Origin: Opitutaceae bacterium
Lineage (GTDB): Bacteria > Verrucomicrobiota > Verrucomicrobiia > Opitutales > Opitutaceae
NCBI GenBank assembly: GCA_947474995.1
Contig: CANJNJ010000023.1
Location: 1 to 47,190, forward strand
Length of the DNA stretch: 47,190 nucleotides
Direction of reading: 5' to 3'
Of this stretch, positions 1 to 47,190 are shown piece after piece (position 1 is the stretch's first letter; each line of letters begins with the position of its first letter). Both the position numbers and the translations under genes were made by a program. Below the pieces are notes generated by a model that had not been told where the DNA came from, did no database searches, and saw only the letters and a program-made list of their open reading frames with translations.

Positions 1-1955
1 CAATAGACCATCCGCTCCGCCAGGCGCTGCGGCTCGTCGGCGGCGAAGGGTGTTTGCGCCAGCGGCACGAGCGCCGGCGGGCCGGAAGGAAAAGAAGCGT
101 AGGCAAAAAAATTCCGGGAGTCGGTCGAATCAACCAGCAGCGTGTAGCCCGCGCGATCCAGCCGGTAACCGCGGCTATTCACCGCCACGGCCGATCGCCG
201 CTCCGCCGGAATCGGCGCGAACAAATTCTGGCCGAATCCCACCCACGGCCGCGTGTCACCCAGCCAGGCCAGAATCGTCGGCAACAAGTCCACGTGACTC
301 GCGGGAAATTCCTCCCGCCGCGGTCGACCGACGAGCCGCTCCGGACCGTGGACGAGCGCGGCGGTCCAGACATTCGCGTCCGTCGGCAAGCCGCGGAGGC
401 GTTCATCGATCGGTTCGTTCGTGTTGTCGGCGTGATCACCAATTACGATCACGACGGTATTGTTGGCGCGCGGCCGCGTTTCGAGAAATGCCACGACCCG
501 CGCGATCTGGGCGTCGATGTGCCGCAGGCAGCGGTCATAGCGGTCTTGCGCGCCCAATCCCTCGGACAACGGTTCGTCATCCTCGGGGGTGAACGGCGTG
601 TGGGTGCCATTCGAGGCGACGTAGGCAAAGAACGGCCGACCCGGCGCGCGGGCATCGTGGGCGCGCACCAGGCTCACAAAGTTGTCCATCACCAGACGGT
701 CGGGCCGCGTCTGAAAATAAAACAGGTCGTTCCCGGGCAGCTGGAAATCGAGGTCGTCAAACCACCGCCGCGCCCAGACGAGTTGGTTGTCGAAGCTCGG
801 ATTGCCGCCCCAAAGGGCCATCGTCCGATAGCCCGAAGCGCGGAGGCGACCCGGGAGCGAGTCGCTCGTGAGGTTCGGAAAATTCGCGATGATGAAGCCC
901 CAGCGATGTTCCCAAACCCCGGCGTTAATCGCGATGAAGCCGCGGGGACTCGGGTCGCCGTTCGCGATATAGCGGGGAAACGTCACGCTCCGCGCGGCGA
1001 GCGCATCGAGATGCGGCGTTACCGACAGACCCGGCGGCCGCGGATTCAGGCCCCAGCCGACGTCCCGACCGCGGAGCGATTCGACGACGAAAATCACGAT
1101 GTCCGGCGGATCGATGGGGCCGGTTGAGTTTTCCGCCGCGCCGGCCGCGGCCACCTTCACCGTCCGCATCAGAGGAAATTCGTCCGCCATCCAGCGACTC
1201 GTTCCGGCCGGATCGAGAAATTGCCGCAGCTCCGCGCGATCCCGCGCTTCCTTGGCCGGGGTCATCAGCTCCGTCGGAAAAATCACCGCGCGCACCAGCA
1301 GCACGTAGGGAGGCTGCGCCATGTCGCGCTGGTGATAGTAAGCAGCCGTCTTGATGGGCACGTAGCACGCGACCGCCCCGGCGAAAACGAGGCCGATTCC
1401 GCGCCAGGTCATGGGTCGCACGTTCACCAGCTGGGTTCGTCGCGTGCGGATCAAAAACCCCGCAATCGCAAGCCAGGCCACTGCCACGACGCCGAGGGTC
1501 ACAAGCGGATAGGACGGATGCTTCAGGACTGGTCCCAAGACATCGCTGTTCAACACCCCGCCCGGCGAATACGTCCGAAAATGCGTCAACGAGAGCCTTT
1601 CGCCGCGAAACCGCTGCATGCCAAAATCGATCTGCCCGAGTAGCACCAGTCCGCCCGCCACCGCCAACCCCGTCGCGCTGACCGCCGGTCGCAAAGGCGG
1701 AATTATTTTCCACAGCGCCCCCCACGCCGCCGCGAGCAACAGCAGCCAGGCGGTGTAGAGCGGCACCGAGATCATCAGCGTGTTGAGTGGCGAGGAGAAC
1801 AACGGATGCCCGGCCGGATCATCGCCGAAATGGTGCAGCACCAGCCCGGCGATTTGCGCCGCCCACGAGACCGCAAAGGCCCCCCAAAGCGGGTGCATCG
1901 CCCGCCACCAACGTTGGGGCGACGGCGAGCCCGCGGCAACAGGGGGAGCAATCAT
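1..1955 (-). CDS. LTA-synthase-like sulfatase/phosphotransferase, membrane-anchored (3' end outside window)
   Basis: This reading frame stays open from an ATG at 1955 to the left edge (about 651 residues), so its C-terminus is missing. The first ~200 residues hold several hydrophobic segments. They are followed by an alkaline-phosphatase-superfamily catalytic domain that starts with DIVIFVVESLRGRDVG around residue 285; the VxES of this strand carries the first metal ligand. Downstream are GDPSPRGFIAINAG, where the Ser sits in the nucleophile position, and GDHADNTNE, the second metal site. This layout matches the phosphoglycerol transferase/LTA synthase and EptA-type group, which act on lipid or glycan substrates outside the cytoplasmic membrane. 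An in-frame TAA lies just upstream of the start; a GTG one codon earlier is possible. The gene diverges from the CDP-alcohol phosphotransferase, which suggests a role in headgroup transfer, but the substrate cannot be read from sequence. Confidence 0.85.
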   Translation of the reverse strand, partial: MIAPPVAAGSPSPQRWWRAMHPLWGAFAVSWAAQIAGLVLHHFGDDPAGHPLFSSPLNTLMISVPLYTAWLLLLAAAWGALWKIIPPLRPAVSATGLAVAGGLVLLGQIDFGMQRFRGERLSLTHFRTYSPGGVLNSDVLGPVLKHPSYPLVTLGVVAVAWLAIAGFLIRTRRTQLVNVRPMTWRGIGLVFAGAVACYVPIKTAAYYHQRDMAQPPYVLLVRAVIFPTELMTPAKEARDRAELRQFLDPAGTSRWMADEFPLMRTVKVAAAGAAENSTGPIDPPDIVIFVVESLRGRDVGWGLNPRPPGLSVTPHLDALAARSVTFPRYIANGDPSPRGFIAINAGVWEHRWGFIIANFPNLTSDSLPGRLRASGYRTMALWGGNPSFDNQLVWARRWFDDLDFQLPGNDLFYFQTRPDRLVMDNFVSLVRAHDARAPGRPFFAYVASNGTHTPFTPEDDEPLSEGLGAQDRYDRCLRHIDAQIARVVAFLETRPRANNTVVIVIGDHADNTNEPIDERLRGLPTDANVWTAALVHGPERLVGRPRREEFPASHVDLLPTILAWLGDTRPWVGFGQNLFAPIPAERRSAVAVNSRGYRLDRAGYTLLVDSTDSRNFFAYASFPSGPPALVPLAQTPFAADEPQRLAERMVY

Positions 1956-2085
1956 CACGGCAAAATTCGGTCCGTCGCCTTAGGAGGCAACTTCGGAAAT
2001 ATCCCCGCCAGCCGTGGTCCGCGCCGGACGCCGCCCGCCGCCTCCACACTTGCCACCAGCCGGGCCACGCGCCCGACTTGGGACG

Positions 2086-3123
2086 ATGAGTTCATCCGCT
2101 GAACCTGCCTCGCCCGGGTCCCGACCACAGTATTTCTATCGGTGTGTGGACAAATCGGTGCTCACGCCCGCGTTTCGGCGCTGGTGGGTTCCCCCCTTCA
2201 TGAATTGGATTCCCGCCTGGGTGCCGCCGAATTTCATCACCCTCGCTTCGTCGGCCTGCCTATGGGTCGCGCTCGGATTGGTCGCCACCCGCCACGTGTG
2301 GTCGCCCGTCACCCTTGGCCTCGCTCTCGCCGTCTTGAGCCACGGCTACCTTGTCTACGATCAGGTGGACGGCATGCACGCGAAGAAAACAGGCGCGAGT
2401 TCGGCGCTCGGCGAGTTTCTCGATCACTACCTCGATACCTACCACGGGGCGATCCTGATCGTGGCGCTTTTTGCGCTGTTCGATTTCGCCCATCCGACCC
2501 TGGCCCTTGTGATTCTGTGGAGCTCCCACCTCGCGTTTGCCGCCACGATGCTGGAGGAACGCGAGCGCAAGGAGCTCGTGCTGGGAGCGCTGGGCTCATT
2601 GGAGGCCGTGCTGCTTTTCACGGCGTTTTTCCTTTCGTGGTTGTCGCCGGCCGCGCGCGCGTGGTGGAGCGCGCCGCTCCTCGGCGGCTGGCCCGCCTAC
2701 GCCTGGCTGGTTGGGATCGGTGGGCTGGGATCGATGTTCGCCGCGGGCGAGTGCCTGTGGCGCATCGGCCGCGTGCCCGTGGAGTTCGCGGTGTTTGCCG
2801 TCGGCAGCTTCGCCCTCACGCTGTGGGTGGGAAGCACGCCGCTGCCGTTTGCCTGGGCTGCGGCGATCGTCGTCCTCTTTTGCAGCGATTACACCGGTCG
2901 CGTGATCGGCAGCCACCTCCTCGGGCGCCCCGCGCCTTGGCCGGACTGGCCGGCGTTGGGTTTCCTCGCCCTGGCGGTGGTGGCTGGTGCTTCCTACGCA
3001 CGGATGTCGGGCGGCGCGCTGGTGGTCTGGCTCGCCTTCCGCACGAGTTGGATCTCCGTCGAAACTTTCCTCGCCCTGCGGAGTGACTGGCGGTGGGCCA
3101 ACGCGACTCCACGGCTTTCCTGA
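2086..3123 (+). CDS. CDP-alcohol phosphotransferase of eukaryotic CEPT type
   Basis: A 345-residue polytopic membrane protein. The CDP-alcohol phosphotransferase signature is complete in spacing: D92-x2-D95-G96-x2-A99-K100-x8-G109-x3-D113-x3-D117. The usual Arg after Ala is Lys here. The surrounding text (AKKTGASSALGEFLDHYLD) is much closer to eukaryotic choline/ethanolamine phosphotransferases (ARRT.SSSPLGELFDHG.D) than to bacterial PgsA or PssA. Such enzymes transfer a phospho-alcohol from its CDP/CMP donor to a lipid hydroxyl. Because a full AEP pathway with a dedicated nucleotidyltransferase lies in the same window, CMP-AEP is an attractive donor and diacylglycerol or ceramide the acceptor. 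That is inference; CDP-ethanolamine would fit the family equally well. The frame is open upstream to 2014, but the ATG at 2086 is where family similarity begins. The PIG-O-like gene follows after 31 bp. Confidence 0.88.
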   Translation: MSSSAEPASPGSRPQYFYRCVDKSVLTPAFRRWWVPPFMNWIPAWVPPNFITLASSACLWVALGLVATRHVWSPVTLGLALAVLSHGYLVYDQVDGMHAKKTGASSALGEFLDHYLDTYHGAILIVALFALFDFAHPTLALVILWSSHLAFAATMLEERERKELVLGALGSLEAVLLFTAFFLSWLSPAARAWWSAPLLGGWPAYAWLVGIGGLGSMFAAGECLWRIGRVPVEFAVFAVGSFALTLWVGSTPLPFAWAAAIVVLFCSDYTGRVIGSHLLGRPAPWPDWPALGFLALAVVAGASYARMSGGALVVWLAFRTSWISVETFLALRSDWRWANATPRLS

Positions 3124-3154
3124 CGCGACCTTCGCTTTGCCGCTCCCTGGACCC

Positions 3155-5554
3155 ATGCCCGCTTCCATCCGCCTGCCTTGGTTCGCAGCTGCCTACACGC
3201 TCTTCCTCTCGGTGGCGGCACTCTGGCAATGCGACCAGGTCATCCGCCAGAGCGAGCGACATGCCGACGCTGCTCCGGTCGCCGCGGTCTCTGCGCCTGA
3301 CCCGGCGCCGCTCTTCGTGATCTTCGTCGACTCCCTGCGCTACGAGACGGCCATGGATGAGACGATCATGCCGGCGCTCGCGGCACTGCGGCACCAAGGC
3401 GCCTCGGCAAAAATGAACACCACCTACCAGGCGCACACCGTGCCGTCGCTGCGCGCCATTTTCACGGGCGGGTCGTCGTCGGGAGTGTTTAACGTCATTA
3501 CGGATTTTCGGCGGAGCAACCTGCGCCTCGCGTCCCTCTTCAGCGAACTGCGCGCGAGTGGCCGCGCCAGTGCGTCGTGGAGTTCGGGCCAGTTCAACCA
3601 GTTTGGCGATACGCTCGAACATCGTTTCGTGCCATCGCTGCCCGGCGCCGGCGCGGGCGGCGATCCGATGCTAAATCGCGACCAACGCCGCATCGCGGCG
3701 GCGCTCGAGCTCTTCGCGACGGGGCGGCACGCCCTGGTGATAGCGCATATCGAATTTACCGACTATGCGGGCCATGAATTCGGCATCTACCGTCCCGATT
3801 ATCGGCGTTATTTTTCGGCGGCGGATGCACTCGTCGCCGAGGCGGTACGGCGGCTGCCGGCAAACGCCTCGCTGGCCGTGCTCGGCGATCACGGCCACGA
3901 CGAACGCGGCGCCCACAAGGCGGGCTTGGATATTCCAACCGTGGCGGTCTTTCGCGGTCCGGCCTTCCGCGCCGGGTTCAATCTCGGCACCATCGAAATA
4001 ACGGAGGTGGGCTATTTCCTCCACGCCGCCCTGCGGCAGCCATTAAATCGCGCCGCATTTGCCCAGGCCGCGTTGAACCCAGCCCTGGAACCGGGAGCGG
4101 AACCACCGGCTCTCCGCACCTTCAGCGCCACCGCGGCGACACCGCAGCTACCGTTCCTCGTGCCGATTGCTTTTGTACTGCTGGCCGCGGCGGCGTGGCG
4201 TCTGTGGCGCGGGAGCGAGGCGACGGTTCAGACCCTGGCGTGGACGGCCCTCGCCGCCACGCTGGTGCCGGGGATCGCGGGCCCGACCCTGGCCGCCGCG
4301 CTGGCCCTCGCGGCATTACTGGTTCGGCCCATCGGAAAAGAATCCCTGGTCGCGGTTACGGTCGGCACCGCCCTCGTCCTGTTCGGTCTCCAACTCCGCC
4401 ACGCCCCCGGCTCGCCGCCCCTCGGCCCGTGGGTCGCGGGTGCGCTCATCGCGACGGCGGCCATCGCCACGTGTCGGCGACCGCTGGCGGAAAGGCCGAT
4501 CTGGCTCGCCGGAGTAGCGGCAGCGACCGTTTGGCTCGCCGAGCCATGGCAACACGCCGCGGGCTGGCTGGCCGCGACCCTGTTTGCCGGACTCGGCCTC
4601 ATCTGGCTCGTCGCGGCTCCGGCCCGGCGCGCCCCGTGGACCATCGCGGCCGTCGCGTTGCTTTCGCTCACGTTCGCGTCGTTCTACCGGTTGGATTCGA
4701 CGGGGCACTGGGCGTTTGCGACGCCGAAGTCGCTCGGCGCCATCGTGCCTTTCGCGATCGCGGCGGGTGCCGCGAAACTTTTCCTCCTGCGCCGCTTCGC
4801 CCCCGCCAACCGGCTCGGCTTCGCCGTCGCCTTAATCGCGGCCGTGCTCCTCGGGCTGGAGCAATGGGGCGTGGATCGCAGTGTGTTTGACTGGCACGAG
4901 CGCGTGGCCGCGACCGGACTCGTCGCCCTTTTCGGCGGAGCGTGGCTCATCGCCCGATGCAAGGGGGCCCAGACCTGGACGCCCCTGCTCGGAGTCGCGG
5001 CGTTGTTTGCCCTGTTCTATCACGGCGTGCGGGCGCAGCCGTTTCATCATGCGTGGACGGACCTGTTGTTCGCGGGATTTTTCCTCGCGGGAACCCTCGC
5101 GCCCGACGCCCGGGCGCGGGCCTGGCTCGGGGCAGGAGTCGTTGCGCTGAGTTTCACGCTGGTTCAGGGCTGGCTGCCGGGCGGCGTGGAGTGGCAGGCC
5201 ATCTACGACTGGTTCCCGGCCGAAATGGTCGAAGCCCATGTCGGCTGGTTTATCCCCTGGATTTTGTTTCGGGAAACGCTCCCGCTGTGGATCGGGCGGC
5301 AGATCATCGTCCGCGCTGGAGCCCCGGACGCGAAGTGGCCCGGTGCGGCGGTGGCCCAACTCGTCGGAGCGTGGGTCGTCGGGTTGGTGCTCGTGCGGAT
5401 CGGTCACTTCGCAACCGTGCCGACGATCGAGACGCTCCAAATTCCCGCCGAGCAATTGGCCGGCCTGGGCGTACTGCTCGGGGCGGCCCTTACCTGCAGG
5501 ACCCGGCGATACCCACCGACCCGGGACACTCCGCCCGCTCCCGCGGTGGCGTAA
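3155..5554 (+). CDS. PIG-O/GPI-ethanolamine-phosphate-transferase-like membrane enzyme
   Basis: A 799-residue protein with one N-terminal membrane anchor, an extracytoplasmic alkaline-phosphatase-superfamily domain (about 50-330) and a long polytopic C-terminal region (about 370-790). This is the same three-part plan as eukaryotic PIG-N, PIG-O and PIG-G. Visible motifs are FVIFVDSLRYE (metal ligand D59), YQAHTVPSLRAIFTG (candidate nucleophile T95), IAHIEFTDYAGHEFG, which resembles the PIG-O 'HxxGVDHxGHxxG' strand, and LGDHGHDERGAHKAG. PIG enzymes move ethanolamine phosphate from phosphatidylethanolamine to GPI mannose. Here the donor could be an aminoethylphosphonate lipid or PE, and the acceptor a glycan made by the neighbouring GT-C proteins (inference). 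ATG 3155 directly precedes a hydrophobic signal-anchor; the frame is open further upstream without similarity. Confidence 0.8.
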   Translation: MPASIRLPWFAAAYTLFLSVAALWQCDQVIRQSERHADAAPVAAVSAPDPAPLFVIFVDSLRYETAMDETIMPALAALRHQGASAKMNTTYQAHTVPSLRAIFTGGSSSGVFNVITDFRRSNLRLASLFSELRASGRASASWSSGQFNQFGDTLEHRFVPSLPGAGAGGDPMLNRDQRRIAAALELFATGRHALVIAHIEFTDYAGHEFGIYRPDYRRYFSAADALVAEAVRRLPANASLAVLGDHGHDERGAHKAGLDIPTVAVFRGPAFRAGFNLGTIEITEVGYFLHAALRQPLNRAAFAQAALNPALEPGAEPPALRTFSATAATPQLPFLVPIAFVLLAAAAWRLWRGSEATVQTLAWTALAATLVPGIAGPTLAAALALAALLVRPIGKESLVAVTVGTALVLFGLQLRHAPGSPPLGPWVAGALIATAAIATCRRPLAERPIWLAGVAAATVWLAEPWQHAAGWLAATLFAGLGLIWLVAAPARRAPWTIAAVALLSLTFASFYRLDSTGHWAFATPKSLGAIVPFAIAAGAAKLFLLRRFAPANRLGFAVALIAAVLLGLEQWGVDRSVFDWHERVAATGLVALFGGAWLIARCKGAQTWTPLLGVAALFALFYHGVRAQPFHHAWTDLLFAGFFLAGTLAPDARARAWLGAGVVALSFTLVQGWLPGGVEWQAIYDWFPAEMVEAHVGWFIPWILFRETLPLWIGRQIIVRAGAPDAKWPGAAVAQLVGAWVVGLVLVRIGHFATVPTIETLQIPAEQLAGLGVLLGAALTCRTRRYPPTRDTPPAPAVA

Positions 5555-5636
5555 TGAGACATCTTTTCGAAGGCACGCCCGGCCACGCCACGAGCTAAGC
5601 CGTTTCCGGTCCCGCCGGTTCCGCTCCCGATCAACC

Positions 5637-6416
5637 ATGACCCCAAAACTTACCCGCCGCACGCGCGCTCTTTCGCTCGCCGCGATCATCCTCGCCGTTG
5701 GCAGCGCGGCTGGGTTTTATTTCTGGTCGGAAAAGGGCCGGGATACGCTCTACAACGAGGAAACCGTCGCGATCATGCGGCGCGTAATGCGGCCGGACTC
5801 CAACGGCATCGATGTCGGCGCATTCGAGGGCGAACTCACACGTCCGATGGTGCGCATCGCCCCGCGCGGCACGCATTACGCCATCGAGCCGCAGCCGGCC
5901 TACGCGGCCCGGCTGCGCAAAAAATTCCCCCAAGTGAAGGTGCGCGAAGTCGCGTTGGGTGAAGCCGAGGGCACGACCACCTTCACCCTCGCGCTCGACG
6001 ACCCAGCTTACAGCGGTTTCAAGCCGCAGGCGTATCCACGCGCCGACGAGCAGACCCGGACAATTCAGGTGCGCGTGGCCCGACTCGATGATCTCGTACC
6101 TGTGACGATGCCGATTGGCTTCATCAAAATCGATGTCGAGGGCGCCGAGTTCCTCGTGCTGCGCGGGGCGAAGGAGCTCATCCGACGCGACCGCCCCGTG
6201 ATCGTCTTCGAATACGGCCAGACTGGCATGCAAGACTTCGGCACGATGCCCGCGATGATGTGGGCGCTGCTGCACGACGAACTCGGCCTGGAACTGTCCT
6301 TGATGCGAACGTGGCTCGACGACGGTCCGGCCCTGACGGCTGACGCTTTCAGTCGCATCGCATGGGCCGGCACCGACTGGATGTTTATCGCCTATCCGCC
6401 GTCGCGGAAACCGTGA
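5637..6416 (+). CDS. FkbM-family methyltransferase, membrane-anchored
   Basis: A 259-residue protein with one N-terminal transmembrane helix (about residues 10-28), then an FkbM-type SAM-dependent methyltransferase domain. The SAM-binding strand is GIDVGAFEGELT and the family hallmark FIKIDVEGAEFLVLRGA follows. FkbM enzymes O-methylate small molecules, sugars or lipid headgroups. With a predicted N-in anchor the domain would normally lie outside the cytoplasm, which is awkward for a SAM enzyme, so the topology deserves checking. It lies 82 bp after the PIG-O-like gene on the same strand and probably modifies the same glycan or lipid. Its 3' end overlaps the convergent gene by 32 bp. Confidence 0.85.
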   Translation: MTPKLTRRTRALSLAAIILAVGSAAGFYFWSEKGRDTLYNEETVAIMRRVMRPDSNGIDVGAFEGELTRPMVRIAPRGTHYAIEPQPAYAARLRKKFPQVKVREVALGEAEGTTTFTLALDDPAYSGFKPQAYPRADEQTRTIQVRVARLDDLVPVTMPIGFIKIDVEGAEFLVLRGAKELIRRDRPVIVFEYGQTGMQDFGTMPAMMWALLHDELGLELSLMRTWLDDGPALTADAFSRIAWAGTDWMFIAYPPSRKP

Positions 6417-8223
6417 CGAACGCCGGGCGACCGCCGCCTGCGCTGGGACCGAGGGTGTGCCCGCGTTGGCTGAGATTCAGTTCGATCACGTAGTCGCCGG
6501 ACGCAACGGGCGCCGCGATCAACACCGGAAATCGCTGCACCGCACCGCGAGGGAGTCCTCGAAAGAGAGGCAGAATCGTACGCTCAGGGACGGCCGCAAC
6601 GGTTTCTCCGGTGGTGCGCCGCCAGAGTCCCAGCACCAACGGTGGATCGAAACCGTAGGCCAAGCCCGCAGGCCACGCCTTCGGGCCGACGTTGCGCACC
6701 TCCACCTCCACCATGCGTCTCTCGCCTGGGAGCCAGGCTGCCATTTCGTGGGCCACGCTCACTTCTGCCACCGAAATATCTTGGGCGAGCAACGCGGGGT
6801 GATCCGCGCGGCCACTGAGGGATGACCAGACCAGTGCGACATCAGGATTCAACCCTGTGCGCAGCTCGCGGACGATTGGATTATCGCGCCAGTCCCACAT
6901 CCGCTCAGGCGACAGATGAATCGGCCGCGGCCGGAGCGCATGGTTAAACTTGAAAAAGAAAACGCCGACGACCTGGGTGCCCCACGACCAAAACGCGGCC
7001 AGCGCCATGACGCTTAACAGCAGCATCCACCCCGCCCGTGACCACGCCGCAGCCCTCGCCTGCAGCCGGAGCGTGCCCTGTAGACCGAGCAGGGTCAGTG
7101 CCGGAAGCGCGTCGACGAAGTACCGTGACCCATACGAAGCCGCCGCATGCCAGCGCAATTGCGGGACCACGTCGGTCACCGTCGCCGCCGCCGCCCAACA
7201 GACCACCACCGGGACCACCCACCACCGCAGCGCATCGTCATCGGGGCCTCCTCGCCGCCAAACGGCCACGGCCCCGAAGACGGCCACGGCGGCCAGCGGG
7301 GTGAAAACAAATAACCCCGATCCAGGGCTCACGAGGAGCCCGACCCAGGCCTTGATATTTTCCCACCATCCGTAGCTCCAGAATGGCGCCTGCCCCATTC
7401 CGTAATATCCCGCCAGGCTACCCGTCATCGCGAGATTGAAGGCAAAAAACAACAGGCCCATCGCGGCCACTGGCCCGACCGCCCACGCCAGCCACGGACG
7501 CCAGCGCGAGGCCACGTAGGCCACCCAGACGATGGCGTATCCGGCGCCCGTGGTCCTCACTGGCATCAACCACGCGGCCGCAAGCGAGCCAGCGATCAAA
7601 ATCGTTTTCAGCGTGCGCGGGGACAAGCCGTCCGCACCGGACCGCTCCAGCCGCGCCCAGGCCAGCGCGACGAGGGCGATGAGCAGCGCCAGTCCGCCAT
7701 GATTCCACATGCCCTGACTGGTGGTGGCCCAGTGGCTCGTACAAAACGAGAATGCTGTCACCCCGCCCCACGCCACGTCCCACCGTCGCCAATAAATCCA
7801 AAGCGCAAGGAACATCGCCGCGCTCGTGGCTGCGGCCATCAGCGACGCCGTAACCTTCTCCACCGCAAACCACGCCAGGGGCGGCGGGGCCTCGTAGGTG
7901 GCAAAACGCAGTTCCGGCAGCGGCCCGAACACCAGCCGTACGATGCCCCAACCCGCAGCATAAAACGGCGTCGCGACCAACGAGTAGAAAACGAGTTTGT
8001 CGGACGACAGGGCCGCCCCGTGGCGTCGGAAAAAATACGGCACTGGTTCCGTGACGGGGACAGCTGGAAAATACGGCGTGAGATCGAGACTGCCGCGGGT
8101 GAGCACGGCGTGCGGGAGCAGCAGCGAAGCCTTGTTGTCGGAACTGCTGATCGGAACGCCGTTGAGGTTGTACACCACGAAACAGGCGGCAAACACGAGC
8201 ACGGCCGCCAACACGGCGCGCAC
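6385..8223 (-). CDS. GT-C-like polytopic membrane glycosyltransferase (putative)
   Basis: About 612 residues if translation begins at the GTG at 8223. The frame stays open to 8403, but the extra 60 residues are Arg/Pro-rich and unlike an N-terminus. The 8223 start places a transmembrane helix at once and has a GGTGG about 7 bases upstream. About ten hydrophobic segments are followed by a soluble C-terminal domain (about residues 500-610) that looks beta-rich. The first loop reads NGVPISSSDNKASLLLP and is followed by a large loop, the arrangement of lipid-phosphate-dependent GT-C/PMT-like proteins. The substrate is unknown. It is divergent from 8381-10240, which is also GT-C-like, so the pair may elongate one glycan. 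Confidence 0.65.
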   Translation of the reverse strand: MRAVLAAVLVFAACFVVYNLNGVPISSSDNKASLLLPHAVLTRGSLDLTPYFPAVPVTEPVPYFFRRHGAALSSDKLVFYSLVATPFYAAGWGIVRLVFGPLPELRFATYEAPPPLAWFAVEKVTASLMAAATSAAMFLALWIYWRRWDVAWGGVTAFSFCTSHWATTSQGMWNHGGLALLIALVALAWARLERSGADGLSPRTLKTILIAGSLAAAWLMPVRTTGAGYAIVWVAYVASRWRPWLAWAVGPVAAMGLLFFAFNLAMTGSLAGYYGMGQAPFWSYGWWENIKAWVGLLVSPGSGLFVFTPLAAVAVFGAVAVWRRGGPDDDALRWWVVPVVVCWAAAATVTDVVPQLRWHAAASYGSRYFVDALPALTLLGLQGTLRLQARAAAWSRAGWMLLLSVMALAAFWSWGTQVVGVFFFKFNHALRPRPIHLSPERMWDWRDNPIVRELRTGLNPDVALVWSSLSGRADHPALLAQDISVAEVSVAHEMAAWLPGERRMVEVEVRNVGPKAWPAGLAYGFDPPLVLGLWRRTTGETVAAVPERTILPLFRGLPRGAVQRFPVLIAAPVASGDYVIELNLSQRGHTLGPSAGGGRPAFVTVSATADRR

Positions 8224-8380
8224 CGAAAAGCCACCGGGACGGCGATGGGTTCCCGGAGAATCGGCGGCGGCGGGCACGGTGGGCAAGCGGCCATGTTGGC
8301 GGCATCCGCTATCCCGATTCAAGTCCAGGCAATGGGTTGCGGATTGCCCAGGAAGTCTGCGGTGGCTTTCGTGCCGGGAG

Positions 8381-10240
8381 ATGTCACCTGCCGGCACCAT
8401 CACCCTTGAAGCCCTGTGGTTGAATCATGGGCTAGCCCTGGCTGGGGCGGCGGTCGTAGCGCTCGCGCTCGTGGGCACCGGTGGTCTTTTGGGCAGATGG
8501 TTGCCGCTGGGGCGGCGCGCGGTGGACCGCATCCTCACCGCGAGTTTGCTGGGCCTCGCCATCGTCGGGCCCGCGCTTTACTGGGTGGGTCATCTCGCGT
8601 GGTCCAGGAGCATACTCGTGATGGTGCTTGGCCTGCTCGCGTTCGTGGGCGCGCGGCAACTCTGGCGCGATCGCATTGAACTGCTCGCATCGCTTCGCCT
8701 CGCGGCCCGATCGCCGTGGCCTTGGCTGGCGGCGGCGGGACTGGGGCTCGCCGGAGTGAGCGGACTGGCGGAGCCGCTCGGCGACATCGAAAATGAGGCC
8801 GTCGCCTCGACGCTGCTCGCCGGCCGCCAGTGGCTGCTCCACGGCGCCACAGGTTTTGTACCGGACCATCCGTTCACGTCGCTGCCTTGGAATGTGGAGA
8901 CCCTTTACGCCGCGGCGCTGGCCCTCGGCGGCGGCGAGGGCGCCGGGGTCTTGGGTGTCTGGTGGCTGGCCTTGCTGGCGGCGACCGCTTGGCGCCTGGC
9001 CCGCGATCTCGGCGTGCCCGGTCGCTGGGCGCCGGTGGCCGCAGCCCTCGCGGTGACGATGCCAATGCTGCACGACAGCGCGGATCGCGTGCGCGCGGAA
9101 GTCGCGTTGGCCGCGCTGGCTTTGGGTGCGCTGCGGGCTGCGCTCGCCGCGCGCGAAGCGCCCACGGCGTTGCTCGCCGTCGTGCTCGCGGGCGGCGCGA
9201 CGGCCACGGCGCTCGAGGGATGGCTGGTCGCATGCGTCACACTGACGGTCGCCGGGGCGGTGCTCGGATGGAGACGCGGGCGTCACGCGGTCATCGGGGT
9301 GGCGCCCGCGGCCCTCGGGATCGTCGGCGCGCTCGGGCTCCCGTGGTTCTTCCGCAATCTCGTGGTCCTGAAGGTTCCGGCACTCCCGCCGCAGCCTTGG
9401 TTCTGGCCGCTTTTTTCGCCCACCGGTTGGACGCATCAACTGGCGGTCGATGCACTGGACTGGCAGCGCCGCGTGTGGCTCGGCCCCGCCGCCCAGCCGT
9501 GGGGATTGCCGGATTTTTTCCGCCTGCCGTGGAACCTGCAGATGCAGGCGGGCGATTTTCAGTCCGCCCCGCCCGGACTCGCCGTACTCGTCGCCGTGCT
9601 GCCGGGATTTTGGGTTCTGCGGCGAAAGCCGGCTGCGTGGTGGGCGTTCGGCTGGGCGCTGGTCCTGTTGCTGGTGTGGTTCCTCACCTGGCACAATGGC
9701 CGCCTGCTCATCCCGGTCGCCGCCTTGGCCTGCGTCGTGGCGTCGGCCGCGTTTGCCGCGTGCGACGATCGCCGCTGGTCCCAGCGGCTTGGACTCGGTC
9801 TCTTGATCGCACTGCTCATCGGCACGACGGTGACGGGTGGCTTCGCCTTCGTGCAGTCACGGCATGACCGCCTGGCCGCCGTGTTTTCCGTTCGCGCGGC
9901 AGAAGCGCGCCGCGAAAAGGAAATCCCCTACCGCACCGCGCTGGACTGGGTGAACCACGAGCCCGCCGTCCGGCAGGTGCTGCTCATCACCAAGTGGGTG
10001 CCAGGTTACTATCTCGATAAACCCTACGTAAAAATCGCCGGGCACTATGGCGAGAGTTTGGTTGCCGAGGCCCCAAACTACGATTTGGCGATCGCTCGGG
10101 CCGCAAAACTGGGGTGCACCCACGTGCTGGACATCTACGACCCGCGCGAAGGCTGGCACGTGTGGCGGCCCGGCCAAGCCCTCCATCTCGTTCAGGAGTG
10201 GCCCGGGGCGCGGCTCTTTGCGGTTACTCCACTGCACTAA
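8381..10240 (+). CDS. GT39/GT-C-like polytopic membrane protein
   Basis: A 619-residue integral membrane protein with about twelve hydrophobic helices and a C-terminal soluble tail (about residues 510-619). The first large loop contains EPLGDIENEAVAS, which has the acidic residues typical of the PMT/GT39 group, and the helix-rich body and WFLTWHNGRLLIP segment near residue 440 fit that superfamily. GT-C enzymes use polyprenyl-phosphate sugars outside the membrane. The ATG at 8381 is preceded by GGGAG; the same frame is open upstream to 7997 but that part is antisense to the divergent gene. The gene converges on 10258-11634. Exact substrate not recognisable. Confidence 0.7.
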   Translation: MSPAGTITLEALWLNHGLALAGAAVVALALVGTGGLLGRWLPLGRRAVDRILTASLLGLAIVGPALYWVGHLAWSRSILVMVLGLLAFVGARQLWRDRIELLASLRLAARSPWPWLAAAGLGLAGVSGLAEPLGDIENEAVASTLLAGRQWLLHGATGFVPDHPFTSLPWNVETLYAAALALGGGEGAGVLGVWWLALLAATAWRLARDLGVPGRWAPVAAALAVTMPMLHDSADRVRAEVALAALALGALRAALAAREAPTALLAVVLAGGATATALEGWLVACVTLTVAGAVLGWRRGRHAVIGVAPAALGIVGALGLPWFFRNLVVLKVPALPPQPWFWPLFSPTGWTHQLAVDALDWQRRVWLGPAAQPWGLPDFFRLPWNLQMQAGDFQSAPPGLAVLVAVLPGFWVLRRKPAAWWAFGWALVLLLVWFLTWHNGRLLIPVAALACVVASAAFAACDDRRWSQRLGLGLLIALLIGTTVTGGFAFVQSRHDRLAAVFSVRAAEARREKEIPYRTALDWVNHEPAVRQVLLITKWVPGYYLDKPYVKIAGHYGESLVAEAPNYDLAIARAAKLGCTHVLDIYDPREGWHVWRPGQALHLVQEWPGARLFAVTPLH

Positions 10241-10257
10241 CTTTCCATCGTCCGCCG

Positions 10258-11634
10258 TTAGCGCGAAGCAGATCCCTGCGGATTTCCGGCGGGTGCCACG
10301 GTCAAGGCAGGATCGTACCTCAGGTAGCGTTGCAACGGGCGCTCGCGACGGGGATCGAACGGCTCCCAAGACGTTCCGGGCGGATTCAAGATGATCGCCT
10401 GCACCCGCGGCCAAGACCAGACAAGGCAAAGCTGCGGCAAATTCCAAGAATCCCATAGCAGACCGGCTTCCGAAAGATTCACCGCGGTGCGTCGAGCGTG
10501 GCGCCAAATGGGTGTCTCCGCCACCGGGACAAGTCCGCGCCGGCCATGCACGATATTCACGACCTGAGCCCGGTACTCACGCCAGGCCTCCAGCCGCACG
10601 AACAGCGCCACCGACAGCGCGAAGGTGACGGCCGCACACGCCGCAAATCCGTCGCGCGGCATCGCCACGCCTGATTTCCAAATCCACGCGCTCACCAAAA
10701 CCACCATCGGCGCGAGGGTAAGAAAAAGCGTGCGATTGGGATAAACCCATCCCCGTGACGGCACCGTGAAACCCGTCAGCCAGCACAAACCGAACGCAAA
10801 CCCTAAGGAAGCCAAGGCCAGCATGGCGACTCGCCACTGGCGTGCCCACGCCACGCCAAACCCGGCAAAGGCAAGTAACCCGACCCACTGCAATGGCCAG
10901 CGCCACGGTTCGAGCAACGAGTCGGCAAAATCCGCCCGATTGCCGGAATCTCTCGGAAATAGGATCCCGACCAGCGCCACCCCCGCACCCAGCAAGGCCA
11001 GCGCGCCGGCGATGAGCGAGAGTCGGCGCTGCCTCGACTCAGTCGCGATTGACACCCGCCGGACAGAGAGCGCCACAAAAGCCAGTTCCGGCAGGATCGC
11101 CGACTCATAGCTGAAGGCGAGCAGCCCAAGCGCGCCGAACAACAGCAGGGCGTCAATCCCATCCCACCGTTCGCGCCGCAAGAGGAGAAACAACACCGGC
11201 CACACCAAAATCGTCATGACGTGCCCCTCGAACACGAGACCACCGTCGAGCGGAAAATGAATCAGGAGGATAGCCCAGATGGGCAGCGCCATGAAATGCT
11301 TTTGTCCCGCCGGCAGCACCCGACAGGTGGCGGCCAGGCCAAGCCAAAAAGGCAGGAGGAGGCCAAAGCCGAAAACGGCCGAAAGCACCCGCAGGTCTTT
11401 CACGCCCGTCTGCACGGCGAGGACCAAAGCCCATTGCTGAATGACGTTCGTCGCGACTCGCGTGGACGCGGGCAGAAAGAACGCCTCCGACTCCAGAACC
11501 TTCACAAAAAAATTAGCTCCGTCCATCGCCAGATGCCGGTCAAACCAACACGCGATCGCCAGTGGCAAAGTCGCAACAAACGCCAGCACGAGCCAACGTA
11601 ACTCCCCGGGCGCCGCCGCGGGACTCTCGCTCAT
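10258..11634 (-). CDS. Polytopic membrane protein, paralogue of next upstream gene
   Basis: 458 residues, about ten hydrophobic helices. It is clearly homologous to the adjacent 11631-12968 protein: both share TLPLAIAC, RHLAMDG near residue 35, the segment around HFMALPIW and the ending around NPPGTSWEPFDPRRERPLQ. I do not recognise a named family. The early acidic motif in the first loop (HLAMDGANFF) and the large C-terminal soluble tail are compatible with a GT-C-like glycosyltransferase. It is the last gene of the long minus-strand operon and overlaps its neighbour by 4 bp, so it is probably co-translated with the DevBCA exporter and acts on the same product. Function unassigned. Confidence 0.7.
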   Translation of the reverse strand: MSESPAAAPGELRWLVLAFVATLPLAIACWFDRHLAMDGANFFVKVLESEAFFLPASTRVATNVIQQWALVLAVQTGVKDLRVLSAVFGFGLLLPFWLGLAATCRVLPAGQKHFMALPIWAILLIHFPLDGGLVFEGHVMTILVWPVLFLLLRRERWDGIDALLLFGALGLLAFSYESAILPELAFVALSVRRVSIATESRQRRLSLIAGALALLGAGVALVGILFPRDSGNRADFADSLLEPWRWPLQWVGLLAFAGFGVAWARQWRVAMLALASLGFAFGLCWLTGFTVPSRGWVYPNRTLFLTLAPMVVLVSAWIWKSGVAMPRDGFAACAAVTFALSVALFVRLEAWREYRAQVVNIVHGRRGLVPVAETPIWRHARRTAVNLSEAGLLWDSWNLPQLCLVWSWPRVQAIILNPPGTSWEPFDPRRERPLQRYLRYDPALTVAPAGNPQGSASR

Positions 11635-12968
11635 GGGTCCTTTGCCGCAGTTGCCATCTCCTTCTGCAGCGCGGGATCGATCGACAGATATTTTCGCAGC
11701 GGCAGCATGCGCCGCGGGTCAAAGGCTTCCCACGGCCACTGGCCCGGCGGGTTCACCACGACGGCCCGCACCGGCGAGCCGCCCCACACAACGGAGAGTT
11801 CGGGCAGGTTCCACGAATTCCGCTCCCAATTCCATTCCAGTTTCGTCCCCTTCACCTCGATGAAACCACGCCCGGTGCGCGTGAGCCGGGTCACTTCGGC
11901 GCGGTAATCGAGCCAGCGTGACAGGTGGCCGAAAAACGGGGCGCTCAACACCGCCACCGCCAGCGCGCAGATCGCAAAGCCGTTCGACGGCAGCGGGCGC
12001 CGCCGCACCACCAGCGCTGCACCCGCGGCAAACATCAGGGGCATCAAGGTCAGCGCGAGCGTCCGGGCCTGATACGCCCCGCCGCGAATCGGCAGGGACG
12101 ACGTCTGCACCCACCAGCCCACCGCCCCCAGTAACAATCCCCCGAGCACCAGCAGAACGATGCGCCGACCCGCCGCCCAACCGCCCAGAAAAATCACCAG
12201 CGCCGCCGTGCCCACGGGCACCTGCCCAAAGAGCCACGGTTCGCGCAACGAAGCCAGGAAGTTGGCCCGGTTGGACTCCGTCGCCGGCAAGAGGGTAGCC
12301 GCCAAGCCGATGCCCACGCCGAGCGCCGCCAGCGCAGCCACCGCCAGTGCGAGCCGCCGTTGCGCCGGGTCCGCGGCCAGCCGCCGCGCGCGCCACGCCG
12401 CCAGCGCAGCGAGCAGCAACGCCGGACAAAACACCGTCTCGTAACTCAGCGCCAGCGTCGCCAGACACGTCAACGCGAGCACCGCCTCCAGCCGCCGCCA
12501 CGGTTCCTCCCGCGCGACAAGAAACAGCGCCGGCCACAACATTGGCGTCATCACATGGCTCTGATGCGTCAGATGCCCATCGACCGGAAAGGACAGCACC
12601 AGTAGCGACCAAATGGGCAGTGCCATGAAATATTTCCGACCCGATGGCAGCGCATACCAGGCGGCGATGGTGCCGAACCAAAACGGCAGCATCGCGCCCA
12701 ACCCAAAAAAGGCCACCAACACCGGCAACGAGCTCACGCCTGCCAGGACCGCGGCGAACAAAGGCAACTGAATGAGCGTATCGGCCACGAGCCGGGCCGG
12801 CGTCTCCAGAATCGGGGCACGACTGTCGACCACCATGATAAACGTGTTCACCCCGTCCATCGCCAGGTGCCGCTCGCAAAGGCACGCGATGGCGAGTGGC
12901 AGCGTGGCGCCCAGCGCCAGCGCGAGCCACGGCCACTCGCGGGAGGAAGAAGGGAGCGACGGTGTCAT
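11631..12968 (-). CDS. Polytopic membrane protein, tandem paralogue
   Basis: 445 residues with about ten hydrophobic segments and a C-terminal soluble tail. It aligns along its full length with the following gene (shared RHLAMDG, KYFMALPIW/KHFMALPIW, FDPRRMLPLRKYL/FDPRRERPLQRYL), so the pair is a tandem duplication that has diverged substantially. It overlaps the ABC ATPase upstream by 4 bp (12965-12968) and its paralogue downstream by 4 bp (11631-11634). Unrecognised family; the genomic position suggests a membrane step in decorating or moving the lipid handled by this operon. Confidence 0.7.
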   Translation of the reverse strand: MTPSLPSSSREWPWLALALGATLPLAIACLCERHLAMDGVNTFIMVVDSRAPILETPARLVADTLIQLPLFAAVLAGVSSLPVLVAFFGLGAMLPFWFGTIAAWYALPSGRKYFMALPIWSLLVLSFPVDGHLTHQSHVMTPMLWPALFLVAREEPWRRLEAVLALTCLATLALSYETVFCPALLLAALAAWRARRLAADPAQRRLALAVAALAALGVGIGLAATLLPATESNRANFLASLREPWLFGQVPVGTAALVIFLGGWAAGRRIVLLVLGGLLLGAVGWWVQTSSLPIRGGAYQARTLALTLMPLMFAAGAALVVRRRPLPSNGFAICALAVAVLSAPFFGHLSRWLDYRAEVTRLTRTGRGFIEVKGTKLEWNWERNSWNLPELSVVWGGSPVRAVVVNPPGQWPWEAFDPRRMLPLRKYLSIDPALQKEMATAAKDP

Positions 12969-13660
12969 GGCGCCAGCCGGCGATTGTTCGCCATAATTTT
13001 TCCGTCCAGCAACCGCACGACCCGATCCGCGGCCTCGATCACCCGCGGATCGTGCGTCACGATCAGCACGGCCCCACCGGCGGCGCGCGTCCGGCGCTGC
13101 AGCAGGTCAACCACCTGCCGGCCCGTCTCCGCATCGAGCGAAGCCGTGGGTTCGTCGGCCAGCACCAGCCTTGGCTGATTGATCAGGGCGCGCGCCACGG
13201 CCACGCGCTGGCGCTGGCCGACGGAAAGTTGCGCCGGCTTCGCCCGCGCGCGTTCCGTGAGTCCCAACTCGGCCAGCATCCCCGTAATCTGGTCCCCGCG
13301 CGCGGCGGGAGGTTGCGAGCCCAGTTCCATCGCGAGGTGCAGCGTCTGCTCCGCCGTCAGCGAATCGAACAAGTTGTGCGTCTGAAAAATAAATCCGATC
13401 CCTTTCCGCACTTCCTCCTGCCCCCGCGCATCGAGACCGTGCAGGTCGCGTCCGCCCACCGTGACACGCCCCGTCTGCACCGAGCGCAGCGCCCCGATGA
13501 GGGTCAGCAGCGTCGTCTTGCCCGAGCCCGACGGCCCGGTGATGACGACCAGCTCCCCCGTCGCCAGCGTCAGATCCACGTCCGTGAGCACGCCCTTGGC
13601 GTGTGGACCGGTTTCATAGCTGTAGCTCAAACCGCGCACCTCGACGATCGGGTCACTCAT
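12965..13660 (-). CDS. devA: DevA-type ABC transporter ATP-binding protein
   Basis: 231 residues with all ABC ATPase motifs: Walker A GPSGSGKTT, Q-loop FIFQTHNLFDSLTA, signature LSVGQRQRVAVARAL, Walker B RLVLADEPTASLD and H-loop VTHDP. The Q-loop text FQTHNLFDSLTA is characteristic of the DevA group, whose cyanobacterial member drives heterocyst glycolipid export with DevB, DevC and a TolC protein. All those partners are directly upstream. The start at 13660 overlaps the stop of the second permease by 4 bp (ATGA). It probably energises lipid export. The MacB lineage (peptides, macrolides) is the closest alternative. Confidence 0.9.
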   Translation of the reverse strand: MSDPIVEVRGLSYSYETGPHAKGVLTDVDLTLATGELVVITGPSGSGKTTLLTLIGALRSVQTGRVTVGGRDLHGLDARGQEEVRKGIGFIFQTHNLFDSLTAEQTLHLAMELGSQPPAARGDQITGMLAELGLTERARAKPAQLSVGQRQRVAVARALINQPRLVLADEPTASLDAETGRQVVDLLQRRTRAAGGAVLIVTHDPRVIEAADRVVRLLDGKIMANNRRLAP

Positions 13661-14814
13661 GCGAACACCTCCGCGGGATCCGACTGGGTCGCGCGCCGCA
13701 AGGCCAGCAGGCTGGCGGCGAAACTCATCAGCAGGGTAAGGCCGAAGACGAACGCCACCCGTCCCGGAGTCTGCTCCATCACGATGCCGGTGCGGCGTTC
13801 CAACTCGACGTAGAGCCACCACCCGCCCGCGAGCCCGGGCCCAAAGCCAATCACCGCCACCAGCCACGCCTGATGCAGCACGATGCGCCGCAAAAATCCG
13901 TCGCCGAAACCCATCGCCTGCAAGGTCGCAAACTGCGGCAGGTGGTCCGTGATTTCGTTGAACAGAACCTGGTAACACACGATCACCCCGATGACGAAGC
14001 CCACCGCCAGCGCCAAGCCAAAGATGATTCCCGTGGGCACCACGGTCGCCGTGTAAGCCACTTCACGCCGGCGCATTTCCTCGGGGGTCAACGCGATCGT
14101 ATCGGGGGGCAAGGCGGCCAGGAGCTGTCGGCGAAAAGTCGCTACCTCCAGCCCCGGCCGCAGCCGCACCAGGGCAAAATCCACCGGCGCACCGGGCGGT
14201 CGTCCCGTCGCCGCCAGATATGTGCCCTCGCCCATCAGTAGCGTGCCATCGTGGCTGAAATTCGGTCCCAGTTCGAAAAAACCCGCGACGCGCAGCGGCG
14301 GCCGATTCTCCAGCGTGACGAGGGTGCCTTCGGTCACCGGCCCATAAATCGCCCGGGAGCGCGCATCGAAGAGCACGTTGCCCCGCACCTTGAGCCGCCC
14401 GGCCAACTCGGCGAGCCCGGGCACCCGCAACGCCTGCGAGTCAGGCGGAAAGGCAAGCGTGTTGATGCTCCGCAGTTGACGCGTGAGGGGATCGCGCAGG
14501 GTCATCGCGGTGTTGTAAACAGGCACCACCTCGGCGACGCCGGGCAGGGCCGCGACCTGAGCCAGTCGCAGCGCCGGCAATTCCGTCCATTCGTTCAGAT
14601 GCACCCGGCGCCAATCCATCAGCACCAAATCCGCCTCGAACCGCGGCGGCAGCAGCGCCTGGCTGTCGCTGAAGCCATGGAAAAATCCCAGCTCCATGAA
14701 CATGATCAAAACCGCCAGCGCCACGGCGGCGGAGCCGGCCGCCAGCCGGCCGCGCCGGTGGGCGAGGATTTGCCAGGCGAGTCTCAGTGGGGCGCCCCGC
14801 ATCGTCAGGCTCAC
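13657..14814 (-). CDS. devC: DevC-type FtsX-like ABC permease (second copy)
   Basis: 385 residues: an N-terminal helix, a periplasmic domain of about 200 residues, then three C-terminal helices, the FtsX/MacB permease layout. The N-terminus (VALAVLIMFMELGFFHGF, then EADLVLMDWRR) is typical of DevC. The GTG start at 14814 overlaps the upstream stop as GTGA, in line with the other junctions; an ATG four codons later is an alternative. It is the second of two DevC-like permeases, so the exporter may be a heterodimer rather than the usual homodimer. Role in lipid export inferred from partners. Confidence 0.88.
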   Translation of the reverse strand: MSLTMRGAPLRLAWQILAHRRGRLAAGSAAVALAVLIMFMELGFFHGFSDSQALLPPRFEADLVLMDWRRVHLNEWTELPALRLAQVAALPGVAEVVPVYNTAMTLRDPLTRQLRSINTLAFPPDSQALRVPGLAELAGRLKVRGNVLFDARSRAIYGPVTEGTLVTLENRPPLRVAGFFELGPNFSHDGTLLMGEGTYLAATGRPPGAPVDFALVRLRPGLEVATFRRQLLAALPPDTIALTPEEMRRREVAYTATVVPTGIIFGLALAVGFVIGVIVCYQVLFNEITDHLPQFATLQAMGFGDGFLRRIVLHQAWLVAVIGFGPGLAGGWWLYVELERRTGIVMEQTPGRVAFVFGLTLLMSFAASLLALRRATQSDPAEVFA

Positions 14815-15941
14815 GGGAACAACGCCGCCGGATCGGCGCGCCGCACGCGAAACAACGCCAGACCCGTGGAGATCGCGCCGAAGCCCGCCACGAGCGCGAC
14901 CACCGCGCCGGTCAGCGGCCAGTCGAGCCACGCCGGCACGGTTGTGAGCACGCGGACCGCGAGAAAAACCCCCGCGGCCAAACCCGTGGCGGCGACAGCA
15001 CTGAGTCCGAGATACAGCAACGCCTGGCAGAGTCCCACCCCAAGAACGAAGCGGGCGCCAAAGCCCATCGCCTTCAGGGTCGCATATTCGCGGAGCCGCA
15101 GAGTCACGTCGGTGGCAAGCACTTGAAACAACATCACCGCGCCCGCCAGGCAGCCGACGATCGCCCCGCTCTGAAAAACGATGCCCAAGGGTTTCACGCG
15201 CACAAAATAGTCCTGTTCGTTCCGGAGAAATTCCTCGCGCGTAAACACCAGCAGGTCGTCGCGCAGTACCGCCCGCAATTCGCGCACGACCGCCGCGGCG
15301 TCCACACCCGGTCGCGTCCGCACCAGGCCGAAGTTGATGTCGCGACCCGGGTGTCCCGTCACGCGTTGCCACGCCTCGTATTCGATGAACGCCCCGCCTT
15401 CGGCCTCCAACGCCGAGCCCAGGCGATAGCTGCCGGCGAGGCGCAGCGGCTGGTCGTTGATCCGGGCATAGTCACCGACTTTCACGTCCCCGAGTGACGC
15501 GCGGGAAACGCGATCAACCAGCACGGTCTGGCCGCCGGCCAACGCCTCCAACTGGGCGCGCAAGGCGGGCTCGCGCAAAAATTCCGGCCGCACGGGCACT
15601 CCGATCAGCTTGATCGGAATCCGCTGCTTCGTCCCGGGGTTGGTCCACGAAACCGTCTCAATTCCGACCGGCAGCACGGCGGCCACCCCCGGCACGACGT
15701 CCGCCTGCATGAGGCGCATCCGATCGAACGCGCCGGGCGCTCCCAGCTGGCGGTAGTTCAGCGAGACCACGACCACGTCGAAATCGAAGCACTCGTAGAG
15801 CTGGGTCGTCGCGCGGCGCACGGCGGCCAGCAGGCCGAGTTGCAGGTAAACGAGCAGCACGGCGAACGTCAGCCCCGCGAGCGCGGCCAGCGTGCGGCGC
15901 CCGTTTTGCCGCAAATTGCACCAGGCATAGAGCAGGCTCAT
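14811..15941 (-). CDS. devC: DevC-type FtsX-like ABC permease (first copy)
   Basis: 376 residues, same layout as the next gene: helix 1 around LTFAVLLVYLQLGLLAA, a periplasmic domain with CFDFDVVVVSLNYRQLG, and three C-terminal helices including ATLKAMGFGARFVLG. The two permeases align weakly but share the ATLKAMGFG/ATLQAMGFG segment before the final helices. ATG 15941 is chosen because it begins the conserved MSLLYAW and leaves a 16-base gap after the DevB stop; an upstream ATG at 15968 would overlap DevB. The Shine-Dalgarno sequence is weak, as throughout this operon. Confidence 0.88.
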   Translation of the reverse strand: MSLLYAWCNLRQNGRRTLAALAGLTFAVLLVYLQLGLLAAVRRATTQLYECFDFDVVVVSLNYRQLGAPGAFDRMRLMQADVVPGVAAVLPVGIETVSWTNPGTKQRIPIKLIGVPVRPEFLREPALRAQLEALAGGQTVLVDRVSRASLGDVKVGDYARINDQPLRLAGSYRLGSALEAEGGAFIEYEAWQRVTGHPGRDINFGLVRTRPGVDAAAVVRELRAVLRDDLLVFTREEFLRNEQDYFVRVKPLGIVFQSGAIVGCLAGAVMLFQVLATDVTLRLREYATLKAMGFGARFVLGVGLCQALLYLGLSAVAATGLAAGVFLAVRVLTTVPAWLDWPLTGAVVALVAGFGAISTGLALFRVRRADPAALFP

Positions 15942-15957
15942 CGGTGACCGCAGTCGC

Positions 15958-16836
15958 TCACGGGGCAATCGCCACCGTCACTTCGAGGCCGAGAAACCGG
16001 GCCGCCTCGGCCGCGTCGTCGAGCGCCACGCGCACCTGCACCGCCTTGGTCTGACCGTTGACGATCCGTCCAATGCCGGCCACGCGCCCGGGAAGTTTTT
16101 TCCCGAAGACCCGGTGCGCGATCTCGCAACGCGCACCCAGCTTGACGCGCGGCAGGTCGACCTCGAACACCTCGGCCACAACGACCAACTCGCGGAGATC
16201 GGCAAAACGCATGAGCACCCCGCTGCCGGCTTCGCCCGGCGCCACGCGGATTTCGAGCACGGTGCCGTCGGCCGGGGCCCGCAGGGCGCTGCGCACCATG
16301 CGTTCCTCCGTCGCCGCCAGTTGCAAGCGCGCACGCTCCGCACCCAGTTCGTTCGCGAGCCGGGTCTGGGCGAGTTCCTCGCGGGCATTCTTCAGATGGC
16401 TGTCCGCCGCAAAGACCGCGTGCTGGCGGGCCGCCAATTCCTGCGGCGCAATCGAACTGGCGGTAAGCTTCTGGTATCGCTCCAGCCGGTCGCGGGCCAG
16501 TTCGAGTTCGCGCTCGGCCAGCGCGACGGCCCGTTCATGCGCCGCGATCGCGCGCGGGACATTTTCCCCGGCTTCCCGCAGGGCGAGCTGGGCCATCCGC
16601 CGATCCGTCTCGGCCGCGTTGCGCCCGGCAAACTCCACAAGGACGTCGCCTTTTTTCACTTCCTGGTTGGGCCGCACCGGCACGGCCGCTACCACGTCGC
16701 CGCCGCCCACGAGATTGACCATTCCTCCGGCGGGCTCGATGTGGCCGAGCGCGCCGATCTTTGTTTCGGCGGCCCGCGCGCCGCTCATTGCCAGCGCCAG
16801 CCAGCACAAAAGGTGAAATTTCATGGGCACGTTCAA
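15958..16836 (-). CDS. devB: DevB/HlyD-type periplasmic adaptor
   Basis: 292 residues. A signal sequence (about 1-22) is followed by the membrane-fusion-protein order: lipoyl-like half-motif (GHIEPAGGMVNLVGGG, then VRPNQEVKKGDVLVEFAGR), a coiled-coil hairpin (about 90-180) rich in Glu/Arg/Ala, the second lipoyl half (RAPADGTVLEIRVAPGEAG) and a beta-barrel domain. It should link the inner-membrane DevC permeases to the TolC channel encoded immediately upstream. The ATG at 16836 overlaps the tolC stop by 4 bp. At 292 residues it is shorter than many HlyD adaptors but complete. Confidence 0.9.
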   Translation of the reverse strand: MNVPMKFHLLCWLALAMSGARAAETKIGALGHIEPAGGMVNLVGGGDVVAAVPVRPNQEVKKGDVLVEFAGRNAAETDRRMAQLALREAGENVPRAIAAHERAVALAERELELARDRLERYQKLTASSIAPQELAARQHAVFAADSHLKNAREELAQTRLANELGAERARLQLAATEERMVRSALRAPADGTVLEIRVAPGEAGSGVLMRFADLRELVVVAEVFEVDLPRVKLGARCEIAHRVFGKKLPGRVAGIGRIVNGQTKAVQVRVALDDAAEAARFLGLEVTVAIAP

Positions 16837-18446
16837 GGAGTGGTCGGTGGGGGCGTGGTGAGGGCCGTGAGCGAGAGGCGGTTGCCGCGTCCGTCGCCAG
16901 CCACGAGCGTGCCGGTAACGCGCCGCAGGTCGAGCACGGCCACGGCGTAATTGCGCGACGCGGTGATGAGGGACGTGCGCGCCTGGAAGTAACGGTCCTC
17001 GTTTTGCACGAGGGCGGTCAGGCCGATTTCGCCGAGCTGCAGCTTGCGGCGTTGATTGGCGAGCACCTCTCCGAGCGCCGCCACGCCGTCCCGGGCAATC
17101 CCATACTGCTGGGCGGCGGTGCGGAGCGCCGCGTGCGCGATCGCGACGTCGGCGGCGATGGCCGTTGCGAGCTCCGCCGTGGAGAGTTCCGCCTCGCGCA
17201 CCTGCGCATTACGTCGCAGCAGATTGCCGCGCGCCCCGCGATTGGCCGTCGGCCACTCCACGGACAGCGCCGCGCTGACGTTCGTGCCCGTGAGATCGCT
17301 GGTCAACGCCGGTCCATAGCGGGCCAACGAATCACCGAGCACCCCGCCCGCATAACCGGCGCGGAGATTGAGATCGACGCGGGGGCGGATCTCGTTGCGG
17401 GCACGCGCGGCGTAAACCTCCTCGACCTTCCGACCGTAATCGACCGCCCGCAAATCTCCGCGTGCCACCATCGCCTGCGCGACCAGGGCGGCGACCCCGC
17501 GCTCGTCGGCCGCCATCGCGGCGGCGGGCGGAAATTCGCCGCTCGCCGTCGGCGCGTCAGGCAATTCCTCCGGTTTGAGTCCCAGTGCGACCCCGAGCCG
17601 CTGCCGCGCCGCAAACAATTCCATCTCCCCGTTAATCGTTTCCGAACGCCGGCGCATGGCCTCGGCGTCGGCTTCGAGCCGCACCGCCGGCTCCACCTCG
17701 CCCGACCGCACCAAATCCCCCACCAGCGCGACAAGGTCACGCGCCCGATGCTCGGTATCGACGAGCAGCGCCAGCCGCCGTTCGGCCGCGAGGCAGTCCC
17801 AGTAGGCCGCGGCGGTGCGGGCCACGCGCTCGGCGAGGCCATGGCCGGCCAGCACCCGCGCGGCGTCGACCCCGATCTGGGCGGCACGCTCGTACGCCGC
17901 GGCGCTCTCGCGGCCGAGGCCGCGCGCCAGTGGCACGACAAACTCCACACCCCACTCCGAACGGACCGCGGCCGGGAGGGGGTTGGTGTTCACCTGATAA
18001 TCAAACACGGTGGCCGCCGGCAGGATCGTGATACCGTTGCGCAGCTGGCGGGTGGCGCCCAGCGTCACGGTCCGCTGCTCCTCGCGCTGCACGGCATAAG
18101 CCGGCGCCCCCGCCGGCGCCACAATCGGATCGCGATTGATCGCGACGAGCAGTTCGTTGACCGACTTGAAGTCGATGATGTCGAAAATCGATCCACCGGG
18201 AAACGCCCCGAGCCCGGGTGTCCGCCGCAGGCTGTCGCTCAGCCGCAACGAGGTGTTCCAGTCAAAGCGGCCGCTGGCGCTGAGTAAGGATCCTTCGGCC
18301 TGCGTGATGCGCGCGCGCTGGATTTCCACGCCGGGATTCGAGGCGAGCGTGCGCGCCACCGCATCCTCCAGCGAGAGCGCCGGAGGTGCGGCGTTCACCA
18401 TCGTCAGCGCGGAGAGCACGAAAAGGATGGACGGGAAGGCCTTCAT
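16833..18446 (-). CDS. tolC: TolC-family outer-membrane efflux channel
   Basis: 537 residues with a cleavable signal (about 1-19) and two internally similar alpha-helical halves rich in Ala/Glu/Arg, as in TolC. Features include LSLEDAVARTLASNPGVE at the mature N-terminus, a family hallmark, and the second-half segment AEAMRRRSETING. It completes the DevB-DevC-DevA tripartite exporter. It overlaps the 18443-19570 gene by 4 bp at its start and devB by 4 bp at its end. Confidence 0.88.
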   Translation of the reverse strand: MKAFPSILFVLSALTMVNAAPPALSLEDAVARTLASNPGVEIQRARITQAEGSLLSASGRFDWNTSLRLSDSLRRTPGLGAFPGGSIFDIIDFKSVNELLVAINRDPIVAPAGAPAYAVQREEQRTVTLGATRQLRNGITILPAATVFDYQVNTNPLPAAVRSEWGVEFVVPLARGLGRESAAAYERAAQIGVDAARVLAGHGLAERVARTAAAYWDCLAAERRLALLVDTEHRARDLVALVGDLVRSGEVEPAVRLEADAEAMRRRSETINGEMELFAARQRLGVALGLKPEELPDAPTASGEFPPAAAMAADERGVAALVAQAMVARGDLRAVDYGRKVEEVYAARARNEIRPRVDLNLRAGYAGGVLGDSLARYGPALTSDLTGTNVSAALSVEWPTANRGARGNLLRRNAQVREAELSTAELATAIAADVAIAHAALRTAAQQYGIARDGVAALGEVLANQRRKLQLGEIGLTALVQNEDRYFQARTSLITASRNYAVAVLDLRRVTGTLVAGDGRGNRLSLTALTTPPPTTP

Positions 18447-19570
18447 GCAACGCGGAGATCGCGCGCGAGCGCGGCGTCCCGACTGGGCCGCCAGATATGG
18501 CGGTCAAGAAGGTAGTGTTGCAGCGGAAACCCGAGGAACACGCCCGTCAGCAGTTCGCGCAGGGAAATCTCCCCGAACAGCTGGCGGGTGCTCGTGTGGA
18601 TCACCGGGACGCAGCCTTCGGTGATTTCCAGCGAGCAGCCGAGCAGGCGAAAAACCACCGCCATCGCGAGGCCGCTCGCGAGAAAAGTCGCCAGATTGCG
18701 GGTGACGCGTCCGGTCGCGCCGGACGCCAGTCGGCGGTTGCGATGCCAGAACCACACGATGGCCTGATATTGGAAGTCGTGGTGCACGGTGACAAAAATC
18801 GAATAGGCCAGCAGCGGCGCGACAGCAACTGCGGGGTGAAAGCTTACGAAGGCCTGCACCGGGAGCACCGCGAGCAGGAAAATCAGCTTGGGCCCGTTGA
18901 GCGGCGCCCCCGCACGCCAGCGCCAGATTTGCCGGCCAAACAGCGCCACGGCCGCTCCCGCCGCCACGGCGGCCGTCGCCGCGACGACCGGCGCCGCGGG
19001 CAGCGCCGTGAGACCAAACGCCGTGCGCGCCTCGGGATTTTTCGCCAGAAAGCCAGCCGCCGGGGCGAGGAGCGCGAGATGCATCGCCCACCGATCGATC
19101 GCGCGATCGGCCGGCGCCGTTTCGCCGTTTTTCCGACTGTACAGCGCGAGGATCCCGTAGTGCTGGCGCAGCACGTGCCAGTAGGCCTCGAAGAGAAACC
19201 ACGCGACGAACAATTTCCACGGCCACGCATACCACACAACGCCCGCCCGATGGAGGATGGCGCACACCAATATCGCCAGCGGTCCGGCGAGCAACAGCCC
19301 GCAACTTCCCAGCAGCAGACCGCGCCGGCGCTGCCACTCCTCGCGTTGGAGAAACGTGCGCGAGTAGGTGCCGAAAAAATGCGGGGTATCGATCAGCGTG
19401 ACCCAGACGAACCACACCACGATCAGGTTGGCGCCCCACCCCACCACGAGTGCGCAGAGCAACCACGCCGCCAGCGCCCCGCCGCTCAACCACCACAGGT
19501 CCTCGCGGCGATTGATAATCCACGGCCAGGCCAGGAGGGCGGGCCGGGCAGCCGGCGGCGGCGGATTCAC
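18443..19570 (-). CDS. Unrecognised polytopic membrane protein with conserved His motifs
   Basis: 375 residues, about nine hydrophobic helices. I cannot name the family. Its polar motifs lie at helix ends and are rich in His: DTPHFFGTYSRTFL (about 62-75), AYWHVLRQHYGI (about 130-140), FVTVHHDFQYQAIVWFWHRN (about 265-285) and FPLQHYLLDRHIWR near the C-terminus. Clustered His residues at a membrane face recall di-iron or zinc membrane hydroxylases and desaturases, but the spacing is not the standard HxxxH/HxxHH pattern. It lies between a ceramide-glucosyltransferase-like gene and tolC, with 4-bp overlaps on both sides, so a lipid-modifying or lipid-handling role is inferred. It could be a non-catalytic transporter. 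Confidence 0.75.
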   Translation of the reverse strand: MNPPPPAARPALLAWPWIINRREDLWWLSGGALAAWLLCALVVGWGANLIVVWFVWVTLIDTPHFFGTYSRTFLQREEWQRRRGLLLGSCGLLLAGPLAILVCAILHRAGVVWYAWPWKLFVAWFLFEAYWHVLRQHYGILALYSRKNGETAPADRAIDRWAMHLALLAPAAGFLAKNPEARTAFGLTALPAAPVVAATAAVAAGAAVALFGRQIWRWRAGAPLNGPKLIFLLAVLPVQAFVSFHPAVAVAPLLAYSIFVTVHHDFQYQAIVWFWHRNRRLASGATGRVTRNLATFLASGLAMAVVFRLLGCSLEITEGCVPVIHTSTRQLFGEISLRELLTGVFLGFPLQHYLLDRHIWRPSRDAALARDLRVA

Positions 19571-20772
19571 GATTCGGCGGAGCTGACTCCGCGGGATATT
19601 TCGACGACACGACCGCGACGGTTAAAACGGTAGCGCACCCCCGCCCAGTCAAGGTGGCGGCGGCCGATCGTGGCCAGAAACGACGCGGCCTGGGTGAGCC
19701 GGAGCAACGGCAGCAAAAGAAACATGCGGCGCAGGTTTCGCGTGGGCCCGAGCTGACTATAGAGGCAGACGAGCAGCGCCTCGATCCCCCACCAAAACAG
19801 CGCCGCACCGCCACCCCACGCCAGGAACGACCCGCCCGCACCGGCCGCCAGGATCGCGACCGGCAAGGCCACAACAAGGCAGGCGCCCGCAACGGTTGCG
19901 ACTCCCGCGACCGCCCAGGTGCCGGGCTCGAACGATTTTACATTGAGGAGCTGCCGGGCATACCACGCCGTGGCGGCCCGCACGGTGGGCAAGGCATCGT
20001 CCGTGACCAGGAACACGTCGGCCGTCAGCATCGTCCGCCGACGACGCTCGCGCAAAATGGCCATCAGCCCCATGTCATCCGAAATCGTTTCGCCCCAGAC
20101 CGCGGCCACCCGCCATGTCTCGAATTCCGCCCGGCGCAATGCGAACGACCCGCCCCACAGCCCCGCACCCGCCAGCTGTGCGACCAGGGAGAAATGGGCG
20201 AACATCGTCATGTTCATGAACGTGTGGACCTGCTCGCCCGCCGAACCGCCCGCCGCGACGAGCCAGCGATATCCGGTCGCCACGGCCACGGCCGGGTCCG
20301 AGAGCGGCAGGACGAGGGAGCGCAGCCAGTCGCGGCCGGGTGCCACGTCGTTGTCGCAGAACGCGAGCACCTCCGCGCCGCGCGCCGCCGCCACGCCCGC
20401 CAGCATGTTGTAATTCTGCTGGCTGCACGTGGCCGCCAAACCCGCCACCACCAGCCGCGCCCGCCCGTCACTGCGGGCAATGATTTCGCGGATGATCGGC
20501 AGCCCGGCGTCCGCTTCATCCTCGACCGCAAACAAGACCTCGTAGTCAGGATAGTCGTGCGCGAGATGGGCCCCGAGGTTGGCGGCGAGATTTTTTCCCG
20601 CCCCTTTCGTCGGAATGACGATCGCGCAACGAGGTAGCCAGGCGGGGTTGAGACGCGGCCGAACGAGCCGCGGATAAATCCACCGCTGCCGCAGCCGCGC
20701 GACGAGCGCCGCGGGCACTTCGACCGCCGCCAACGCCGCGGCAGCCAGAGTCAACGCAAGCGCGGCGCTCAT
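19567..20772 (-). CDS. Family 2/21 glycosyltransferase, ceramide-glucosyltransferase-like
   Basis: 401 residues: an N-terminal helix, a GT-A domain (about 45-270) and C-terminal helices. Motifs are AIVIPTKGAGKN (nucleotide site), VLFAVEDEAD, FCDNDVAPGRDWL (DxD-like) and GETISDDMGLM (catalytic acidic region). A canonical QxxRW is not clear; WYARQLLNVK occupies that position. This arrangement, with D-rich strand, ISDD and terminal membrane helices, resembles ceramide glucosyltransferase (GT21) and the related HpnI group. Ceramide as acceptor is inferred from the bCerS gene at the head of the operon. The ATG at 20772 lies one base after the stop of the upstream gene; the frame is open to 20868 but that extension is antisense noise. 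Confidence 0.8.
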   Translation of the reverse strand: MSAALALTLAAAALAAVEVPAALVARLRQRWIYPRLVRPRLNPAWLPRCAIVIPTKGAGKNLAANLGAHLAHDYPDYEVLFAVEDEADAGLPIIREIIARSDGRARLVVAGLAATCSQQNYNMLAGVAAARGAEVLAFCDNDVAPGRDWLRSLVLPLSDPAVAVATGYRWLVAAGGSAGEQVHTFMNMTMFAHFSLVAQLAGAGLWGGSFALRRAEFETWRVAAVWGETISDDMGLMAILRERRRRTMLTADVFLVTDDALPTVRAATAWYARQLLNVKSFEPGTWAVAGVATVAGACLVVALPVAILAAGAGGSFLAWGGGAALFWWGIEALLVCLYSQLGPTRNLRRMFLLLPLLRLTQAASFLATIGRRHLDWAGVRYRFNRRGRVVEISRGVSSAES

Positions 20773-20773
20773 G

Positions 20774-22327
20774 TCACTCGTCGGTGATTGAGGCCAGACT
20801 CGGAACGGACGGGGCCGAATTGGACACCGCAGCCGCCGGACGCGCCTGCCGGCGTCCGGCGAGTTCACGCACCTGCAAAATCAGGATGAACAGGTATCCG
20901 CCACCATAGAAGAACGGCCCAAGGGCCCAGAGCCGGAAATCCTTCGCCCACATTTCGACGCCCAGCCCAGCCAAAGCCACGACGATCAGCGCCTCGAAGC
21001 CCATCGTCCAATCAGCGCGCGCCCGATAGATGCCGCGGGCGGGAAGCGACGCGCCGGCCGGCTTCGGCGTGCGCACAAAAACCCCGGTTTCAGCGCGGAA
21101 AAAGCCTTCCAGCACCGCAAAACTATTGGCGAACCCGAGACCGACCCCGAGCCAGGCCGCCAGCGGAAAATCCAACCACACCCGGCTCCACGGCCCGCGT
21201 TGCACCAACTGCGAGCACACCATGACCACCGGGTAGCACACTCCGAGTGGCGCGAACCACAGCAGCCAATCCGGAAAACCCGGCGTGCCCGGAAACCAAT
21301 AAGGCATCAGCTGGCACACCGGCCAGAGCAGCACAAACGCGAGGAGGAAGAGGTGGAGCGAATAGCCGAGCAGGTGGACGGTCGCGATCACCCGCGATCC
21401 CCAGGAAAACTTCGGGGAACGCCACACCGGGCCGAGGAGTTTGCGCGCACATTGGATCGAGCCCCGCGCCCAGCGGGCCTGCTGGCGTTTGAATGAAAAA
21501 ATATCCTCGGGCAATTCATTGGGCGCGAGCACGTCGCCCTCGTAGGTCGCCTTCCACCCCCGCAGGAAAGCGCGGTAGCTCAGGTCGAGATCCTCCGTCA
21601 GCGTGTCGGCAATCCACCCGCCCGCGTCGTCGATGCAGGCGCGGCGCCAGATGCCGCCCGACCCGTTGAAATTAAACGTCCAGCCCTGCTGGCAGCGCAC
21701 CGGCTGCTCAACGAAGAAGTGCGGATCATGCATCACGGCCTGGGCCCGGGTCAGCAGATTGACATCGCGATTGAGAAAACTCCACCGCGCCTGCACAAAT
21801 CCGACGCGCGAATCGGCGAAGGCCGTCCGCCGCACCAGCAAGGCCATCAGGAAGTCCGGCGCCGGCAGGAAGTCCGCGTCGAACATCGCGACAAACTCGC
21901 CCGTCGCCGACGGCAGCCCCGCCGCGAGCGCTCCAGCCTTGAAGCCGTCCCGCTGTGCCCGGTGCAAGAGCACGATATCGTGGCCCGCCGCCCGCAGTTC
22001 ATCGACGGCCTGCCGGGCGATCGTCGTGGTGTCGTCCGTCGAATCGTCGAGCACATGGATTTGCAGGCGGTCCCGCGGCCACTCCAACCCGGCCAAGGCG
22101 CGAATGCCCCGGTCCGCGACGTAACGCTCGTTGTAGATGGGCAACTGGACCGTCACCCGCGGAAATGCCGCCGGGGACAAAGGAACCGTGCGCGGCGGGG
22201 TCGAACCCAACGTCATGCGCCGGCCCAGCCACAACAGAAACCCCATGTGCGCGCCAAACAGCGAAAGGGCGGCAACCACGACAAGGTACAGGCCAAGTGG
22301 CAGGTGAGACAGCACGAGAAGGGTCAA
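20774..22327 (-). CDS. Cellulose-synthase-like family 2 glycosyltransferase
   Basis: 517 residues. N-terminal helix (about 5-30), GT-A domain and four or more C-terminal helices. Conserved residues: QLPIYNERYVADRGI, VLDDSTDDT (D), AMFDADFLPAPDF (DxD), TEDLDLSYR (TED) and QQARWARGSIQ (QxxRW). These are the four hallmarks of CESA-type beta-glycosyltransferases. The family includes processive polysaccharide synthases and enzymes that glycosylate lipids. With no c-di-GMP PilZ domain and a ceramide-synthase-like gene 4 bp upstream, transfer to a lipid acceptor seems more likely than cellulose synthesis (inference). Confidence 0.88.
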   Translation of the reverse strand: MTLLVLSHLPLGLYLVVVAALSLFGAHMGFLLWLGRRMTLGSTPPRTVPLSPAAFPRVTVQLPIYNERYVADRGIRALAGLEWPRDRLQIHVLDDSTDDTTTIARQAVDELRAAGHDIVLLHRAQRDGFKAGALAAGLPSATGEFVAMFDADFLPAPDFLMALLVRRTAFADSRVGFVQARWSFLNRDVNLLTRAQAVMHDPHFFVEQPVRCQQGWTFNFNGSGGIWRRACIDDAGGWIADTLTEDLDLSYRAFLRGWKATYEGDVLAPNELPEDIFSFKRQQARWARGSIQCARKLLGPVWRSPKFSWGSRVIATVHLLGYSLHLFLLAFVLLWPVCQLMPYWFPGTPGFPDWLLWFAPLGVCYPVVMVCSQLVQRGPWSRVWLDFPLAAWLGVGLGFANSFAVLEGFFRAETGVFVRTPKPAGASLPARGIYRARADWTMGFEALIVVALAGLGVEMWAKDFRLWALGPFFYGGGYLFILILQVRELAGRRQARPAAAVSNSAPSVPSLASITDE

Positions 22328-23490
22328 AAAGGATGTTCGGCGGCCGCTGATGGCGAATCTTTTCTACTGAGTGATTTCTCGTAGAGCCGGAGGGTCTGCA
22401 CCTGCCGGGCGCCGAGCCGCTCGACGCTCGAAATGATCTCGACGTTGTCGTCGAGGACCCACGAAAGCTCCAACAGGGTGGCCCCGCGGCGGCGCAGTTC
22501 CTCCCGGCACCTCGTGATAAAGATCAAAGGAAGGCCCAGCCGCCGATATTGGGGTCTCACGCCCATCATCATGGCTCGATAACGCGTAATTTTCTTTCGC
22601 GCCCGTAACAATTTCCACCAGCCGAGTGGCCACAGGCGTCCGTCGATCGCCTTGATCGGCACATTGAGATCAGGCATCGCCACAAACGCGCCCGCGGGTT
22701 CTCCGCCGACTTCGGCCAGATAGACCAATTCGGGAACCAGAAAGGTTTGGTACCGCTGATAAAGTTCCAAAAACTCCGCCGCACTGATTGGCACATGCCC
22801 CCAGTTATCGTGCCACGCCTCGGCAAAGACTGTCGCCAGGTGACGCGACTCGCGCTCGAGCTGGCGCAGGTCGAGGTTGCGCACCACCACGTCACCCCGC
22901 TGCTCCACGAGCCGGGCCACCCGCATCAAGCGCTCGGCCTGCTCCGGGCGCTCCGTCGCCCAATCCGTGCGATACACCCGCAGGTCGCGACACGGCGCAT
23001 AGCCCGCCTGTTCAAGCAACGTGCGATAATAAGGCGGCGTCCAGGTCATGCCCAGCATCGGCTGGAGATCGAAGGCGTCGAGCAACACGCCCGCCTCCTC
23101 CTGAATGTTGAAGTTGGCCGGACCGCGCGCCCGGTCCAACCCGGCGTGCCGCAACCACTCCTCCGCCACCGCGAGCAGCCGCCGGGCTACGACCGCGTCA
23201 TCGACACACTCGAAAAAACCGAAGAAGCCCGCCCCGTCCGCGTGACTGCGCAGATGCGCCTCATTGCGAAAGGCCGCGATCCGGCCGACGACCCGCCCGT
23301 CCCGCCGGGCGAGCCAGAGCGCACCCGAGTTTCCGGCGCGGAAATACTCCCCCCGCCGCGGATCGAGCTGACGCCGCTGGTCGGCGAGCAGGGGCGGCAC
23401 CCACGCGGGCTGCCCCGCGTGCAGCGCCCACGGCAACCGCATGAATGCGTTCCGCGCGCTGGCCGTTTCAACTGGCTGAATCTCAATCAC
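22324..23490 (-). CDS. GNAT-fold bacterial ceramide synthase-like acyltransferase
   Basis: 388 residues starting at a GTG (23490). The protein has the two-part GNAT layout and signature text of the family that includes Caulobacter bCerS: ADGAGFFGFFECVDD (about 84-98), RGPANFNIQEEAGVLLDAF, PPYYRTLLEQAGYAPCRDLRVYR split by a variable stretch, and a C-terminal GNAT core with MMMGVRPQYRRLGLPLIFI and LELSWVLDDN. bCerS N-acylates a sphingoid or 3-keto base in the cytoplasm or at the inner membrane, and is unrelated to eukaryotic ceramide synthase. Location opposite serine palmitoyltransferase supports the call. It heads the operon that continues through glycosyltransferases and the exporter. A different N-acyltransferase substrate cannot be excluded. 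Confidence 0.78.
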   Translation of the reverse strand: MIEIQPVETASARNAFMRLPWALHAGQPAWVPPLLADQRRQLDPRRGEYFRAGNSGALWLARRDGRVVGRIAAFRNEAHLRSHADGAGFFGFFECVDDAVVARRLLAVAEEWLRHAGLDRARGPANFNIQEEAGVLLDAFDLQPMLGMTWTPPYYRTLLEQAGYAPCRDLRVYRTDWATERPEQAERLMRVARLVEQRGDVVVRNLDLRQLERESRHLATVFAEAWHDNWGHVPISAAEFLELYQRYQTFLVPELVYLAEVGGEPAGAFVAMPDLNVPIKAIDGRLWPLGWWKLLRARKKITRYRAMMMGVRPQYRRLGLPLIFITRCREELRRRGATLLELSWVLDDNVEIISSVERLGARQVQTLRLYEKSLSRKDSPSAAAEHPF

Positions 23491-23565
23491 GGCAGATTCC
23501 CGGTCGGGAGATCGTTCGACGCGGAGCAGTGAATAAAACCAAGACCCCTCATTGATGCTCCCTTG

Positions 23566-23672
23566 CTCCGCGCTCGCCGCGTCTCCGCGTGACGCGGATT
23601 GGACTGGTTGATTGGAAACGGCCCCACTCCCATGTTTTTTGTCCGCGATTCCACCCCTGTCGAGGGCGATAT
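23566..23672 (+). repeat. Direct repeat copy 1 (partner 24147-24253)
   Basis: This stretch recurs 581 bases downstream with about 80% identity. The shared core includes TTGTCCGCGATTCCAC or TCGTCCGCGATTCCAC followed by GGGCGATAT. It lies in the divergent lipid promoter region. It may be a decayed duplication or copies of a dispersed element. Confidence 0.75.
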
Positions 23673-23862
23673 AATCCCAGCCGCGGTGGGTTAGCGGCTG
23701 TCATGAACTTTGCCCTCTCGTAGTCTCGTTGCCAAGTGGACCGGAGGTCATCTCCGAGAGCTCCTCGACAGGCTGGAAGCCCTGAGCCCGCCGAAGGGGA
23801 AGCGGGACAAGTCGGATCGATTGATCCTTCGCTCCCGGCCTCCCCAGACTGGGTGAAAAATC

Positions 23863-23891
23863 TGTCATTCTGAGCGAAGCGAAGAATGACA
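23863..23891 (+). repeat. Short inverted repeat TGTCATTCT...AGAATGACA
   Basis: Nine-base perfect arms around an 11-base loop (GAGCGAAGCGA). A near-identical copy is at 44498-44526. This REP-like palindrome is dispersed and intergenic. Confidence 0.75.
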
Positions 23892-24146
23892 AAATAAGTT
23901 CTTTTTCGAGTTTTCACACGGTCTGGAGAGAGGCCGGGGCCGACAACAAAACGAAAATGCCAACATCCCTGCCCTCTCGGGCAGGGCTACGTCGCGCGAA
24001 CCACGAACGAAAAATCGCTGCGGCCTGCGACAATAGGGACGGACAGTAGAGCGGTCTTCTTCCGAGACTGTGCTCGGGAAAAGAGGCGGCGCAGCCGGCG
24101 CAGCCGAATCCGGTGCAATCGCTCACGCGGAGAGCCCCGCTGGCCC

Positions 24147-24253
24147 CTCCGCGGCTCCGCGCTCTCTGCGTGAGGCGGATTGGGCTGATTGATTGCATAC
24201 GGCACCACTCCCGGATTTTTCGTCCGCGATTCCACGCCGGTCGCGGGCGATAT
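24147..24253 (+). repeat. Direct repeat copy 2 (partner 23566-23672)
   Basis: Second copy of the ~107-bp repeat, at a constant offset of 581 bases. It ends in GGGCGATAT like copy 1. It lies 199 bases before the SPT start codon, so it could belong to that gene's upstream region. Confidence 0.75.
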
Positions 24254-24451
24254 GGCCCCCGCCGCGAAGGACAAACCAGGGCGCATATCGCTTTCTTGCC
24301 CGCGCCGCGGCGGCGCAGGCAGGGGCGTCTCTCCGAGGCATCCTAGCTCGGAAACGGACAACATCTGCAAAAAAGCGAGAGGCGCCCGGCTCATCTGGCC
24401 CGCCCTTAATCGAGTGGACTTTGCGTGCGTCCTGCGCTGAGTGTGCCGCCC

Positions 24452-25696
24452 ATGGGTTCATCTTCCGCCGCTGCGCGCCTGCCCGCCGCTGCCGACGCTT
24501 CCCGGCGCCGAGACGAATTCACCGCATTGCGCAATCTCGACGCTCAAAAGGCCTGGCTGGTGGCCCGCGGGATTCCCAATCCCTATTTCCCGCTGCACGA
24601 GGGCACGGCCGGCGCCCACACCCGAATCGGGGGCCACGACCTGATTAATTTTTCCAGTTACAATTATCTCGGTCTCAACGGCGACCCGGCCGTCAACGAC
24701 GCCGCCAAGGCCGCCATCGACGTGTATGGCACCACCGTTTCCGCAAGCCGAATTGTCTCCGGCGAGCGCCCGCTCCATCGCGAACTCGAGCAACAGCTCG
24801 CGGTTTTCACCGGTACGGAAGACGCCCTCACCTTCGTCAGCGGCCACGGCACCAACGTCACCGTCATCTCCGACCTCGTGGGTCCGGGCGACATCGTGTT
24901 CCACGACGCCGCCATCCACAATTCCGCGCTGCTCGGCGCCAAACTCTCCGGCGCGAAACGCGTTCCTTTTTCCCACAACAAGCCGGAGAAGCTCGCCGGG
25001 CTGCTCGAGCGCCACCGTCCGGCGTACCGCCGGGCGCTGATCCTCGTCGAAGGCGTGTACAGCATGGACGGCGATCCGTGCGACCTGCCCGGTTTTGTCG
25101 CGCTCAAGCGCCAGCACGAGGCCTGGCTCATGGTCGACGAGGCCCACTCGCTCGGCGTGCTCGGCGCCACGGGCCGGGGTGTGCGCGAGCACTTCGGCCT
25201 CGCCGCGGACGAGGTTGATCTGTGGATGGGCACCCTCAGCAAGGCGTTCGCCAGCTGCGGCGGATTTGTCGCGGGCCGGCATTCGCTGATCGAGACGCTG
25301 CGCTACTTCACCCCCGGATTCATGTTTAGCGTTGGCCTGCCGCCGCCGGCGGCAGCCCGCGCCCTGGCGGCGCTGTATAAACTAACCGCCGAACCCGCGC
25401 GGGCCCGCCTCGTGCGGGCCCGCGCCGACCTTTTCCGTGACCTCGCCCGGGAGCACGGTTGGTCAATTGGCCTGAGTCGCGATTCCGCCATCGTGCCCCT
25501 CATCGTCGGCAACTCGGAAAAGGCCCTGCGCCTCTCCGCCGCCCTCATGGCCGCGGGCATCAATGTGCAGCCCATCGTCTATCCGGGTGTGGCGCACCGG
25601 CAGGCGCGCCTGCGGTTTTTCTTTTGCTGCGATCACACCGAGGCGGAGATTCGTCAGGCGGCGTCCGCCGTCACGGACGCGTTGCGCCAGCTCTGA
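24452..25696 (+). CDS. spt: Serine palmitoyltransferase-like alpha-oxoamine synthase
   Basis: 414 residues, PLP-dependent fold type I, full length for the family. Motifs: NFSSYNYLGLNGDP (about 66-79), YGTTVSASRIVSGERPLHRE, SGHGTN (130-135), EGVYSMDGD, MVDEAHS (D229, H232) and TLSKAFASCGG with the PLP lysine K264. Alpha-oxoamine synthases condense an amino acid with an acyl thioester. The GTTVSASR..SGE.PLHRELE text, the DES1-like gene overlapping its stop, and the nearby ACP and bCerS point to sphingoid-base formation rather than BioF (biotin) or KBL. The acyl donor may be acyl-ACP, as proposed for Caulobacter. ATG 24452 is preferred to GTG 24425. It is the first gene of a four-gene plus-strand operon, divergent from bCerS. 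Confidence 0.88.
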   Translation: MGSSSAAARLPAAADASRRRDEFTALRNLDAQKAWLVARGIPNPYFPLHEGTAGAHTRIGGHDLINFSSYNYLGLNGDPAVNDAAKAAIDVYGTTVSASRIVSGERPLHRELEQQLAVFTGTEDALTFVSGHGTNVTVISDLVGPGDIVFHDAAIHNSALLGAKLSGAKRVPFSHNKPEKLAGLLERHRPAYRRALILVEGVYSMDGDPCDLPGFVALKRQHEAWLMVDEAHSLGVLGATGRGVREHFGLAADEVDLWMGTLSKAFASCGGFVAGRHSLIETLRYFTPGFMFSVGLPPPAAARALAALYKLTAEPARARLVRARADLFRDLAREHGWSIGLSRDSAIVPLIVGNSEKALRLSAALMAAGINVQPIVYPGVAHRQARLRFFFCCDHTEAEIRQAASAVTDALRQL

Positions 25697-26673
25697 TGCC
25701 AATGCCCGGAGGTTTCTTCCAGAGCGACGAAGAAGAACCGCACCGTGCCCGCCGGCGCTCCATCCTCGTGGCCCATCCCGAGGTGCGCCAGCTCTTCGGA
25801 CGCAATCCCTGGACGGCCGTGGTGCTCGCGGGGATTCTGGCGCTGCAGACCGGCCTGGCCGTCCTGTTCGGGCGACTCGGCTGGTCGTGGTGGTGGCTGA
25901 GCGCGCTGGTGGCCTATGCGGTCGGCGCGTTTGCCAACCATTGCCTCTACGTCGTCGTCCACGAGGCCTGCCACCTGCTGGTGTTTCGAAACCGCACCCT
26001 CAACCGGCTGACGGGCCTCCTCGCCGACTTGCCCAACGTTTTTCCCGGCTCGATGGGTTTCAGCGTTTACCACCTCAAGCATCATACGCATCAAGGCGAC
26101 CACACGCAGGACGGCGATCTGCCGAGCCACTGGGAAGCGCACCTCGTCGGCCATCGCTGGTATGCGAAGGCCGCCTGGCTGGCCCTTATGCCCATCGTGC
26201 TCATGCTCCGCCCTTCGCGGGTCGGCGTCGCCCAGATGATCTCCCCATGGTGGCTGGCCAACGTGGCGCTCTGCCTCGCCTACGATCTCGCGCTGGTGTA
26301 TTTCTTCGGTGGGGGCGCGCTGGGGTATCTGCTGTTTTCGTTCTTTTTTTCGATCGGATTGCACCCGCTGGGCGCCCGCTGGATTCAGGAGCATTACACC
26401 TGCGATCCTGACCATGAAACCACGAGCTACTATGGCCCAGCCAACTGGCTGACGCTCAATGTCGGCTACCACAATGAGCATCATGATTTCCCTTCCGTTC
26501 CGTGGCACCGGCTGCCGCGCCTGCGCACCCTTGCGCCGGAGTTCTATGATCGGCAGCCCGCTGAAACTTCGTGGACGAAGGTGCTGCTCCGCTTCATCTT
26601 CGATCCGCGCTACAGCCTCTACTCCCGTGTCGAACGTCCGCCCGGGGCTGAGCCCGCGGCAACGATCGGCTAA
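25696..26673 (+). CDS. Sphingolipid delta-4 desaturase (DES1/DEGS-like)
   Basis: 325 residues, almost the length of human DEGS1 (323 in my recollection). Three His boxes are intact: HEACH (89-93), HLKHH (126-130) and HNEHH (259-263), plus QEHY (H233). Beyond the generic fatty-acid-desaturase boxes, DES1-specific text is retained: N-terminal RRRSILVAHPEVRQLF, GLHPLGARWIQEHY, HETTSYYGPANWLTLNVGYH followed by EHHDFPSVP, then LAPEFYDRQP, SWTKVL and the end SLYSRVER. Eukaryotic DES1 introduces the 4,5 trans double bond of ceramide and some members 4-hydroxylate. It is a polytopic diiron enzyme needing an electron donor, not encoded here. The start codon overlaps the SPT stop by one base (TGATG), so the two are translationally coupled. 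Confidence 0.9.
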   Translation: MPMPGGFFQSDEEEPHRARRRSILVAHPEVRQLFGRNPWTAVVLAGILALQTGLAVLFGRLGWSWWWLSALVAYAVGAFANHCLYVVVHEACHLLVFRNRTLNRLTGLLADLPNVFPGSMGFSVYHLKHHTHQGDHTQDGDLPSHWEAHLVGHRWYAKAAWLALMPIVLMLRPSRVGVAQMISPWWLANVALCLAYDLALVYFFGGGALGYLLFSFFFSIGLHPLGARWIQEHYTCDPDHETTSYYGPANWLTLNVGYHNEHHDFPSVPWHRLPRLRTLAPEFYDRQPAETSWTKVLLRFIFDPRYSLYSRVERPPGAEPAATIG

Positions 26674-26739
26674 GCGCCGCTGGCCCCTTATTTTCGTCGC
26701 CACCAGTACGATTTCCTCGCACCGCTCACCACCGTCCGC

Positions 26740-27105
26740 ATGAACACCCCCGCGCCCGACCTCCGTCTGCAAAACGCCCGGGAATGGTTGCGCGGCTATC
26801 CTCCCGGCACCCTCGAGGCGGCCGAAGACTTTTTCCTCGACCGCGGCGCGACGGCCTTGGACCGCCTCGTCGATGGCGTGCTGATGCACTTTCTGCCCCC
26901 GCGCCCCGAGCGGCCACCCTTCGCGCAAATCGACCCCACGGCCCATTTGGTCCGAGATCTGGGTCTCGACTCAATCGCGATGGTTGAGCTGACCTACTTG
27001 TTGGACGTCGTGGTGGGCCTTAAGTTTTCCGACGATGAACTGCGGGGCATCGTCACGCTTGGCGACCTCCACCGCGCCGTGCAGCAAAAACGAGCGAGCC
27101 GATAG
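26740..27105 (+). CDS. Acyl carrier protein with N-terminal extension
   Basis: 121 residues. The C-terminal ~75 residues form an ACP with the phosphopantetheine site DLGLDSIAMVEL (Ser78). The first ~40 residues are an extra helical or unstructured extension absent from housekeeping AcpP (about 78 residues). A dedicated ACP sits next to SPT in Caulobacter-type sphingolipid loci, where it supplies the acyl donor; the same role is inferred here, possibly together with the adjacent ketosynthase. It starts 66 bp after the desaturase and ends 7 bp before the ketosynthase start. Confidence 0.88.
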   Translation: MNTPAPDLRLQNAREWLRGYPPGTLEAAEDFFLDRGATALDRLVDGVLMHFLPPRPERPPFAQIDPTAHLVRDLGLDSIAMVELTYLLDVVVGLKFSDDELRGIVTLGDLHRAVQQKRASR

Positions 27106-27112
27106 AGCCGTC

Positions 27113-28366
27113 ATGCCTCCCCGCGTTGTCGTTACCGGACTCGGATTCATTACGCCGATCGGCAATGACCGCGCCGCCGTCGCCGCCAGCCTCAGCGAAC
27201 TGCGCCACGGACTCAGCCCCGTCGCGTGGTTTCCAGACTGCTCGATCAAAGTGGCGGGCACGATCAGAGATTTCTCTCTGACGGACCTCAATCAGGCCGG
27301 TTGGACGTGGCCCGCCGCCTACTCCCTTCCACGCGAAACCCTCCGCGGTCTTTCGCCCCACGGGGTCTATGCGTTCTGCGCCGTCGAGCAGGCCCTGCGC
27401 GAAAGCGGACTCACGTCCGCGCAACTCGGTGACGGCAACACCGGCCTTTTCTGCGCCTCCGCGGGCTCGCCGCGCTACCTCTGTCATCACATGGCGGAGC
27501 TCCCGGCGAGCCGCGGCGCCCGGATCAATCCGTGGGGGGTGGTGCGGACCATCGCCGGCACGCTGAATTTCAACCTCTCCGCCCACTACGGCATCCGCGG
27601 CGCTGTAGCCGGCTTTTCCTCCGCCTGCGCTGCGAGCGGCCAGGCGCTCGGCTATGCCCGCGACGAAATTGCCCTCGGTCGCCACCGACGAATGATCGTC
27701 GTCGGCGCCGAGGAGCCCACGTGGGAATCACTGCTGCCCTTTGTCGGCTTGCGGGCCCTCTCTCGCCAGGCCGACCCGATTCTCGCCTCACGTCCCTTTG
27801 ATGCGCAACGCGACGGTTTCGTGGGGTCCGGTGGCGCGGTTGCGGTGGTGCTGGAGTCCGAGGAATGTGCGCGAGCCCGCGGCGCCCCTCTCCTGGCTGA
27901 ATTCGCTGGCTGGGGTCAGTCGGCCGACGGCTATAGCGTGGCTCAATCGGAGCCCAACGGGCTGGGGATCGAAACCGCGATGCGGCAAGCCCTCCGCTCC
28001 TCCGGCGCCGAAGCCGCGGAAATCGACTACGTCAACGCCCATGCCACCAGCACGCCTGTCGGCGATCGCGCCGAAGCGCGGGCGCTGCTGCGCGTCTTCG
28101 GACCGGATGGCCCGCCCGTGAGTAGCACCAAGGCCCTGACCGGCCATCCGCTTTCCATGTCCGCCGTGCTGGAAGCCGCGCTCTGCACGGTTGCCATCCA
28201 GGAGTCGTTCATTCCCGGCCAGGCTCACCTCGGCGAGGTCGAACCCGAGTTCACGCAATTGCGCCTGCCCCGGCAAACCGTTGCCCAGGAGCTGCACACG
28301 GTGCTTTCGAACAGTAGCGGATTCGGCGGCAGCAACGTGGCGCTGGTCCTGCGGGCGATTCGCTAG
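27113..28366 (+). CDS. Beta-ketoacyl-ACP synthase (FabF/FabB-like)
   Basis: 417 residues with the thiolase fold: VVVTGLGFITPIGN at the N-terminus, nucleophile C172 in SSACAASGQ, H310 in NAHATSTPVGD and H345 in KALTGHPLSMS, so the Cys-His-His triad is complete. The third motif reads GHPLSMS rather than the usual GHTLGAS. It is divergent from housekeeping FabF and probably elongates or primes the acyl chain on the adjacent ACP for SPT or bCerS (inference). ATG 27113 lies 8 bases after the ACP stop; the upstream extension is ACP sequence in another frame. Confidence 0.88.
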   Translation: MPPRVVVTGLGFITPIGNDRAAVAASLSELRHGLSPVAWFPDCSIKVAGTIRDFSLTDLNQAGWTWPAAYSLPRETLRGLSPHGVYAFCAVEQALRESGLTSAQLGDGNTGLFCASAGSPRYLCHHMAELPASRGARINPWGVVRTIAGTLNFNLSAHYGIRGAVAGFSSACAASGQALGYARDEIALGRHRRMIVVGAEEPTWESLLPFVGLRALSRQADPILASRPFDAQRDGFVGSGGAVAVVLESEECARARGAPLLAEFAGWGQSADGYSVAQSEPNGLGIETAMRQALRSSGAEAAEIDYVNAHATSTPVGDRAEARALLRVFGPDGPPVSSTKALTGHPLSMSAVLEAALCTVAIQESFIPGQAHLGEVEPEFTQLRLPRQTVAQELHTVLSNSSGFGGSNVALVLRAIR

Positions 28367-28642
28367 CCCGGACTTTTCCCGGCTTCGAAATCGTTGAACA
28401 AACCACCCAGACTAGGCACAGGAGTTCAATCCGAGGCCGGGCAGAGATCGGAGTAATCGGAATGGCCGGGCTCGAGCTCGGATCGTCCTCGACTTGGTCT
28501 CCTGTGCGCTGGTTCGGGGCTTGGAAATCGCCGCAGCGATTGCGGAGGCGAAACAGTAGCGAAAATCAGCGGTTAAATTCAGTCCGAACCTTGAACGGAA
28601 CGCCCTCCGCCAATTTCCCTCGAACCTTAGTTCACGACCACT

Positions 28643-29551
28643 TCAAGCCGCGCTCTTCGCCTGACGGCGGCGCAGGGCAACGCAGCCCAAGGCGGCAAGG
28701 CCGCCGAGGATTCCGAAATTGGCCGGCTCGGGGATCGCAGCCAAACCTGCCTTGACGCCACCGTTAACCCCGACGTCACCAAACGTCCACTTTTCGATGT
28801 CCTGAGCCGCGTAGTTTCCGCCCGTGCCTCCGGTGAAACCAGCATAAACACCCCAAGAATTGCTGAGCACACCCTGGGCGTAGGTCAAGTCAGGCGAGAT
28901 GGGTCTGGCTCCCTGGCCCACACGCATTTCCACGTTCGTCCCGCCATCGACGAAATCGATCCAAGCCGTCCATAAACTCCCATCGGTGAAATCACCGGCG
29001 ATGCTTGCCGTGGGCAGAGAACCATTGTGGAGCACGCCCCCGCTCACGATTCCAATAAAATTATTACTCGGGTCGCCGAGATCGGCGTTCTTCCAAGTAT
29101 CGAACACAAACGCGATGCTGTTGAGTCCCATGGTGCCATTCCCATAGCCGAGTTGCCCACCCGAAGCACCGAGGGGCACCCCTGATTCGGTATCAGCCCT
29201 CAGCACGAACGCAAAACCATCACCCGCCTTTGCGGCGCCACTGCTATCCAAATAAGTCTTCCCCGCTGGGTTCGAGGTGATCCGAAACTGGAATGAGGTG
29301 CTGAAGCCCCACAGGGTCAGGCTCGAATTGCTAAACGCGCTGCCCGCTTGGTTCGCGGCGGCGGGCGTGAGGCGAAGCACGGCAGATGCACCCGAGCCAA
29401 CAACTGCGGCGTTGCCATTTAGCGTCACCCCGCCCGGACCGCTGATTGAGGAAAAATTCGAAAACGTGTTTATCGTCTGAGCCACCGCGGAGCCGGCCAG
29501 CAGCGCAAAGGATAAAAACAAACCTGACGCATGGGAGGATAGTGTTCGCAC
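28643..29551 (-). CDS. Secreted L-type-lectin-like PEP-CTERM protein
   Basis: 302 residues. Signal peptide about 1-24 (ends VAQ), then a beta-rich domain resembling bacterial legume-lectin-like (L-type) domains: FSTSFQFRI, GDGFAFVLRAD, NSIAFVFDTWKNADLGDPSNN and WTAWIDF. The end is a PEP-CTERM sorting signal, IPEPANFGILGG followed by a hydrophobic stretch and RRRQ. PEP-CTERM proteins are processed by exosortase and displayed with extracellular polysaccharide. It is convergent with the ketosynthase and unrelated to lipid synthesis as far as sequence shows. Confidence 0.85.
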   Translation of the reverse strand: MRTLSSHASGLFLSFALLAGSAVAQTINTFSNFSSISGPGGVTLNGNAAVVGSGASAVLRLTPAAANQAGSAFSNSSLTLWGFSTSFQFRITSNPAGKTYLDSSGAAKAGDGFAFVLRADTESGVPLGASGGQLGYGNGTMGLNSIAFVFDTWKNADLGDPSNNFIGIVSGGVLHNGSLPTASIAGDFTDGSLWTAWIDFVDGGTNVEMRVGQGARPISPDLTYAQGVLSNSWGVYAGFTGGTGGNYAAQDIEKWTFGDVGVNGGVKAGLAAIPEPANFGILGGLAALGCVALRRRQAKSAA

Positions 29552-29765
29552 GAGTTTGGAGAGTTGGACCGTGGAGCGTGGACCGTGAAGATTGGATAAA
29601 ATCGTGAAGCCCCAGTGTCAAACCGTATGTCCGCAAATGATTCGACTTGGATGGGGCTGCCCCGCCCACGAGCAACCTCACAATCAACCGCCGGGGTAAG
29701 ATGCGAACGATTTGCCGAGTCGGCTCGACTCCCGCGGTCTTCTGCGGCAGTCCGACTGAAAACTC

Positions 29766-30860
29766 ATGCCGCCTTCTCATCCAATTCCGTCGCTCGGTTA
29801 TTGCGCTCGTTTTCTTCGCCGAGCGCTGACCGTGGTCACCATCGGGCTCGCTGCCTCGGTCGGATTTTCCCAGCAGAGCTACCGGGGCTTTTATGCCGGT
29901 TCCCTCGTCTTCGGCGGCAACATCGGCTTTTACGTCAACGCCAATAGCGACGTGACCGTGATCGTGATCGATCCGCTCTCGAATTCCTTCGGCGCGGACA
30001 CCACGGTCAAAATCACTCCGACGGGCTCGTTCACCGGGACTTTTTCCGACACCACGATCACCGGCCAGATCGCCGCCAACGGCAGCGTCACCGGCACCGT
30101 GGCGCCGGTGGGGATCTCTTTCACCGCGCGGCGCGCGCCGCTGTCCGGCCCGACCCTGGCGTACGAGGGATTTTATCAAGGCTGGGTAACGACACCGGAA
30201 AACCGCCAGGTCGCCACGAGTCTCGCCGTCTCCGCCGACGGTCAGCTCTCCCTGTTCATCCAGGCTGGCGGTCAAGTGGTCGACGCCGGCTATGGCACGA
30301 TCGATTCGAGCGGCAGCTTTAGCGTGAAAGATTCGCGCGGCCGCGTTTCCGCCGGGAGCATCGGCACGACCGCCGGCGGGCTGGCGTGGAACGGCAAGTT
30401 TACGAAGACCGGCGTCGGCGCCTACACCTTCATCGTCGGCCGCCGCACGGCCGCGAACAAACTCATCAACATTTCCACCCGGGGCAAGGTCGAGACCGGC
30501 GACGGCGTCATGACGGTGGGCTTCGCCATCGACGGCGGCGCCAAGACCGTGCTCCTCCGCGGTCTCGGGCCGGGGCTCGCGCTGTTCAACGTCGCGAACA
30601 CCCTTGTCGATCCCCAATTGGCCCTCTACTTCGCCGGCCAGATTATCGCCACCAACGACAACTGGGGCAATGCGGCGGCGACCACGACCGCGGCGGAAAT
30701 CACCGCTGTCACCACGCGCATTGGTGCGTTTGCCCTCACGCCCAACAGTCTGGACGCCGTGCTCCTCATGCGCCTGGAGCCGGGTTCCTACAGTGCCCAA
30801 TTGAGCGGAGCGAATGGTGGCACGGGCTTCGGCCTTATCGAGGTCTGGGAAGTTCAATAA
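29766..30860 (+). CDS. Secreted repeat protein of Opitutaceae type
   Basis: 364 residues with a hydrophobic signal region (about 17-35). The first half repeats beta-strand units of the form YRGFYAGSLVFGG / YEGFYQGWVTT. The second half is a domain common in Verrucomicrobiota secreted proteins: KLINISTRGKVETGDGVMTVGF, AIDGGAKTVLLRGLGPGLA and NDNWG, where the family usually has 'LINISTRG...GDNVLIGGF...ND NWG'. Function unknown; probably an extracellular beta-sandwich. A long antisense frame across this gene is a GC artefact. Confidence 0.8.
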   Translation: MPPSHPIPSLGYCARFLRRALTVVTIGLAASVGFSQQSYRGFYAGSLVFGGNIGFYVNANSDVTVIVIDPLSNSFGADTTVKITPTGSFTGTFSDTTITGQIAANGSVTGTVAPVGISFTARRAPLSGPTLAYEGFYQGWVTTPENRQVATSLAVSADGQLSLFIQAGGQVVDAGYGTIDSSGSFSVKDSRGRVSAGSIGTTAGGLAWNGKFTKTGVGAYTFIVGRRTAANKLINISTRGKVETGDGVMTVGFAIDGGAKTVLLRGLGPGLALFNVANTLVDPQLALYFAGQIIATNDNWGNAAATTTAAEITAVTTRIGAFALTPNSLDAVLLMRLEPGSYSAQLSGANGGTGFGLIEVWEVQ

Positions 30861-30882
30861 CCGGCACGCGCCGTTCCGCCCT

Positions 30883-31659
30883 GTGCGCCCGAACCCTGCC
30901 CCGCTCCCGCTTTCGCCGGCGCAAATCGCCGAATTCGACACCGCGGGATTTGTTGTCCTGCGCGGATTCTTTTCGACCGGGGAAATCGCCCGCGTCGGCG
31001 AAGCCATCGCCGCCCTCGCCGCGCGCCCGCCGTCGGTCGGCCGCGAGATGGTGTATTTCGAGGACAGTGTACGGGATCCGGCCGTGCGCGTGCTCTCGCG
31101 CATCGAGAAATTCATCGAGCACGAGCCAACGCTCCGCGAGCTAGTGCTGGATCCTAGGCTCAGCCTCGCCGCCGGCCAGCTCCTCCGCGACGAGGCCCGG
31201 CTGTTCAAGGAAAAGATCAATTTCAAAATGCCCGGGGGCCGGGGATTTGAGCCGCATCAGGACATCCAGCCGGGCTGGGATGCCTACGCCGACTATTTTC
31301 TCTCGGTGCTCGTCACGATTGATCCCAGCATCCCGGAAAACGGCTGCCTCGAAGTCTCCGCGGGGCATCACCAACGCGGTCTCCTCGGCGAAAAATGGCA
31401 ACCGCTCACGCCCGCGCAGCTCCGCGGCGTCGAGTTTGTGCGCCTCCCCACCATGCCGGGCGACGTCGTGTTCTTCGACTGCTTCGTGCCGCACCAGTCC
31501 GCGCCCAATCTCACCGACCGGCCGCGGCGGAATCTCTATCTCTCCTACAACCGCGCCGCCGCCGGCGATCACCGGGAGAAATATTTCGCCGACAAGCGCG
31601 CGGCGTTTCCGCCCGATCACGAGCGCGCCCCGGACGTGAAGCTCGCGTTCAAGGTTTGA
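30883..31659 (+). CDS. PhyH-family Fe(II)/2-oxoglutarate dioxygenase
   Basis: 258 residues from a GTG at 30883, 23 bases after the previous stop; the frame also opens at 30814 inside that gene. The double-stranded beta-helix has the iron triad H125-x-D127 (FEPHQDIQPGWD) and H204 (VPHQSAPN), with R215/R216 available for 2-oxoglutarate. ENGCLEVSAGHH is the family's middle motif. PhyH enzymes hydroxylate small lipids and, in the PhnY group, 2-aminoethylphosphonate at C1. The gene is 526 bp from the end of the AEP operon, so AEP, an AEP lipid or the ceramide chain are all plausible substrates. Which one is not decidable from sequence. Confidence 0.82.
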   Translation: MRPNPAPLPLSPAQIAEFDTAGFVVLRGFFSTGEIARVGEAIAALAARPPSVGREMVYFEDSVRDPAVRVLSRIEKFIEHEPTLRELVLDPRLSLAAGQLLRDEARLFKEKINFKMPGGRGFEPHQDIQPGWDAYADYFLSVLVTIDPSIPENGCLEVSAGHHQRGLLGEKWQPLTPAQLRGVEFVRLPTMPGDVVFFDCFVPHQSAPNLTDRPRRNLYLSYNRAAAGDHREKYFADKRAAFPPDHERAPDVKLAFKV

Positions 31660-31761
31660 CCCGGATGGCGCGAAGTTACGACAGATTCGCCTGATGCCCA
31701 ATCCGACAGGCCACGGATCACACGGGTTAGCGGATAACCAAGACCGGGAGTGACTCTCATC

Positions 31762-32064
31762 GGTGGGCCGGGCACTCCGTGCGCGGCCGTCCAACGTGAG
31801 GTCGAACCCAATATCTGGCAGCCCACGGAGTGGTCGGCCCACCCGATACGTCGATCGTGAAAGGTGGGCCGGGCACTCCGTGCGCGGCCATCGAACGTGA
31901 GTTCGAACCCAACGTCTGGCCACCCACGGAGTGGTCGGCCCACCCGGTACGTCGATCGTGAAAGGTGAGCCGGGCACTCCGTGCGCGGCCGTCCAACGTG
32001 AGGTCGAACCCAACGTCTGGCCGCCCACTGCGTGGCCGGCCCACCCGGTACGTTGGTCATCGAT
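31762..32064 (+). repeat. Three tandem 101-bp repeats, each able to form a hairpin
   Basis: Units begin at 31762, 31863 and 31964, exactly 101 bases apart, and differ at few positions. Each starts GTGGGCCGGGCACTCCGTG (GTGAGCC in unit 3) and later carries a near-complement such as CACGGAGTGGTCGGCCCAC, then a CGTCGATCGTGAAAG-like spacer. The two halves can pair into a long stem. No open frame with family similarity is present. They fill the gap between the dioxygenase and decarboxylase genes (31660-32185), which converge on this array. They may act as a bidirectional terminator or be an expanded REP element. Confidence 0.9.
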
Positions 32065-32185
32065 CGGTTGCGGACTCGAACGCAAACCACGTTATCCGCT
32101 CCAGGCCATCTGCGGTCAAAAATACTCGCCCCCTTCCTTCGCCCGCGCGGGCGCGCGGGCGACAAACACCGGCCTTGACCTGGCA

Positions 32186-33370
32186 TTATTCCGCTCTGAC
32201 CCCGAGCGGCGCGACGCCCAGCTCGCACATGAGCCGGAGCGCGACGTCAGCGGGCGTAATCTTCGGCCGCCCGAGATTCGGCAGCGCCCCGCGTCGGATG
32301 CGAAAGTGCAGCAGCGTGGGGCCGCTCGCCGTCGTGTGCGCCTCGAGTTGCCGGCCCAGTTCACCGATGGCATCGGAGCCCGCCGCCTGCGCATAACCGC
32401 ACGCCTGCGCGATGGCTCCGAAGGAAACGCCGCGACTCACCGTCGCTTGTCCGCCCGTCGAATCGTGCACCTCGTTGTCGAGCACGAGGTGAAAGAAATT
32501 CCGCGGCGCACACGCCCCGACCGAGGCAAAATTGCCCATCCGCATGAGCGCGGCCCCGTCGCCGTCCACGACAAAAACGCGGCGCGCCGGCTGCCGCAGG
32601 GCCAGCCCCAGCGCGAAGGAACTCGCCGAACCCATCGATCCCACCAGATAGAGGTGATTGGCCGCATCACTCAGCGTGTAAAGCTCTCGGCCGGTGAAGC
32701 CGGTGGTCGCCACCACGATGTCCCCGGGGCGCTTTGCCGCCAGCAACGCCCGCAGCGCCTCCGCCCGCGTCGCCCGGTTCGCCGTCGCCAGCGGTAGGTT
32801 TTCGGAAAACGAAAACCCGCGGGCGCCCAGCGCGGTTCCCGCCCGCGCGGAGCGCAAGGGCTGTTCCGCCACCGCCCCGTGCGGCATCACGAAAGCGTAC
32901 GGCCGGGCGTGCCGACGGAAATGCTCGAGCGCCCGATCGAGCGCGGGCCCGATCTCCGCCGTCGTCCCGGGAAACGGCGCCCACGGAATCCGCAGGGTCT
33001 CGAGCAACGCCGGGGTAATCTCGCCCATCAGCTCGTGCTGGGGTTCGTCGGGCGGCCCCCCGGGTTGCGCCCGGTGCGTGACCACCAGAAGCGCCGGGAG
33101 GCGAAACGGCCAGTTGAGCGACGTCAGCGTATTCACCGCATTCCCGAGCCCGGAATTCTGAAACATCACCACCCCCGGTGCGCCGGTCGCCACATACGAG
33201 CCGGCCGCGAGGGCCACCGCATCACCCTCATTGGTCGCATCGCGAAAAAACAGCGCCGGATCGTCGATCGCCGCATTGATGAGCGGCTGCAAATACGAAC
33301 ACGGCGTGCCGGTGAAAAAATCCCAGCCCCGCGCCCGGCAGGCGGATAGAAAATCGGCGGCGGTAATCAT
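32186..33370 (-). CDS. aepY: Phosphonopyruvate decarboxylase
   Basis: 394 residues, a TPP enzyme. The catalytic Glu lies in ATNEGDAVALAAG (E48), and the TPP/Mg site is FVVDGDGAALMRMGNF followed by VLDNEVHDSTGGQ. The short length and GFTGRELYTL / GSMGSASSFALGLAL segments are typical of phosphonopyruvate decarboxylase (AepY/Ppd) and not of acetolactate synthase. It makes the AEP route irreversible by converting phosphonopyruvate to phosphonoacetaldehyde. ATG 33370 lies 14 bases after the PEP mutase stop. It is the last gene of the minus-strand phosphonate operon. Confidence 0.92.
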   Translation of the reverse strand: MITAADFLSACRARGWDFFTGTPCSYLQPLINAAIDDPALFFRDATNEGDAVALAAGSYVATGAPGVVMFQNSGLGNAVNTLTSLNWPFRLPALLVVTHRAQPGGPPDEPQHELMGEITPALLETLRIPWAPFPGTTAEIGPALDRALEHFRRHARPYAFVMPHGAVAEQPLRSARAGTALGARGFSFSENLPLATANRATRAEALRALLAAKRPGDIVVATTGFTGRELYTLSDAANHLYLVGSMGSASSFALGLALRQPARRVFVVDGDGAALMRMGNFASVGACAPRNFFHLVLDNEVHDSTGGQATVSRGVSFGAIAQACGYAQAAGSDAIGELGRQLEAHTTASGPTLLHFRIRRGALPNLGRPKITPADVALRLMCELGVAPLGVRAE

Positions 33371-33384
33371 GACGGCAACCTCGG

Positions 33385-35016
33385 TTAAAACCGCTGCGCG
33401 AGGTTCAGGTCGACGAGTGAATCCACGTCGATCCAATGACCCTGCACGTAGTGGATGCGCACACCGCGGCCCGTCGCGACGAAGTGGTTCAACAGGTCCG
33501 TCATTTGCAACCGCGCCAGGTCGCCGGCCGCGCGGCGCGCGACCACATAGTCGCGGGCCCAACCGAGCCCCGCGGCCGAAAGTTTCAACAATCCGATCCA
33601 TTCGCCGTGGAATTCGTCGCGCGGTTCGGCCACCTCGGCGTGCTCGAGCCGCACGTCGTCGTCGAGAAAATCCCGCGGCGACGGCGGCCGGGAAGCGCGC
33701 ACGTAGTCCGAGGCATGCGGCGCCCGGCCATCCTCACGGAAACGGGAATCGACCGCGATCACGATGTCCGCGGGATCGCGGAGCAACAGGGTAGCGATGA
33801 AACCGCGAAAGAGAATATCGCCAAAAGCGACGAGGGTGTCCGCCCCGTCCGACGCCGCCGGATCGGCCAGCGCGACGGCCAGCGAGGCCAGTTCCCCCGT
33901 CGTCGCGTAATCATCGTTGTCGACCCGCCGCACCCCGGGCAGTTCGACGAGCTCCTTCTTGTAGCCGGCCACCACGGTGATTCCCGTCACTTCCTGCTGG
34001 CGCAGCGTCGTGACGAGCCGTTCGAGAATCGTGGTCGCGCCGATTTTCAACAACGTCTTTGGCCGATCGGCCGTCAGCGGTCCGAGCGCCTCGCCGCGCG
34101 TCGCGGCGAGAATAATCGCCTGGGCGCCGTGCGGGCCGCCGCACCGGTAGCGCCGTTCGGCGTCCTGCAGCTCGGCGTCGCCCTGCAGGCGAAAAATCTC
34201 CCCGAGCGGCGCAATCTCGTCCTCGAGGCCGGCCACCGATTCCTCGCGGCGAATCCGCGCGGCGTTTTCCTGCATGGCCCGCACGCTGGCCCGGAGCTGG
34301 TGATTCGCCCAGATGACCGCGGCCACCCCGTGCTCCCGAAACGCCGCCGTGGGCGTGGCATAGTATTTGGTCGGGATCAGCACGACCGGCAGCCGGCCGG
34401 CCCATTCCCGCAGGAAGGCAAACACCTCGTCGGGCCGGGGTGACTTGCTGTGGACAATCACCGCGTGCGCCCCGGCGCGACGATAGGCTTCGGCCCGGCG
34501 CAGGGCCTCCTCCAGCCCGCGGCCGGCGATCAACGCCTCGGTGCGGGCGATGAGCACAAAGTCGTCGTCGCGCCGCGCATCGAGCGCCGCCTTGATCTTG
34601 CCGCAAAATTCCTCGGCATCCGCCAGCGGCTGCTGCTCGCCGCGGAGAAAGCTGTTCGTCTTGGGAAAGAGCTTGTCCTCGATGCAAAGCCCCGCGACGC
34701 CGCGCTGTTCACACTTGGTCACGAAGCGCCGGAGGGTATTGAAGTCGCCGTGACCGGTGTCGCCGTCGAGGAGAATGGGCACGCCGGTCGCATCGGTCAT
34801 GAACTCCACCTGCTCCAGCACCTGCGTCCACGTGGCCTCGTTGTTGTCGCGCACGCCGAGTGCCGCCGCGAGCGTGAGCCCGCTCGCCCACACGCCGGGA
34901 AACCCGGCCTCTTCCGCGATCCGCGCCGAGACGGCGTTGTGCGCTTCCAGCAGAAACTCGAGCGAGCCGGAACCGAGGAGCCCGCGGAGGCGGGTGGTTT
35001 TACGGGGTGTCGTCAT
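33385..35016 (-). CDS. aepX: PEP mutase fused to a nucleotidyltransferase domain
   Basis: 543 residues in two parts. Residues 1-290 are a phosphoenolpyruvate mutase with the diagnostic EDKLFPKTNSF loop (E113-D114-K115...P118-K119-x-N121-S122) and LLDGDTGHGD metal ligands (D84, D86). Residues from about 300 form a nucleotidyltransferase: QAIILAATRGEALGPLTADRPKTLLKIG, YKKELVELPGVRRVDNDDYATTGE split over the sheet, and a C-terminal IDVDSLVDLNLA. The GxGxR glycine loop is replaced by ATRGEALG, a form I recall in other PepM fusions. PEP mutase starts C-P bond synthesis. The start overlaps the transaminase stop by 4 bp. Confidence 0.92.
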   Translation of the reverse strand: MTTPRKTTRLRGLLGSGSLEFLLEAHNAVSARIAEEAGFPGVWASGLTLAAALGVRDNNEATWTQVLEQVEFMTDATGVPILLDGDTGHGDFNTLRRFVTKCEQRGVAGLCIEDKLFPKTNSFLRGEQQPLADAEEFCGKIKAALDARRDDDFVLIARTEALIAGRGLEEALRRAEAYRRAGAHAVIVHSKSPRPDEVFAFLREWAGRLPVVLIPTKYYATPTAAFREHGVAAVIWANHQLRASVRAMQENAARIRREESVAGLEDEIAPLGEIFRLQGDAELQDAERRYRCGGPHGAQAIILAATRGEALGPLTADRPKTLLKIGATTILERLVTTLRQQEVTGITVVAGYKKELVELPGVRRVDNDDYATTGELASLAVALADPAASDGADTLVAFGDILFRGFIATLLLRDPADIVIAVDSRFREDGRAPHASDYVRASRPPSPRDFLDDDVRLEHAEVAEPRDEFHGEWIGLLKLSAAGLGWARDYVVARRAAGDLARLQMTDLLNHFVATGRGVRIHYVQGHWIDVDSLVDLNLAQRF

Positions 35017-36137
35017 GGAGCCGGCGCGGCGCTGACGATTCCGCGGGCGCGGAGAAAATCGGCGAGATGGCGCAGGAAAAGTTCGAGGTCCGCGGGGGTC
35101 AGGTCTCCGAGATTGGCGACGCGAAAGGAGCGCAGGCCGGGAATCTTTCCCGGGTACACCGTGAGGTCGCGCGCGTAGAGATAATCGTGCATCGCGTCGA
35201 AACTCCACGCCGGGTGCGCGGGCTCGAGAAACGCGGTGAGCAGTCGCGATTGCCAGCGGTCCGGCACCAGGCAGGCAAAGCCGAGCCGGCGCATGCCGGC
35301 CAGCAGCACGGCATGGCACGCCGCATACCGCGCGTGCCGGGCGGCGGCGCCTTCGGCAAAAAATTCGTCCAGGGCGGCATCGAGCGCGTGCAGCACCTGC
35401 ACCGGGGGGGTATAGAGAAACTGCCCTTGCTCCTCCTGCGTCCGCCATTGCCCGGGCAAATTGAGATAGAGGCTCCGGCGCGGGCGGGCGGCCGCCTGGA
35501 GAAGCAGTTCGCGCCGCACGATCGCGAAGCTGAGGCCGGGCAGCCCCTGCAGGCATTTATTGGCGGAACTCACCACGCAGTCGGCGGGCGTCGCGCGCAA
35601 GTCGAGCGGCACACCGCCGAGGGATGACATGGCGTCGATGATCGTCACGACGCCTCGCGCGCGGCAGGCGGCGACCACGGCCTCGAGCGGATTGAGCATC
35701 CCGGTCGTGGTCTCATGATGGACGAGAAAACAGTGGGTCGCCGCGGGCGCTGCTCCGAGGGCGGTCTCGACCGCGGCGGCCGCCGGAAATTCGCCCCAAC
35801 CCAGGGACAGGGTGCGGTGCGGCAGGGCATGCGCCTCGGCAATCTCGCCGGCGCGACGACCGTAGGCCCCGTTCTCAATGACGAGCAGTTGATCGCCGGC
35901 GCCGACCAGCGACGATAAGGCGGCTTCGACGGCCAGCGTGCCGGAGCCGGCCAGCAGCACCACCGTGTGCGTCGACTCGCCGTGGACCGTCGCGAGGAGT
36001 TTGCGGCGCACCGCCGCGAGGAGTTCGCCGAACTCACGCTCCCGCGGACAAAGATCGGGCATGAGCAGCGCCTGCTTCACCCGCTCGCTGGTGGTGCAGG
36101 GGCCGGGGTTAAGGAGAATCTTACGCGGCACCGGCAT
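35013..36137 (-). CDS. phnW: 2-Aminoethylphosphonate-pyruvate transaminase
   Basis: 374 residues, class V PLP aminotransferase. N-terminus KILLNPGPCTTSERVKQAL, GSGTLAVEAALSSL, HHETTTGMLNP, DAMSSLGG (D168) and the PLP lysine in SSANKCLQGLPG (K194) match PhnW. Alongside PEP mutase and the decarboxylase it acts in the biosynthetic direction, turning phosphonoacetaldehyde into 2-aminoethylphosphonate with an amino donor. There is no phosphonatase or C-P lyase nearby, so degradation is unlikely. Overlaps the nucleotidyltransferase end by 17 bp and aepX by 4 bp. Other class V aminotransferases, such as serine-glyoxylate, fit less well. Confidence 0.92.
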   Translation of the reverse strand: MPVPRKILLNPGPCTTSERVKQALLMPDLCPREREFGELLAAVRRKLLATVHGESTHTVVLLAGSGTLAVEAALSSLVGAGDQLLVIENGAYGRRAGEIAEAHALPHRTLSLGWGEFPAAAAVETALGAAPAATHCFLVHHETTTGMLNPLEAVVAACRARGVVTIIDAMSSLGGVPLDLRATPADCVVSSANKCLQGLPGLSFAIVRRELLLQAAARPRRSLYLNLPGQWRTQEEQGQFLYTPPVQVLHALDAALDEFFAEGAAARHARYAACHAVLLAGMRRLGFACLVPDRWQSRLLTAFLEPAHPAWSFDAMHDYLYARDLTVYPGKIPGLRSFRVANLGDLTPADLELFLRHLADFLRARGIVSAAPAP

Positions 36138-36909
36138 GGAGGGACTGATTCAGGGCGGGCAGCACGACCCGGACGGCGCGGTCGTGTTGCGCCACATCGT
36201 CGATCTCCGCCCACAGCAAATCGGGGACAGCCAGAAGGCGGATCGGATGATCGGCCGCGAGGGCCGTCAGGCCGTCGTCGTAGTGATAGTTCGAAGGCAC
36301 GGCGGCGCGCGTCTCGTAGTGGCGGCAAAGGGCAGTGAAAAACTCCCGCGTCAGCCGGCTAATCCCGGTAAACTCTCCGGCGGGCGCCTCACCGGCCAGA
36401 CGCGGCTTGGACAATTCGCGCAGCCGGCCATTCGCACCGTAGGCCAAAACCTCGTCGCCCTGTCCCGTCGGTCCGGAGACAAGCACGTGGTCGCCCCGCG
36501 GTGCGGCCAGCAGGGCCGTGAGCGCCCGCGGTTCGAAAAGCAAATCGGATTCGAGCAACAGCAAATCGCCGGGAACCGCATCCCGGGCCAGCCAAAGCGA
36601 ATGCATCGAACCGGTGCGGGCAAAGTCCGGGTTATGCCGCTGGCGCACCGGCGACGCGGCCGTGGCGAGAAATTCGCGATAAGCCTCCGCGCCAAAGCCC
36701 GTTACCAGCACCGTGTCGGTGATTCCCGCGTGGCGCAGCGCATCGAGCGCCCGTTGCACCAGGGGAACGCCGCCCAGGCGAAGGAGACCTTTCGGTTTAT
36801 CGTAAAAGCCGCGCAGCCGCGAGCCTAGGCCGGCAGCGAGGATTACGGCGGTAATCGCGGAAGTGGTGGACGAACCGGACGACACACGACGAAGTAAGTG
36901 CGGCGTCAC
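36121..36909 (-). CDS. Nucleotidyltransferase, putative AEP cytidylyltransferase (PntC-like)
   Basis: 262 residues. A Rossmann-like NTP transferase with an intact glycine loop and lysine: AVILAAGLGSRLRGFYDKPKGLLRLGG, here cited in parts: AAGLGSRLRG (about 25-34) and DKPKGLLRLGG. LLLLESDLLFEP carries the metal Asp and WAEIDDVAQ a second acidic pair. In the AEP operon context the natural role is activation of AEP with CTP to CMP-AEP, as PntC does, giving the donor for the CEPT-like transferase. A sugar nucleotide or choline role is possible. The N-terminal ~20 residues look non-conserved, so the true start may be a little downstream of 36909. Confidence 0.82.
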   Translation of the reverse strand: MTPHLLRRVSSGSSTTSAITAVILAAGLGSRLRGFYDKPKGLLRLGGVPLVQRALDALRHAGITDTVLVTGFGAEAYREFLATAASPVRQRHNPDFARTGSMHSLWLARDAVPGDLLLLESDLLFEPRALTALLAAPRGDHVLVSGPTGQGDEVLAYGANGRLRELSKPRLAGEAPAGEFTGISRLTREFFTALCRHYETRAAVPSNYHYDDGLTALAADHPIRLLAVPDLLWAEIDDVAQHDRAVRVVLPALNQSLHAGAA

Positions 36910-37432
36910 GCATGCGGCGAGCGCGAAAGACCGGAGCAGGCACCAGCGCGCGCGCAGGCCAAGCCTCCCGCCCGCGTCGGGCGACCCGACAGGCAGCGGT
37001 AACCATGCAACCCGTGCTCACCTCGGGGCATTCGAGACTGTCATGAATTTGGATTTCTGATCGAATTTGGTCGGACCGCGTTCCATGGAGTTGAGGGTTG
37101 AGCGATGAGAGATGAGCGATCGGTTTTCAGAGCTGAAGCGCGCTCTCTCCCGCCCAAAATGAGATTCACCGTCTGGTTCGGTTCTCGACTCGCAGCCCTC
37201 AACGCTCAACTGAACTCCTCCGGCGAACCCGGGTTCATCCAGTCGGAGGGCGTTCGCTCTCCGAGAACGAATCCACTGCACGGTGGAACCCGATGTCCTC
37301 ATCGGTTTTTGCACGGCGCACTCTCCCGTCAGCCCGGTTGGGACAACGGGCTCCATCTTCTATGGCCTCGTTACGGCTAAGGCCGGCCGCAACGAAACCC
37401 GGCCCTCCACCGCGCACAAAACGCCGGCTCGC
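36910..37432 (+). other. Intergenic region with REP-like repeats
   Basis: 523 bases without a supported gene, upstream of the phosphonate operon. It holds an imperfect inverted pair of GTTGAGGGTTGAGCG-type sequence (37090-37104 and 37197-37218) and one copy of the 138-bp dispersed repeat (37243-37380). The phosphonate operon promoter should lie between about 36910 and 37080, but I cannot place it. Confidence 0.55.
37243..37380 (+). repeat. 138-bp dispersed repeat, copy A
   Basis: Aligns without gaps at the conserved marks with 44341-44478 (offset 7098), and partly in reverse with 46831-46903. It contains two palindromic cores: AACCCGATGTCCTCATCGG and AGCCCGGTTGGGACAACGG. Intergenic REP/BIME-type element. 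Confidence 0.85.
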
Positions 37433-37951
37433 TTAACGCGCTCCGATCACATCCGAGGCGCCATCGTCCCGCACCACTTTCGCATTGGAACCGCCGGACA
37501 GGGTCGATGCCGAGCCGCTTTGCAGCTTCACGCGTTCGCCCGGCGCCAGCGGCGGGACGCCCGGTTCGCGTTCCTGCACGATCACCACGCGCCGGCCGCC
37601 TTCGAGCATGATCGTGATTTCCTCGCCCAGCTTATCATCGAGTTTCGAGCCCGCCGCACTTCCCGCCATCGAACCAACCACGGCGGCGACGGCCCGTTCC
37701 GGCGCACCCAGAATGGCGCCTTGGACCGCGGCGGCGCCCAATCTCGCACCCCGACCCGCTGAGCCGGCCTGCTCGGCCTGACCCTTGATCACCACGTCGC
37801 GGACGGAAACGATTTCGCCGCGCTGTTCCGAAACCACCTGGCCGACCTGACTGCGGTCGTAGACCGGCAGACCGGAAGAAGCGCTGTTACAACCCGCGAA
37901 AAGAGCGAGCAGCGCACCGGCGGAGACAAAAAAGATATTTTCCAAGCGCAT
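37433..37951 (-). CDS. Glycine-zipper lipoprotein
   Basis: 172 residues with a lipobox, LLALFAGC (modified Cys about residue 21), then a short linker and a Gly/Ala-rich zipper such as GARLGAAAVQGAILG and VVGSMAGSAAGS, ending in a beta-rich tail (ITIMLEGGRRVVIVQ). This matches SlyB/17-kDa-antigen-like outer-membrane lipoproteins. Start at MRLENIFF (37951), because upstream residues add nothing conserved. It is similar in plan to the neighbouring gene 38005-38460. Confidence 0.75.
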   Translation of the reverse strand: MRLENIFFVSAGALLALFAGCNSASSGLPVYDRSQVGQVVSEQRGEIVSVRDVVIKGQAEQAGSAGRGARLGAAAVQGAILGAPERAVAAVVGSMAGSAAGSKLDDKLGEEITIMLEGGRRVVIVQEREPGVPPLAPGERVKLQSGSASTLSGGSNAKVVRDDGASDVIGAR

Positions 37952-38004
37952 CGCTGACGGAAGGACTACCACCACCACCGAATGTTTCAAGGCCTCTGCC
38001 CTGG

Positions 38005-38460
38005 CTACGGCACCAAAACGCGGGCGCCCCCTGCTCCGCTCGCAACCCCCACCCGGTCACCCACGGCAAACGTCGGCGGCGACTCCTGCGTCACCACGAC
38101 CACCGAACCATTCTCGAGTTTGATCGTCAACTCGGCCGCCGCCTTGCGCGTCGCCGCTTCTTCCACCGCCTGGCCCGCCACCGCTCCCACGACAGCACCC
38201 CCGGCCCGGGCCAAATCACGCCCCACGCCCTGCCCGACCCCGCCAGCCGCGGCCGAACCGCTGAGCCCGCCACCGACCAGGCCAATCTGGCCGCGCTCAC
38301 CCTCGACGACGACCGGGCTCACCTGCTGGACCGTGCCGTACTCGATGTGCTGCAACTGGCCAACCTGCCGCCGGTTCACGACGCGGCTCCCCGAAGGAAA
38401 CGTACACCCGGCGCCGAGAACCACCACCGCGATCGCCATCCCTGCGAGTCTTGGATTCAT
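38005..38460 (-). CDS. Glycine-zipper lipoprotein, paralogue
   Basis: 151 residues. Lipobox-like VVVLGAGC with Cys near residue 19, then VNRRQVGQLQHIEYG, a Gly/Ala-rich zipper (GLSGSAAAGGVGQGVG, VVGAVAGQAVEEA) and a C-terminal LTIKLENGSVVVVTQE. Same layout as 37433-37951, so the two are likely duplicates. Family members stabilise the outer membrane or act in stress. The ATG at 38460 precedes a good signal sequence; the frame opens further upstream without support. Confidence 0.75.
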   Translation of the reverse strand: MNPRLAGMAIAVVVLGAGCTFPSGSRVVNRRQVGQLQHIEYGTVQQVSPVVVEGERGQIGLVGGGLSGSAAAGGVGQGVGRDLARAGGAVVGAVAGQAVEEAATRKAAAELTIKLENGSVVVVTQESPPTFAVGDRVGVASGAGGARVLVP

Positions 38461-38583
38461 GCGTGAAGAGACGCCTGAAATCAGCGGACGGTTTCGATCC
38501 CGCAACTTAGCGTTTACCCAAACGCACCCCTGATAACGCCCTGCCCCCCCCCGCACTCACCGCGTCTCCCGGCAGCGAATCCA

Positions 38584-38608
38584 GTTTGTCATCTATTAGA
38601 TGACAAAC
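38584..38608 (+). promoter_or_regulatory. 25-bp perfect palindrome, candidate operator
   Basis: GTTTGTCATCTA, one central T, then TAGATGACAAAC: 12-base arms with a single-base centre. It lies 124 bases upstream of the 38460 lipoprotein start and 30 bases past the cupin stop. The tiny loop and AT-rich sequence in a GC-rich genome suggest a dimeric repressor site rather than a terminator. No regulator gene is adjacent. Confidence 0.5.
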
Positions 38609-38638
38609 ATGGCGGGCGGCAAAAGGACGGCGGCGGGG

Positions 38639-39079
38639 TTACTTCGTCACTTTGACCACGAAATAGTTAATCGTACCGTTGACCTCTTTGAACCAGTGCG
38701 GGACGCCGCTCGGGATGACCATGACGTCACCTTTGACCAATTTGCGCTCGACGCCGCCGGCGATTTCCTTGCCCCGGACTTCACTCGGACCGGACGCCTT
38801 CGGTTCGACGACATTGCCGCCGGTCACAAACGTCGCGGAGCCATCGACAATGTACAAGATGTCCGTGTCGTGCTCGTGGACTTCCGGGATGCCCGCCATG
38901 ACGCGGTGTCCGGCCTGAATTTTGTAGCTGGAATTGGCGGCGAGCGGCAGCCCCTTCGCGAAGGCGTCGGCCATTTTGGCATGGTCGAGGAGGTAGGGCT
39001 CCTTGGGTGGCGCATCGGCGGCGACGGCGAGGCGGGCGGTGGCAAATGCGATCAGGACCAGAACCGGGATGAGCTTCAT
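38639..39079 (-). CDS. Secreted cupin-domain protein
   Basis: 146 residues. Signal peptide (about 1-20, ends AVAA), then a single cupin barrel: AGIPEVHEHDTDILYIVDGSA (metal His at HEHD), and the second motif KLVKGDVMVIPSGVPHWFKE. Small periplasmic cupins may be isomerases, dioxygenases or sensors; substrate unknown. ATG 39079 is clear because it starts MKLIPVLVLIAFAT. No operon partner on the same strand. Confidence 0.82.
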   Translation of the reverse strand: MKLIPVLVLIAFATARLAVAADAPPKEPYLLDHAKMADAFAKGLPLAANSSYKIQAGHRVMAGIPEVHEHDTDILYIVDGSATFVTGGNVVEPKASGPSEVRGKEIAGGVERKLVKGDVMVIPSGVPHWFKEVNGTINYFVVKVTK

Positions 39080-39450
39080 TTTGATAACGAGTTCGAGATT
39101 CGCGCCACGGTAACGAGCGCTTTGGTTGAGGGGTAAGACGGAGCGAGCAGCAAAACCAGCCCCGCGCGCTTGGCGAGGAATGAATCTTCGACGCATAAAG
39201 GCCCCATTATGGCTATACCGCAGACTACCGGAATTCCGGCAGTCTGCGCACGTGCATCGGAATGCGAGACCGGCCCACTTGGGCGCCGGAGGGCCGCATC
39301 CTTGATGCCATGGGACGGGCTTGGAAGGGGTTTCACGCTCGAACAAAACCCCAGGTGGGGTCCGTCCCTCCTTCAATTTCTGCGGACTTCGTGACTGGTG
39401 GACCGTGCGCTCCGCGCGCGGTCCGGCGGCGCGCGGAGCGCACCGCCCAC
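39080..39450 (+). other. Intergenic region with palindromes
   Basis: 371 bases with no supported gene. It carries a 30-bp near-perfect palindrome (39219-39248) and a strong GC-rich hairpin against the end of the esterase gene (39398-39451). A small plus-strand frame at 39170-39394 crosses the palindrome and has no family match. Confidence 0.55.
39219..39248 (+). repeat. 30-bp palindrome centred on GAATTC
   Basis: CGCAGACTACCGGAA pairs with TTCCGGCAGTCTGCG with one mismatch. Upstream ATTATGGCTATAC is AT-rich. Could be a REP element or a DNA-binding site. Confidence 0.6.
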
Positions 39451-39451
39451 C
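39398..39451 (-). terminator. Strong hairpin downstream of esterase/SMP-30 gene
   Basis: GGTGGACCGTGCGCTCCGCG and CGCGGAGCGCACCGCCCACC pair almost completely around a short GC-rich loop. It begins at the stop codon of the minus-strand gene 39451-41226 and lacks a U-tract, so it is a REP-like or rho-independent-like stabilising hairpin rather than a standard terminator. Confidence 0.5.
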
Positions 39452-41226
39452 TACAACCGCGGGGCCGGCGGTTTGTTCGGGACGTCCCAGCCGTTGGCGC
39501 CAGTGGTGTTGAGCTTTCGCTTGTAGACCTTGTCGCCGCACGTTGCGAACAGTGTGTCGAATTTTTCACCCCCAAAGACGAGGTTGGCGACGCGACGATT
39601 CGGCGTCGGGATAATCGCGTTCACCCGGCCCGCCTGGTCGCAGATTTGTATGCCCATCCGCGTCGCGACATAAAGCCATCCGGCGCGATCGCAGCGCATA
39701 CCGTCGGGCCCCGCCTCGTCCGCCGAGTCCACCTGATGCAGGTGATAATACTTCTGCTTGTTCGCGAGCGTTCCATCCGCCTGCACCCCGTAGCTGTAGA
39801 TCCAGTGCGAGCGAAAATCCGCCACGTAAAGCAGCGACTGGTCCGGCGACAGCGTGATACCGTTGGCGAAGCGCATGCCCGTCTCGTCCACCGCCACTTT
39901 CGAACCGTCGGGCCGGATCAGCCAGACCTTGCTCGGCTCGGCGCCGTTGTTGGCGTTCGGATTCGTGGCGTAGATGTTGCCGTTGTGCGCCACGACCAGA
40001 TCGTTGCCCGCGAGGCCCTCGGCGATCACCGCCGTATTGCCGGCCGCATCATAGGCCACGATCTTTTTCTCGCCCGCCGCGACCACGTAGCGCCGTCCAT
40101 CCGGCCCGAAATGCTGGCCATTGGCGCGCTTGGTGTCGGCCACCACTTCGGTGACCTTGCCGTCGAGGGCGATCTTGTAGCCTTTGCTCGCCTGAATATC
40201 GTTGAAGAACACCTCGCCCTTCGCGTTCACGGCCGGCCCTTCGGTGAAACGATAACCTTCGCCCACGAGCTGCCAGTCTTCGCCCGGAATCAACAGGGAG
40301 GCGAGGACCGCATTCTTGGTCGGCGCCGCGGCCTTCACCGGCTGCGGCCAGCCTTTCCACAGCCAGCGCACCGCGTCGGGGAAAATCGCCAACGGGTGTT
40401 TGTCGTCGTGTCCGCCGTCGCCCCAGGCATGCTCCACTTCATAACCCGCAAAGGTAAGCGCGCGCTCGAGCGTCTGATTCGCCATCCACCAGTCGCCGCC
40501 ATAGATATTGTTGTCGTTGGAACCACCCTGCAAAAACACCCGCAACGGCTTCGGCTCGAACTTGCGGATGAGGGTCGGATAGAGATCGCCCCCGCGCAGG
40601 CCGACAAACGTGCCGCGCGCGCTGAAAATTCGCGTGAAGGAATCAGGCCGCTCCCACGCCGCCGTAAACGCGCAAATCGCCCCGCTGCTCGCGCCGCTGA
40701 TCGCCCGATCGGCCCCGGACTTCGAAAGGTGGATCGCTCGGCCGTCGCTGGTCTTTTTCGTTTCCACGTCCGGCAGTAGTTCTTCGAGGAGAAACCGCAC
40801 GTAGGCATCCCCGAGCCCATCGTACTCGTAGCTGCGATTGAAGCGATCGAGCGCGTGCGCGGGATCGGACGCCTTGGCGATCCCCGGGCGGACAAACACC
40901 CCAATCATCACCGGGATTTCGCCCCGGGCGATCAGGTTGTCGAACACCGTCGGCGCATTCCACTGCACGCCGTCTTGATTCACGTGCAGGCAGGCCGGCT
41001 TGGCCGGATCGTACTGGCGCGGCACGTAGACGGTCACCTCATGCACCGTCCCGGGAAAAATCTTCGAGGTGGTGAACGCGTACTTGAAGACCTCGCCCTT
41101 CGGCACGCCGGGTTGTTCGGAAAGATCGCGATGCGGCACATAGTCGTTGGCCGCGCGCCCGGCGGTAACCAGCGCACAACACGCGGCCAGCAGGAGGAGG
41201 AACGGGAGACAATTTTTTGGGGTCAT
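39451..41226 (-). CDS. Secreted esterase fused to SMP-30/gluconolactonase domain
   Basis: 591 residues with signal peptide (about 1-26, ends GRAA). Residues 30-300 are an alpha/beta-hydrolase esterase of the Fes/enterochelin type: VTVYVPRQYDPAKPACL, nucleophile in ISGASSGAICAFTAAWE, and a final GDGGHDDKHPLAIFPDA with the catalytic His region. Residues 310-591 are an SMP-30/gluconolactonase beta-propeller: RFTEGPAVNAKGEVFFNDI, ANGITLSPDQSLLYVAD, SADEAGPDGMRCDRAGWLYVA. Both activities suit breakdown of plant or algal carbohydrate esters and lactones in the periplasm. This two-domain order is seen in Planctomycetes and Verrucomicrobia. The ATG at 41226 begins the signal. Confidence 0.87.
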   Translation of the reverse strand: MTPKNCLPFLLLLAACCALVTAGRAANDYVPHRDLSEQPGVPKGEVFKYAFTTSKIFPGTVHEVTVYVPRQYDPAKPACLHVNQDGVQWNAPTVFDNLIARGEIPVMIGVFVRPGIAKASDPAHALDRFNRSYEYDGLGDAYVRFLLEELLPDVETKKTSDGRAIHLSKSGADRAISGASSGAICAFTAAWERPDSFTRIFSARGTFVGLRGGDLYPTLIRKFEPKPLRVFLQGGSNDNNIYGGDWWMANQTLERALTFAGYEVEHAWGDGGHDDKHPLAIFPDAVRWLWKGWPQPVKAAAPTKNAVLASLLIPGEDWQLVGEGYRFTEGPAVNAKGEVFFNDIQASKGYKIALDGKVTEVVADTKRANGQHFGPDGRRYVVAAGEKKIVAYDAAGNTAVIAEGLAGNDLVVAHNGNIYATNPNANNGAEPSKVWLIRPDGSKVAVDETGMRFANGITLSPDQSLLYVADFRSHWIYSYGVQADGTLANKQKYYHLHQVDSADEAGPDGMRCDRAGWLYVATRMGIQICDQAGRVNAIIPTPNRRVANLVFGGEKFDTLFATCGDKVYKRKLNTTGANGWDVPNKPPAPRL

Positions 41227-41340
41227 GGGAAAAATCGACCTAACTTTGGCTCGAAGGAAACTCCAAACCGACGCCGAAGAACAGGACATTACCCTGTCAC
41301 GAACCTTAACCCATTCCGCCACGACGGTTCTGCTGGGGAC

Positions 41341-41390
41341 GCGGCGCCCTCGCCGCGTGAAATGCGAAAAAACCGCGACGAGGGCGCCGC
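41341..41390 (+). repeat. REP-like hairpin between ThuA and esterase genes
   Basis: GCGGCGCCCTCG (41341-41352) is perfectly complementary to CGAGGGCGCCGC (41379-41390), with a 26-base loop holding GAAAAAACC. It fills the 251-bp gap and could separate transcription of the two minus-strand genes. Confidence 0.65.
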
Positions 41391-41477
41391 GGCTCCAACG
41401 CACGTTGGCGAAAGTGCCGGATAGCCCCCACGCCTGGACCCGGTGAATCTCCCGCGATCCAGCGCACCCACCCACGC

Positions 41478-42458
41478 CTACTTCTTCTTTTCGGCTTTCT
41501 TCGCCGCCGCCGGCGCGGGCGCCGGCTCGACGTATTTCGGCAACTCGTTCGCCCCCGGCGCAACCTTGTCCAGGTTGGGCGTCACGTCGGCGTCCACCCG
41601 ACCGAGCGACCAATTGAGGCCGCCTTCGAGGATCGATTGGAACGTCGGATGATTCCAGACATCCTCGCGATGGCCCATGCTGGTATAGAACACGCGACCC
41701 TTGCCCTCCATCCGGGCCCACGTCGACGGATACGGCGGGCGCACATAGACCTCACCTACCATCCGCGCCGTGTTTTGCACGAGCAGGACGTGCAGATCCG
41801 GCGCAAAATTTTTCAGGGAATACCACTCGTCATACATCCCAAAATCCGCCGGGACGGCGCTCATGCCCGGAAATTTTGTGTCCGCCACACTCAGCCGACC
41901 CGCCTGCTGGGCCCCGTGGTTGATGAATTCGCCGCCCAGCATCTTGATGAAGGGATCGGCCTTGTCGCCGTCACTCTGATGCCGGCCCGGGCCATACACG
42001 GCGGTACCCGGCGCTTGGAAAGTATCGGTCGCGCTGTGGACGCCCACGAAGCCCTTGCCGTCCTTGATCGCCTGGAGCAACGCCGCTTTCCCGTCCGCGG
42101 TCATCGGCGGCAACCCGTCGGCCCCGGCCTCCGTCTTCGCCTGCGTCAAGTCCTGCGTCGTGTAGAAAACGAACCCATCAAACTGCGCGAGGTATTCGGA
42201 CGTGAACAAGGTCCCGTCCTTGGAAAACGTGAGCTCAATCTTGTTCTTCGCGCCCAGCTTGCGGAGCACCGGAAACGCGAAACCGTGGCCCGGGGGACCC
42301 TCGAGTTTCACCGCATCGTGCTGAAAACCCGAGGACTTGGTGAAAACCAGGACCTTCTTGGCGGGCACCTCGGCGGTTTCGGCGGCGTGCAACACCGAGC
42401 CCAGCACGAGAGCAAACGACATGACGGTGCAGCCGAAACGGAATGGGATAGTCATCAT
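41478..42458 (-). CDS. Secreted ThuA-like domain protein
   Basis: 326 residues; signal region about 1-27, then a ThuA-like trehalose-utilisation/class-I-amidotransferase-like domain: VLVFTKSSGFQHDAVK, FDGFVFYTTQDLTQ, GKGFVGVHSATDTF, RVFYTSMGHREDVWNHPTF. The last ~35 residues are a Pro/Ala/Lys tail (PAPAPAAAKKAEKKK). ThuA-like proteins in this phylum are usually linked to extracellular sugar metabolism, though catalytic function is not established. Two adjacent ATGs (42458, 42455) with CCTTCCT upstream; the first is taken. 41 bases after the response regulator stop. Confidence 0.88.
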   Translation of the reverse strand: MMTIPFRFGCTVMSFALVLGSVLHAAETAEVPAKKVLVFTKSSGFQHDAVKLEGPPGHGFAFPVLRKLGAKNKIELTFSKDGTLFTSEYLAQFDGFVFYTTQDLTQAKTEAGADGLPPMTADGKAALLQAIKDGKGFVGVHSATDTFQAPGTAVYGPGRHQSDGDKADPFIKMLGGEFINHGAQQAGRLSVADTKFPGMSAVPADFGMYDEWYSLKNFAPDLHVLLVQNTARMVGEVYVRPPYPSTWARMEGKGRVFYTSMGHREDVWNHPTFQSILEGGLNWSLGRVDADVTPNLDKVAPGANELPKYVEPAPAPAAAKKAEKKK

Positions 42459-42498
42459 AGGAAGGGGCAGCGGAATTTTGCGGCCCGACCCTGACAAA

Positions 42499-44007
42499 TC
42501 AATCCCTTTGGACTTTTTTCCGCAGCGTCGCCTTGGTGATTCCGAGGCGTTTTGCCGCCATGGCTTCATCGCCGCCCTCGGCTGCCAGCATGCGGGAAAT
42601 CATTTCCCGCTCGACGCGGGCCAACAACGCCGGCTCGCCCGCTTGCAGCTGCGCAAACACAAGATCCAACGCGCCGTCCAGCGTCAGCGCCGACGCGCCG
42701 CCCGCCTCGCCACTGGTCCCGGTCGTCTTGGGTACGACCGGCTCGAGGCCGATCGTGCCGCTTTCGATGCTCTTGGGCGCGCGCTCCGCGGCCGTCCCCG
42801 CCACCACCGCGGCGTCGGCCCCGAGGATTTCCGCCGGAAGGTCTTTCACCAGGATGGCATCGCCCTGGGCGACGACGGCGCTGCGGTAGATGACGTTCTC
42901 CAGTTCGCGCACGTTGCCCGGCCAGCGGTGGCGGACGAGCACGGCCATCGCCTCGGGCGCCACCTTGGAGACGCGGGATTTTTTCTGCTTCACCAGATTC
43001 TGCAGGCAGAAATCCACGATTTGCGGCACGTCGTCGTCGCGTTCGCGCAACGCCGGCATCTTGATGCGCACGACATTCAGCCGGTAGTAGAGATCTTCGC
43101 GAAAGGTCTTCGCCTTCACCATCGCTTCGAGATCCTTGTTCGTCGCCGCGAGGATGCGAACGTCGACCTTAATCGTCTCGGTGCCGCCGACGCGCTGAAT
43201 CTCTCCCGTCTGGAGCACCCGCAGGATTTTCGTCTGCGTGGCCAGCGCCATGTCGCCGATTTCATCCAGGAAAATCGTGCCGCCATCGCACAGCTCGAAC
43301 TTGCCCAGCCGCTGCCCGGTCGCGCCCGTGAACGAGCCCTTTTCGTGGCCGAACAATTCGCTCTCGATCAGATTATCGGGGATGGCCGCGCAATTCACCG
43401 CGATGAACGGTTTGCCCGCGCGGTGGCTGTGTTTCCAAATCGAGCGCGCCACCAGCTCCTTGCCCGTGCCGCTTTCGCCCGTGATCATCACCGTCACGTC
43501 GCTCGCCGTCACCTGCCCGATCACTTTGAAGACATCCTGCATCACGGCCGAACTGCCGACGATGCCTTCGCGATAATCCTCAATATTGATCGTGGGCTTG
43601 TAGTCGCCGACGGCGCGCAGGTCGGCGTGGGCCTTCATCGCCTTTTCGGCCAGCGCGAGGACCTTCGCGGGATCGAAGGGCTTCATCACATAATCGAACG
43701 CGCCGTATTTCATCGCCTCGATCGCCGTCTGCGCGGTGCCAAAGGCGGTCATCAGGATGACGAGCTGCTTCGGATTCGCCGAGCGGATGTGCTGCAACGC
43801 CTCGATGCCGCTCATCCCGCCCATGCGCACGTCGAGAAACACGAGCTCCGGCAGCGGGCCCTTTTTCACCACCGCAATCCCCTGCTCCCCGCTCGCGGCC
43901 TCGGTGACCTGATAACCGCGCGATGACAGCACGCGGGCCAGTGAGTAGCGAATCTCGGCGTCGTCATCGATGACGAGAATGGTCGGCGATTTGACTGGGT
44001 CAGGCAT
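42499..44007 (-). CDS. NtrC-family sigma-54-dependent response regulator
   Basis: 502 residues: receiver domain (D15/D16, phosphoacceptor D59 in FLDVRMGG, K near 110), AAA+ domain with Walker [22 protein letters not shown] (the sigma-54 contact loop; GSFTGA rather than the usual GAFTGA), Walker [13 protein letters not shown], and [12 protein letters not shown], then an HTH Fis-like end ([17 protein letters not shown]). It activates sigma-54 promoters on phosphorylation; its histidine kinase is not in this window. Target genes unknown; ThuA is immediately downstream but 41 bp away, so it may simply be co-transcribed. Confidence 0.93.
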
Positions 44008-44340
44008 AAGGAAGAGCTAAACAGCAGGAATCGGGCGCGTCGCGGAGAATCGTGCGGCGGCGCTCGGGAAAATGGCTGCGCAACCGTCGTTGGCAGTTCC
44101 CTCCCACCGGCCGGACGGTGCCTGGGGCGCATTCGTTCCGCCTAAAGGCGGGACTACGCACAAAAAACCGCGTTCTCTTAGCCGTATCCCTGCAGCCCGG
44201 AACCGCAAAACGTGTTTTGCTCCGGACGGAAAGAAACGTTAGTTCGCGTCGCCCTGCTCGAGAGAGCAGGGCTGTCTTTCGGTCCATGGCTGAGTCCCGC
44301 TTCTCTCGAAGCGGGCGACAACCGGGTTGTTTCTTGAGCG

Positions 44341-44478
44341 TCGGAGTGGGCGCTCTCTCCGCGAACGAATCCAGTGAACGGGGGAACCCGATGTCCTCAT
44401 CGGGTTTTGAATTGCGCCCTCTCAAGTCAGCCCGTTGAGGACAACGGGCGCCACCTTCCATTGCCTCGTTACGACTTA
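44341..44478 (+). repeat. 138-bp dispersed repeat, copy B
   Basis: Direct counterpart of 37243-37380. Shares TCGGAG start, GAACGAATCCA, AACCCGATGTCCTCATCGG, GTCAGCCCGTTG..GGACAACGGGC and CCTCGTTACG end. Confidence 0.85.
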
Positions 44479-44497
44479 GCGCGCGTCGAAAAAGGCC

Positions 44498-44526
44498 TGT
44501 CATTCTGAGCGCAGCGAAGAATGACC
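44498..44526 (+). repeat. TGTCATTCT inverted repeat, second copy
   Basis: TGTCATTCTGAGCGCAGCGA followed by AGAATGACC, differing from 23863-23891 by one loop base and the last arm base. Confidence 0.75.
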
Positions 44527-44626
44527 ACTTTTTAGATACCCTCTTACGGCCACCCGGCGGTCTCTACCCTCGAAAAACCACAAGAGTACGCTGGCCAATT
44601 CGGCCGGCACGCTTTTGTTGCTCCCC

Positions 44627-45418
44627 ATGCTTGGCTGGTCCCTGAACCTTTTTCGCGTCCGCGGCATCCAGCTCGCGGTCCATTTTTCGTTTTTCCTCCT
44701 GCTGGCACTGGTGGCGCAGGAGGGCTGGGCGGACGAACGATGGACGGGGGTGTTTTGGAATGTTGCCACGCTGCTGGTGTTCTTTACGTGCGTCGTGTTG
44801 CACGAATTGGGCCACTCTTTCACCGCGATCCATTTTGGCGTCGGCGTGCGGCGCATTCTCCTGATGCCCATTGGCGGGATGGCGGAGTTCGACAGCATCC
44901 CGCGGGAGCCGTCGAAGGAATTCCTTATCACCCTCGCCGGTCCGGCGGTGAATTTCGGCATCGCGGCGGTGCTTTGGGCCATCGTGGGGGTGCCGCAGGG
45001 ATGGCCGTGGGGGGACTACGATTTTCCGGCCAACGCCACCGGCTTTGCCCAGCTGGTGCTCCATTGGAATCTGCTGATGGGTTGTTTCAATCTGGTTCCG
45101 GTCTTCCCCATGGATGGCGGGCGCATTTTCCGGGCGATCCTGGCCACGCGCCTGCCCTATCTGCGCGCGACGTTTATCGCCGCGAGCGTGGGCAAGGTTC
45201 TGGCCGTGGTCGCGGCAGTGATCGCGGTTTATTTCTATCACGCGGTGCTTACGGCCGTGCTCTTCGCTTTTATCTTTGTCGCCGGGGAAATGGAGTATCG
45301 GGCGGTGAAGCGCCGGGAAATCGAGGATGCCCATTGGCGGGCGATGCTCGCCCAGCTCTATCCGGTCAGCCCGCCCGTCAGCCCGCCCGCCGAGGAGCCG
45401 CCGCTTTTGTCCCGGTAG
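44627..45418 (+). CDS. M50 (site-2-type) membrane metalloprotease
   Basis: 263 residues, about six transmembrane segments. Zinc motif HELGH lies in VVLHELGHSFTAIHFG (about residue 59) and the third ligand in NLVPVFPMDGGRIFRA (about 157-168), both intact. Group I site-2 proteases cleave transmembrane substrates such as anti-sigma factors. There are no CBS or PDZ domains, so this is the compact SpoIVFB-like form. A TTG at 44615 is in frame, but ATG 44627 precedes MLGWSLNLFRVRGI, the usual N-terminus. Confidence 0.9.
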   Translation: MLGWSLNLFRVRGIQLAVHFSFFLLLALVAQEGWADERWTGVFWNVATLLVFFTCVVLHELGHSFTAIHFGVGVRRILLMPIGGMAEFDSIPREPSKEFLITLAGPAVNFGIAAVLWAIVGVPQGWPWGDYDFPANATGFAQLVLHWNLLMGCFNLVPVFPMDGGRIFRAILATRLPYLRATFIAASVGKVLAVVAAVIAVYFYHAVLTAVLFAFIFVAGEMEYRAVKRREIEDAHWRAMLAQLYPVSPPVSPPAEEPPLLSR

Positions 45419-45782
45419 AAGAGTCGCGGCGGTCTCCGACCGGCGTCCGGGGAATCGCCTCAAGTCCCGCAATTTTTTGCCACAAATAACCCCGATCGGC
45501 ACAAATCCAAGCCACCGGCACGTGCGCCATCGGGGTAATTTATGGCGCTGCGCCGCAGCTCTGCGCCGGACGGATTGACGCACCCTCCCCGCTTAGCCGG
45601 AAAAATTCAGTTGAGAGTTGAAGGTTGAAAGCCAGAGCAGGCCAAAAGTTAACTGCGGGGTAGACCGCGAAAGGGGAGCCACGGATCCGTTTACCTCGAA
45701 ACCAGCCCCAAAAGAGCGATTTCATCCCGGCCTTCATCGCTTTCAACTTTCACCTCTCAACTTTCAACGGCACGAGTCCGGC
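45419..45782 (+). other. Intergenic region containing an inverted-repeat element
   Basis: 364 bases, no supported gene. The main structure is the inverted repeat at 45611-45760. The rest shows no recognisable signal. Confidence 0.5.
45611..45760 (+). repeat. 150-bp element with 21-bp inverted ends
   Basis: Left arm 45611-45631 begins TTGAGAGTTGAAGG; right arm 45740-45760 is its reverse complement with two mismatches (CTTTCAACTTTCACCTC). The arms are AT-richer than the surroundings. This could be a small MITE-like element or a REP dimer; there is no internal ORF. Confidence 0.7.
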
Positions 45783-46658
45783 TTAGTGCGACATGATGTA
45801 GAAGATGATATTTATCCCCAGCGGATAGGAAATTTTCTCCGAAAAATTGTGGAAGTAGTAGTCGCTTTCCCCTTCCCGCTCCCAGCCGTCGCCGTTGTCG
45901 GTGTTATGCGTCGCCATCACCATCAGCCGGCCCTTGTCGTCGAAGATCGCGCGGTGGTGTACCACGCGGGCGTCTTCGCGTTCCCAGGTCCGGTGCTGGG
46001 GATCGAACTCGCTTTGCATCCCGAGATACGCGTTGGGCACCTGGCCCTTCGTCTTGATTTCGAAGACGCAGTGATAGAGCGGATGTTCAAGGGGCAGTTC
46101 GATAAACTTCCGGTCCGGCAGAACCTTCTTGAAGACCCGCTCGACGACAGACCACGCGTACTCACCCCAAAAATCATCGAGCAGGAGAAAGCCCCCGTTG
46201 TTCAGGTAATTTCGCAGCGCGGCGATTTCCTCGTTCGAGAGTTCGAGGCTGCCGGGTTCGACCAGGTAGAGGAAGGGATAATCCGCGAGGTCCTTGTCGG
46301 TGAGCCACAGGAAGCGCCCGTCGGGATCGACCTTCATCGAGGTCATCTGCTGCAGCCGGTACGACAGGTTGAGATCGCTGTCCGGCGCATCCGTGGTCCA
46401 CGGTCCGCCGTCGCCCTCCATCGCGTAGCTGCGCTTCACGCGGGCAAACGTGAACACGTCCTTTTCGAAGCCACGCGGGTTCATCCACACCGGCGTGCCG
46501 GTGCTGTGGGACTCGATTTCGCGCGCGGTGCGGGCGGTGTCGGGAATGTAGCTTTCGCCGCCGCCGTAGAAACGCCGCCCGCCGCCCCGGCGCCGCTGGG
46601 CCGACACGATGCTGCCCGCCATCAAAAAAACCAGGATGGTGATCACGAGGCGCTTCAT
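45783..46658 (-). CDS. Secreted DUF4159 protein
   Basis: 291 residues with signal peptide (about 1-20) and an Arg/Gly-rich stretch (QRRRGGGRRFYGGG). The body matches DUF4159: DLADYPFLYLVEPG, LRNYLNNGGFLLLDDFWG, ELPLEHPLYHCVFEI and the end SYPLGINIIFYIMSH. The fold resembles class-I amidotransferase-like (ThuA-related) domains. Function is not established; usually found with secreted or gliding-type clusters in Planctomycetes and Verrucomicrobia. Stands alone here. Confidence 0.87.
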   Translation of the reverse strand: MKRLVITILVFLMAGSIVSAQRRRGGGRRFYGGGESYIPDTARTAREIESHSTGTPVWMNPRGFEKDVFTFARVKRSYAMEGDGGPWTTDAPDSDLNLSYRLQQMTSMKVDPDGRFLWLTDKDLADYPFLYLVEPGSLELSNEEIAALRNYLNNGGFLLLDDFWGEYAWSVVERVFKKVLPDRKFIELPLEHPLYHCVFEIKTKGQVPNAYLGMQSEFDPQHRTWEREDARVVHHRAIFDDKGRLMVMATHNTDNGDGWEREGESDYYFHNFSEKISYPLGINIIFYIMSH

Positions 46659-47103
46659 CGCAAGGCAGACGCTAGGTCATTCGGGTGACGCGGCGCAATC
46701 CTTGGGTTGGGCTGAGCCACGTTCTTCACTCCGGCGGCCTTCACGGATCGGCCGCACCTTGGACGCAAGCATTCAGCTGGAAGCTGAGCGTTGAGGGCCC
46801 AATCTAAGCCCGAGACGTGCAGTTGAAGAGGGAGCCCGTTGTCCCCAACGGGCTGACGTGAGAGTGTCCGGTTCAAAACCCGATGAGGACATCGGGTTCC
46901 ACCTTTCAGGGGAGTCGTTTTCGGAGCGGGAATGCATTCCGACTACAACGTTCCGACGGAGAAAGAAGCGCGCAGCGTTATGTGCCAAATCGTGCCGAAC
47001 GGATTGAAGCGTTCACGGGGACACTCGCTGCGGATTTCAGCGCGCAACCCGTTGCTTTGCGGCCTCACGCCCGGAGCTGCAGCGAAAGTGGCTTAACGGA
47101 GGT
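46659..47103 (+). other. Intergenic region with reverse repeat copy
   Basis: 445 bases. Holds the inverted partial copy of the 138-bp repeat at 46831-46903. No supported gene. Confidence 0.5.
46831..46903 (-). repeat. Dispersed repeat, copy C (partial, reverse orientation)
   Basis: GGAGCCCGTTGTCCCCAACG and later AACCCGATGAGGACATCGGG are the reverse complements of the two palindromic cores of copies A and B, at about the same spacing. Confidence 0.75.
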
Positions 47104-47190
47104 TCAGGCCACAGACTCCGCCACTCCCAGCCGCCGGAGTTCGAAGAAACATTTCGCACAAGCGACGACATCGCCTCTGGCGTCGTGGGC
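47104..47190 (-). CDS. 3'-5' exonuclease (DnaQ/RNase T-like), C-terminal fragment
   Basis: Only the last 28 residues are in the window, read from the right edge to a TGA at 47106-47104. The fragment AHDARGDVVACAKCFFELRR fits the final helix of DEDDh exonucleases, where H-D-A-x-x-D supplies catalytic His and Asp. The rest of the gene lies outside. Family call rests on this one motif. Confidence 0.55.
   Translation of the reverse strand, partial: AHDARGDVVACAKCFFELRRLGVAESVA

Follow-up and report, generated by a model that had tools for sequence, protein, structure and literature searches.

A DES1-family desaturase gene beside a serine-palmitoyltransferase-like gene in an Opitutaceae bacterium

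Does the window analysed here (the whole stretch of 47,190 nucleotides from an Opitutaceae bacterium) encode a dihydroceramide Δ4-desaturase of the DES1 family, and is this desaturase of eukaryotic type, as a sequence-only reading of the DNA had proposed? A 2025 paper describes bacterial sphingolipids as generally simple, chiefly because complex glycosyltransferases and desaturases are missing (PMC12724326). Claims of unsaturated sphingolipids in bacteria nevertheless exist: a d18:1/24:1 ceramide in Sphingobacterium detergens (PMC12724326), sphingosine bases in Bacteroides, mentioned as an earlier claim in PMC10626005, and, without a genetic basis, cyanobacterial ceramides of the sphingomyelin and cerebroside types (PMC8895605). 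Our literature search, which covered titles and abstract openings with most subscription papers outside its scope, found no bacterial DES1-type gene.

The desaturase and its family

The open reading frame (Table 1, DES hereafter) is free of internal stops, and all the DES1 motifs quoted in the sequence-only reading are present in its translation. A profile search against the DES1 family recovered both Lipid_DES (PF08557, 45.9 bits, cut-off 23) and FA_desaturase (PF00487, 106 bits, cut-off 29.7), and by the Pfam model the protein is a DES1-family member. The histidine boxes are intact (H89/H93, H126/H129/H130 and H259/H262/H263), each of these residues being invariant in an alignment of 37 bacterial homologues. 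DES aligns over nearly its full length with bacterial and eukaryotic DES proteins, in contrast to seven other membrane desaturases, six of which aligned over 14-93 columns and one over 231 columns (28%). On these alignments the protein groups with the DES1 proteins, apart from the other desaturases.

With DES1/DEGS1 (dihydroceramide Δ4-desaturase) it shares the two Pfam domains, the histidine boxes, the GYHNEHHDFP block, a nearly equal length and 36.6% identity over 309 columns, the last two being comparisons with a provisional human DEGS1 sequence. Unlike DES1/DEGS1, it stands in a bacterial operon, begins with Met-Pro (MPMPGG) and has bacterial proteins as the closest kin found; its activity is predicted. 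Mammalian DES1 has an N-myristoylatable Met-Gly start, a feature not expected in bacteria, and because DES starts with Met-Pro it carries no such signal.

The AlphaFold model built on the alignment of 37 had a mean pLDDT of 85.6. When this model was searched with Foldseek, the membrane di-iron enzymes AlkB (E 5e-3) and SCD1 (E 3.7e-2) ranked third and fourth, both with E >0.001, behind two chains of the FtsHi-motor complex (E 3.3e-5 and 2e-4). Among solved structures a single-sequence search gave no match and a profile search only two irrelevant ones (E 0.24-0.25).

Within the host genome (5.24 Mb, 261 contigs) PF08557 was detected in one place (49.6 bits), and in none of 14 control genomes; FA_desaturase was found in two places, of which the second, on contig C21, is a different protein. 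The codon-position GC of the gene (0.67/0.46/0.79) is similar to that of its neighbours. As the earlier reading had it, the start codon overlaps the stop of the upstream gene: the ATG (25696-25698) and the TGA (25694-25696) have one base, the A, in common.

Table 1. Features of the window discussed in the text (positions are those of the window)
Feature	Position	Strand	Evidence and remarks
Glycosyltransferase family 21-like (GT21-like)	19567..20868	-	PF13506 47 bits, cut-off 21.7
Family-2 glycosyltransferase (GT2)	20774..22327	-	Pfam; overlaps the acyltransferase stop; homologues adjoin DES in Beijerinckiaceae-type loci
GNAT-type acyltransferase, YghO homologue	22324..23490	-	Divergent, 0.9 kb upstream of the DES block
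Alpha-oxoamine synthase (AOS), serine-palmitoyltransferase-like (SPT-like)	24425..25696	+	Aminotran_1_2; stop overlaps the DES start by one base
DES1-family sphingolipid desaturase (DES)	25696..26673	+	325 aa; Lipid_DES and FA_desaturase; three histidine boxes
Acyl carrier protein (ACP, PP-binding)	26740..27105	+	Pfam 25.2 bits, cut-off 20.8
Beta-ketoacyl synthase (KAS), FabF-like	ORF 27035..28366	+	Pfam, NCBIfam; start probably near 27113, by reading
PhyH-type oxygenase	30814..31659	+	PF05721 89 bits
Phosphonopyruvate decarboxylase	32186..33601	-	TIGR03297 391 bits, cut-off 312.5
PEP mutase with C-terminal NTP-transferase domain	33385..35556	-	TIGR02320 350.3 bits, cut-off 319.55; PF12804 50.8 bits; true start inside the ORF
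2-aminoethylphosphonate (AEP) aminotransferase	35013..36137	-	TIGR03301 415 bits, cut-off 360.8
NTP-transferase-like protein	36121..36909	-	PF12804 59.5 bits

Genes around the desaturase

On the forward strand the order is SPT-like AOS, DES, ACP and KAS, and a divergent block on the reverse strand holds the acyltransferase, GT2 and GT21-like genes. The gene before DES, named a serine palmitoyltransferase in the earlier reading, is an AOS homologue, 34% identical to E. coli BL21 spt. The protein scored under the cut-off of all the NCBIfam SPT models (292.9/640, 279.5/500 and 226.4/670 bits), whereas E. coli spt passes (599/500 bits); having failed every one of these cut-offs, the window AOS owes its "SPT" label to its context. 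It is also under the NCBIfam BioF cut-offs. The DES-linked AOS of three other loci scanned (L083, L052 and L016) are likewise under the SPT cut-offs. In the AOS tree the window protein falls in a clade (support 100/100) with 12 alphaproteobacterial AOS rows, of which nine come from DES loci and the other three are unlinked; the verrucomicrobial DES-linked AOS and the E. coli spt group lie outside it. Five of the six same-genus AOS loci (L141-L145) were missed by the motif filter and left out of this tree, and the sixth (L146) had a branch 5.3 long and was probably misread, so that no conclusion is drawn from same-genus rows.

The divergent acyltransferase aligns at full length with YghO of E. 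coli BL21 (32%, 391 columns, E 6e-67), a strain in which yghO, a fatty acyl-AMP ligase gene, an epimerase-family gene, an ACP gene and spt lie side by side. In the literature YghO is a bacterial ceramide synthase, and PMC9386255 assigns dihydroceramide synthesis in Rhodobacteria to yghO (aca), spt and epi together with genes for an ACP and an acyl-ACP synthetase. Set against the ceramide genes of Caulobacter and BL21 given there (spt, acpR, aasR, epi/cerR and aca/yghO; PMC9386255), the window has in common a YghO-type acyltransferase, an SPT-like AOS and an ACP, but its ACP gave no alignment with the BL21 sphingolipid ACP, no clear CerR was found, and it adds a desaturase, a KAS and glycosyltransferases. 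The search for a CerR-type reductase in the host genome, with the BL21 epimerase as query, returned one weak match only (33%, E 2e-11), which we rejected because its neighbour reads as OleC-like.

GT21 is the family of ceramide glucosyltransferases, and the best NCBIfam model for the GT21-like gene was HpnI (100.5 bits, under the cut-off of 310). The PhyH-type oxygenase is a possible lipid or head-group hydroxylase. The AEP genes, 5.5-10 kb downstream of DES, are a possible source of an aminoethylphosphonate head group; as Pfam scans of 29 ORFs of the window revealed no CDP-alcohol phosphotransferase, this is a guess.

Linkage in other bacteria and the proposed pathway

In a collection of bacterial and archaeal genomes, at least 540 relatives of DES were confirmed among 593 stretches, and the best-scoring 80 were kept; their placing in the DES1 family rests on identity and alignment. 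By record title, which may be wrong in places, these best 80 of at least 540 comprise 28 Verrucomicrobiota, 24 Pseudomonadota, 17 Bacteroidota, 10 Ignavibacteriota and 1 Acidobacteriota. The lone "Acidobacteria" record falls among the Verrucomicrobiota in the DES tree. Two scans of viral contigs found no relative, and plasmids gave no tblastn match.

Matches to the protein at E <= 0.001 were found in 7 of the 57 nearest genomes, own included, at full length in the own genome only; in the other six they are short stretches between residues 201 and 320 (E 1.5e-5 to 2.9e-4). Lipid_DES was present in 5 of the 387 genomes of the phylum sample, own included. One of these five (G392) looks, by reading, as if a contig of eukaryotic origin had contaminated it, because intron-like sequence breaks both the DES and the AOS frame. 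Of 199 genomes in the order of Beijerinckia sp. L45, 9 match DES, 8 of them over the cut-off.

Among the best 80 of at least 540, an AOS/SPT-like gene is present in the flank of DES at 45 loci (within 1.7 kb at 43), counting any AOS homologue at E <= 1e-6 rather than proven SPT. By group these are 23 of 28 Verrucomicrobiota, 21 of 24 Pseudomonadota (with Alphaproteobacteria, among them Methylocapsa and Methylocella strains) and 1 of 1 Acidobacteriota, with none in the 17 Bacteroidota or the 10 Ignavibacteriota. A YghO-like gene is near DES at 37 of the same 80. Some contigs were too short to show neighbours, although at 20 of the 35 loci lacking an AOS the contig extended 6 kb or more to either side. 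Searched with the window AOS, 19 of 19 DES-bearing genomes (19 of the 80 loci) had AOS homologues, 64 matches in 76.5 Mb, a density that predicts ca. 0.018 per 21 kb; the DES loci are related to each other, and a binomial comparison with this density therefore overstates. BioF, Kbl and 5-aminolevulinate synthase are AOS enzymes as well, hence an AOS homologue alone does not show an SPT. One AOS of a Saprospiraceae genome with DES passes the NCBIfam SPT cut-off (681/640 bits), the AOS of Ignavibacteriales and Bacteroidetes DES genomes reach 498 and 487 of 640 bits, and the best AOS of a Phreatobacter DES genome is a 5-aminolevulinate synthase (659/339 bits).

The alphaproteobacterial loci L045, L048, L050, L052 and L059 share with the window an AOS immediately upstream of DES. 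The Beijerinckiaceae-type clusters (Methylocapsa, Methylocella and others) come closest in content, with AOS, YghO-like, DES, GT2 and KAS genes together in five loci (L063, L068, L071 and L084 of Beijerinckiaceae and L092, a Hyphomicrobiales record), but the gene order is another one and they have no homologue of the AEP genes of the window. The AOS of L063 is cut by the contig end. In Methylocapsa acidiphila B2 (L083) an AOS, a YghO-like ORF (34% to the window acyltransferase, without a Pfam match of its own), DES, a GT21 gene (166 bits) and an FA_hydroxylase gene follow each other. Udaeobacter-like Verrucomicrobiota have the order DES, FA_hydroxylase-like, SPT-like, CDP-alcohol phosphotransferase and YghO-like. 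The sphingolipid context claimed for DES is thus supported by the divergent YghO homologue and by a linkage of DES to SPT-like genes that recurs in Verrucomicrobiota and Alphaproteobacteria.

We consider it likely that DES is a membrane di-iron enzyme acting at C4-C5 of a bacterial (dihydro)ceramide or of its 3-keto precursor. Directly seen are the DES1 family membership, the histidine boxes, the gene order, the YghO homology, the AEP genes and the fact that in two bacterial groups DES recurs beside SPT-like and YghO-like genes. In the pathway that we propose, the AOS would join a fatty acyl thioester to an amino acid, probably serine, and yield a 3-keto base; the thioester is probably that of the operon's own ACP, fed by its KAS. 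The YghO-type acyltransferase would N-acylate this product, the 3-keto group would then be reduced by a reductase not found here, and DES would introduce trans unsaturation at C4. To complete the lipid, the clustered glycosyltransferases may act or the AEP genes may provide a head group. The order of the steps and the head group are conjectural, like the activity and the substrate. In the Caulobacter model (PMC11087976) the reduction step takes place in the periplasm. If this holds here, a desaturase facing the cytoplasm would either encounter the keto form or depend on flipping of the lipid.

On our best reading DES would be a C4 desaturase or hydroxylase of a bacterial dihydroceramide, the choice between a Δ4 bond and a C4-hydroxyl, both of which the sequence-only reading had allowed, lying beyond what sequence can tell. 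The DES1 family includes C4-hydroxylases, from which the histidine boxes do not separate desaturases, and DES could be mainly such an enzyme (DEGS2-like or bifunctional) that makes phytosphingosine-type bases. A separate FA_hydroxylase-like gene at 27 of the 28 Verrucomicrobiota loci (best 80 of at least 540) makes hydroxylated ceramides plausible in such a setting. However, a C4-hydroxylase would be partly redundant where a hydroxylase-like gene adjoins DES, though the target positions may differ, and no FA_hydroxylase homologue was found at the window locus; we regard a mainly hydroxylating DES as unlikely. A different doubt concerns the lipid. The AOS below all SPT cut-offs, the ACP unlike that of E. 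coli sphingolipid synthesis, and the pairing of ACP and KAS, which suggests an unusual acyl chain, would fit some other amide- or keto-linked product of the AOS, GNAT and KAS genes that is not a true sphingolipid. The YghO homology of the acyltransferase and the recurrence of DES with SPT-like genes in two groups argue against this, and we think it quite improbable.

Origin of the gene and its meaning

The acyltransferase was matched in 8 of the 57 relatives, own included, and two of the same genus are informative about the locus. In G008 (L139) the acyltransferase (74%), the KAS (72%) and the ACP (58% over 110 residues) are conserved, and the place that the SPT-DES pair takes in the window, between ACP and acyltransferase, is occupied by a myo-inositol-phosphate synthase gene; neither the window AOS nor DES had a match in the 19.5 kb of this locus. 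In G023 (L140) the acyltransferase (55%) stands beside a PAP2_3 protein, with a PhyH homologue (65%) a few kb away and a myo-inositol-phosphate synthase gene nearby. With this synthase at the shared locus, same-genus relatives may use it for sphingolipids that carry another head group. A lineage-specific gain of SPT-DES, by local exchange or insertion, is probable; both proposals are based on these two relatives.

That the contig is contaminated or chimeric and DES comes from another organism we hold to be very improbable: the assembly is in 261 contigs and a large flanking protein (2987-5551) had no match in 28 other relatives searched, but the genes flanking SPT-DES have their counterparts in G008. 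Eukaryotic contamination of the contig is likewise not favoured.

The "eukaryote-type" label of the sequence-only reading found no support as worded. Bacterial homologues of DES are numerous, and those compared (54 loci plus L119 and L122) share 49.5-59% identity with it, against 36.5% for the eukaryotic-looking L013, a value close to that for the provisional human DEGS1 sequence, so that its kinship to the bacterial homologues is clear at the level of sequence identity. The DES tree was made with 54 of the 83 loci L014-L096, picked for spread, plus L119 and L122; as the 80 loci are the best-scoring ones, this sample leans towards the window. In the best tree (ingroup, 58 rows) the eukaryotes stand elsewhere: their two rows pair with L094 (Bacteroidota, 99/92), Ignavibacteriota come next (90/61), and all of these belong to a group of 12 rows (support 100/99) from which the window is absent. 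The window row sits on a long branch (0.88), with no supported group of its own. Forcing window and eukaryotes into a clade costs 11.2 log-likelihood units, which the AU test does not reject (p-AU 0.126), and the root of the DES tree is unreliable because the outgroup is very distant, with very long branches. A recent transfer of DES from a eukaryote, suggested by the fact that DES1 is best known from eukaryotes and left standing by the AU test, is hardly credible given the identities, the well supported split that puts the eukaryotes on another branch of the best tree, and the AOS-DES arrangement common to Alphaproteobacteria.

A wider view, which we offer tentatively and hold to be possible rather than probable, is that formation of Δ4-ceramides is a widespread bacterial trait, that DES1 diversified in bacteria beside SPT-like and ceramide synthase genes, that the eukaryotic desaturase came from one bacterial branch near Bacteroidota/Ignavibacteriota, and that the product here may be a Δ4-ceramide with a glycosyl or aminoethylphosphonate head. 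The at least 540 stretches that encode relatives of DES, many of them beside SPT-like, ceramide-synthase-like and glycosyltransferase genes, contrast with the view that bacteria lack desaturases. If DES is active, sphingosine-type ceramides would not mark eukaryotes, environmental and microbiome lipidomes might owe their d18:1 lipids to bacteria, and one could test where the eukaryotic enzyme came from. With relatives in several bacterial phyla, including named strains of Methylocapsa and Methylocella, bacterial sphingosine-type lipids can be tested in cultured strains.

Repeats in the window and related genes elsewhere

Two sets of direct repeats were found in the window. Three copies in tandem, of 101 nt each, sit between the PhyH-type oxygenase and the phosphonate genes, the second with 92% and the third with 86% identity to the first. 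A 104-nt pair (83%) lies between the divergent YghO-like acyltransferase and the SPT-like gene. A second AOS of this genome scored 385 bits against SPT, its best NCBIfam model (cut-off 640). In bacterial genome bin G392, contig C10 is apparently eukaryotic; its DES and AOS/SPT-like genes are interrupted by intron-like sequence, with a spacing of ~8 kb.

Coordinates of the features discussed
Feature	Location	Strand	Content
Aminoethylphosphonate (AEP) biosynthesis genes	window 32186-36909	-	phosphonopyruvate decarboxylase, PEP mutase-NTP transferase fusion, AEP aminotransferase, second NTP transferase
Tandem repeats	window 31762-32064
Repeat pair	window 23582-23685, 24163-24266
Second AOS	L129 (own genome, contig C31) 8676-9872	-	top NCBIfam model, SPT
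Udaeobacter-type cluster	L016 8465-13993		DES, FA_hydroxylase-like, SPT-like, CDP-alcohol phosphotransferase, YghO-like

Possible head groups

The AEP genes, lying near the ceramide genes, could possibly represent a phosphonolipid head-group pathway. In Udaeobacter-type Verrucomicrobiota the DES cluster is conserved (L016, L015, L020 and relatives), and is a candidate pathway to a hydroxylated, unsaturated phosphosphingolipid. In the same-genus genomes G008 (L139) and G023 (L140), myo-inositol-phosphate synthase lies near the YghO-like acyltransferase, accompanied in L140 by a PAP2_3 protein and PhyH; these would be candidate inositol-sphingolipid loci.
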